Below are positions 1 through 39,562 of a stretch of 39,562 nt of DNA, piece after piece. Source of the stretch: Cryomorphaceae bacterium (lineage in GTDB: Bacteria > Bacteroidota > Bacteroidia > Flavobacteriales > Schleiferiaceae). Every line of letters starts with the position of its first letter. Positions within the stretch are counted from its first letter, which is position 1. The notes beneath the pieces are model-generated. The model did no database searches. It saw only the letters and a list, made by a program, of their open reading frames with translations, and was not told the DNA's origin. The stretch lies in contig WTIZ01000033.1 of NCBI GenBank assembly GCA_011525035.1, positions 6,182 to 45,743 of the forward strand, written 5' to 3'. The position numbers and the translations under genes are program-made.

Positions 1-29
1 AAAAAGGCGCCCCGTGGGGCGCCTTTTTT
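1..29. terminator. Bidirectional intrinsic terminator after the efflux operon
   Basis: GGCGCCCC (6-13) pairs with GGGGCGCC (16-23), flanked by five A on the left and six T on the right, so it can work on both strands. It closes the minus-strand efflux operon. The TAA of the TolC-like gene (28-30) lies inside the T/A flank, leaving no 3' untranslated spacer. The window begins inside this element, so the gene to its left is unseen. Confidence 0.9.
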
Positions 30-1341
30 ATTTCTCCGTAATGAGCAATGTACCCATCAGTTGATACAGGGCAATCTGTGCATTGACGGCTCTAAACTGG
101 GCGGATGATTTTCCATTTTCAGCGGCTAACCAAGCCAGCTGGGCTTGACGCTGCTCCAAGGAGGAAGCTTGCCCAAGGCTGTAGAGCTCATTTACTTTAA
201 GCATGCGCTGGTTTGCAACCTCAGCATTGTCCGCCTCAATCTTGGCCACAGCAGCCGCGTTGTTGAAGGCGCGTACTGCATTCTTCACCGTGTTCTCGAT
301 AAGTTCCTGGGTTTGTGCCTCTCGATGCTCCGCTTTCAATACCTCGAGCTTCGCATTCTGACGCTGCGTACGGCTTTGGAAACCGCTAAACAGATTGTAC
401 TGAACGCTAATTCCTGCATTCAAACCGGTCTGCTGAGAAGCTGCTAAAAATCCTGCTTCTGCTTGGCTTTGGTTCAGGCCATAGCTCGCTTGAGCCGCAA
501 TGGTTGGGAACAGCGTCGCCTGTTGCAACTGCTGTTGAATACGAGCAGTCTCTGCTGAAATTCCAGCCAACTGCAAAGCCGTATTACCGGCACGCATCAT
601 GGCCAGCGTTTCCGCTTCATCAAATTGCTCTTCGAGGTTCAAACCGGTCTGATCTGAAACCGTAAATGCATCTTCGTATCCAATAAATGCTGCAAATGAA
701 TTCTTGGCCGATTCCAACTGCGTCTGAGCCTCCATCAATTCTACCTTGTCGCGATTCATATCCACTTTCGCGGCCATGAGGTCCGTTGAATTTGATCCAC
801 CAAGCTCATTGGTCAATTGTGCCTTATCAAAGCGCTCCTTGCTAATATTGAAGTTCTCTGCTGCCGTTGCTACCGTGCGCTGCAACAACGAGATTCCGGT
901 GTACTGCGACCAGACCTGGGCAATGGTGTTTTCCATGGCCTGCTTTTGAGCGAGGTCTGCTGCTTTTTTAGCACTATTCAACAATTGGTAGCTGCGCTGT
1001 ATGCGGCCCCCGGCAAACAGGACTTGGCTTACGCCCAAAGACGCATTCTGTGAGAGCGACTCCGCGCCTTCGACATCTTGGGTCTGTCCCGTAGCAAATT
1101 CGAGATTTGAATTCTGATTACTGTAGTTGGTACCCGCCGAAGCTGTTAAGGTAGGCAGGCGTCCGGCATTGCCCTGGGTTGCAGAATTTGCAGCCTGCTC
1201 AGCATCTAGGCGAGCAATGTGCAAATCGTGGTTGTGCTCCAATGCCAAGCTCAATGCATTGTCCAACGTCAACACATTCTGTCCGTAGCTGCTCCAACCT
1301 AGAAGCAGTGCTGCGGCGATGAAGATTCTCTTATTCAGCAT
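28..1341 (-). CDS. TolC-family outer membrane efflux channel
   Basis: Outer-membrane component of a tripartite efflux pump; it forms the trimeric duct through which the RND pump expels substrates. The 437-residue product has an N-terminal signal peptide (hydrophobic run at about residues 6-18, ending in SSYGQ). It then has two repeats of long Ala/Gln/Glu-rich helices, as in the OEP family, for example LDNALSLALEHNHDL near the start and a matching repeat after about residue 230. Length is normal for the family. It is the last gene of the operon: its ATG lies 11 bases upstream of the end of the RND pump gene, so translation is probably coupled. The substrate cannot be told from sequence. Confidence 0.93.
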   Translation of the reverse strand: MLNKRIFIAAALLLGWSSYGQNVLTLDNALSLALEHNHDLHIARLDAEQAANSATQGNAGRLPTLTASAGTNYSNQNSNLEFATGQTQDVEGAESLSQNASLGVSQVLFAGGRIQRSYQLLNSAKKAADLAQKQAMENTIAQVWSQYTGISLLQRTVATAAENFNISKERFDKAQLTNELGGSNSTDLMAAKVDMNRDKVELMEAQTQLESAKNSFAAFIGYEDAFTVSDQTGLNLEEQFDEAETLAMMRAGNTALQLAGISAETARIQQQLQQATLFPTIAAQASYGLNQSQAEAGFLAASQQTGLNAGISVQYNLFSGFQSRTQRQNAKLEVLKAEHREAQTQELIENTVKNAVRAFNNAAAVAKIEADNAEVANQRMLKVNELYSLGQASSLEQRQAQLAWLAAENGKSSAQFRAVNAQIALYQLMGTLLITEK

Positions 1342-4300
1342 TGTTCAATTCTTTAAAGTATTGTTCACTCTTCATTTCCTTAATGGCCGGCTCGACTTCT
1401 TCGCGAGTAGGCTTCTCATTCGTCCAGATGTGACGTATCAAAACGCGCGCATCATTCACTAAGGCCATCATCGACGGCAAGACCACTAGGGTCAACATCG
1501 TCGCAAAACCAATTCCGTAAGCAATAGCCACCGCCATCGGGATGAGGAACTGTGCTTGGAAGGACGTTTCAAAGATGAGCGGCGCCAGACCAGCAATGGT
1601 GGTCACTGTGGTCAAGAAGATGGCGCGGAATCGGCTAATACCTGCATTGAAAATGGCATCGTACACCTTCTCGCCACTCTTCACATTGATGTTGTATTTG
1701 CTCACCAGTACCAAACTGTCATTCACGATAATACCGATGAGTGCCACAACCCCTAGGAAGCTGAGGATAGACATTGGCATGCCGTGCAACCAGTGTCCCC
1801 ACGCAACCCCGGTCAAACTAAGCGGGATAAGCAGCATAATCATAATGGTCTGCACCAAGGAACGGAAGGTAAAAGTGATCGTCAAAATGATCAGGAAGAA
1901 GATCAGCGGCATCACGGTTTGTGAGCTGTCTTGGGTCTTCTGGCTCTCTTTCTGTTGGCCTTCATAACGCGCACTTACCGATGGGTACTTTGCAAAAATG
2001 TCCGGCAAAATATCTGCCTTAATCTGCGAAAGTAGCGCTGGCGCTGAGCCGTTAGGACTGCTCAAATCGCTCTCCACACGGTACTCACGTTGCCCGTCAA
2101 GGTGGTTGATGTTCACCGTTCCCCTTTCAATAGTATACGTGGCCAATTCCCTTAGCGGAACATTGCCCTGTGGCGTAGTGATGAGCAGCTCCTCCAAATC
2201 CCACAATTGCTTGCGGTCCTTTTCGTCCAAGCGCACCCACACTTTCACCTCGTCCTCACCGCGTTGCAAGCGTTGCACCTGCGCCCCGAAGAAGGTTTCA
2301 CGAACTTGGGTCATGACTGCTCCTGGTGTGAGTCCTAAATAACGGGCCTTATCAGTGAGCTCAAGGGTCACCTCACGAATTCCCTTCTGGTCGTTATCAA
2401 TCACGTCAGTCAGAGCGTCCATGCGTTTAAGTTTAGCCTTAAGCGCTTCTTTGGCTGCCTTGAGTTCCACGAGGTCATAGCTGACCAGTGAAATTGAAAT
2501 AGGCTTACCGAAGGCCTGAACACCACCGAAGCTTACATTATCTGCACCTTCAATCTCACCGGCGGCTTTACGAATGTCATTTTGAATGAGGTAGGAAGGC
2601 GTTAAACGAGTCTCGCTATCCAGCAGAATGACGTTCAAGCGCGCCTTTGAAGAGATCGGGCCAATATTCTTTTGAATGGCACGAACCACATCCAGGCTGT
2701 CCTCACGTTCGCTCTTGTATTGCTCATTAACCGCCCAAACGGTCGATTCAATATGGTCAATCCACTTTTGCGTCACCGCTTCATTAGTACCTGCCGGCAT
2801 ATCCAAGCTGATGTTGATGTTGTCGCGCTCAATGAAAGGGAAGAATTGGGTACGGATGATTCCGCCACCAATGGCCCCGAAAGTCACAAACATCACTGCA
2901 AAGAAGAAACTGATGGTAATGATCTTGTTGTGCAGCGACCAGCGTAGGAATGGTGCGTAGATCTTATCTCTAAATCTAAACAACGCCTTCGTTGCCGCGC
3001 TTTGTACTGGATTCATCTTCGCATTGCGCTCAAGCTTGGCGTGAGACAAGTGGGTCGGAAGGAACAAGAGTCCCTCGATCAAAGAAACGGCCAACGTCGC
3101 GATAACAATAAAGGACATTTCCGAGAAGAAATCTCCGGCTCTACCGTCCAAGAAGAAGAACGAAGAGAAGGCGATAATGGTCGTCAATACGGCACTCACT
3201 ACCGAAGGAATCACCTCTACAGTACCGTCCAATGCTGCACGAAGTAGTGGCTTTCCACGCTCAAAGTGCGCATAGATGTTCTCGGCGATAACAATCCCGT
3301 CGTCCACGAGGATACCGATGACTACGATCATACCAAACAGCGAGATAACGTTGATGGTAATGCCGAAATAGGTCGCCAAAATGAACATCCCTGCAAAGGA
3401 AACCGGGATACCAATAGCTACCCAGAAGGCTAAACGGAGGTTCAAGAAAAGCGTCAATAGAATGAGTACTAAGAAGAATCCAAGCAGCCCGTTCTCAAAG
3501 AGCAAGTCTTTACGCTGTTGAAGGGTGATGGAAAAATCTGTGATAACATCGAGCTGCATGTGGTCGTTGCTCGCATTGTACTCCTTGACGTAGTTGTTGA
3601 CGAATGCACACGTGCTCAACAAATCCTCTTGGTCGGTATTGTTTACAGTGATCTCCACCGAATTAATGCCATTAAAGGCCGCTCTCGATGGACTATCTGC
3701 CCAGCGGTTGCGTACCTCTCCCACATCCTTCAGTCGAATGGTTTGTCCCGATGGGCGGGTGAATACCACCACGTTCTGAAGATCCTTCGCGTCGTACTGC
3801 TTGTTGCGCGAGCGAATCAACATCTCTTCTTGGGTTCCCTTAATGGTACCTCCTGTGATGTCTAGGTTGGTGGTGCGCAGTGCATTGGCAATCTGCGAGA
3901 GGCTTAGGTCGTATTTGCGCAAGGTGCTTTTGTCCAAGGCAATCTCAATTTCCTCGTCCGGGAATCCGCTCAAGGCAACTTTGGAGATCCCCTCCTGTAG
4001 TCGAAGCTCCTGCTCTATTCTACGTCCTTCTTGCTTCAAACTAATGAGGTCAACGCCTTCACCAGTGAGGGCTATGCTCATGGCAAGCGTTCTGTTCTCG
4101 CGTTTTGCGACACGAATTGGCTCCAGACCGGTAGGGAAAGAAGGCACGCTCTGTACGGCATTCTTCACGTCCTCCAGCACTAGATCTGTGTCGTAGCCTT
4201 TGATGACTTTTACATTAATAGAGGCCCGATTCTCGTTCGAAGTAGACGTGTATTGCTCGACCCCGGTTAAGCCCTTAAGGTTTTGCTCGATCTTATTGAC

Positions 4301-4492
4301 TACCCCCTCTTCAATCTCCTCAGGCGAGGCACCAGGATATACAGCACTAATGGTGATATCGCGGCTCTCCACCAAAGGGAAAAAGGTGGTATTCAGCTTT
4401 CCGTAGCTGATCCAACCGAAGAAGAAGAACCCAATCAAAAGGGCATCTACCCCAACGGGATATTTGATGAAAAATTCAATTAATCTCTTCAT
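1331..4492 (-). CDS. RND-family efflux pump, inner-membrane permease (AcrB/MdtB type)
   Basis: Proton-driven inner-membrane transporter of a tripartite pump, 1053 residues, the usual length for this family. The two-fold layout is visible: TM1 at about residues 10-30, a large periplasmic loop, a TM2-6 bundle from about 335, a hydrophilic region, and a second half ending in a TM bundle. TM4 carries GILVDDGIVIAEN with the proton-relay aspartates D397 and D398 (AcrB D407/D408). The second half has the corresponding NDSLVLVSKY segment with a lysine, as in AcrB K940. Both relays look intact, so the pump should be active. It starts 7 bases after the membrane-fusion gene ends and overlaps the channel gene by 11. 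The substrate (drugs, bile-like amphiphiles, metabolites) is unknown. Confidence 0.95.
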   Translation of the reverse strand: MKRLIEFFIKYPVGVDALLIGFFFFGWISYGKLNTTFFPLVESRDITISAVYPGASPEEIEEGVVNKIEQNLKGLTGVEQYTSTSNENRASINVKVIKGYDTDLVLEDVKNAVQSVPSFPTGLEPIRVAKRENRTLAMSIALTGEGVDLISLKQEGRRIEQELRLQEGISKVALSGFPDEEIEIALDKSTLRKYDLSLSQIANALRTTNLDITGGTIKGTQEEMLIRSRNKQYDAKDLQNVVVFTRPSGQTIRLKDVGEVRNRWADSPSRAAFNGINSVEITVNNTDQEDLLSTCAFVNNYVKEYNASNDHMQLDVITDFSITLQQRKDLLFENGLLGFFLVLILLTLFLNLRLAFWVAIGIPVSFAGMFILATYFGITINVISLFGMIVVIGILVDDGIVIAENIYAHFERGKPLLRAALDGTVEVIPSVVSAVLTTIIAFSSFFFLDGRAGDFFSEMSFIVIATLAVSLIEGLLFLPTHLSHAKLERNAKMNPVQSAATKALFRFRDKIYAPFLRWSLHNKIITISFFFAVMFVTFGAIGGGIIRTQFFPFIERDNINISLDMPAGTNEAVTQKWIDHIESTVWAVNEQYKSEREDSLDVVRAIQKNIGPISSKARLNVILLDSETRLTPSYLIQNDIRKAAGEIEGADNVSFGGVQAFGKPISISLVSYDLVELKAAKEALKAKLKRMDALTDVIDNDQKGIREVTLELTDKARYLGLTPGAVMTQVRETFFGAQVQRLQRGEDEVKVWVRLDEKDRKQLWDLEELLITTPQGNVPLRELATYTIERGTVNINHLDGQREYRVESDLSSPNGSAPALLSQIKADILPDIFAKYPSVSARYEGQQKESQKTQDSSQTVMPLIFFLIILTITFTFRSLVQTIMIMLLIPLSLTGVAWGHWLHGMPMSILSFLGVVALIGIIVNDSLVLVSKYNINVKSGEKVYDAIFNAGISRFRAIFLTTVTTIAGLAPLIFETSFQAQFLIPMAVAIAYGIGFATMLTLVVLPSMMALVNDARVLIRHIWTNEKPTREEVEPAIKEMKSEQYFKELNNAE

Positions 4493-4499
4493 GGCTCCC

Positions 4500-5606
4500 T
4501 TATTTCACAGGTACAACAACCAATCCCGCCGCCGCTTTCAGCGTCGGCTCATTCACCAACGTAGCACCATTTGCTACGCCACGAACAATCACTTCGTTGT
4601 CTAACCATTCCACAACCTCAACCTCGTTCTTTGCCAAAACGCTGTCACTTTCGATCATGTACATGTACTTATTGTCAAAGACCATCGATGCAGGCAGCTT
4701 AAGGGCACCCATTACAGAAATACCCTGAATTTGACCAGTCAGGTACATGCCTTCGCGCAAGGCTGAACCACGCACTGTGGTAATAATATTGATGCTTTGC
4801 GAAGCTGCATCCACCACTGGAGCTATTCTCGAGATAGTACCCGTCCAATCCCCTGCGATATCTGGAGAGCTAAAAGCCACTTTTTGCCCTACGCTCAACT
4901 GATCGGCATAGCGAAGGCTTACAGCGCTGCGCAATTCATAGCTGTCGGTATTTACAAAGGTTCCCAAGGCGCGTCCTGGACTCACAAGGTTGCCCGGCTT
5001 TACATTCGCCGCAGCCACCACACCATTAAAAGGTGCCTTGATGCTAAACTTTGCCAGACGCTCCTCTGCACTCTTGGCTTGGAAGTAGGCCCCTTGAATG
5101 CCGCGAGCGATCAAGAACTTCTCGAGCTTACCTTCTGCCGATGGCAATGGCTCTAGAGATTTCTCCAAGCTTGTGTTATCATAGTAGGCTTTGAATCGGG
5201 CATAGTCTGAAGGATAATCCTGATTCAAATCCGGTAAGATGGCCAACAGCGCATTGATGAAGTTGCCTTTCACACTCATTGCATTGGCACGCGCTTCACT
5301 ATCGTCGAGACGAATAATAGTCTCGCCTTTAGAGAATCTAGTCCCTTCCAAGAAGGCACGGTCGCTGCCTTTAAATGTTCCGCTTACCTCAGCAAGTAGA
5401 TCCGCTCTGTTGGCAGCGTTTAGGCGGCCGTACACCGTCAATGGTAGAGCCACTGTATCAAGCTCTGCATCTAGTACACGGACCTGGAGCTTGATGTTGT
5501 CTTCCTTGATTTCTTCCTTAGTAGACATGCCGCCTAAGGTTTTAGAAACGAATAACCCTACTGCTAGGATAGCTACTGCGATGATCGCATTTTTAACCCA
5601 CTTCAT
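4500..5606 (-). CDS. RND efflux membrane-fusion (periplasmic adaptor) protein
   Basis: Periplasmic adaptor linking the RND pump to the TolC-like channel. I place the start at the ATG at 5604-5606, giving 368 residues that begin MKWVKNAIIAVAILAVGLF, a basic start plus membrane anchor. An ATG at 5720 is in frame but adds 38 polar residues that run through marR, so I reject it. Visible parts are the lipoyl half-motifs (VSGTFKGSDRAFLEGTRFSKGE early, FSIKAPFNGVVAAANVKPGNLV later), a helical hairpin between them and a beta-barrel after that. The start overlaps the end of marR by 14 bases, which suggests translational coupling. Confidence 0.92.
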   Translation of the reverse strand: MKWVKNAIIAVAILAVGLFVSKTLGGMSTKEEIKEDNIKLQVRVLDAELDTVALPLTVYGRLNAANRADLLAEVSGTFKGSDRAFLEGTRFSKGETIIRLDDSEARANAMSVKGNFINALLAILPDLNQDYPSDYARFKAYYDNTSLEKSLEPLPSAEGKLEKFLIARGIQGAYFQAKSAEERLAKFSIKAPFNGVVAAANVKPGNLVSPGRALGTFVNTDSYELRSAVSLRYADQLSVGQKVAFSSPDIAGDWTGTISRIAPVVDAASQSINIITTVRGSALREGMYLTGQIQGISVMGALKLPASMVFDNKYMYMIESDSVLAKNEVEVVEWLDNEVIVRGVANGATLVNEPTLKAAAGLVVVPVK

Positions 5607-6048
5607 AATTTTCTGGATTGAGGTTGTTGGTGATTTGTCGTAATGTTTGCTCGGTGATTTCTCGAGCTTCTTTTGAAATTCCTTTGAAAGCCAATTCTGT
5701 AATGTCCACTGCCGTTTCATCTATGATCTTCATCACAGATTTCCCCTGCTCGGTAAACACCAAAATATTCTCTCTCTTGTTCCCTGGATTCTGCTCCACG
5801 GCTACGATGTCCGCCTCCTGCAGCTCCTTGACCATACGGCTCACTCGGTGCCGATCGACCTCAAGGAGTTCCACAAGGCACCCTTGTTGCACTGAACCAC
5901 CTCCAAGAAGCATCTTACCGAGAATAGGCAAAGCAGCCGCATTAATATGCAGCCCTTTGTTTAGGAGCTCTGAAACCATGATGTTTCTCAGGTTTTTATG
6001 AGCTCTTCCTAGTAGGTACGGTAGAAAATTGGTGATGTTCGAGGTCAA
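5593..6048 (-). CDS. MarR-family transcriptional regulator of the efflux operon
   Basis: A 151-residue MarR-type winged-helix protein, the normal size. The DNA-binding core is at about residues 55-100: VQQGCLVELLEVDRHRVSRM is the helix-turn-helix and NKRENILVFTEQGK is the wing and following helix. It is first in the operon ahead of adaptor, pump and channel, the classical arrangement of a repressor relieved by pump substrates (as in EmrR/MexR systems). An inverted repeat sits directly upstream over the predicted promoter, which suits autorepression of the whole operon. The ligand is unknown. Confidence 0.92.
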   Translation of the reverse strand: MTSNITNFLPYLLGRAHKNLRNIMVSELLNKGLHINAAALPILGKMLLGGGSVQQGCLVELLEVDRHRVSRMVKELQEADIVAVEQNPGNKRENILVFTEQGKSVMKIIDETAVDITELAFKGISKEAREITEQTLRQITNNLNPENYEVG

Positions 6049-6061
6049 ATTGCTAAGGGTG

Positions 6062-6110
6062 TTTGAACAATTGTTGCATAATTACAACAATTAGGCCATA
6101 AATGTTCAAA
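6062..6110 (-). promoter_or_regulatory. marR-efflux operon promoter with embedded MarR-type operator
   Basis: Inner repeat: AATTGTTG (6069-6076) and CAACAATT (6085-6092), perfect 8-base arms around an 8-base spacer. Outer repeat: TTTGAACA (6062-6069) and TGTTCAAA (6103-6110), also perfect. Read on the minus strand, TTTG (6110-6107), 22 bases, then TAATTATG (6084-6077) fits the Bacteroidota promoter form TTG-N17-23-TAnnTTTG with one mismatch. The proposed -7 box is exactly the spacer of the inner repeat, so a bound dimer would cover it. The repeats are seen directly; promoter and operator roles are inferred. Confidence 0.65.
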
Positions 6111-6127
6111 GAACTCCTCTTTTTAGC

Positions 6128-6160
6128 AAAAAATCCCGGGCCACCATGTGCCCAGGATTT
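6128..6160 (-). terminator. Intrinsic terminator after the tetR-like gene
   Basis: The arms 6131-6141 and 6150-6160 pair over 11 positions with one mismatch and an 8-base loop. On the minus strand the stem runs into a six-base T tract (6133-6128). It would stop transcripts from the tetR-like gene before they reach the marR promoter, so the two regulators are probably separate units. Confidence 0.8.
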
Positions 6161-6221
6161 CGTGTTATAACCTCAATGAAAATCAAACGATACTCGTTGA
6201 GACGACAAAACTAACAAATCA

Positions 6222-6235
6222 TGAGTAATTACTCA
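6222..6235. promoter_or_regulatory. Perfect 14-base palindrome resembling the tetR operator
   Basis: TGAGTAATTACTCA is a perfect palindrome lying over the stop codon (6233-6235) of the tetR-like gene. It shares the AGTAAT-ACT core with the inverted repeat at the start of that gene (6763-6782), so it may be a second site for the same protein. It lies about 175 bases upstream of marR. The sequence is certain; the function is a guess. Confidence 0.4.
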
Positions 6236-6763
6236 CTCATTTAAGACCAATTCTCGCATTCCAGCTGCAATGGACTCTACAATGCCCATGTGGCCCAATG
6301 CACCCGAAGCCAACATGCCTTCTTGTGCGCTAAGCAAAGTGCGGGCAACATCCGTAGGTTTTCCATGTCCAATAGCACCTAAGGCCCATGCCAGTCGTTC
6401 CAACAATACCGCGTAACGTAACTCATGATCTATACCCAATTCCTGGGATAACCGCAATGAGGTAATCCACATCTTCGCACTATCCACATACTGTATAGTG
6501 CGCACAGAGTAGTCTATAAAGGCACGTAGGAGTTCCGCAGGATCCTCGGCAGTAATAAATTGTTGAATTTCGCTCTGATAACGCTCGTCACTTTGTTGGA
6601 GCAATTCTTCAACCAAGCCACGCTTGTTCTTAAAATGCCGAAATATGAGGCCTTCACTCACGCCTGCCTCTTGGGCAATACGGGCGGTAGAAGTTGCTGC
6701 ATACCCTTTTTCAGAAAACAAATCTAGGGCAGCAGCTATGATGTCGTCGCGTTTATTAGACAT
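6233..6763 (-). CDS. TetR/AcrR-family transcriptional regulator
   Basis: A 176-residue TetR-family protein, slightly short but within range. The N-terminal domain is clear: KRDDIIAAALDLFSEKGYAA, then the helix-turn-helix TSTARIAQEAGVSEGLIFRHF, then KNKRGLVEELL. The C-terminal ligand-binding part (about residues 60-176) is helical with no recognisable ligand signature. The start at 6763 fits the family N-terminus. An operator-like inverted repeat overlaps that start codon, suggesting autoregulation. It sits between polA and the efflux operon; regulating the neighbouring pump is possible but unproven. Confidence 0.93.
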   Translation of the reverse strand: MSNKRDDIIAAALDLFSEKGYAATSTARIAQEAGVSEGLIFRHFKNKRGLVEELLQQSDERYQSEIQQFITAEDPAELLRAFIDYSVRTIQYVDSAKMWITSLRLSQELGIDHELRYAVLLERLAWALGAIGHGKPTDVARTLLSAQEGMLASGALGHMGIVESIAAGMRELVLNE

Positions 6764-6782
6764 AGTAAGTAATCACTTACTA
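6763..6782 (-). promoter_or_regulatory. Putative TetR operator over the tetR start codon
   Basis: TAGTAAGT (6763-6770) and ACTTACTA (6775-6782) are perfect 8-base inverted arms around AATC. The left arm includes the first base of the ATG, so a bound dimer would block initiation of transcription or translation. Size and symmetry are typical of TetR-family operators. No convincing -33/-7 pair was seen upstream. Confidence 0.7.
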
Positions 6783-6824
6783 ATATACCACATTTCACAA
6801 CGTTTTGACGTTTTCCTAGAAAAT

Positions 6825-9656
6825 TTAGTGTGCTTCGAGCCAATTCGCTCCGGTTCCCACCTCTGCAACCATAGGAACAGCTAGGGAAACAGCCGCTTCC
6901 ATTTTTTCAATGACCAATGATTTTAAAGCCTCTAATTCCTCAATACGAGCGTCAAAGACCAATTCATCGTGCACCTGCAGAAGCATTTTTGACTTCATAT
7001 TGGCATCACGCATGGCTCGATCAAGCTCAATCATGGCAAGTTTGATGATGTCTGCCGCAGAACCTTGGATGGGTGCATTGACCGCGTTTCGTTCGCTGTG
7101 TCCACGAACCACTGCATTACGACTATCAATATCTTTTAAATAGCGACGTCGACCTGTGATTGTTTCTACATAGCCCTTTTCACGAGCAACGGCTACTTGT
7201 TTGTCCATGTACTCCTTGATGCCTGGGTAAGTTCTAAAGTATCCATCAATGGCTGCTTTCGCTTCCTTACGGCTCATATCCGTTTGCTGGCTCAATCCAA
7301 AGGCGCTTACCCCGTAGACGATACCAAAATTCACCGTTTTCGCATTCGAACGCTGTTCTCGCGTCACTTCTTCAGGAGCCACCTCAAATACCTTTGCTGC
7401 GGTAGCCCGGTGAATGTCTTCACCGTTCTTAAAAGCACTAATCATCGCCTCATCGCCCGCTAATGCCGCAATGACACGGAGCTCAATCTGGCTGTAATCT
7501 GCCGCCATCAGTATATGCTCTTCATTGGCAGGCACGAACATCGCGCGCACCTTTCGGCCATTTTCTGTTCGGATTGGAATGTTTTGAAGATTAGGATTGG
7601 TCGAAGACAATCGGCCCGTCGCAGCGACCGTCTGATTAAAGCTTGTATGTATTCTTCCCGTCTTACCGTGGACCAATTCTGGTAGGGCATCGACATATGT
7701 GCTCTTCAACTTCTTCAACTCGCGGAAGTTGAGGATATGCTCGATAATGGGATGGCTCTTACGCAATCCCTCAAGGATCGCCTCGGAAGTAGCGTATTGG
7801 CCAGTCTTGGTTTTCTTGGGCTTGTCCGACAACTTTAAATCATCAAACAATACCTCGCCCAACTGTCGAGGGGAACCTACATTAAACGGGCGACCTGCCA
7901 TTTCAATGATCTCGCGCTCTAGTCGAACAATTATTTCACCCAACTCTCCACTGTAGGTATTCAAGGCATCTACGTCCACCTTAATGCCTTCGCGCTCCAT
8001 GCGCGCAAGCACCGGAACGAGGGGCATCTCAATGTTATGGAAGACCTTGTCTACGCCTGTTTCTGATAGTTTTGGCTCAAAAACCTGCTTGAGCTGGAAG
8101 GTGATATCCGCATCTTCTGCCGCATAATCAAGAACAGCAGCAGGTTCGATATCGCGCATATTTTTCTGATTCTTTCCTTTCTTTCCAAGGATAGATTCTA
8201 TAGAGATAGTCTCGTAGTTCAAATAGGTCTCTGCAAGAATGTCCATGTTGTGGCGCATGTCGGGCTGGATCAAATAATGCGCAATCATTGTATCAAACAA
8301 TGGCCCCTTCACCTCAACACCGTAATTCATCAATACGCTCAAATCGTATTTAATGTTCTGGCCAATTTTTTCACCCACACTTTCCCAGAAAGGCTTAAAC
8401 GCCATAAGCCACTCTTCAGCTTTTGCTCTATCCGCAGGCACCGGAACGTAATACGCCTTGCCGGAAGCATACGAAAAACTCATGCCTACGACTTCCGCAT
8501 CCAAGACGTCCAAAGAGGTTGTCTCAGTATCAAAGGCCACCGAAGACTTTTCAGCCAATAAGTAGGCCAACTGCCTTGCCTCCTCAAGAGTTTCAACTAG
8601 TTGATAAAGGTGGTCGGAATTGGCCACAGAGTTTCTTGAACTGACCACAGCAGCCTCTTGTGTCGGCGCATCGTCTCCACCGAACAAACTCATTTGATCG
8701 TTGGAGGTAAGCTTTACTTTTTTAGTTGGCGCTGGCGCAGTTTCGGCCGATTCTTCCGTTCCTCTTTTTAGACCTAGTCGACGGCCAAGTGTTCTGAACT
8801 CTAGCTCTTCGAAGATGTCCATCAAACCGTCCTGATCCCATGGGTCTCTAGTCAATGTCTCGGGCGCAAGGTCAATAGGCACCTCAGTGATGATCCGCGC
8901 CAATCGCTTGGACAAGATGCCCAACTCAGCATTATCACGAATCTTCTCGCCTAGTTTCCCCTTAATCTCATCTGCATGCGCTAGGGTTTCCTCAAGCGAG
9001 CCGTATTGCTTCAACAGCTTGCTCGCAGTTTTTGCTCCTACTCCAGGTAGACCTGGGATGTTATCTACGGCGTCGCCCATCATACCCAAATAGTCAACTA
9101 CCTGCTGAACGTTATCGAGATCGAACTTCTCACAAACCTCAGCCTCGCCCCAAACCTCCGGAGGGTTGCCTCCACGTGCCGGGCGATACATAAATATGTT
9201 CTCACTTACCAACTGCCCGAAATCCTTATCCGGTGTCATCATATAAGTGGTGAAGCCTTCCTTCTCCGCTTTTTTCGCTAGGGTTCCTATCACATCATCG
9301 GCCTCATAGCCTGGAACACCAAGCGCCGGGATTTTAAACGCTTCCAAAATTTTATGGATATACGGCACAGCCAGTTTAATGGCCTCCGGCGTAGCATCTC
9401 TGTTCGCCTTGTACTCAGGGAAAATTTCATGACGCTCTGTAGGCTGCGGCAAATCAAAGCACACAGCGATGTGAGACGGATTCTCCTTGCTTAATAGATC
9501 CAATAGTGCGCTGGTAAAACCATAAATCGCAGAAGTATCTAAACCGCCTGATGTAATGCGGGGATTCTTCGCAAAAGCGAAGTATGCACGAAAAATAAGC
9601 GCGTAAGCATCTAATAAAAACAGCTTTTTTTCAGCTGCAGGAGTGTCTTGACCCAT
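6825..9656 (-). CDS. polA: DNA polymerase I
   Basis: Gap-filling and repair polymerase that also removes RNA primers; 943 residues against 928 in E. coli. The 5'-3' exonuclease domain (about 1-300) has LLDAYALIFRAYFAF and EADDVIGTLAKKAEKEGF. The proofreading domain (about 345-545) keeps its metal ligands: D376/E378 in FDTETTSLD, D438 in KYDLS, and Y511/D515 in YAAEDAD. The polymerase domain has motif A with D720 (ADYSQIELR), motif B (RSNAKTVNFGIVYG) and motif C with D897 (QVHDELVFD). All three activities should therefore be present. The ATG at 9656 fits the family start. No clear terminator was seen before the tetR-like gene. Confidence 0.98.
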   Translation of the reverse strand: MGQDTPAAEKKLFLLDAYALIFRAYFAFAKNPRITSGGLDTSAIYGFTSALLDLLSKENPSHIAVCFDLPQPTERHEIFPEYKANRDATPEAIKLAVPYIHKILEAFKIPALGVPGYEADDVIGTLAKKAEKEGFTTYMMTPDKDFGQLVSENIFMYRPARGGNPPEVWGEAEVCEKFDLDNVQQVVDYLGMMGDAVDNIPGLPGVGAKTASKLLKQYGSLEETLAHADEIKGKLGEKIRDNAELGILSKRLARIITEVPIDLAPETLTRDPWDQDGLMDIFEELEFRTLGRRLGLKRGTEESAETAPAPTKKVKLTSNDQMSLFGGDDAPTQEAAVVSSRNSVANSDHLYQLVETLEEARQLAYLLAEKSSVAFDTETTSLDVLDAEVVGMSFSYASGKAYYVPVPADRAKAEEWLMAFKPFWESVGEKIGQNIKYDLSVLMNYGVEVKGPLFDTMIAHYLIQPDMRHNMDILAETYLNYETISIESILGKKGKNQKNMRDIEPAAVLDYAAEDADITFQLKQVFEPKLSETGVDKVFHNIEMPLVPVLARMEREGIKVDVDALNTYSGELGEIIVRLEREIIEMAGRPFNVGSPRQLGEVLFDDLKLSDKPKKTKTGQYATSEAILEGLRKSHPIIEHILNFRELKKLKSTYVDALPELVHGKTGRIHTSFNQTVAATGRLSSTNPNLQNIPIRTENGRKVRAMFVPANEEHILMAADYSQIELRVIAALAGDEAMISAFKNGEDIHRATAAKVFEVAPEEVTREQRSNAKTVNFGIVYGVSAFGLSQQTDMSRKEAKAAIDGYFRTYPGIKEYMDKQVAVAREKGYVETITGRRRYLKDIDSRNAVVRGHSERNAVNAPIQGSAADIIKLAMIELDRAMRDANMKSKMLLQVHDELVFDARIEELEALKSLVIEKMEAAVSLAVPMVAEVGTGANWLEAH

Positions 9657-9675
9657 GAGTGGAAATATTGAAAAC

Positions 9676-9692
9676 GGAAGTTAGCTACTTCC
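9676..9692. promoter_or_regulatory. Inverted repeat in the polA / metallophosphoesterase divergent region
   Basis: GGAAGT (9676-9681) and ACTTCC (9687-9692) are perfect 6-base arms around TAGCT, 20 to 36 bases upstream of polA. It could be a regulator site for either divergent gene. The rest of the gap (9657-9769) holds a possible plus-strand promoter, TTTTG then 19 bases then TACCCATG, which is a weak match and would start transcription just before the ATG at 9770. Confidence 0.3.
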
Positions 9693-9769
9693 CACTTAAA
9701 TAACGAGTTTTGTGGACGGAAAACAATACGCTACCCATGGCGTTGATACTCAGTATACATTCAGATATT

Positions 9770-10993
9770 ATGATCTTTAGAATCCTCTTTACCCTGGGAT
9801 TTGTACTTGCCATAGACCTATACGCCTATCAAGCTTTCAAAACCGTCTTCCGTTCTACCGCCACCCCATGGATTTATTGGGGAATTACACTCGCCTACAT
9901 CGTACTGAGCGTCAGCATTTCCGTGCTTATGAGCAGCGGTAAAGTGGATTATAAATACCTCGGTGTCCTCATGGGAGCAAGCATCTTATTGGCCGTTCCT
10001 AAATTGGTCGCTATCATCCCGTTATTGATTGAGGATATTACCCGTTTGGGTCAATTCCTTTTCCGTGCCGCAACTACCCAGCCTACCACCCTGCCGGGAC
10101 GCCGAACTTTCATTTCACAGATTGCTTTGGGACTCGCAGCCATTCCATTTATTGGCATCATCGACGGCATTTGGAAAGGACGCTACCGTTACCGCGTGAT
10201 CAGCCACACTTTAGAATTTGAAGACTTGCCTGATGAATTCGACGGATTCACCATTGCTCAGATTTCAGATATTCATAGCGGATCCTTTGACAATCAAGAA
10301 AAGGTGGAATACGGTGTTCAGATGGTCAATGAACTCGGTGCAGATGCCATTATGTTCACTGGAGACATGGTGAACAATATTGCCACAGAAGCAGAACCGT
10401 GGATCGATACATTTAAAAAACTCAGTGGGAAGAATGGTGTGTTCTCCATCTTGGGGAACCACGATTATGGCGACTATTGGCGCTTCCCCTCTGCTCAAGC
10501 GAAGGTGGATAATTTGAATCGACTCAAAGAAATCCACGCAGAGATGGGCATGGACCTCCTGCTCAATGAAAGTCGCTATTTCGAGCGCGGGAACGAGCGT
10601 TTGTATTTGGCCGGTGTCGAAAACTGGGGACTTCCTCCTTTTCCACAATACGGCGATCTACAAACAGCGCTCAATGGTGTTCCCGAGGACGCTTTTACCA
10701 TATTGCTGAGCCACGACCCGTCACATTTTGATGCCGAAGTCAAACAACACTCTAAAAAAGTGCACCTCACCTTAAGTGGTCATACGCACGGCATGCAGTT
10801 TGGGATTGAAATACCCGGTTGGATCAAGTGGTCGCCGGTAAAATTCAAATATCCGAAGTGGGCGGGATTGTACCCTGAGCCTGACGGTCAAGTCCTGCAT
10901 GTAAATAGAGGATTCGGATTCTTAGCCTTTCCTGGTCGTGTTGGGATGTGGCCTGAAATCACACACATCACGCTGCGTAAAAAATTGGCTTAG
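9770..10993 (+). CDS. Membrane-anchored calcineurin-like metallophosphoesterase (YkuE/YaeI-like)
   Basis: Predicted di-metal phosphoesterase facing the periplasm, 407 residues from the ATG at 9770. Earlier in-frame starts at 9710 and 9737 add a polar leader before the first membrane helix and are less likely. Residues 1-95 contain about three hydrophobic helices. A twin-arginine-like segment GRRTFISQIALGLAAIPF follows (RR at 111-112). The catalytic domain has the full metal set: SDIHSG (D167, H169), TGDMVNN, LGNHDYGDYW (N230, H231), LLSHDP and SGHTHGMQFG. The family includes YkuE and UDP-diacylglucosamine hydrolase-like enzymes; the substrate cannot be assigned. Its stop overlaps the stop of the convergent cyclase-dioxygenase gene by 3 bases. 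Confidence 0.85.
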   Translation: MIFRILFTLGFVLAIDLYAYQAFKTVFRSTATPWIYWGITLAYIVLSVSISVLMSSGKVDYKYLGVLMGASILLAVPKLVAIIPLLIEDITRLGQFLFRAATTQPTTLPGRRTFISQIALGLAAIPFIGIIDGIWKGRYRYRVISHTLEFEDLPDEFDGFTIAQISDIHSGSFDNQEKVEYGVQMVNELGADAIMFTGDMVNNIATEAEPWIDTFKKLSGKNGVFSILGNHDYGDYWRFPSAQAKVDNLNRLKEIHAEMGMDLLLNESRYFERGNERLYLAGVENWGLPPFPQYGDLQTALNGVPEDAFTILLSHDPSHFDAEVKQHSKKVHLTLSGHTHGMQFGIEIPGWIKWSPVKFKYPKWAGLYPEPDGQVLHVNRGFGFLAFPGRVGMWPEITHITLRKKLA

Positions 10994-12960
10994 ATTTCTT
11001 TGTAAAGGCGCGACATAAAGTAGATGTGAGGTAAACTCAACGCGCTTAAGAAAATGAGAAAATAGCTCGACCACTGCCACAGTGAACTGCGGTCAAACTG
11101 GTAGATCACCAAGAACATAATCACCGCACCAGCTGTAAAAGGCAGCGCCTTAATAAACATGCCACTGTGCGTCCAGTTCTCTGTCGTACGCAAATGCCCC
11201 CAACCCGTTAAGCTGTGCTGTAAAACGAAATACACGCCAAAGCTCAATACCAAAGGCAACTGCGTTCCTAATGCCAAAGCAATTAATGACAGTGCCCAAG
11301 CGGCCGATCTGAACCAGAAGGCACACATAAATCCGAGGAAGAGCATCATATTCACTAATGAGGCCGCTAGACCCGCTTCGACAGGCCAGGCAGGTACATT
11401 CATGTAGCTCATCATGGTGTTCACTTCCTCAATGTGTGAGAGTAAAACTATTCCAAGCAGCATGGTGCCCCATAAAAATGACAATCCGGCGTTGGAACGC
11501 TGCCATTCAATAAGATCTGTCTCGCCAAAATGCCAAGCACTATATATAAGGAAGAAGACAAGACCTGCGATCGGACTAACCAACCATAACAATACTACCA
11601 AAGCCATTATACCGAGGTAACGAGCAATGAATGCAGGTAACTTTAAATTACGAGCGTGCGAAAATCCATCAAGTGCCCCATGAGGAATCCCAACCAAAAA
11701 GAGGAAGAACAGCAACAAGCCGATTCCCAAATTCGTACCGTACCCCGGAGCAAAATGGTTGATGGCAAGCGCCAAAAGAGAAAACACAATAGGCACCCAG
11801 CGCTGAGGTTTGGACAACATGAAAGCAAAAGCCGATACCACAGCACTCCAAACAAATTTGCGTTTGTTCAATCGAGCAAACATGCCAATTTCCCAACGTA
11901 CGCTGCTCTTTTCATCCAAGAAAGTAAACACCTCCGCAGTAGGCTTTGATTTAAACAGTCGGGTGAAAATGCTTTTCCCCCAGTGCGGTCGAAACTTTAA
12001 AATAAAGAGCAAGACAAAATCATAAAAAGCAAAACGACCACCACCCCTCGAAGGCAAACCAAACCAAGGATTCGTCGATTTATTCAATGATTCGTTCACT
12101 GCGATTTCGCGGCCGTGCTCGTACATATTCTTGAATGCATAGCCTGTTGTCGCTTTTAACTTACCCGCACGAGCACCCGTTGAAATCACTTTTGGACTGC
12201 GGTGGTACTGCTCCGCGTTCTGGGACATAGGCAATACGCCCCGCTCAATATCATTAATACTGTAATTGCCGTTGAAGGTCAGCAGATAATTACGCAATAA
12301 ATCCTTCGCCAGTTCTGGCGAGAGTAATTCGTTTCCAAATCTTGTAAGCTCGATGAGGGCTTCAGTCTTACTCGTAGGTAGAACATATACGAATTGTGTA
12401 AAACCGCTTTGAGGAATATTAAAATCCATCAAGCGCATCGTCTCCTCATTAAACGTAGGCTTATCAAAGGTCACCTTCCAACCTTCAAAACTTTGCCAGA
12501 CGGTTTTACCAATGACCTCATTAATTAAAGGCGGACGACTGTCGTATACCTTTAGAACTTGATAGCTTCCTTCATTGGTATGTAGATCGATATAAACATT
12601 GTGATCCTCAATCTCTCGAACCTCCTCGTTGGAAGCTTTGATATTTGGATGGCGCTCTAATAAGGCCCGGGTCTTATCGTAGAGGGCAATACTCTCCACC
12701 ATGTAATAACGCATACCCTTCAGGTGTTCTGCCTTATTACCAGAAACTACTCTGGACCAACTGTGCTTGATCTCTGCGCCCAAGTCCTGAACGATATCAT
12801 CGTCAGGATAGGCCCAGAAACAATAGGTCTTATCGTTCACTGCTTTGAAGCTGTGGTCAAATACTATACCTGCCGATTCCTCCAGCAAGCCTTCTTTTTC
12901 CATGTGCAACAAGAGCAATGAATTCGCAGCTCCCAATCCTATGAGTCCAAAAGTATACAC
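10990..12960 (-). CDS. Lycopene cyclase - Brp/Blh beta-carotene dioxygenase fusion
   Basis: One uninterrupted 656-residue frame combines two retinal-pathway enzymes. Residues 1 to about 370 read as lycopene beta-cyclase (CrtY): a nucleotide-binding start GLIGLGAANSLLLL, YCFWAYPDDD, and the signature TGARAGKLKATTGYAF at 261-276. Residues from about 375 to 656 read as a Brp/Blh-type beta-carotene 15,15'-dioxygenase: seven or so hydrophobic segments with GIPHGALDG (H427), SAWHFGETD (H477), QHSLTGWGHL (H582, H589) and LPHIYF (H645). Expected lengths of about 380 and 280 add up to the observed size, so both halves look complete. Lycopene would be closed to beta-carotene and cleaved to retinal for the divergent proteorhodopsin. 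The start codon is GTG. The dinucleotide motif has N in place of the third Gly. Family assignments are confident; activity of both halves is inferred. Confidence 0.88.
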   Translation of the reverse strand: MYTFGLIGLGAANSLLLLHMEKEGLLEESAGIVFDHSFKAVNDKTYCFWAYPDDDIVQDLGAEIKHSWSRVVSGNKAEHLKGMRYYMVESIALYDKTRALLERHPNIKASNEEVREIEDHNVYIDLHTNEGSYQVLKVYDSRPPLINEVIGKTVWQSFEGWKVTFDKPTFNEETMRLMDFNIPQSGFTQFVYVLPTSKTEALIELTRFGNELLSPELAKDLLRNYLLTFNGNYSINDIERGVLPMSQNAEQYHRSPKVISTGARAGKLKATTGYAFKNMYEHGREIAVNESLNKSTNPWFGLPSRGGGRFAFYDFVLLFILKFRPHWGKSIFTRLFKSKPTAEVFTFLDEKSSVRWEIGMFARLNKRKFVWSAVVSAFAFMLSKPQRWVPIVFSLLALAINHFAPGYGTNLGIGLLLFFLFLVGIPHGALDGFSHARNLKLPAFIARYLGIMALVVLLWLVSPIAGLVFFLIYSAWHFGETDLIEWQRSNAGLSFLWGTMLLGIVLLSHIEEVNTMMSYMNVPAWPVEAGLAASLVNMMLFLGFMCAFWFRSAAWALSLIALALGTQLPLVLSFGVYFVLQHSLTGWGHLRTTENWTHSGMFIKALPFTAGAVIMFLVIYQFDRSSLWQWSSYFLIFLSALSLPHIYFMSRLYKEI

Positions 12961-13172
12961 GATTACGATTAAATGTCTAAATGACCCTTTTATTTTATAA
13001 ACCGAAAAAACGCCGTTTTGTTCTCTGAAAAGCTTGGAAATGGACGAAATCTGGCCGTAAATAGATGAAAAACAGGTATTGTTTAAGTTTTTCTACTCAA
13101 TTTTAAACATCTGTGAACAAATTCCATAGGGTGCAGTTAAGTGGTAGTTATAACCTTTAATAATTATACACC
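12961..13172. other. Divergent control region between cyclase-dioxygenase and proteorhodopsin
   Basis: 212 bases, AT-rich, holding the promoters of both divergent genes. I could not find a convincing TTG-N17-23-TAnnTTTG pair on either strand, nor an inverted repeat long enough to call an operator. There is no open frame or RNA gene. Light-responsive control is possible but nothing in the sequence shows it. Confidence 0.5.
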
Positions 13173-13952
13173 ATGTCACTGACAACTTTATTGGCTAGCG
13201 TAAGTGCTAGCAACGCGGCAGTAGATTTAACTGCCTACACTGACATCACAACCGTTACTTCGTTTACGTTCTTCGTAGGCTGTATGGCTATGATGGCTGC
13301 ATCTGTGTTCTTCTTCTTCGAAATGTGGAACGTAGATAAGAAATGGCGTACTTCTTTATTGGTTAGTGGTTTGATTACGTTCATCGCGTTCGTACACTAC
13401 TACTACATGAGAAGCTACCACTTCGAAACTGGAGAATCTCCAACATTCTTCCGTTACGTTGACTGGACGCTAACTGTACCACTAATGTGTGTTGAGTTCT
13501 ACTTGATCACTAAGAAAGCTGGTGCTAAAATGGGTCTTCTATGGAAACTCATCTTTGCGTCTGTAATTATGCTTGTAACTGGTTACCTCGGTGAGACTAT
13601 CTACCGTGAGTCTTCAGTTCTATGGGGTGTTATCTCTGGTGCTGCTTACTTCTACATCGTATTCTTGGTGTGGAAAGGAGAAGTGGCTCAGTTGGCAGCC
13701 AACGCTGGTCCTGCAGTAGCGAAAGCAGTAAAAGTTCTTTTCTGGTTCGTTTTAGTAGGATGGGCAATCTACCCATTAGGTTACATCTTGGGTACACCAG
13801 GCGGTTTGTTCGGAATGCAATTAGTTTCTGATTCAGCTGCTGCATCTGCATACATGGATGTTGTTTACAACATTGGTGATGCGGTTAACAAAATTGGATT
13901 CGGTCTAGTTATCTACTCTCTTGCTGTTAGCACGAAAGAAGAGGCGGCTTAA
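13173..13952 (+). CDS. Proteorhodopsin, proton-pumping, green-type with antenna fenestration glycine
   Basis: Seven-helix light-driven outward proton pump, 259 residues. Numbering matches the reference green proteorhodopsin in helix C: D97 (Schiff-base counter-ion), T101, M105 and E108 (proton donor) in RYVDWTLTVPLMCVEFYL, with R94 and H75. The DTE triad marks a proton pump rather than a sodium (NDQ) or chloride pump. M105 in place of Gln predicts green absorption. Helix G has YNIGDAVNK with D236 and the retinal lysine K240. In helix E, hand alignment to bacteriorhodopsin puts G152 where bacteriorhodopsin has W138, the glycine that lets a carotenoid antenna reach retinal in xanthorhodopsin. 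The hydrophobic start (residues 1-20) may be a cleaved signal. The gene is alone between a control region and a strong terminator. Confidence 0.98.
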   Translation: MSLTTLLASVSASNAAVDLTAYTDITTVTSFTFFVGCMAMMAASVFFFFEMWNVDKKWRTSLLVSGLITFIAFVHYYYMRSYHFETGESPTFFRYVDWTLTVPLMCVEFYLITKKAGAKMGLLWKLIFASVIMLVTGYLGETIYRESSVLWGVISGAAYFYIVFLVWKGEVAQLAANAGPAVAKAVKVLFWFVLVGWAIYPLGYILGTPGGLFGMQLVSDSAAASAYMDVVYNIGDAVNKIGFGLVIYSLAVSTKEEAA

Positions 13953-13974
13953 TCATACGTTTCAGAGTGTTTGG

Positions 13975-14008
13975 AACCCCCACCGCGGCTTCGGTGGGGG
14001 TTTCTATT
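13975..14008 (+). terminator. Intrinsic terminator of the proteorhodopsin gene
   Basis: AACCCCCACCG (13975-13985) pairs over 11 bases with CGGTGGGGGTT (13992-14002), with a 6-base loop and a T-rich tail. This strong hairpin isolates proteorhodopsin from the following peptidase gene. Confidence 0.93.
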
Positions 14009-14066
14009 TTTAGGACCATTCCTAATTCCCCCTTGGCGTATCTTTATTGTCACAAATACCTGGATA

Positions 14067-15941
14067 ATGAAGTACCCAATTCTTGTTTTAACCCTACTCT
14101 GCTCTCTTAGCGCTTTTCCTCAGAAAACTGGTGCGCACTCTTATAAAGTTGACCTCACTAACGTGGTAGACGATCGTGTGAAAGTGACAGTCGACGCAAC
14201 ACTCACAAATCTTAGCGAGACCTTTGACGGCAAATACAGGTTTAACTTCCCAGCGACCATACCCGGCACCTACGCTACTTTAGATTACGGCCGATTCATC
14301 CACGATTTCCAAGCATTCAATAGCGACGGTAAGCCGCTTAAAGTTTCCAAGAAAAAGAACACCTACACCATCAAAGGCAAGCCTGCCAAAATTGAATATT
14401 GGGCAGAAGACAGCTTCGACGCAAAAATTCGCAAGAACAAAGTCTTCGAGCCTGCAGGTACCAACAACCAAGAGCGCAGAAATTTCCTCTTGAATGCCGC
14501 CGGCTACTTTGGATTTTTTGAAGGACTTGAAGATTTACCAGTATCTCTTGAAGTCAACAAAAGCCCTAGTCTTTACGGCTTGAGTGCTATGGAAAGTTAT
14601 TCCTACGGGAACACGCAAAACTTCTATGCCCGCGATTACCACCATTTTTTGGATTGCCCCGTAATGGTAAGCAAGCCAGACACTACTTCATTTATGTTAG
14701 GCGGCGCAAAAGTGACCATTGGCGTATTCACTGAAAATGGTCGTGAACTTTCTAGGGACATCTACAAACAGGTAGAAACCAGCATGAAGGCCATTGAAGC
14801 CTTCTTACAAGGTGATCTCCCGGTAGACAACTATGCCTTCATTTTTTACATCAAAGACCACACTGAATTTGAAAGCCTATTCAACGGTTCAGAGATTAAA
14901 ATCGGCACCGTATTTAAAGCATTGAGAAAATTAGCGGGTAAAGGATTTGGGGCACTCGAGCACGGCAACAGTTCTGTATACTACCTTCCTGATTTTGGCG
15001 GCACGACCGTGCTTGACGGCATGGCCGATGTGTGTATACACGAATTCTTCCACATCCTCACACCGCTTGGACTACACAGTGAAGAGATTGGAAACTTCAA
15101 CTACATCGAGCCGAAGATGAGTAAGCACCTTTGGCTGTACGAAGGCATCACTGAGTACTTTGCCGGCATCAGCCAAGTCAAAGGTGGAGTCATCACCAAA
15201 GACGAGTACCTCACCAAGGTTCTGAAAGGAAAGATCCGTAGTGCCGCACGCTACCCAACAAAGAAAATGTCGTTCACTGAGATGAGTGAAAATGTCCTGG
15301 ATAAACCTTACAAGAAGCAATACGGTCAAGTCTACCAAAGAGGTGCGCTAATGGGCGCGCTACTAGATATTCGTATCATGGAGTTGACCCAAGGCGAAAA
15401 AGACTTGCACGATATCATACTTACCCTCCGCGACAAATACGGCCCTAATGAAAGTTTTAACGACGACGAGATAATTGAAGAGTTCGTAAGCCTCGTTCAT
15501 CCAGACCTTCAGCAGTTTTTCGATAGTTATGTCACAGGGCGGGAAGAACTGCCGATTAAATCTTATTTGGCAAAAGTCGGTGTCGAATACGACAGGAACT
15601 ATGTGGGTCCCCTCATTGCACATCCGGTGAATGATAACGATGTGAAGCGCAGTAGATTAATTGTTGGTCAGAAAATGACCATCAAGAAGGTTGGTAAAGA
15701 CGATTTTGTAGGTTTTAAACCTGGTGATAAAGTGAGTATTCTAGACGACAAGCTTTTCTCAGGACCACAAGCACTTGAACCGGGTGAGACCATAGAGATC
15801 AGCGTCCTACGAGATGGTGAGAATATTCAATTGCCGTACACGGTGAGGACGGTCGAAGGATCAAAAAGCCACTACATCCGAGAAGCTAAAGACATGACCA
15901 CTGCCGAGGCAACCTTACAACTGCTTTGGTTCTCGAACTAA
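14067..15941 (+). CDS. M61-family metallopeptidase with C-terminal PDZ domain
   Basis: Predicted exported aminopeptidase of the M61 (glycyl aminopeptidase) family, 624 residues. I place the start at the ATG at 14067, which gives a signal peptide (MKYPILVLTLLCSLSAFPQK). The frame is open further upstream but would begin with TTG and run through the proteorhodopsin terminator. The N-terminal beta domain spans about 25-170. The catalytic domain has HEFFHIL with H325, E326 and H329, and the third zinc ligand E359 in LYEGITEYFAG, the gluzincin spacing. Residues from about 525 to 605 (GVEYDRNYVGP to VLRDGENIQL) look like a PDZ domain. Substrate unknown. It ends 1 base before the stop of a convergent lipoprotein gene. 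Confidence 0.9.
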   Translation: MKYPILVLTLLCSLSAFPQKTGAHSYKVDLTNVVDDRVKVTVDATLTNLSETFDGKYRFNFPATIPGTYATLDYGRFIHDFQAFNSDGKPLKVSKKKNTYTIKGKPAKIEYWAEDSFDAKIRKNKVFEPAGTNNQERRNFLLNAAGYFGFFEGLEDLPVSLEVNKSPSLYGLSAMESYSYGNTQNFYARDYHHFLDCPVMVSKPDTTSFMLGGAKVTIGVFTENGRELSRDIYKQVETSMKAIEAFLQGDLPVDNYAFIFYIKDHTEFESLFNGSEIKIGTVFKALRKLAGKGFGALEHGNSSVYYLPDFGGTTVLDGMADVCIHEFFHILTPLGLHSEEIGNFNYIEPKMSKHLWLYEGITEYFAGISQVKGGVITKDEYLTKVLKGKIRSAARYPTKKMSFTEMSENVLDKPYKKQYGQVYQRGALMGALLDIRIMELTQGEKDLHDIILTLRDKYGPNESFNDDEIIEEFVSLVHPDLQQFFDSYVTGREELPIKSYLAKVGVEYDRNYVGPLIAHPVNDNDVKRSRLIVGQKMTIKKVGKDDFVGFKPGDKVSILDDKLFSGPQALEPGETIEISVLRDGENIQLPYTVRTVEGSKSHYIREAKDMTTAEATLQLLWFSN

Positions 15942-15942
15942 T

Positions 15943-16350
15943 TTATTTACGACGCCAAAGTTCTCGAATATCGAGGCCTCCGTTGTTGTATTCGAAGACC
16001 AGATTGTCGTAATCGACCACAATATAGTCCCACCGAAAACTATACGTTGGGGTAAAAAAGATGATCTCTTGAAGCGCTGTATCTAAAGTGAATTCGCCGC
16101 CGTTTTCACTGTTTGACGCCCTGTACTCCCAAAGACCTTGGAGATCACTACAGAGTGAATCGTCTGTAATGATCAAGTCTTCACCTTGAAGGAAGGCCGG
16201 CAACATTGTGACGGTATCTGTTCTCTGATAAATTTCCCAATGACCGACTAATCCCTCGTCCACTAAAACAGACTCTTCGCAAGAAGGACGGGCAGTACAA
16301 GCGCTCAACAACGCAGCAAAAAACAATAGTGCAACTATATAGCGCATCAA
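15943..16350 (-). CDS. Small lipoprotein of unknown function, last in the glucan locus
   Basis: A 135-residue predicted lipoprotein with signal peptide and lipobox LLSAC at residues 14-18. The rest (GLVGHWEIYQRTD near 33-45, then beta-rich segments) resembles the loose lipocalin-like or 'lipoprotein of unknown function' group common in Bacteroidota, but I recognise no specific family. Its ATG overlaps the GH5 stop by 4 bases, so it is translated with that gene. The placement suggests a role at the cell surface in the same pathway, but no motif supports a specific one. Confidence 0.75.
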   Translation of the reverse strand: MMRYIVALLFFAALLSACTARPSCEESVLVDEGLVGHWEIYQRTDTVTMLPAFLQGEDLIITDDSLCSDLQGLWEYRASNSENGGEFTLDTALQEIIFFTPTYSFRWDYIVVDYDNLVFEYNNGGLDIRELWRRK

Positions 16351-19043
16351 TGAACGATCAATAGTTTTTCGGTAAACCTTCTTCCAGAAGAAACTACAGT
16401 CACTAGATAGGTGCCAGTAGATAAATCCTTAGTAGAAATCACGCGATCCGGAGTATAAGCAAGCGACTCTTTCATCCAAAGCCTGCCTGATTCGTCATAC
16501 ACGTACATTTCAAGCTGGGTTCCTTCCGTCCACATACCCCCGAGCCTAAAGCCATCTTGTGCGGGATTCGGATATACCATTAACTGGTCTGAGGCCAATT
16601 CTTCATCGAGTCCAATCCCTTGAATAAACTCAAACCAATTGATATTCACAGGAGCTTGAATGACATTCAGCTTCAAGATGTAATCGCCTTGTGTCAGCAC
16701 ACCAGCATTTCCACTAGTAGTGGTCCAAGTCTGCCATCCACCCGTCAACGGTAGTGTAACTTCCGGCATATTGCTTAAGTATGTTCCAGAAGTATCGTAC
16801 AATTCAAATTGAATCTTACCGTTGCTTTGTGAAGCGTGGCGGTAATCAATAGAATAAGTAGCATTGTTTAACACCTTGATGTCGTACAGCAAATAGTCGC
16901 CACCGTCTAGATAACCAATGTTCTGCCCTCCACCCACGTCGGAGGTGTTCTCCAATGAAATTCCATCCATGCTAGAATAGGCTTCTGCTTCTATTTTACC
17001 CGGAATGACGTGCACTGTAGGCAATGTATTTTCAACCAATTCCTGAGTAAATGGATCTACGGAAGTTCCGTCTTTTGCTTTCAAAGTAGTTCCTGAATAA
17101 GACACTTTCATTTCGTCTAAAAAGGTCATGTTTTGATTAAGCGTCAAGATGAAATTTCGAACATTGTTTGGACTAGGTGCAATGTTGACCACCGATGCCT
17201 GATTTCCGTTTATCGTGACATAGTAAGAGGCAAAATTTCCAAGCTGGGTCGTATCCAAAGGCTTGTTGGTTTTGACCTCAATTTCAGTATAGCTGTATGT
17301 ATTTGAACTAACGTATTCGGCATCTAATGCCGTAGTACTTCCGGTCGGGATAAATTCAAAGCTAGCGACATTGAAGCCGCCACTATTCGCTACAAAGCGA
17401 AGCGTCTTGTCCTCAGAGGACAGAATAACATTAGGAATTACCTTATCGGCGAGTATCGACCAGCTGCCAGTATTCGAAGCATAATAGTTTGGGGTCAATT
17501 TTACACCGTCTGCTTCAAAGTAAAAGTTCCCCCCAGTGGCACCATTTGCACCCTGGCGTACTTTGATCGTATACACACTGTCTTGCGCAATATCTACGGT
17601 GTATTGCATCCAATCGTCTGTATCCACCCAGCCCACACAGTAGCCATTGCTGTTTACGAAATCTGAGAATGCCTGCACATCTACCCCATCGTTTCTATAC
17701 GTCCAGCCACTGTTCCAAGCAGGTGGAGGATTCAGCTGCATAGATTCAGTGTCGTAGTATGCTACTCCCAAAGGACCCATATCGTATTCTGAAGCATGAA
17801 CAACACCCGGAATAGTGTGCTCCTTCCATGGCAATGCAGTAGGATCATAGATTTGTCTAAACATCGCATCGATGACCCCTCTATTATAGGTACAATTCTC
17901 AGCCTTCAAGTTGGTCGCTAGCTGCATGAGTGCAGCCGTAGCATCAGCAACAGACGGAGCACTCGCACTACCACTCCAATAATTCAACAATTGCTGGTAC
18001 CCAAGATTTTTAGTGATGCTTAAAGGCGCATTAATGGTCTCTACCTTCTTCAATGGCCACCACGCCCAACCAACCCCTTCGGATTCCATGATGCTGATTA
18101 AACCCGTATACCAAGCATTCGAGTTTTCACCGGTTTCACCAAACCAAATAGGCACGTTGTACGTATCTCTTAAGTCCAAACCATACTGGATATCGGCCAC
18201 ACTATTTACCGGAGACCAATACTTATGGGGCGAGTAGGCCATGTTGTTGTCCCATGGCGGTGTCAATCCAGTAAATGTATTTGCAAACCAATTCCCTTCT
18301 ATAAAAATGATGTGGTTCGTATCTACGGTTCTAATACTGTCCGTGATGTCTTCGTACAGATTTCTAAGCAACGTTCCACCTGGTAAATTCCAGTTGGGTT
18401 CGTTGATTAAGTCGTACCCGGCAATAGTCGTGTCTGTTGCGAACTTCTCCGCAAGCTTCTTCCAGAGCGCAACCGTCTTCGTCCTATTGTGTACGCTTTC
18501 CCAAAGCGAAGGCTTCGTAGGATCATAATCACTGATACCTTGATCGTAGCCCTGGCCACCCGGCGCGGCATGAAGGTCTAAAATGACATACAATCCTGCA
18601 TCTTCTGCCCAAGTAACCACTGAATCTAAAAGATTAAATCCCTTAGTGAGCCAAGTATTTTGCCCAAGCACAGGTTCCTCTTCGATCGGCAGGGTAAAGA
18701 GATTATAATGCATGGGAACTCGAATGGTGTTGAAACCCCAAGCCGCCATGCTGTCTACATCTGCCTTGTTGAAATGGTTTTCTAGCCAAGCGTCGTAAAA
18801 CGCCTGCGTTGCTGTAGCGCCAATAAGATCTTCAATGGTATCCTTAATCTTATGTTGCGGATTCGCGAATGAAGCAGTTTGAAGCATATAGCCTTCCTGA
18901 ACCATCCAACCGCCTATTCCCATAGCACGAATAAGTAGTGTATCGCCTGATCCATCGACGATAGCCTTACCATTAGATTTTACGTATTGAGCGGAAACAA
19001 AGGTTGAAACCAATAGTGCCCCAAGAAGAAATAAGCGTTTCAT
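16347..19043 (-). CDS. Secreted GH5 glycoside hydrolase with two CBM6 modules and T9SS domain
   Basis: Extracellular multi-domain glycanase of 898 residues. Signal peptide 1-18 (VSTFVSAQ). GH5 catalytic domain about 20-360, with acid/base E215 in DLINEPNW and nucleophile E303 in WFGETGE, plus HAAPGGQ and SPHKYW. CBM6 about 410-566, an Ig/SwmB-like linker domain about 570-675, a second CBM6 about 681-808 (GKIEAEAY, GYLDGGDY, INWFEF), and a type IX sorting domain 820-898 (VYPNPAQDGF to TEKLLIVH). Within GH5 the subfamily is unclear: beta-1,3-, beta-1,4- or mixed-linkage glucanase are all possible, with glucan activity favoured by the neighbouring GH16. It has its own predicted promoter and a terminator-like hairpin in the leader. 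Confidence 0.92.
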   Translation of the reverse strand: MKRLFLLGALLVSTFVSAQYVKSNGKAIVDGSGDTLLIRAMGIGGWMVQEGYMLQTASFANPQHKIKDTIEDLIGATATQAFYDAWLENHFNKADVDSMAAWGFNTIRVPMHYNLFTLPIEEEPVLGQNTWLTKGFNLLDSVVTWAEDAGLYVILDLHAAPGGQGYDQGISDYDPTKPSLWESVHNRTKTVALWKKLAEKFATDTTIAGYDLINEPNWNLPGGTLLRNLYEDITDSIRTVDTNHIIFIEGNWFANTFTGLTPPWDNNMAYSPHKYWSPVNSVADIQYGLDLRDTYNVPIWFGETGENSNAWYTGLISIMESEGVGWAWWPLKKVETINAPLSITKNLGYQQLLNYWSGSASAPSVADATAALMQLATNLKAENCTYNRGVIDAMFRQIYDPTALPWKEHTIPGVVHASEYDMGPLGVAYYDTESMQLNPPPAWNSGWTYRNDGVDVQAFSDFVNSNGYCVGWVDTDDWMQYTVDIAQDSVYTIKVRQGANGATGGNFYFEADGVKLTPNYYASNTGSWSILADKVIPNVILSSEDKTLRFVANSGGFNVASFEFIPTGSTTALDAEYVSSNTYSYTEIEVKTNKPLDTTQLGNFASYYVTINGNQASVVNIAPSPNNVRNFILTLNQNMTFLDEMKVSYSGTTLKAKDGTSVDPFTQELVENTLPTVHVIPGKIEAEAYSSMDGISLENTSDVGGGQNIGYLDGGDYLLYDIKVLNNATYSIDYRHASQSNGKIQFELYDTSGTYLSNMPEVTLPLTGGWQTWTTTSGNAGVLTQGDYILKLNVIQAPVNINWFEFIQGIGLDEELASDQLMVYPNPAQDGFRLGGMWTEGTQLEMYVYDESGRLWMKESLAYTPDRVISTKDLSTGTYLVTVVSSGRRFTEKLLIVH

Positions 19044-19069
19044 GATGTGTAGTTGTGTAGCTACAAGAT

Positions 19070-19107
19070 AAAAAAAACGAGGCGCTTCCCTTGGGAAGCA
19101 AACCTCG
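19070..19107 (-). terminator. Intrinsic terminator or attenuator in the GH5 leader
   Basis: On the minus strand CGAGG (19107-19103), an AAA/C internal bulge, GCTTCC-CAAG-GGAAGC, then CCTCG (19082-19078) form a two-part stem followed at once by eight T. It can end the regulator transcript. It also lies between the predicted GH5 promoter and the GH5 ATG, 27 bases before the latter, so GH5 transcripts would have to read through it. Confidence 0.85.
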
Positions 19108-19147
19108 CTTTAATGATGCGCAGTTTTGGCAATCGGTAACACTTCTT

Positions 19148-19204
19148 CAAAGATGCGATAATTGCTTCAGGGCGTGTTATTTAAAGCAAGACAGTTGCCG
19201 GACA
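19148..19204 (-). promoter_or_regulatory. Predicted GH5 promoter with paired TGTCCGG-like activator site
   Basis: Minus strand: TGTCCGG (19204-19198), CAAC, TGTCTTG (19193-19187), 31 bases, then CATCTTTG (19155-19148), one mismatch from TAnnTTTG. There is no good -33 box, as expected for an activator-dependent promoter. The arrangement copies the susC promoter, where the same repeat lies 32 bases before its -7 box. The second half-site matches 5 of 7 bases. Confidence 0.5.
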
Positions 19205-19205
19205 A

Positions 19206-22019
19206 TTATATTTTTTGGATGAATTCATCTAGAGAATCGCCCTTTTCGAGGTCTAGTTTCTTCTTTAGACGGTATTTGGCTTTCTCAACAGCTGCCGGAC
19301 TCACGTTGAGTACGTTCGCGACCTCCTTATTACTCATCTGCTGACGAAGCAAATAACTCAAACGAATCTCTCCTTTAGTCAAGGTTGGATACTCTGCTTT
19401 TAGCTTTGCAGAGAAGTCTTCGTGGAGCTCGCGGTAGTTACGCTCAAAATGGTCCCAATAGTTTTCACTTTGAAGCTCTCTGTTCAACTCCCTAGTCATA
19501 CCCTTCAAAAACCTAAGAACCTCCTCTGATCGCCCTTTCTTCTCGCTTTCTTTCACCAAGCGCTCCTTAAAGGATTGAAGAAGTTCAAGACGTGAAGATG
19601 TCTTCAGTAACTGAAAGCTGAGTTCTGTCTTCTGTTTTTCCGTCTTTACCTCTAGCTCGGCCGCCCTTGCTTTTAAAAGCTCACGCTCAGTTTCTACAAG
19701 TTTTAGGCGCGTCAATCTGAATTTACGGTCCTGGAAGAAGAATACTGCTGCCCCCACCAAGAAAGTAATTACTACAAAGAGGATAAGCTTAAACCACCAT
19801 TGCTGCCAGAAAAAAGCCTTGATGACAAAATCAAACGAAAGTACTTTGGGTGCTACGCCAGATTTCGTCGCTGAAATTTCAATCGTGTATTTACCTGGGT
19901 CAAGCTCTGATAAATCAATGATTCGTGAACCTTGAGGCAGTGTCATCCAGCGTTCGTCGTTTGAAGACAATCTGTAATGAAACAACACGCCTCGTTGAAA
20001 AGAAGGAGACATCAATTCAAAGGAAAACCTTATGGATTTTGTCCCTGCGTTAAAAGCAATGGGTTGGCGGACCTCATTAGTGTTTTTAATCAATTTTGCA
20101 GATTGCTTTTCATTGTCTGCATAGACATCAGTCAATAGCAGATCGGGAACCTCCGCAGTACGTATATCATTCACATTGACCACTGCTACGCCTTTGGTAC
20201 CGCCTACATAAAGGTTTTCACCCTTAAGAACGAGTGATTTCCTATTTGGTAGCCCAATCTGTAATTCATCAATCTCACGGATGAGCTCGAATTCCCATTG
20301 GCCATCGATGTATTGTATGCGGCCTAGTCCTAGAGAGGTTGTTGCATAAATGTAATGCTCGCCGGTTGCTAACGCATAACAGTTCGTGTAGTCTGAATTT
20401 TTAAGTACTGTATCTAAAATTCCTTCTCGATAGGAAAGAATACCGGCGCCTTCTGTTCCGATAATCAATTGACCACCGTAAGAGCTTAGATCAAGCACAC
20501 TGTTGTCTAATGCTACCGAGAATATTCCGCCGTTTCGATCTATAGAGTGTAGCCCTGTAAATTCAGACCCTACCCACAGCTCGCTACCGGTAAACTCAAG
20601 ATCCATGATATTACGACCTACACGCCAAGGCACTTTAAATGGAGAAATAAACTCTTGTCCATTCCAATATTGCAGTCCACTCAAGGTGCCTATCCAAAGA
20701 CTGTCTCCCCAGGTTTGCTCCATGGACCAAATGTTGCTATTCGCTAAACCAAAGGCGATACCGGAGCTCGCCAAGAAACGACGCTTAAGATTGCCTTGAT
20801 CGTCCAAGACAAATAGCCCTTCAGATAGACTCCCGACCCAAAGTTCGTCGCCATAGGTTGCAAGGCTTGTGACAACGTCCGGCAAGACGGCAGGGTCTAC
20901 CCTGCTCACTGTAACCTTTTCAGCATCTGTATTGTATCGAACCAAACCATCACCATCGTAACCTACCCAAAGACCATCGTGCTCAAGCAACGCAATCGAA
21001 CTCTGCAATCCCGAATAAGCAAAGTCCTCATGCTTCGGCAAGGTTCTAACGATGCGCTCGCTTTTTGGAAGTACAGTAATTCCGGAATTGAACGTCCCTA
21101 ACCAAAGTTGATCGGAGATGTCATAAATGCCATAGAATTGGTCTGACGCAAAGCCTAACTGTGGTTGGTACTTAGAATAGTGTTCGATGCGTCCATCAGT
21201 CGTTTTGTATAAGCCTTCTCCATCAGTGCTTACCCACAAATCTTCGCCGTCAAAATGAACATCCCGCGGACCGATTGGATCCAACGTCGCGTCCCTTTCA
21301 AAAGCACCTGAAGTTGTATTTAAACGAAAAAGTCCTTGATCTTCTACCCCAAATACAACATCGCCTCCTCGAACGTCAACCGATTTACGAAACGAACTAA
21401 CCTCGCCATTAACTAGTGCGGAAAGGATGGTATTGTTCGACTGAAGTACGTATAACAATTTTGAACCCGTTGTAGCCATCCAAAGTGTGTCGCCTTGTTC
21501 GGCAAAATCGAAGCAAAATGCGATATCAGCACCATGAATTTTACCAATGAGCTGCTGCCAACGGTCCGCCCCAGGGCGTAGAAAATAGGATCCGTTTCCG
21601 CTTGTTCCTGCCCAAATAGTTCCATCCCTAGTTTCATATAAAGAGATGATGGAATAATTCGCTGGCAACTGCGGACATTTCTTGTCAGGACGCGCACTCA
21701 GATTGCTCAGATCCACACTCACAATCCCACCAAGTTGTAACCCGATATAAAGGATTGAATCTTGAGAGACCAACAAGCTCTGTACGTTGTTGGAACGGCG
21801 TTCAGTTGTAGAATCTAGAAAGGAAATGTTTGTTGCTTTTCCCTCGTTGTATCTGTATAAACCGTCCCTGGTTCCGATCCAGATAAACCCCCAAGGGTCC
21901 TGGACAATGTCATATACAGTTGGGTTGTTCAATCCCTGGCTTGCATCAATAAGGCGAGCCTCCTGGCTAAAGCCGGACAAGGACAGGACAAAAAGCAATA
22001 ACGTGAGTAACCTTCGCAT
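19206..22019 (-). CDS. Membrane-spanning propeller/Y_Y_Y sensor with LuxR-type DNA-binding domain
   Basis: Predicted one-component regulator of the glucan locus, 937 residues from the ATG at 22017-22019. A start 15 bases upstream adds five residues before the signal and is less likely. Signal peptide 1-19 (RRLLTLLLFVLSLSGFSQ). About 20-620: repeats of the regulator beta-propeller (DIVQDPWGFIWIGTRDGLYRY, LWVGSLSEGL, LWIGTLSGL). About 665-735: Y_Y_Y domain. About 740-763: one membrane helix. About 765-875: coiled-coil-like helix. About 878-937: LuxR/GerE-type helix-turn-helix (TKGEIRLSYLLRQQMSNKEVANVLNVSPAAVEKAKYRLKKKL). There is no histidine kinase or receiver domain, so ligand binding outside would have to reach DNA directly through the membrane. 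The oligosaccharide ligand is inferred from the neighbours. Confidence 0.92.
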   Translation of the reverse strand: MRRLLTLLLFVLSLSGFSQEARLIDASQGLNNPTVYDIVQDPWGFIWIGTRDGLYRYNEGKATNISFLDSTTERRSNNVQSLLVSQDSILYIGLQLGGIVSVDLSNLSARPDKKCPQLPANYSIISLYETRDGTIWAGTSGNGSYFLRPGADRWQQLIGKIHGADIAFCFDFAEQGDTLWMATTGSKLLYVLQSNNTILSALVNGEVSSFRKSVDVRGGDVVFGVEDQGLFRLNTTSGAFERDATLDPIGPRDVHFDGEDLWVSTDGEGLYKTTDGRIEHYSKYQPQLGFASDQFYGIYDISDQLWLGTFNSGITVLPKSERIVRTLPKHEDFAYSGLQSSIALLEHDGLWVGYDGDGLVRYNTDAEKVTVSRVDPAVLPDVVTSLATYGDELWVGSLSEGLFVLDDQGNLKRRFLASSGIAFGLANSNIWSMEQTWGDSLWIGTLSGLQYWNGQEFISPFKVPWRVGRNIMDLEFTGSELWVGSEFTGLHSIDRNGGIFSVALDNSVLDLSSYGGQLIIGTEGAGILSYREGILDTVLKNSDYTNCYALATGEHYIYATTSLGLGRIQYIDGQWEFELIREIDELQIGLPNRKSLVLKGENLYVGGTKGVAVVNVNDIRTAEVPDLLLTDVYADNEKQSAKLIKNTNEVRQPIAFNAGTKSIRFSFELMSPSFQRGVLFHYRLSSNDERWMTLPQGSRIIDLSELDPGKYTIEISATKSGVAPKVLSFDFVIKAFFWQQWWFKLILFVVITFLVGAAVFFFQDRKFRLTRLKLVETERELLKARAAELEVKTEKQKTELSFQLLKTSSRLELLQSFKERLVKESEKKGRSEEVLRFLKGMTRELNRELQSENYWDHFERNYRELHEDFSAKLKAEYPTLTKGEIRLSYLLRQQMSNKEVANVLNVSPAAVEKAKYRLKKKLDLEKGDSLDEFIQKI

Positions 22020-22037
22020 GTGCGCAAGGTACAAAAT

Positions 22038-22065
22038 GAAAGGGGGACCCGAAACGGGTCCCCCT
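22038..22065 (-). terminator. Intrinsic terminator at the end of the susC operon
   Basis: AGGGGGACCCG (22041-22051) pairs over 11 bases with CGGGTCCCCCT (22055-22065) around AAA. On the minus strand a TTTTCATTTTG tail follows. It separates the five-gene susC operon from the regulator gene, whose own promoter I could not identify. Confidence 0.85.
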
Positions 22066-22098
22066 ACACTTACTTACTAACCAAAAGGTAAGTGAATA

Positions 22099-23427
22099 TT
22101 ATTTCAAGGCTACACGTACAACCTTCTCAGTCATGCCGTTCTGTACACGTACGATGTACATACCGCGTGGTAGAGAAGCAACGTCTAGACGAGCCTCAGC
22201 GTCGAAAGTAGCTTCCATTACACGAGCACCAGTGATGCTGTATACTGCTACGTTAGAAGTAGTTCCAGTAGTGTTCTCGATGAACAATACATCAGATGCA
22301 GGATTTGGCTTAACTACGAATGAAGCAGCCTCCTCTTCGATACCGATGTTCGCACATGGACCACACTCTTCCCAACATTGAACGTCAAGAGTAGTATCAG
22401 CAGCACCAATCGTGATGAAACGGTTCGTGTAGATACCAGTAGTCAACGTACAAACTGAATCTGAAGTTGCTGGATCGAAGTTCTCTTGAACAGCCCAGCT
22501 ATCAGCAGTGTACTTAAATTCGTAAGAACCTGGCAACAAAGACAAAGTAGCAGTGTAAACACCGTCACCGTCATCGTCAGACATCATGTCTGCATCACCA
22601 GACCATCCGTTCATCGTACCTGAAACGTAAGCAGTAGTGAACGTACCCAAGATTGAGTTACGGTCAGACTGGAATGTAACGTTTACTGGTGTCGGTGGAA
22701 CTGGACAAGTACCGTCTGTAGTACACTCGCCGAAACAAGTCTTCAAGTGGAAGTCACCGTATAATGGCGAACCAGTTGAACGGTCGTTGTAGTTGTTAGG
22801 GTCACCACAAGGCTTACCAGCCAAGTTCTCTTTACAACCCCAAGATGGACAAGCACCGTTAGTGAATGTGAAGAATGAAGTGAAACCAGTGTCTTTAGCA
22901 ACAGTGATGCTGTAGATACTATCACCGATTGGGTGCATTTCGTTATCACCTGGGTTACCGAAGTTACCACCACCAGCTAAGAATACACCAGTTGAATCAA
23001 CTGCCTGGTAAGACATGTTCACTTGCATTGTCAAGTATACCTGACCTGCTTTAGCATCACAAGATTCCCATGCAACACCTGGAAGGATGGTATCACCTGT
23101 GAAGGCAGCGAAACGGTTTGTGTAGATACCAGTTGTTTTGGTACACGCAGAACCTGAAGTCAAGTTTTCCTGTCCTGTCCAACCGTCAAGAGTAAACTTG
23201 TACTCGATAGAGTCAGCAGTCAAAGGAAGAGTTACTGTCCAGATAGAATCACCATCTGCATCAGCCATAGGATTACAAGTACCACACCAGCTGTTAAAGT
23301 CACCGTTAAGGTTAACTGTGGTGTACGAACCTGAATAGTCACGCATATCAACGATAAACGTAACATCCTTTTGTGCGAAACCTAGCATAGGCAAGCACAA
23401 CATCAATAAAGCGTAGATTTTTTTCAT
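22099..23427 (-). CDS. Secreted three-module carbohydrate-binding-like protein with T9SS domain
   Basis: A non-enzymatic surface or secreted protein of 442 residues (ATG at 23427; 445 if the ATG at 23436 is used). Signal peptide MKKIYALLMLCLPMLGFAQ. Three beta-sandwich modules follow, at about 20-123, 128-233 and 248-354. Modules 1 and 3 are clear repeats: both contain NG-x-N/W-x-x-W near the start, an EFKYT/EYKFT strand, a QEN segment and an identical TTGIYTNRF. They resemble starch-binding E-set modules (CBM20/48-like, VNLNGDFNSW), but this is a weak assignment. Module 2 is divergent and cysteine-rich. Residues from about 363 are a type IX sorting domain (VKPNPASDVLF to EKVVRVALK). Last gene of the susC operon; probably binds the target glucan. 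Confidence 0.82.
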   Translation of the reverse strand: MKKIYALLMLCLPMLGFAQKDVTFIVDMRDYSGSYTTVNLNGDFNSWCGTCNPMADADGDSIWTVTLPLTADSIEYKFTLDGWTGQENLTSGSACTKTTGIYTNRFAAFTGDTILPGVAWESCDAKAGQVYLTMQVNMSYQAVDSTGVFLAGGGNFGNPGDNEMHPIGDSIYSITVAKDTGFTSFFTFTNGACPSWGCKENLAGKPCGDPNNYNDRSTGSPLYGDFHLKTCFGECTTDGTCPVPPTPVNVTFQSDRNSILGTFTTAYVSGTMNGWSGDADMMSDDDGDGVYTATLSLLPGSYEFKYTADSWAVQENFDPATSDSVCTLTTGIYTNRFITIGAADTTLDVQCWEECGPCANIGIEEEAASFVVKPNPASDVLFIENTTGTTSNVAVYSITGARVMEATFDAEARLDVASLPRGMYIVRVQNGMTEKVVRVALK

Positions 23428-23453
23428 GTTAAGCATTTATTTATGGTTAGTAA

Positions 23454-24614
23454 TTATTGAAAAACTCTAATATAATCCACCAGCATATACTGAGGGAATT
23501 GGGTTGAAGGGCCAACTGGACCAGGCCAGTTTCCTTCCACGGCAATATTCAAAATGAAGAAGAACTTCTGATGGAACGCACTCAAGTTACCGATATTCAT
23601 CGAGTGGTAGAGCATGTTATCTCTGTACCATTTGATTGATGAACTGTTCCAAACGATAGAAAACACGTGGAACTCATCGTTGAACTTCTCTCCGTTCGGC
23701 AAACTAGTGTTGCCGCTGTACTCTGCATGAGAACCGTTATTAGACCAGTGAGCCGTACCGTACACCGTACGATCGTTGTACCCTTCGCCTCCAATAAGTT
23801 CCATGATATCAATCTCTCCACAAGTTGGCCAACCATCAGTACTGAAGTTGTCTCCAAGCATCCAAAGTGCCGGCCAAATACCTTGTCCATAAGGAACCTT
23901 AGCGCGAATATCAATACGGCCGTATTTGAAAGATTCTTTGCCTTGTGTCGTCATACGTGCAGAAGTAAACGGCGCACCTAAGTACGTCTCTTCCTTCGCT
24001 GTAATTCTCAAGAAACCTTGGTCAAGCTCTGCATTTTTATTTCCTGCTCTGTAGTACTGACTTTCGTTGTTACCCCAGCCAGACGCTCCGGTTTCAAAGT
24101 TCCAAGTAGCACCATCAATAGAGGTCCCGTCGAACTCTTCTTCCCAAACTAGCGTAAGACCAGAATAGCTGGACGGTGACGTATACCCAGTATTGTCGAT
24201 TGGTGGTGCACCGTCATCATTTGTCAGAGTGATTTGAGCATAAGGAATAGGGGTAGTAACGTTAACAGGATTGCTGAATGAAACCCAAAGAGATTCGGTG
24301 TCTTCAGAATCCTCATCACCAAGAATCGTAATAGGAATAACTCCTACAGATTCACCCTTAGGAATGATTAATGTTCCTTGAGCAGCCTCGAAGTCGCTAC
24401 CTTCATCAGCGCTTACCGCACTGGTTGTATAGTCGATCGATACTTCTCTCGGTGCTGCTTCCGTAAGATATACGTAGAAGTCAAGAACGTGCGTTCCATT
24501 GCCTTCGTCGATAATTACGTCCTCTGCACTTAATTGAGGAACGGAAGGTGCCTCGCAACTAGAAATTGCAAGGCCCATTCCGAAAATTAAACATACGTTT
24601 AAGAGTGTCTTCAT
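23454..24614 (-). CDS. GH16 beta-glucanase lipoprotein (laminarinase-like) with Calx-beta domain
   Basis: Surface glucanase predicted to cut beta-1,3(-1,4)-glucan, 386 residues. Lipobox ISSC with C20. Residues about 28-135 form a Calx-beta domain (VIIDEGNG to QITLTNDDG) as a spacer from the membrane. Residues about 150-386 are GH16, with the catalytic signature GEIDIME: nucleophile E267, D269 and acid/base E272, the bulged form found in laminarinases. Substrate-binding aromatics flank it (GIWPALWMLGD, ILNIAVEGNWPG). It directly follows the PKD lipoprotein gene (9-base gap) in the susC operon. Laminarin is the most likely substrate; lichenan-type glucan is the alternative. Confidence 0.94.
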   Translation of the reverse strand: MKTLLNVCLIFGMGLAISSCEAPSVPQLSAEDVIIDEGNGTHVLDFYVYLTEAAPREVSIDYTTSAVSADEGSDFEAAQGTLIIPKGESVGVIPITILGDEDSEDTESLWVSFSNPVNVTTPIPYAQITLTNDDGAPPIDNTGYTSPSSYSGLTLVWEEEFDGTSIDGATWNFETGASGWGNNESQYYRAGNKNAELDQGFLRITAKEETYLGAPFTSARMTTQGKESFKYGRIDIRAKVPYGQGIWPALWMLGDNFSTDGWPTCGEIDIMELIGGEGYNDRTVYGTAHWSNNGSHAEYSGNTSLPNGEKFNDEFHVFSIVWNSSSIKWYRDNMLYHSMNIGNLSAFHQKFFFILNIAVEGNWPGPVGPSTQFPQYMLVDYIRVFQ

Positions 24615-24623
24615 GTATTCTCC

Positions 24624-25499
24624 TTATGATTCAGAGTAGAGTGTAAAGCGCCAGAGTCCTGGGCCAAAGTTTACTTCAATTTCCATGTAACGGTCACCAG
24701 CAACATCCGTCATAGACAGAATGTCGTAAGTAATCTCTGTCTGAGGTGTGCTTACCTCTGCACCATTAGCTACTTTGTGTAGACCTAAGAAAGCACCGGT
24801 ACCAACCACCTTGATTTGATCCGGGTGATCGTTGTTCGCTGGAATTACCTGGTAACCGTGCGTACCGCTCTTCCAGCCTTCCAAAGTACCAGTGAGCATG
24901 TTTTCATTGAAACATCCTTCTGGCGAGAAGCCGAAGATTGGTTCGCCCCAGAAATCTCCGTTGGCATTGTACACCATATCACCGTCTGCTGTGAAAGTCC
25001 ATTCGTCGTTGTAAGTACATGGACGACCGTTAGCCGCGCCGTTTCCGTCGATAGCCCACCACGTAGCGCCGTCGGTAGAACCTACCCACAAAGAGCCTGC
25101 TTGAGGAGCGAGCTTCCATGTTCTTTCGTCACATTCAGTTAACCACTCAATGGCACCAACACATGGAGGTGGACCTTCTTTAAAGATCTCTACAGTACCC
25201 GTTGCGGTTGCAGATCCCCCTTGGTTAAAGACAGTGTGTTTTACATTGTAAACACCGATAGAACCGATGAATACATCAACAGTCTCACCTGTGTATGTTC
25301 CAACGCCTTCAATCTCCCACGAGAATAGGAATGGATCTCCGGTTGAATTTGATGTAAACTGTACATTGTTACTATCAATGTATGTCATTGTATAGTCCGC
25401 TTGAGGCAAAGCTCCAAGCTCTGTATGACCAGCTTCACTCGGCTCACACGCAATGAAACCAACGGCTAGTACTGCGAATAATGCGATTCTCTTCAACAT
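24624..25499 (-). CDS. PKD-domain surface glycan-binding lipoprotein (SusE-like position)
   Basis: Predicted outer-leaflet lipoprotein, 291 residues, with lipobox FIAC and C18. Residues about 30-110 form a PKD-type Ig fold (YTMTYIDSNNVQFTSNST, FSWEIEGVGTY). Residues about 113-291 are an uncharacterised beta-rich domain with many Trp (ERTWKLAP, GATWWAIDG, NDEWTFTADG, GPGLWRFTL), suitable for stacking on sugar rings. No catalytic motif was seen. Its place directly after susD (11-base gap) is the usual position of a SusE/SusF-like surface glycan-binding protein. The binding role is inferred from position and composition. Confidence 0.82.
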   Translation of the reverse strand: MLKRIALFAVLAVGFIACEPSEAGHTELGALPQADYTMTYIDSNNVQFTSNSTGDPFLFSWEIEGVGTYTGETVDVFIGSIGVYNVKHTVFNQGGSATATGTVEIFKEGPPPCVGAIEWLTECDERTWKLAPQAGSLWVGSTDGATWWAIDGNGAANGRPCTYNDEWTFTADGDMVYNANGDFWGEPIFGFSPEGCFNENMLTGTLEGWKSGTHGYQVIPANNDHPDQIKVVGTGAFLGLHKVANGAEVSTPQTEITYDILSMTDVAGDRYMEIEVNFGPGLWRFTLYSES

Positions 25500-25510
25500 A
25501 ATTCTAAATT

Positions 25511-27025
25511 TTAGTATCCAGGATTCTGGGTTAATACTCCTTGACTCGCGTCAATCTCTTGCTGAGGGATCGGTAGGTATTGGTGTGTTGACAACACGAA
25601 ACCTTGATCTCCTAAGACCTCTGTCGCTTTACCTGTTCTAAGCAAATCGAAGAAACGGTGTCCTTCAGTCGCAAGCTCAAATCTGCGCTCCTCGTAGATG
25701 TCTTCCAACAAATCAGAACCAGTTGAAGACACAGGAGACAAGCTTACACGACCACGTACTTGGTTGAGGTATGAACGAGCTGTTCCTTCTGAACCGCCGC
25801 TACGAACCAAACCTTCTGCAGCCATCAATAGAACATCTGCGTATCTGATTTCACGAATATTATTACCCCAGTTCAATGCTGGATCACCGTCAGGTGCAAC
25901 ATTAGAAGCAATAGGAGCATACTTTCTCATGAAGTAACCTGTGTTTTGGTAACCCGGTGTGTATTCTGCACCTGGAAGAGAGGCAGCATTGATAATCGTC
26001 TGTCCGTAACGTGGATCGTTGGCCATATCAGCCTGCAACTCTGTAGAAATAGGACAGAATCCCCAACCAGTAGCATATGTCGGTCCGTTGTAGTCACGCA
26101 TACCGATGAATTGAACACCTACGTTACCTTCACCGCCACCCCAGCCGAATGAACCCCAGTCAGATGCTGAGTTTTCGCTGTACGTGATTTCAAAAACACT
26201 TTCCGAAGACCACTCGCCTTCTTTTGTCCATAGGTCTGCGTAGCTCGATAGCAATTGGTACTCACCAGAGTTGATTACGTCCTCACACAATGAAGCAACT
26301 TGGCTCATTTTAGACTCGTCGTTCTGGAACAAGTATACACGAGCAAGTAATGCTTGTGCTGCACCTTTAGTTACACGACCCAACTGGTTTTCAGAAACTG
26401 AAGTTGGCAATACACTAATTGCATCCTCAAGATCAGAGATGATCAACGGGTAGATGCTTTCTGGACCTACCTGCTCTACAGTGTAGTATTCAGAAGCTCC
26501 TAGCGTATGGTCAATCAATGGCACGTTTCCAAATAGGCGAACCAAATCGAAGTAGAATTTCGCACGAAGGAATTTAGCTTCACCTTTAGTTCTTACTCTA
26601 AAAGACTCTGCTGCTTCCTCTATACCGTCAATCTTCTCCAAGTATAGGTTAGCTCTGTAGATGCCTTTGTAGCACTTTCTCCAAAAACCACGTTGAGGAC
26701 CTAGGTTAGGTGTCAACGTGAAGTTGTCGTAAGCAACCCATGAAGGCTGATCCGACGCATCGCTACCTCCTGCATATGTATCGTCAGAAGCAACATTCTG
26801 CAAGAAGCGGAACATGGTGAATCCGTACTGATCGTTCCACTGAAGAACATCATAGATACTTACCAAAGCTTCAAAAGCCTGGTCTTGATTTTGGTAATAG
26901 TTCACCTCCAATACACGACCTACAGGACGCGTATCTAGAAAGTCCTTAGAACAAGAACCCAATACTAGGGTCAGCGCCAGCGTGAGGCTTACCCAAATGC
27001 TTTTTGTGTGGTTTAACTTATTCAT
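25511..27025 (-). CDS. SusD/RagB-family surface glycan-binding lipoprotein
   Basis: Lipid-anchored lid of the SusCD importer, 504 residues, normal for the family. Lipobox VLGSC with C25, followed by the typical SKDFLDTRPVG start. TPR-like helices follow, including EAKFLRAKFYFDLVRLFGNVPL at about 149-170, a strong SusD signature. The C-terminal part has the usual LLMAAEGLVRSG, ILEEIYEERRFELATEGHRFFDL-like region and LPIPQQEIDAS near the end. It starts 7 bases after susC ends. It binds and delivers oligosaccharides; laminarin-type glucan is inferred from the neighbouring GH16. Confidence 0.96.
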   Translation of the reverse strand: MNKLNHTKSIWVSLTLALTLVLGSCSKDFLDTRPVGRVLEVNYYQNQDQAFEALVSIYDVLQWNDQYGFTMFRFLQNVASDDTYAGGSDASDQPSWVAYDNFTLTPNLGPQRGFWRKCYKGIYRANLYLEKIDGIEEAAESFRVRTKGEAKFLRAKFYFDLVRLFGNVPLIDHTLGASEYYTVEQVGPESIYPLIISDLEDAISVLPTSVSENQLGRVTKGAAQALLARVYLFQNDESKMSQVASLCEDVINSGEYQLLSSYADLWTKEGEWSSESVFEITYSENSASDWGSFGWGGGEGNVGVQFIGMRDYNGPTYATGWGFCPISTELQADMANDPRYGQTIINAASLPGAEYTPGYQNTGYFMRKYAPIASNVAPDGDPALNWGNNIREIRYADVLLMAAEGLVRSGGSEGTARSYLNQVRGRVSLSPVSSTGSDLLEDIYEERRFELATEGHRFFDLLRTGKATEVLGDQGFVLSTHQYLPIPQQEIDASQGVLTQNPGY

Positions 27026-27032
27026 GTTTTAT

Positions 27033-30000
27033 TTATTTAAATGTGATGTTCAAACCGATTGTGTTTACTCTCGCTTGAGGGTAAATACCGCGGTCAATAC
27101 CTAGACCTGCACCAATTTCTGGATCAAATCCACTGTACTTCGTAAACGTTAATAGGTTGGTACCTGCGTAGTAAATGCGCATTTTTCTCAATCCTATTCT
27201 TTCAGCTACTGATCCTGTGATGTTGTAGCCCAATTGAAGCGATTTCAAACGGAAGAAACTACCATCTTCAACGTAGAAGTCAGAACTACGAGCGAAGTTT
27301 TTGTTTCTGTCGTCGAAGGTTAGACGAGGGTAAGTATTTGATGTACCTTCTCCAGTCCAACGGTCAATAGCAGTTGCAGGCATGTTTGATGTTGGTAGAT
27401 CGTATCTACGCGTCGCGTTGTAAATGTCATTGCCAAATACACCTTGACCGAATACGTTCAAATCCCAATTCTTGTACTGAATATCTAGCGTAATACCTGC
27501 AGTCCAGTCCGGAGTTGGGTTACCAATCATTGTTCTATCGTCAGCATTGATTTGTCCGTCACCGTTTACGTCAACAAAACGGAAATCACCTGGCATTGCA
27601 CCTGGCTGGATTGTATCACCAGTAGAAGAAGTGTATCCATATACTTCATCCATGTTCTGGAAGATTCCGTCTGTCTGGTAACCGAATAGGTAACCGATTG
27701 GCAGACCTTCTGTGATACGTGTGATCTCAAGACCCTGTGGTCCCCAGCCTGCACCTGTCAAGTATCCTGCGTCGTTACCGATAAGAACAACCTCATTTCT
27801 AATGAAACTTACGTTACCACTTACACCAATAGCAAAGTCCTTGCTGTAAGTTCTGTCGTAACCGAATTCCATGTCGATACCTTGGTTCAACATAGAACCA
27901 ACGTTCGCTGTAGAAGGATCGTTACCAATGTAATCTGGTAGAGGTGGACGTGTCTTCATGTCGTTTGTTTTACGGTTGAAGACATCAAAACCAAATACCA
28001 AGTAGTCGTATGCACGAATCTCAGCACCAACGTTCAACTGTGCAACGCTCTCCCAACGCAAATCAGGGTTAGCTACCTGTGCAGGTGTTGTACCGTTTGT
28101 TAGGATTTCGTTTCTACCAAAGGTGTATGAACGACCACCAATAATTGTTGAAGCGTATTCTAGCGAACCAGCAGCATCACTACCGTTCAAACCATAACCC
28201 GCCTTCAACTTCAACTGGTTGATGTTATCATATACCCAGAAGTCTTCCTTGTGCAGGTTCCAACCGGCAGAAAGTGATGGGAAGTAACCCCAACGGTAGT
28301 TCTGTCCAAATCGAGAAGAAGCATCTGCACGCAATACTGCGGTGGCAACATATTTACCATCGTAGTCGTAGTTCGCACGAGCAAAGTATGATTCAATAGC
28401 ATAGCGCTCCCACTTACCACCGTACACTTGCTCAGAGAGCTCGTTTCTGGCGTAATCAATAGTTGCATCTTGGAAATCTTGTGTAGGAACATCGCGCTTA
28501 TTACCGCCGATGTATCTACCGTTCACTTCCTGAGCACTGTGGCCCGCGAGGTAGCTCATGTTGTGCTTACCAACACTGTGGCTGTAGGTGATTGTATTGT
28601 CCCAAATCCAAGTGAAACCTCTATTGAAGCTTGAGTATACGTTGTTCGTATCCAATAGGTTGGTTGCATTCAAGTAGTGCGACGGAGTGAAACCTTCGTT
28701 ACCCCAGAATGCGAGGTCGATACCCATACTAGAACGCGCTTTCAATCCTGGAAGGATTTCAAACTCCGCGTACGTATTGTTTACAATCTTATCAGCCCAT
28801 CCGTAGTTATTAATGATGCTGTATGCTGCAACTGGATTCACGATCTCAGAAGTTACACGGTTTGAAATACCATAGATACCGCCTTCGTCACGAACCAAAT
28901 TACCTCTCAATACACCGCCTGATGAATACGGCGCTGAAGCCAAGACCGTTGGGTCTGTTTCGTAAAGTGGTGTCAAAGGATCAATGTTGAGTGCGCGACC
29001 TAGTGGTGAACCCCACTCAGTATTCTCAGCAACACCGTTGCTTTGATTGTGCGTATAGGCAACGTTCCAACCAACTGTCAAACGGTCGTTAACATTAGTA
29101 ATAGTATTCAAGCGTGCAGCAAGACGCTCGTAGTACGATTTGCCTTCTGCAACGATACCTTCTTGGTTGAAGTTACTTACAGAAGCGTAGTACGAACCTT
29201 TATTTGTTGCACCAGCGATGCTTACATCACTGCTCTGCATAATTGCATTCGGATTGAATACATGGCTTTGCCAATCTGTACCCTCACCGTACTGTGCTGG
29301 GTTGTCGTAAATTTTTGGCTGACCAGCTGCTGCTGACATCTCGTTCATCAGCGTAGCGTATTCCGTAGCATTCAATACTGGAATTTTCTTCCATGGGTTT
29401 TGAACACCCGTGTATGAAGATACCTTCACCTCCATTCCACGTGCCTTTGAACCGTTTTTCGTAGTAACGATAATTACACCGTTCGCACCACGAGCACCGT
29501 AGATTGCAGCAGAAGCAGCATCCTTAAGTACCTCGATAGTTTCGATGTCACCAGGGTTCAAGAAGTCAATACCTCCTCCGATGATTACTCCATCAACAAC
29601 GTAAAGTGGGTCAGAACCGTTGATAGAAGACGTACCGCGAATACGAATTACCGAACCTGAACCCGGTTGACCTGAACTCTGAACAACACTTACCCCAGAG
29701 GTACGACCTTGGAGTGCGGTTTCGATACGTGGCAATTGAAGGTCTTCAAGATCCTCTGATTTCACGCTGGAGATCGCCCCTGTTACGTTTGATTTTTTCT
29801 GTACCCCATAACCAACAACAACGACCTCATCTAGAGTAGATGCAGCTTGATCGTAGCTTAGTTTTGTGGTAATCTGCTTGTTGTCAGAAAGCGTTACAGT
29901 TTTGCTTTCGTATCCAACGAATGAAATAGATACTTGCGTTCCTTTCGCAACGTCTAGACTCCAGCGGCCGTCCATATCCGTCATAGCAGATTTTTGGCCA

Positions 30001-30140
30001 GCGTTTACAACTGCACCTGGCAAAGGCGAGTTGTCCGCCGCATCTAGTACTACCCCTTTGTACTGAGCGCTCATCGTAAACGAAGAAAGCACAAGAACAA
30101 ATGTTGCAGCAAGCGACATTAAGTGTTTGTTGTTAATCAT
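27033..30140 (-). CDS. SusC/RagA-family TonB-dependent oligosaccharide transporter
   Basis: Outer-membrane importer of 1035 residues. Signal peptide 1-25 (SSFTMSAQ). A carboxypeptidase-regulatory-like domain follows at about 26-105 (KGVVLDAADNSPLPGAVV), then the SusC-type box DEVVVVGYGVQKK. The plug domain (about 115-230) includes SVIRIRGTSSINGSDPLYVVDG and IETIEVLKDAASAAIYGARGANGVI. The rest is a 22-strand beta-barrel ending in the family's aromatic C-terminus (NTIGLNITFK). There is no N-terminal FecR/STN signalling domain, so it does not signal through an anti-sigma factor. First gene of a five-gene operon with a predicted activator site upstream. Confidence 0.97.
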   Translation of the reverse strand: MINNKHLMSLAATFVLVLSSFTMSAQYKGVVLDAADNSPLPGAVVNAGQKSAMTDMDGRWSLDVAKGTQVSISFVGYESKTVTLSDNKQITTKLSYDQAASTLDEVVVVGYGVQKKSNVTGAISSVKSEDLEDLQLPRIETALQGRTSGVSVVQSSGQPGSGSVIRIRGTSSINGSDPLYVVDGVIIGGGIDFLNPGDIETIEVLKDAASAAIYGARGANGVIIVTTKNGSKARGMEVKVSSYTGVQNPWKKIPVLNATEYATLMNEMSAAAGQPKIYDNPAQYGEGTDWQSHVFNPNAIMQSSDVSIAGATNKGSYYASVSNFNQEGIVAEGKSYYERLAARLNTITNVNDRLTVGWNVAYTHNQSNGVAENTEWGSPLGRALNIDPLTPLYETDPTVLASAPYSSGGVLRGNLVRDEGGIYGISNRVTSEIVNPVAAYSIINNYGWADKIVNNTYAEFEILPGLKARSSMGIDLAFWGNEGFTPSHYLNATNLLDTNNVYSSFNRGFTWIWDNTITYSHSVGKHNMSYLAGHSAQEVNGRYIGGNKRDVPTQDFQDATIDYARNELSEQVYGGKWERYAIESYFARANYDYDGKYVATAVLRADASSRFGQNYRWGYFPSLSAGWNLHKEDFWVYDNINQLKLKAGYGLNGSDAAGSLEYASTIIGGRSYTFGRNEILTNGTTPAQVANPDLRWESVAQLNVGAEIRAYDYLVFGFDVFNRKTNDMKTRPPLPDYIGNDPSTANVGSMLNQGIDMEFGYDRTYSKDFAIGVSGNVSFIRNEVVLIGNDAGYLTGAGWGPQGLEITRITEGLPIGYLFGYQTDGIFQNMDEVYGYTSSTGDTIQPGAMPGDFRFVDVNGDGQINADDRTMIGNPTPDWTAGITLDIQYKNWDLNVFGQGVFGNDIYNATRRYDLPTSNMPATAIDRWTGEGTSNTYPRLTFDDRNKNFARSSDFYVEDGSFFRLKSLQLGYNITGSVAERIGLRKMRIYYAGTNLLTFTKYSGFDPEIGAGLGIDRGIYPQARVNTIGLNITFK

Positions 30141-30312
30141 AATCGACCGATAGTTATTTTAAAAGTGTTCGATGTACACTCAAAAGTCTTGAATAGTAAT
30201 TAGGTATACAACCACCCTTACCGGACAAAAACCGGACAGAATTGTTCATTTTCGCCACAAAGTCAATAAAATTAATGCCTGAGAGGACCGGACAGGGTCC
30301 AAAATGGGACAT
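30141..30312 (-). other. susC upstream region
   Basis: 172 bases containing the susC promoter and paired operator (30181-30238). A single extra CCGGACA is at 30288-30294, inside a weak 5-base hairpin just after the S4-domain gene. The remainder is AT-rich without an open frame or recognisable element. Confidence 0.5.
30181..30238 (-). promoter_or_regulatory. susC promoter with paired TGTCCGG activator site
   Basis: Minus strand, in order: TGTCCGG (30238-30232), TTTT, TGTCCGG (30227-30221), 9 bases, TTG (30211-30209), 20 bases, GACTTTTG (30188-30181), then about 40 bases to the ATG. The last two boxes fit the Bacteroidota TTG-N17-23-TAnnTTTG form with one mismatch. The two perfect repeats are 11 bases apart, one helical turn, and sit just upstream of the -33 box, the place for an activator. 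The likely binder is the propeller/LuxR regulator of this locus. Confidence 0.65.
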
Positions 30313-30675
30313 TTAGACGGTGAAATCGTCCAAATCTCGACGGTCTTTCTTCGTAGGTCTACCTAACCCCTTTTTACGGGTTACATTACGTGCTAAACGC
30401 AAAAATTCTTGCTTATCTAGCTCATCCTGAGGGGTAATGTCCTTTATTAAGTCTTCTACGAACTTCGCACCAACCCGACTCTTGGGAATGGACAAAACCT
30501 CAAAGACTTGGTCAAATCCATGACGTTTAATTGTGATTTCATCTCCTACTTTGATTTCACGCGAAGCTTTGACTGGTAGTTCATCCATTAAAACACGCCC
30601 AGAGCGCACATTCTCGCCAGAGAGACTGCGGGTTTTGAATAATCGGACACACCAAAGAAATTTGTCAATTCTCAT
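30313..30675 (-). CDS. S4-domain RNA-binding protein (Hsp15-like)
   Basis: Small basic RNA-binding protein of 120 residues. The start is the ATG at 30673-30675, giving MRIDKFLWCVRLFKTRSL, the standard opening of Hsp15-type proteins. An ATG at 30771 is in frame but would overlap the divergent lipoprotein gene. The S4 domain covers about 1-65 (GRVLMDELPVKASREIKVGDEITIK). The C-terminal tail is rich in Lys/Arg (RKKGLGRPTKKDRRDLDDF). In E. coli, Hsp15 binds stalled 50S subunits carrying nascent chains; a similar role is likely here. Confidence 0.9.
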   Translation of the reverse strand: MRIDKFLWCVRLFKTRSLSGENVRSGRVLMDELPVKASREIKVGDEITIKRHGFDQVFEVLSIPKSRVGAKFVEDLIKDITPQDELDKQEFLRLARNVTRKKGLGRPTKKDRRDLDDFTV

Positions 30676-30728
30676 CAGAGCAAATTTGAAACATTTCGGG
30701 TATTTTAAGGCCTCATTAACACCTAAAT

Positions 30729-31640
30729 ATGAAAAGTAACATTTTCGCGGCCGCATTGTTGGGAGCTGCAACCTTAATCGCCTGTAATAACAGCACTTCG
30801 GAAGCTACTACGGAAGAAACGCCACAGACTATGGAAACCTACAAGAAAGGGTATCAACTCTACACCATTCGCGAAGAAATGGTCAGTGATTCAGCTATCG
30901 AGGCTGCATTGCATGCGACCAAAGAGATGGGCTATGTACAAGTAGAGTCCTTTGGCTACATGCAGGGCACGTTCTTTGGACAAAGTCCAGAGCAATTTAA
31001 AAAGACCATAGATAGCGCTTCATTGAGTTCACCTAGCGGGCATTATATGCCTATGCAATTGGCCATGAACGAGGTGGGTCCTTTGGACACTTCTACCATT
31101 GCGGATATTTTGGATGCTGCAGAGGCTTTGAATCAAAAGTGGGTGATTATACCGTGGATGAGCGATGCATGGAGAAACGCCGAAGGTTACGCGCATTTGG
31201 CGAACTACATGAAAGCGTTAAGCGCGGCATGTAAAGAGCGCGGCATGATCGCCGCTTGGCACAATCATGAATTTGAATTCCAACCACTCGAAGACGGCAC
31301 GGTTCCTTACGACTATCTTATTGAGAATTTAAAAGGAGAAGGTGTGGTGTTCGAAATGGACGTTCACTGGGTGGCTTTTGCCGGAGAAGATCCTGTTAAA
31401 TGGTTCGAGAAATACCCTGGTATGTTCCCATTGTGGCACGTAAAAGATTTCGCTGCAGACACTTTGACTCAGGTTCCAGTAGGTCAAGGAGTCATTGATT
31501 GGGAACGTGTTTTCGCCAACGCTGAACTAAGCGGTATGCAACACTATTATATAGAGCAAGATGTTTGTAGTGCAGACCGTGCATTAGATTGCTTGAAAGA
31601 GAGCATTGACTGGGCGGCAGAACAAGCCTACATGGAATAA
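30729..31640 (+). CDS. TIM-barrel sugar isomerase/epimerase-like lipoprotein
   Basis: A 303-residue predicted lipoprotein with lipobox LIAC (C19) ahead of a xylose isomerase-like TIM barrel (AP endonuclease 2 superfamily). Family features are [21 protein letters not shown], a metal-site strand [28 protein letters not shown] and the final YYIEQD. Such barrels isomerise or epimerise sugars or break down inositol-type compounds, usually in the cytoplasm. Here the lipid anchor places it in the envelope. Related secreted members are common in Bacteroidota, but the substrate is unknown. It starts 53 bases from the divergent S4-domain gene. Confidence 0.85.
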
Positions 31641-31671
31641 GCAAAGAACTATACCCAAATACAACCTACTT

Positions 31672-32865
31672 ATGTACGGAGAATTAAAGGACCACTTGCA
31701 AAGAGAATTGGCCGATATAGAAACAGCTGGCCTGTTCAAAAGAGAGCGCATTATTACCACTCCTCAGGATGCGGTAATTAAAACCACTGAAGGAGCCGAG
31801 GTCTTAAACTTCTGTGCCAATAATTACCTTGGACTTAGTTCACATCCACGAGTGCTTGAGGCCGCGCACAAAACGCTCGACACACACGGTTTTGGTATGA
31901 GCTCAGTGCGCTTTATTTGTGGTACCCAGGACATCCATAAGGAGCTCGAAGCGAAGATTGCAGAATTCCTTCATACAGAGGATACCATTCTATATGCTGC
32001 TGCTTTTGATGCAAACGGCGGTGTATTTGAACCCCTCTTAACTGCTGAGGATGCCATTATTTCGGACAGCTTGAACCACGCCTCAATTATCGATGGGGTT
32101 CGCTTGTGTAAGGCAGCGCGTTATCGCTACGCCAACAATGATATGGCAGATCTTGAAAAGCAACTTCAAGCTGCTGAAGGTGCCCGATTCAAAATCATCG
32201 TCACCGACGGTGTCTTCTCGATGGACGGCTACGTGGCACAATTGGATAAAATTTGTGACCTCGCCGATAAGTATGATGCTTTGGTGATGGTGGACGAATG
32301 TCATGCCACTGGATTCATTGGTAAAACTGGTCGAGGAACTGTAGAGCTTAAAAACGTATTGGGTCGTGTGGATATCATTACTGGAACTCTGGGCAAGGCT
32401 TTGGGCGGTGCCATGGGTGGTTTTACCACGGGACGCAAGGAGATAATTGAGATGCTGCGTCAAAAATCAAGACCGTATTTGTTCTCGAATTCTTTAGCAC
32501 CAACCATTGTCGGTGCCTCTATCGAGGTCTTTAACCTTCTTAGCGAAAGCACTGAGCTTCGTGATAAGCTAGAGTGGAACATCAACTACTTCAAAGAAGG
32601 AGTAAAAGCTGCAGGGTTCGATTACAAAGATGGGGATAGCGCCATCGTACCTATTATGTTGTACGACGCTGCGCTCAGCCAAAAATTTGCAGATCGATTG
32701 CTCGAAGAAGGCATCTATGTCATTGGCTTCTTCTACCCTGTAGTTCCCAAAGAGCAAGCGCGCATCCGTGTACAGTTAAGTGCCGGACACGACAAAGCAC
32801 ATTTAGACCGTGCTATTGCTGCGTTTACGAAGGTGGGTAAAGAGCTTGGCGTACTAGAAAACTAA
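31672..32865 (+). CDS. kbl: Glycine C-acetyltransferase (2-amino-3-ketobutyrate CoA ligase)
   Basis: PLP enzyme that splits 2-amino-3-ketobutyrate, formed by threonine dehydrogenase, into glycine and acetyl-CoA. The ATG at 31672 gives 397 residues, against 398 in E. coli Kbl. An upstream in-frame start at 31606 lies inside the previous gene and is rejected. Features: [16 protein letters not shown] start, [45 protein letters not shown], and the PLP lysine K242 in [13 protein letters not shown] (E. coli K244). The match to Kbl is closer than to AONS (BioF) or ALAS. Threonine dehydrogenase is not in the window. Confidence 0.93.
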
Positions 32866-32960
32866 TTTTAACACCTTTTTTAGCGTCTTACACTGTAGTG
32901 AGGTAAACACTCTAAGCAGGGAGGCGTTACTTTTACAGCTTCAATAAAGAGCTTTACAGC

Positions 32961-34286
32961 ATGCTGATCCAAATCGCACAGTTCCTATTGGGACTTTCTC
33001 TACTTATCGTTATCCACGAATTCGGGCACTTTTTACCGGCCAAATACTTTGGCATTAAGGTGTCAAAGTTCTACCTCTTCTTCGATTACAAGTTCTCCCT
33101 GCTGAAAAAGCAGATTGGCGAAACCGAATGGGGTATTGGTTGGATACCACTGGGCGGATACGTAAAGATTGAAGGGATGGTAGACGAAAGCATGGATACC
33201 GAAAACCTCAGTGAAGAGCCTGAAGAGTGGGAATTCCGCGCGAAACCGGCTTGGCAGCGCATCATCGTTTTGACGGGTGGTGTGTTCATGAACTTCCTTA
33301 CGGCGTACTTTATCTATGTATTCCTCTTAATGGGTTATGGCAAGGATTATTTGCCAAACGACTCTTTGGTTAATGGAATCTGGACCAATGAAATAGGTCT
33401 AGAGATGGGTCTTGAAAACGGGGATAAGATTCTTAGAATTGGTGATTATACACCAGAGAGCTACAGCGAAACTGCGCTGGAAATCTTGTTGAGCCAAGGA
33501 GAAGATTTAGTGGTTGAAAGAGACGGCCGCGAAGTGCGCATTCCTATCGCTGTGGAATTTATTGAGGAAATGATCAAGGACAAGAAGTTCCCTGGACTTA
33601 TCAAGCCAAGGATGCCGTATGTCGTTGGTTCCTTCGCAGAAAACAGCTTTGGAGAATCCTTAGGACTGCAGGTGGGAGACAGTATTGTAGGCTTGAATGG
33701 CCAAGAGATGTTGTTTTTCGACCAATACAAAACCGTCTTACCGGATTACGCAGGGGAAGAAGTAAATCTTGCCTACTACCGCGACGGAAAGGCGGATACT
33801 TTGACATTTACACTACCTGAATCGGGTCGTTTGGACGTCTACAATACCACTGCGGTATTCAAATACTATGAGATTAAAAACAAGAAATACAGCTTCGCTT
33901 CAGCCCTTAGCGGTGCTGGTGATGAGGTTGCTGCTAAGTTGGACGGATACATTCGTCAGTTTAAACTCATCTTCAATCCGAAAACCGAAGCATATAAGGA
34001 AGTAGGTGGTTTCTTGACCATTTTACAGCAGTATGAAAAAGCTTGGGATTGGAGACACTTCTGGGAGTTTACTGCCTTCCTAAGCATCATGCTAGGGTTC
34101 TTGAACATCTTGCCAATACCAGCGCTTGATGGCGGCCATGTGGTCTTTACTGTAATCGAAATGATAACCGGGAAGAAGCCTTCGATCAAGGTACTTGAGA
34201 TTGCACAGATGATTGGATTCTTCTTGCTACTTGCGCTGCTCATTTTCGCCAACGGAAACGATGTAATCCGTGCATTATTTGGATAA
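32961..34286 (+). CDS. rseP: Site-2 protease, RseP/RIP family
   Basis: Intramembrane zinc metalloprotease of 441 residues; it cleaves anti-sigma factors or other single-pass proteins and cleared signal peptides. TM1 carries the active site HEFGHF (H19, E20, H23). The third zinc ligand is D390 in NILPIPALDGGH near the C-terminus. One or two PDZ domains lie between, around residues 125-200 and 215-290 (SFGESLGLQVGDSIVGLNGQ). The substrate is unknown. It is followed with no gap by paaD. The 95-base upstream gap holds no recognisable element apart from a short CACT/AGTG repeat. Confidence 0.94.
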   Translation: MLIQIAQFLLGLSLLIVIHEFGHFLPAKYFGIKVSKFYLFFDYKFSLLKKQIGETEWGIGWIPLGGYVKIEGMVDESMDTENLSEEPEEWEFRAKPAWQRIIVLTGGVFMNFLTAYFIYVFLLMGYGKDYLPNDSLVNGIWTNEIGLEMGLENGDKILRIGDYTPESYSETALEILLSQGEDLVVERDGREVRIPIAVEFIEEMIKDKKFPGLIKPRMPYVVGSFAENSFGESLGLQVGDSIVGLNGQEMLFFDQYKTVLPDYAGEEVNLAYYRDGKADTLTFTLPESGRLDVYNTTAVFKYYEIKNKKYSFASALSGAGDEVAAKLDGYIRQFKLIFNPKTEAYKEVGGFLTILQQYEKAWDWRHFWEFTAFLSIMLGFLNILPIPALDGGHVVFTVIEMITGKKPSIKVLEIAQMIGFFLLLALLIFANGNDVIRALFG

Positions 34287-34847
34287 ATGAACAGAAGTCA
34301 GGCCATATACGAGCATCTTGGAAGGGTCAAGGATCCTGAGATTCCAGTATTGAGCCTGCACGATATGGGTATCCTTCGTGGCGTTGATGTCCTCGATGAT
34401 AATGACGCCCGATTTAAGGATGCCATGGAAGCGTTCCAAAGCGCTCATCCAGATGCCCCGGAAGAGAACGCACGTTTCATTTATAAAATCACCATCAGTC
34501 CCACCTATGTGGGCTGTCCAGCGATGGACCGCATGGAACAGGATATTCGAGAGGCCATGTACGTCATGCAACTCCCCTTCGTAGTAGAACAACAGCTTCA
34601 ACCTTCGTGGACCACAGATTGGATTTCTGAAGAAGGGCGCAAGAAAATGGAGGACTATGGCATTGCACCACCGGTCAAGGAAAGTGCCGACAAACGCGTG
34701 TTGTTTGCGGAAGCTCCAAAAGTGAATTGTCCCAAATGTAAAAGTGATGATACGCGCATGTTAAGCAGGCATGGAAGCACAGCATGTAAGAGCCAATATG
34801 CCTGCAATTCTTGCTTGGAGCCCTTTGAATACTTCAAGTGTCTTTAA
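34287..34847 (+). CDS. paaD: PaaD-like protein (MIP18 domain plus zinc ribbon)
   Basis: A 186-residue protein matching PaaD (PaaJ), the maturation subunit of phenylacetyl-CoA epoxidase. Residues about 1-105 form a MIP18/DUF59 domain (VKDPEIPVLSLHDMGILRGV, ISPTYVGCPAMDRM). A C-terminal zinc ribbon follows, with NCPKCKS, STACKSQYACNSC and EPFEYFKC. Both parts are diagnostic. It starts one base after rseP ends, so it is translated with it. The epoxidase genes paaA, B, C and E are not in the window, so it may act at a distance or serve another iron protein. Confidence 0.88.
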   Translation: MNRSQAIYEHLGRVKDPEIPVLSLHDMGILRGVDVLDDNDARFKDAMEAFQSAHPDAPEENARFIYKITISPTYVGCPAMDRMEQDIREAMYVMQLPFVVEQQLQPSWTTDWISEEGRKKMEDYGIAPPVKESADKRVLFAEAPKVNCPKCKSDDTRMLSRHGSTACKSQYACNSCLEPFEYFKCL

Positions 34848-34894
34848 GTTCGGGCGAAAGGCCGTAAATTAGAGCACCCAAATACATCACAGAA

Positions 34895-36952
34895 ATGCCC
34901 AAAAGCCCGACCATTCCATGGTTCAAAGCCTACAAGCTCATGGCCACCGCCAAGAGTATGGCTGAATTGTACGAGCGCGAAAAGGACACTACCTCTAAAT
35001 ATGTACACGCCACCAGCCGCGGACACGAAGCTGCACAGTTGGCTTTGGCCCTGCAGCTAGAGCCAAAGGACTACGTTGCGCCGTACTACCGAGACGATAG
35101 TATTCTGTTGGGTATTGGGATGACCCCAAAAGATTTGATGCTTCAGCTTCTGGCTAAAATTGACGACCCTTTTTCAGGAGGTCGTACCTATTACAGCCAC
35201 CCTTCGCTGAAGGACGATGATAAGCCAAAAATCCCTCACCAGAGCTCGGCAACCGGAATGCAAGCCATTCCAACTGCTGGCGTTGCTATGGGTATTCAAT
35301 ACCGAGAGAATCAAGGCCTGGTTTCTGAAGAAGAAAAAGGTGCAATTGCTGTGTGCAGCATTGGCGATAGTGCGATGACCGAGGGCGAGATTTCCGAAGC
35401 GCTCCATATGGCCGCCTTAAAGCAGTTTCCACTGCTCATGTTTGTTCAAGACAACGGTTGGGACATCAGCGCGAACCGAGAAGAGGTGCACCACAGCAAT
35501 GCAGTAGAATATGCCAAGGGGTTCACAGGCATAGAAACGAGAGACCTCAATGGTTCAAGTTTCAAAGAGTGTTATGAAGCCCTAGAAGAAGTCATTGAAA
35601 TCATGCGTACTGAACGCAGACCATTCTTGGTTCGTTGTGATGTACCGCTACTTAATCACCACACCTCCGGCGTTCGTAAGGAATGGTACAGAGACGATTT
35701 GGAGGAGGCCGCAAAGCGCGATCCATATCCGGTGCTTCGTCAGGAATGTGTAGAAGCGGGCATTAGCGAAAAAGAATTGGACCAATGGGAAAAGGAAGCA
35801 CAGGCTTTTGTGGAAGCACAATACAAGGATGCCTTGAGCATGCCAGACCCACAACCCGAGGATCTGTTTAATCACCAGTTTGCCCCTACTCCAATCACCG
35901 AAGAAAAAGGCGAACGCGCACCAAAAAACGCAGAACCCACTGTGATGGTGGATGCGGCCCTCTTTGCCATCAAAGAGCTCATGGCTGAGCATCCAGAAGC
36001 CCTCCTCTACGGTCAAGATGTTGGCGGCAGGTTAGGCGGTGTATTCCGTGAGGCAGCCACATTGGCCCAAACTTTTGGCGACGAGCGCGTCTTTAATACC
36101 CCTATTCAAGAGGCCTTTATCATAGGGTCAACCGTGGGGATGGCAGCCGCCGGACTAAAACCGTTTGTAGAAGTTCAGTTTGCCGATTACCTGTGGCCCG
36201 GGATGAACCAATTGTTCACTGAAGTCAGCCGCAGTTATTACCTCAGCAATGGAAAATGGCCAACGAGCACAGTCATTCGCGTGCCTATTGGCGCCTACGG
36301 CTCTGGTGGACCGTTCCACTCTTCTTCCATCGAAAGCGTGGTAACTAACATTCGTGGAATCAAGATCGCTTACCCTTCTACCGGGGCCGATTTAAAAGGC
36401 CTCATGAAAAGTGCCTATTACGATCCAAACCCTGTGGTCATCTTTGAACACAAAGGGCTGTATTGGAGCAAAATTCCGGGTACTGAGGGTGCTAAAACTC
36501 CTGAACCTAGTGCTGATTATGTTATTCCGTTCGGAAAGGGACGAATGGCGCTTGAAGCCGCTCAGGAAAAGGTGGAAAATGGTGAAGCTGCTGTTGTTAT
36601 TACTTACGGAATGGGCGTGTATTGGGCGCAGAAAGCTGCTGAAGAGTTTAATGGCAAAGTCAGTATTGTTGATTTGAGAACCTTGGCTCCTTGGGATCGA
36701 GACCTAGTCATGACACAAAGTCGGAAACACGGCCGCGTTCTGGTGCTCACCGAGGAAAGCGCAACCCCATCTTTTGCAGGGGCCCTGCAAGGTGCTGTAC
36801 AGTCGGATTGTTTCGAAAGTTTGGATGCGCCTGTGATGCTCTTGGGCAGTGAAGATGTGCCTGCAATCCCACTCAACGGCACGCTGGAACACGCCATGCT
36901 TCCTAATGCGGAAAAAGTGGCTGCGAAGCTCAGAGAATTGCTCGAATATTAG
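34895..36952 (+). CDS. Fused 2-oxo acid dehydrogenase E1 (alpha-beta), branched-chain type
   Basis: Thiamine-diphosphate decarboxylase of a 2-oxo acid dehydrogenase complex, 685 residues with both subunits in one chain. The alpha part, about 1-335, has HATSRGHEAAQLALALQL and the ThDP motif from GDSAMTEGEISEAL (D158) to QDNGWDIS. The beta part, about 345-685, has ALLYGQDVGGRLGGVFRE, NTPIQEAFIIGSTVGMA and PVVIFEHKGLYWS. Best match is to branched-chain 2-oxo acid (BkdA-BkdB) E1 fusions, which are common in Bacteroidota; pyruvate specificity cannot be excluded. E2 and E3 are not in the window. Preceded by a 47-base gap. Confidence 0.92.
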   Translation: MPKSPTIPWFKAYKLMATAKSMAELYEREKDTTSKYVHATSRGHEAAQLALALQLEPKDYVAPYYRDDSILLGIGMTPKDLMLQLLAKIDDPFSGGRTYYSHPSLKDDDKPKIPHQSSATGMQAIPTAGVAMGIQYRENQGLVSEEEKGAIAVCSIGDSAMTEGEISEALHMAALKQFPLLMFVQDNGWDISANREEVHHSNAVEYAKGFTGIETRDLNGSSFKECYEALEEVIEIMRTERRPFLVRCDVPLLNHHTSGVRKEWYRDDLEEAAKRDPYPVLRQECVEAGISEKELDQWEKEAQAFVEAQYKDALSMPDPQPEDLFNHQFAPTPITEEKGERAPKNAEPTVMVDAALFAIKELMAEHPEALLYGQDVGGRLGGVFREAATLAQTFGDERVFNTPIQEAFIIGSTVGMAAAGLKPFVEVQFADYLWPGMNQLFTEVSRSYYLSNGKWPTSTVIRVPIGAYGSGGPFHSSSIESVVTNIRGIKIAYPSTGADLKGLMKSAYYDPNPVVIFEHKGLYWSKIPGTEGAKTPEPSADYVIPFGKGRMALEAAQEKVENGEAAVVITYGMGVYWAQKAAEEFNGKVSIVDLRTLAPWDRDLVMTQSRKHGRVLVLTEESATPSFAGALQGAVQSDCFESLDAPVMLLGSEDVPAIPLNGTLEHAMLPNAEKVAAKLRELLEY

Positions 36953-37005
36953 CCGCGGGTTATCCGGCAAAAAATCGGTATTTTAGTCGCTCAAAATTCA
37001 AGCAA

Positions 37006-37185
37006 ATGAGCACAGCATTTCTAGGGATCATGGGTCCCAACCAAATGATTTTGATTCTTGTAGTCGTATTGCTTTTGTTCGGTGGTCGTAAGATCCCTGA
37101 GCTAATGCGCGGACTAGGTCGTGGCGTGAAGGAATTCAAGGACGGCGTAGCAGACGACGAAAACACAGAAGATTCTAAGGAATAA
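37006..37185 (+). CDS. tatA: Sec-independent translocase protein TatA/E
   Basis: A 59-residue protein forming the pore component of the twin-arginine translocase, easily missed because of its length. N-terminal membrane helix at about 13-25 (QMILILVVVLLLFGG), the FG hinge, then the amphipathic helix KIPELMRGLGRGVKEFKDG at 29-47 and an acidic tail (DDENTEDSKE). All three parts are diagnostic for TatA/E rather than TatB. It lies 18 bases before gatA, probably one transcript. The RR-containing metallophosphoesterase in this window is a possible client. Confidence 0.95.
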   Translation: MSTAFLGIMGPNQMILILVVVLLLFGGRKIPELMRGLGRGVKEFKDGVADDENTEDSKE

Positions 37186-37203
37186 GCCCGAAATCATTCG
37201 ATT

Positions 37204-38562
37204 ATGAGCAGCACTGCACAAGCGGTTGAGACTTTTTTGTCCAAAATTGAGCAAACCAAAGATCTAAACATCTTCTTGGAAGTATGGGCCGACGAGGCGC
37301 GTGACAAAGCGCAGCAAGTCGACGAAAAGATCGCTCAAGGAACAGCAGGAAAGTTGGCCGGTATGGTCATCGCGCTGAAGGACAACATCTGTTACCGCGG
37401 CCATAAAGTGAGCGCTGCCTCGAAGATTTTAGAAGGCTTTGAAAGTCAATTCTCTGCCACAGCCGTAGAACGTCTTCTGGCAGAAGACGCTGTTTTTATT
37501 GGACGCACCAACTGTGACGAATTCGCCATGGGATCGGCCAATGAAAACTCCGCTTTCGGCGCAGTGAAGAATCCCGTTGACCCAACAAAGGTTCCAGGTG
37601 GATCTTCGGGCGGATCCGCAGCCGCAGTAGCCGCAGGTCTCTGCCACGTTGCTCTTGGTTCGGACACCGGTGGTTCTATCCGTCAACCCGCAGCATTTAC
37701 TGGAACGGTAGGTTTTAAACCTTCGTACGGCAGAATTAGCCGCCACGGCTTGATCGCTTATGCCTCAAGCTTTGACCAGATTGGTCCATTTGCTGCCAAC
37801 GTTGCAGATGCCGCTAAGGTTATGGAAGTGATGGCCGGTGCGGACGATTTCGACGCTACAGCCATGCAACAACCCATGGCTCCTGCATCAAAAGAAGCTC
37901 CAAAGAAAGTAGCTTACCTGAAAACCGCCGTAGACCACCCAAAGGTGGATGCAAGTATCAAGAAAGCCTTCCAAGCTCAGCTTGAATTGCTCGAAAATGC
38001 GGGCTGTATTGTAGAGCCTGTAGAATTTGACTTACTGGATGCGCTTGTTCCCGTGTACTACATCCTCACTACAGCTGAAGCAAGCTCTAATCTCGCTCGT
38101 TTCGACGGTGTTCACGCAGGATTCCGTGCGGAAGATGTGAGCGATCTAGAAAGTGTCTACAAGAAAAGCCGCAGTGCCGGTTTCGGTAAAGAGGTGCAAC
38201 GCAGAATTATGCTCGGTACGTTCGTATTGAGTGCAGGATATTACGACGCATACTTTGGCAAGGCGCAAGCAGTTCGCCGTATGGTGAAGGAATGGACAGA
38301 TAAGACTTTGAGTGAATACGATGTATTGCTTTGTCCTACGACGCCTTCTACCGCCTTTGAACTGGGCCGCGAGGTAAGCGACCCAACAGTGAACTACCTC
38401 GAAGATATTTTCACGGTTCAAGCCAATATTGCCGGTACTCCAGCCGTTAGTATTCCTATCGGTGTGGATCCAAAAGGGCTCCCTATCGGGCTTCAAGTGA
38501 TGGGTGCAAACGGTTCAGATATGGACACGTTGGCCATCGCAGCATGGATTCAAAAGCAATAA
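37204..38562 (+). CDS. gatA: Asp-tRNA(Asn)/Glu-tRNA(Gln) amidotransferase subunit A
   Basis: Glutaminase subunit of GatCAB, which converts misacylated Glu-tRNA(Gln) or Asp-tRNA(Asn) to the amide form. 452 residues, slightly short of the usual 480. The amidase-signature triad is complete: K59 in ALKDN, S134 in GGSSGGS and S158 in GSDTGGSIRQPA, with the same 75 and 24 residue spacing as in characterised GatA (K79, S154, S178). Downstream LIAYASSFDQIGPF and LCPTTPSTAFELG also fit. gatB and gatC are not in the window. It follows tatA and ends 2 bases before the transglycosylase gene. Confidence 0.95.
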   Translation: MSSTAQAVETFLSKIEQTKDLNIFLEVWADEARDKAQQVDEKIAQGTAGKLAGMVIALKDNICYRGHKVSAASKILEGFESQFSATAVERLLAEDAVFIGRTNCDEFAMGSANENSAFGAVKNPVDPTKVPGGSSGGSAAAVAAGLCHVALGSDTGGSIRQPAAFTGTVGFKPSYGRISRHGLIAYASSFDQIGPFAANVADAAKVMEVMAGADDFDATAMQQPMAPASKEAPKKVAYLKTAVDHPKVDASIKKAFQAQLELLENAGCIVEPVEFDLLDALVPVYYILTTAEASSNLARFDGVHAGFRAEDVSDLESVYKKSRSAGFGKEVQRRIMLGTFVLSAGYYDAYFGKAQAVRRMVKEWTDKTLSEYDVLLCPTTPSTAFELGREVSDPTVNYLEDIFTVQANIAGTPAVSIPIGVDPKGLPIGLQVMGANGSDMDTLAIAAWIQKQ

Positions 38563-38564
38563 AA

Positions 38565-39562
38565 ATGCGCACATTCTCTCTAGTCTTTGCCGGCCTACTG
38601 GCCTTCTCTGCCTTTGGACAAGAAACGGCAGTAGATTCCTCCGTAGTGGTGGCCGATTCCATCCTAGCTCCCCCCACAGATTTAGATTCAGCAGCCTTAC
38701 ATGCACTCGACGAGCGACTAGCGAGATTGGACAGTGAACACCTCATGTTTGCCTTCCACAGCCTTCCTGAAGTAGATACCATTAGCCCATTGCCGTTAAC
38801 GGATAGTGTTTTCGAATACTACATGGCAGAATTGGACGCGCGAACACCTTTTGAAATGGCGTACAATCCTGTTGTCAAGCGCTACCTGGAACGTTACCTC
38901 AAATATGGGACTGCACGCTTATCGCGAATGATGGCCCACGGACAGTACTACTTCCCAATGTTTGAAGAGCACCTCGACAAGTACGACATGCCCCTCGAGA
39001 TCAAATATCTTGCAGTAGTAGAAAGCGCGCTCAACCCCAAGGCACGCTCGTATGTTGGGGCGACAGGTTTATGGCAATTCATGTACGGAACTGGGAAACT
39101 GTACGACCTCAAGGTCAACAGCTATGTCGACGATCGCAACGATCCCTTAAAAAGTACCGAAGCTGCTTGTCAGTACATGCTCAAGATGTACGATGTCTTT
39201 GAAGATTGGAACCTCGTACTCGCGGCTTATAATTCAGGGCCAGGTAATGTCCGTAAGGCCATTCGCCGCAGCGGAGGTAAAACGTCCTACTGGGAAATTC
39301 GCCCCTTCCTCCCTCGAGAGACCTCTGCCTACGTCCCGCTCTTTATCGCAGCGACCTATGCGATGGAATACGGCCATCTCTACGGCATAGGTCCCGCAGA
39401 TATTCCAGTGTACTACATGGAGACCGACACGGTACGTATTACCCAGCAAATACATTTCAAGCAGATTCAAGATGAATTGGGGGTAGATGAAGCTTTGATG
39501 GAATTTTTAAATCCGCAGTACAAGTACAAAATTGTACCGGTAGTTAAAGGTCAAGATTACTT
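38565..39562 (+). CDS. Membrane-bound lytic murein transglycosylase D, 3' end cut by window
   Basis: Partial gene, 332 residues visible and still open at the window edge. Signal peptide MRTFSLVFAGLLAFSAFGQ. After a short acidic linker, the N-terminal MltD region leads into an SLT lysozyme-like domain at about 135-260. The catalytic glutamate is E153 in VVESALNPKA, followed by GATGLWQFM and AAYNSGPGNVRKAI. The last visible residues resemble the segment before LysM repeats, which would lie beyond the edge. It cleaves peptidoglycan glycan strands with formation of 1,6-anhydro ends. It starts 2 bases after gatA, so it is probably co-transcribed. Confidence 0.92.
   Translation, partial: MRTFSLVFAGLLAFSAFGQETAVDSSVVVADSILAPPTDLDSAALHALDERLARLDSEHLMFAFHSLPEVDTISPLPLTDSVFEYYMAELDARTPFEMAYNPVVKRYLERYLKYGTARLSRMMAHGQYYFPMFEEHLDKYDMPLEIKYLAVVESALNPKARSYVGATGLWQFMYGTGKLYDLKVNSYVDDRNDPLKSTEAACQYMLKMYDVFEDWNLVLAAYNSGPGNVRKAIRRSGGKTSYWEIRPFLPRETSAYVPLFIAATYAMEYGHLYGIGPADIPVYYMETDTVRITQQIHFKQIQDELGVDEALMEFLNPQYKYKIVPVVKGQDY

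Follow-up and report, generated by a model that had tools for sequence, protein, structure and literature searches.

A fused CrtY-Blh gene beside a rhodopsin gene in Bacteroidota: a candidate one-protein route from lycopene to retinal

The 39,562-nucleotide stretch of DNA from a Cryomorphaceae bacterium which was analysed here (the window) carries a single reading frame in which a CrtY-type lycopene cyclase is joined to a Brp/Blh beta-carotene dioxygenase, next to the gene of a rhodopsin. Judging from sequence, it is highly probable that the product is a bifunctional membrane enzyme which would convert lycopene to retinal, that the fusion had a single origin, and that it serves as a dedicated retinal branch beside a branch which uses a CrtYcd-type cyclase. 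The features are:

10990..12960, minus strand: crtY-blh fusion gene, 656 codons, GTG start (open frame and two Pfam domains above cut-off)
11866..12960, minus strand: CrtY-type lycopene cyclase half, residues 1-365 (Pfam match 7-360)
11791..11865, minus strand: junction, residues 366-390, with predicted helices 366-383 and 385-403 (AlphaFold model)
10993..11790, minus strand: Brp/Blh beta-carotene 15,15'-dioxygenase half, residues 391-656 (Pfam BCD, PF15461, 420-652; TIGR03753)
12961..13172, no strand: divergent intergenic region of 212 bases between the fusion gene and the rhodopsin gene (from coordinates)
13173..13952, plus strand: proteorhodopsin-like type-1 rhodopsin gene, 259 aa (Pfam Bac_rhodopsin, E 1e-43)

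The frame runs from its GTG without a single internal stop. The start is plausible because three related loci (L036-L038) have ATG at the equivalent codon. Pfam assigns residues 7-360 to Lycopene_cycl (E 4.4e-31, 108.7 bits, cut-off 23.4) and residues 420-652 to BCD (E 1.1e-27, 97.8 bits, cut-off 28). The preliminary description, which had claimed one frame of 656 codons with both signatures and full-length halves, was thus correct on this point; its further interpretation is partly supported.

The CrtY half matches PF05834 over model positions 5-366 of 380. It remains below the cut-offs of the NCBIfam CrtY family TIGR01790 (62.9 versus 209.5 bits) and of the CrtY equivalog TIGR01789 (39.2 versus 215.2 bits), and is therefore filed under the broad Pfam family, not under the narrow equivalog. 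Its features are an FAD-type start (G8/G10/A11), a conserved block at 39-49, E204, and a T206-G209 block. The three residues of the FAD-type start are invariant in all 54 fused rows aligned, E204 is present in 79 of 79, and conservation of the two blocks was scored across the same 79 rows. A Foldseek search with the predicted model returned as first three matches 3oz2, 6aio_A and 4k22_A (E 3.7e-12 to 5.4e-11, 380-432 columns), i.e., the predicted fold is FAD-binding and resembles geranylgeranyl reductase and FAD/flavin monooxygenases. The Blh half, all-helical in the predicted model, passes the NCBIfam blh_monoox cut-off (TIGR03753; 120.3 versus 95.25 bits). Histidines 427, 477 and 582 are found in 79/79 fused rows and His 645 in 78/79; all four, which we take to be iron ligands, are shared throughout an alignment of 17 fused and 28 unfused Blh rows. 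We infer that the N-terminal FAD-type half cyclises lycopene at either end, giving beta-carotene, which the C-terminal half would cleave at the central double bond to retinal.

Could one half alone be at work, the other being a relic or a structural anchor? Nothing speaks directly for this, apart from the shortfall of the CrtY half against the NCBIfam cut-offs. The residues which are conserved family-wide are kept in both halves, and both are under purifying selection, with dN/dS of 0.020-0.198 for CrtY and 0.031-0.284 for Blh (17 of 21 pairs, where computable, for each half). As judged from these data the loss of one half is unlikely. Further, the fusion supplies the sole BCD match in its own genome, and the other PF05834 match there, considered as a second CrtY-type cyclase, was dismissed as a 37-position stretch below cut-off in a flavoprotein-like frame. 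This genome thus yielded no further gene of the BCD or CrtY type, yet a rhodopsin is kept. We consider a single working half very improbable.

The fusion recurs. Of the 25 genomes from the genus, 23 have the whole single frame, and in the remaining two (G005, G006) a contig end truncates it. In genomes of other species we found at least 78 loci. All 78 read unbroken across the junction with one uninterrupted match each, and the frame is closed in 76; L067 and L102 reach the contig end before the stop. Thus the question raised in the preliminary description, whether the fusion is met in related genomes, is answered, and the stop or frame shift near position 11850 which it named as a refutation is absent from 78/78 related loci. 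An assembly or sequencing error which joined two genes might be suspected since the records behind these loci are mostly metagenome-assembled genomes. Against this stand the 78 loci themselves, which read through the junction at identities down to 33% and on contigs of up to 2.2 Mb (L051), and the position of the fused rows in the CrtY tree, all 55 of them on one side of a single branch (support 100/99). Recurrence of the single frame in the genus and in 78/78 loci excludes chance and assembly error; an artefact has a practically negligible probability and was rejected.

Nevertheless the fusion is a minority form, present in 5 of 394 sampled Bacteroidota genomes. The preliminary description held crtY and blh to be normally separate genes, and relatives outside the fused clade do have two. 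Among unfused genomes the two genes lie apart in two of eight from the family (G030, G102) and in 5/26 of those listed in the phylum sample. A search for viral copies gave 16 pattern matches, among them no relatives of the fusion.

The unfused neighbouring pairs of Bacteroidota comprise the same two enzyme families as the fusion but make two proteins, and the 100/99 branch sets them apart from the fused rows. We compiled 26 such pairs, chosen for being side by side (G239, an apparent neighbouring pair, was left out). Order and strand are identical in all 26, and in 25 the genes overlap or are at most 10 bases apart. The Blh tree is less clear than the CrtY tree: a long-branched unfused row, L116, is placed among the fused ones, though weakly supported there (57/58), and just 33% of bootstrap trees contain one of the clades. 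It does not reject a grouping of the fused rows together (AU p 0.48). Both trees were calculated without L067, L033 (99% like the window) and the duplicate genus loci L003-L028; thinning removed 30 of 85 distinct fused rows. Most likely the fusion arose once. It would have originated by the joining of neighbouring crtY and blh genes, like the mostly overlapping pairs in many unfused relatives, and would since have spread in Bacteroidota together with rhodopsin.

A search of the open-access literature did not find a bacterial CrtY-Blh fusion; candidates retrieved as fusions were other things, i.e., heliorhodopsin domain fusions and a bifunctional catalase. This agrees with the preliminary statement that no characterised bacterial enzyme of this form is known, although the architecture itself, with at least 78 loci in genomes of other species, is not unique to the window. 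According to PMC10016063, the protist Thecamonas trahens has a four-domain CrtI-CrtB-CrtYcd-Blh protein. As in the window, one polypeptide has a lycopene cyclase with a Blh domain C-terminal to it. Compared by description, the protein differs in that it is eukaryotic, its cyclase is of the CrtYcd type (PF18916 versus PF05834), and CrtI and CrtB are fused as well. Other carotenoid enzymes united in one polypeptide are the CrtYcd proteins of archaea and Algoriphagus, and a fungal cyclase joined with phytoene synthase (PMC2889829). In these the partners are CrtYc and CrtYd, or a cyclase and phytoene synthase; a cleavage enzyme is not among them. Rhodopsin-bearing prokaryotes have genes for retinal synthesis, in some next to the rhodopsin gene, and the papers on these genomes name crtY (or crtYcd) and blh as separate genes (PMC7734400, PMC5877348, PMC9239080).

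The AlphaFold model of the fusion has a pLDDT of 88.7 and a pTM of 0.78, with a pLDDT of 88-95 in the junction block. The distance from F369 to the residue before G424 is 50-55 residues in 79 fused rows. This near-fixed linker, modelled as helix, tentatively suggests a defined geometry between the halves. Solved structures contributed little: of 408 matches (to E 1) to the single sequence, the 60 listed were nearly all maltose-binding-protein chains and not carotenoid enzymes, and a profile search with the fusion had no matches. Conceivably, two proteins are made from the single frame, through a second translation start near the junction or through proteolytic cleavage. Indeed, in 44 of 79 fused rows the interval of residues 364-410 contains a Met, which in the window is residue 381 (the count covers Met only, not GTG or TTG starts). 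However, 35 rows lack a Met in this interval, no position has one in more than 14 rows, and the junction is modelled as helix. Initiation of a separate Blh at an internal Met was rejected since this Met is not conserved, and two products from this frame are, in our assessment, very improbable.

The rhodopsin at 13173..13952, the one rhodopsin match in its genome, is the presumed consumer of the retinal, which would thus go to a protein encoded 212 bases away. In 56 of 77 loci the fusion and a rhodopsin gene are no more than 2.2 kb apart, and in 18 of 77, with the window counted, the two are divergent; L067 and L102, without a closed frame, were dropped from this count. Six of the 77 loci are flanked on either side by 3 kb or more of sequence which contains no rhodopsin. 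At the genome level, 35/36 fused genomes contain a rhodopsin. Rhodopsin phototrophs have to apportion their carotenoid precursors to retinal and to other pigments; to our knowledge there is no settled explanation of the way in which this split is set. A fused cyclase-dioxygenase, seemingly of single origin and situated beside rhodopsin genes, offers a concrete and testable device for it. Together, the fusion and rhodopsin genes would form a two-gene cassette which could let a lycopene-producing cell build a light-driven pump. Such a cassette would be useful in engineering and would help to explain the passage of phototrophy from lineage to lineage.

The genome of the window carries crtI, crtB and idi. 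On another contig (C37) a CrtZ-like gene is directly followed by a CrtYcd-type cyclase (PF18916; 129.5 bits versus cut-off 27, in two stretches, i.e., repeats), and a CruF-like gene is on C37 as well. The genome is 92.8% complete, therefore absences may be unassembled genes. The gene ahead of CrtYcd, which presumably is CrtZ, a carotene hydroxylase, has no match in Pfam and NCBIfam at E 0.001. It scores 242 bits against a model built from six look-alikes in relatives; these had been found with FA_hydroxylase (PF04116), which was matched by one of the two that were scanned at the protein level. An initial view that this genome is without CrtZ was thus discarded: PF04116 misses the gene and the six-relative model finds it. 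For locus L164 no CrtZ look-alike reading frame was found. The preliminary description had argued that little free beta-carotene is left unless another cyclase exists. Such a cyclase does exist, and the fusion is not the only one. Since the genome has both a CrtZ-like gene and an unrelated CrtYcd-type cyclase, the fusion would seem to form a branch dedicated to retinal. The second cyclase with the CrtZ-like and CruF-like enzymes would provide other carotenoids, probably a hydroxylated and possibly monocyclic one.

CrtYcd is present in 30/36 fused versus 6/39 unfused genomes. All six of the latter have neighbouring crtY-blh genes, so CrtYcd goes with the crtY-blh unit, not with the fusion as such. 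Among genera which have a CrtZ-like gene together with fused or neighbouring crtY-blh, the counts are 5/6 for fused and 4/6 for neighbouring-pair genera, and the notion that a second cyclase tracks the fusion was dropped.

Possibly, beta-carotene is passed from half to half within the protein, the channelling which the preliminary description had proposed. A lineage which takes lycopene to retinal in one polypeptide across the phylum, with retinal insulated and other carotenoids made via an unrelated cyclase, in two parallel branches of one cell of which one is committed to the rhodopsin chromophore, is a tentative proposition to which we give somewhat less than an even chance. Slightly favoured is an arrangement without channelling: both halves would be active, the fusion would fix their ratio and co-location, and beta-carotene would diffuse freely in the membrane, from one half to the other as well as to other enzymes. 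Overlapping genes suffice for many unfused relatives, i.e., co-production pre-exists. In genus g163 the fusion is accompanied by a CrtZ-like gene in all three genomes, and neither CrtYcd nor a second CrtY-type cyclase, the two types searched, was found; a CrtZ acting on beta-carotene in these cells would require that part of it is released from the fused protein. On the other hand, the near-constant linker with its modelled helix tentatively suggests a defined arrangement of the halves, and a second cyclase in five of six fused genera is expected if beta-carotene stays within the protein, although some unfused genera have one, too.

The CrtY-Blh fusion in Bacteroidota is a real joining of two known enzymes. 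In the window the fused gene, its two domains and the adjacent rhodopsin gene are positioned as follows:

10990-12960, minus strand: crtY-blh fusion, an open frame of 656 codons with a GTG start
Residues 7-360 of the fused protein: Lycopene_cycl domain (Pfam, E 4.4e-31, above cut-off)
Residues 420-652 of the fused protein: BCD (Brp/Blh family) domain (Pfam, E 1.1e-27, above cut-off)
13173-13952, divergent from the fusion and 212 bases away: rhodopsin gene (Pfam, E 1e-43)

The fused protein also exceeds the cut-off of the NCBIfam Blh model. Both NCBIfam CrtY models are matched below cut-off only, thus within the CrtY type the cyclase half is considered a distant member. The gene shares its final four bases with the end of a phosphoesterase gene that converges on it.

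The preliminary description had placed CrtY and Blh in one uninterrupted frame. This is borne out by the 656 codons with two Pfam domains and by a pattern scan of GTDB species genomes: the best 80 of 123 related stretches comprise 78 distinct loci, in all of which one match without a stop spans the junction, and in 76 the fusion frame is closed. The scan is uninformative on frequency because the query was the fused protein, which favours fused matches. Record titles of the loci, mostly metagenome-assembled, name Schleiferiaceae, Cryomorphaceae, Crocinitomicaceae, Chitinophagaceae, Saprospiraceae and others; two titled as other phyla (L066, Streptomyces griseus; L102, Candidatus Parcubacteria) are taken as presumably misnamed bins. 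The viral contigs scanned yielded no relative.

Recurrence in related genomes, proposed earlier as a check, is evident. A search of 100 relatives and then of 88 genomes of the family retrieved the fusion whole, as a single frame, from 23 of the 25 genomes that belong to the own genus (g1, own genome counted); in the other two (G005, G006) it is truncated at contig ends. Elsewhere in the family, whole fusions are present in three genomes of genus g11, where a further copy (G126) is truncated at contig ends, and in two of genus g5; in genome G073 it has the same order. In an even draw of 394 Bacteroidota genomes of at least 80% completeness the fusion occurs in five, own genome counted. In genome G243 of this sample a TGA separates the two domains, which share a frame, and the locus is read as two genes three bases apart.

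An alignment of 79 fused rows (window plus 78 loci) has invariant residues in both halves. In the cyclase half these include K39, D43-T45, C47-W49, E204 and T206-G209; in the Blh half G424, P426-G428, D431, H477-G479, H509, H582, S583 and W587. H645 is present in 78 of the 79; the odd row fits locus L067, which runs off its contig. Histidines 427, 477, 582 and 645, which we take to be metal ligands, are also found in all 28 unfused Blh rows aligned. Across 21 pairs of 39-97% identity, the window being in one, dN/dS could be computed in 17 for either half and in 20 for the junction; it amounts to 0.020-0.198 in the cyclase half, 0.031-0.284 in the Blh half and 0.017-0.510 in the junction, ratios which are rough because at least one half was saturated in 5 pairs and several other dS values exceeded 1. 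The junction had the highest ratio in 10 of the 16 pairs computable for all three regions. The fusion is under purifying selection, both halves look alive, and the fused protein is very likely bifunctional, with channelling between the halves a possibility.

Structure prediction by AlphaFold2 from 54 aligned fused proteins gave a mean pLDDT of 88.7 and a pTM of 0.78. Two modelled helices (366-383 and 385-403) connect the cyclase to the all-helical half, and the distance from F369 to just before G424 is 50-55 residues in all 79 rows. Among the Foldseek matches listed for this model, the best share 10-14% identity with it and are geranylgeranyl reductase-like proteins and flavin monooxygenases; PDB sequences yielded no match to the fused profile at E 0.01.

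How might the fusion have originated? In the family, crtY adjoins blh in 6 of 8 unfused genomes having both matches; in the phylum, in 21 of 26 among the matches listed, from which weak Blh matches are absent. We fetched and read 26 neighbouring pairs, leaving out that of G239. All have the order crtY, then blh, on one strand, and 25 overlap or are at most 10 bases apart (the overlaps being upper bounds, as the first possible codon was taken as start); the remaining gap is 590 bases. Because unfused pairs adjoin or overlap in this order, a fusion needs little beyond in-frame loss of the crtY stop.

For the CrtY half a tree with 55 fused and 32 unfused rows was made in a quick and a careful version; one branch separates all fused rows with a support of 100/99 and is present in 100% of 200 bootstrap trees. 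For the Blh half, with 55 fused and 28 unfused rows, the quick tree likewise groups the fused rows, support 90. In the careful tree the long unfused row L116 falls among them (support 57/58), and they form one clade in 33% of bootstrap trees; enforcing a single fused clade lowers the log-likelihood by 0.64 units, and the AU test does not reject it (p 0.48). A single fusion event, i.e., a probable single origin, is the simplest reading of these trees. By eye, several subclades look identical for both halves. Within the family, genera g1, g11 and g5 have their fused genes in three different subclades of both trees, which suggests transfer between lineages; loss after an old spread is a possible alternative. 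In L116 a scanned DPRP (photolyase-related) gene (7009-8502) lies immediately upstream of the unfused crtY, and L117, from another genus of the family, has a similar-looking frame there (6131-7642, by look).

The fusion is tied to rhodopsin. Of 77 loci (window plus 76), 56 have a rhodopsin gene no more than 2.2 kb from the fusion: upstream on the same strand in 28, upstream and divergent as in the window in 18, downstream on the same strand in 10. None was found in 6 loci whose two flanks each reach 3 kb or more, nor in 15 with a flank shorter than 3 kb. Genome-wide, 35 of 36 fused genomes have a rhodopsin match; in the exception, G002, the fusion is on a 3.6 kb piece. In g11, unlike most other loci, the rhodopsin gene is elsewhere in the genome, and the fusion adjoins a polyprenyl synthase gene tail to tail (about 4076-7085; L120 scanned, L127 by look). 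In locus L119 (genome G046, about 4046-8864) two rhodopsin genes flank the fusion, and short pieces of another crtY lie beyond the second (G046:C37:81045-81194 and, interrupted by a stop, 81502-81666); similar crtY fragments with stops exist in G107. The G046 arrangement looks like a tandem duplication of a rhodopsin-retinal unit with one copy decayed. In the window an M61-type peptidase gene (13971-15941) follows immediately 3' of the rhodopsin gene on the same strand.

The own genome (1.99 Mb, 92.8% complete) has a single BCD match and a single CrtY-type cyclase, both being the fusion gene. Its contig C50 carries crtI, crtB and idi in one row, and CrtI passes the NCBI model for a bifunctional phytoene desaturase/3,4-desaturase (730.9 vs 640 bits). 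A second cyclase, of the unrelated CrtYcd type, is on contig C37:

CrtZ-like gene, 156 aa, three bases before the CrtYcd-type cyclase
CrtYcd-type cyclase, 233 aa (PF18916, 129.5 bits)
CruF-like gene, about 2 kb beyond CrtYcd (PF04240, 102.4 bits; cut-off of the narrower NCBI CruF models missed)

The 156-aa gene ahead of CrtYcd we take to be CrtZ; its protein had no match among the curated models. In view of carotenoid pathways, we presume that the three genes fit a monocyclic hydroxylated carotenoid, e.g., saproxanthin. The cluster is likely a branch to hydroxylated, possibly monocyclic carotenoids. A two-end cyclase tied to Blh would then make sense since a monocyclic branch would supply no beta-carotene. 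A comparative-genomics paper mentions the CrtYcd of Algoriphagus, in a side remark, as a monocyclase (PMC2889829). A peroxiredoxin gene is grouped with the C37 genes (L167, 2783-7199).

In 75 genomes picked from earlier searches, CrtYcd is present in 30 of 36 fused vs 6 of 39 unfused genomes; in all six of the latter crtY adjoins blh. The fused genera contribute g1 22/25, g11 4/4, g5 2/2, g32 1/1, g62 1/1 and g163 0/3; in the three g1 genomes without CrtYcd a full CrtZ-like gene is missing too, consistent with a gap at this locus. By genus, CrtYcd occurs in 5 of 6 fused vs 4 of 16 unfused. Given that it is present in 4 of the 6 comparable unfused genera, i.e., those with neighbouring crtY-blh and a CrtZ-like gene (g3, g6, g67 and g74; not g9 and g107), we do not claim a link to the fusion as such. 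Rather, CrtYcd accompanies the crtY-blh unit, fused or not. Genus g163 serves as a counter-test: all three of its genomes have the fusion and a CrtZ-like gene, and neither CrtYcd nor a second CrtY-type cyclase, the two types searched, was found in them. If CrtZ there uses beta-carotene, the fused enzyme must release some.

We found no description of a bacterial CrtY-Blh fusion in open-access papers as far as their text was available, most subscription journals, bioRxiv and protein-architecture databases being outside our reach; an earlier mention may exist. The nearest published case seen is a CrtI-CrtB-CrtYcd-Blh protein of the protist Thecamonas trahens, in which the cyclase belongs to another family than the CrtY half described here (PMC10016063).

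Further genes were observed in passing. After crtI-crtB-idi on C50 (L115, 4788-10025) come, in this order, a pterin-synthase-like gene (by look), GTP cyclohydrolase I and a DNA photolyase, such that carotenoid, pterin and light-repair genes stand in series. The window has an AcrB-family RND efflux pump, a HlyD-type adaptor and MarR and TetR regulators in one row (1331-6763), and on the minus strand a polysaccharide-use cluster (16347-30140) with a GH5 cellulase with CBM6, GH16, a CBM48-type protein, SusD and a SusC-like gene (27033-30140), the last called from size and place only.
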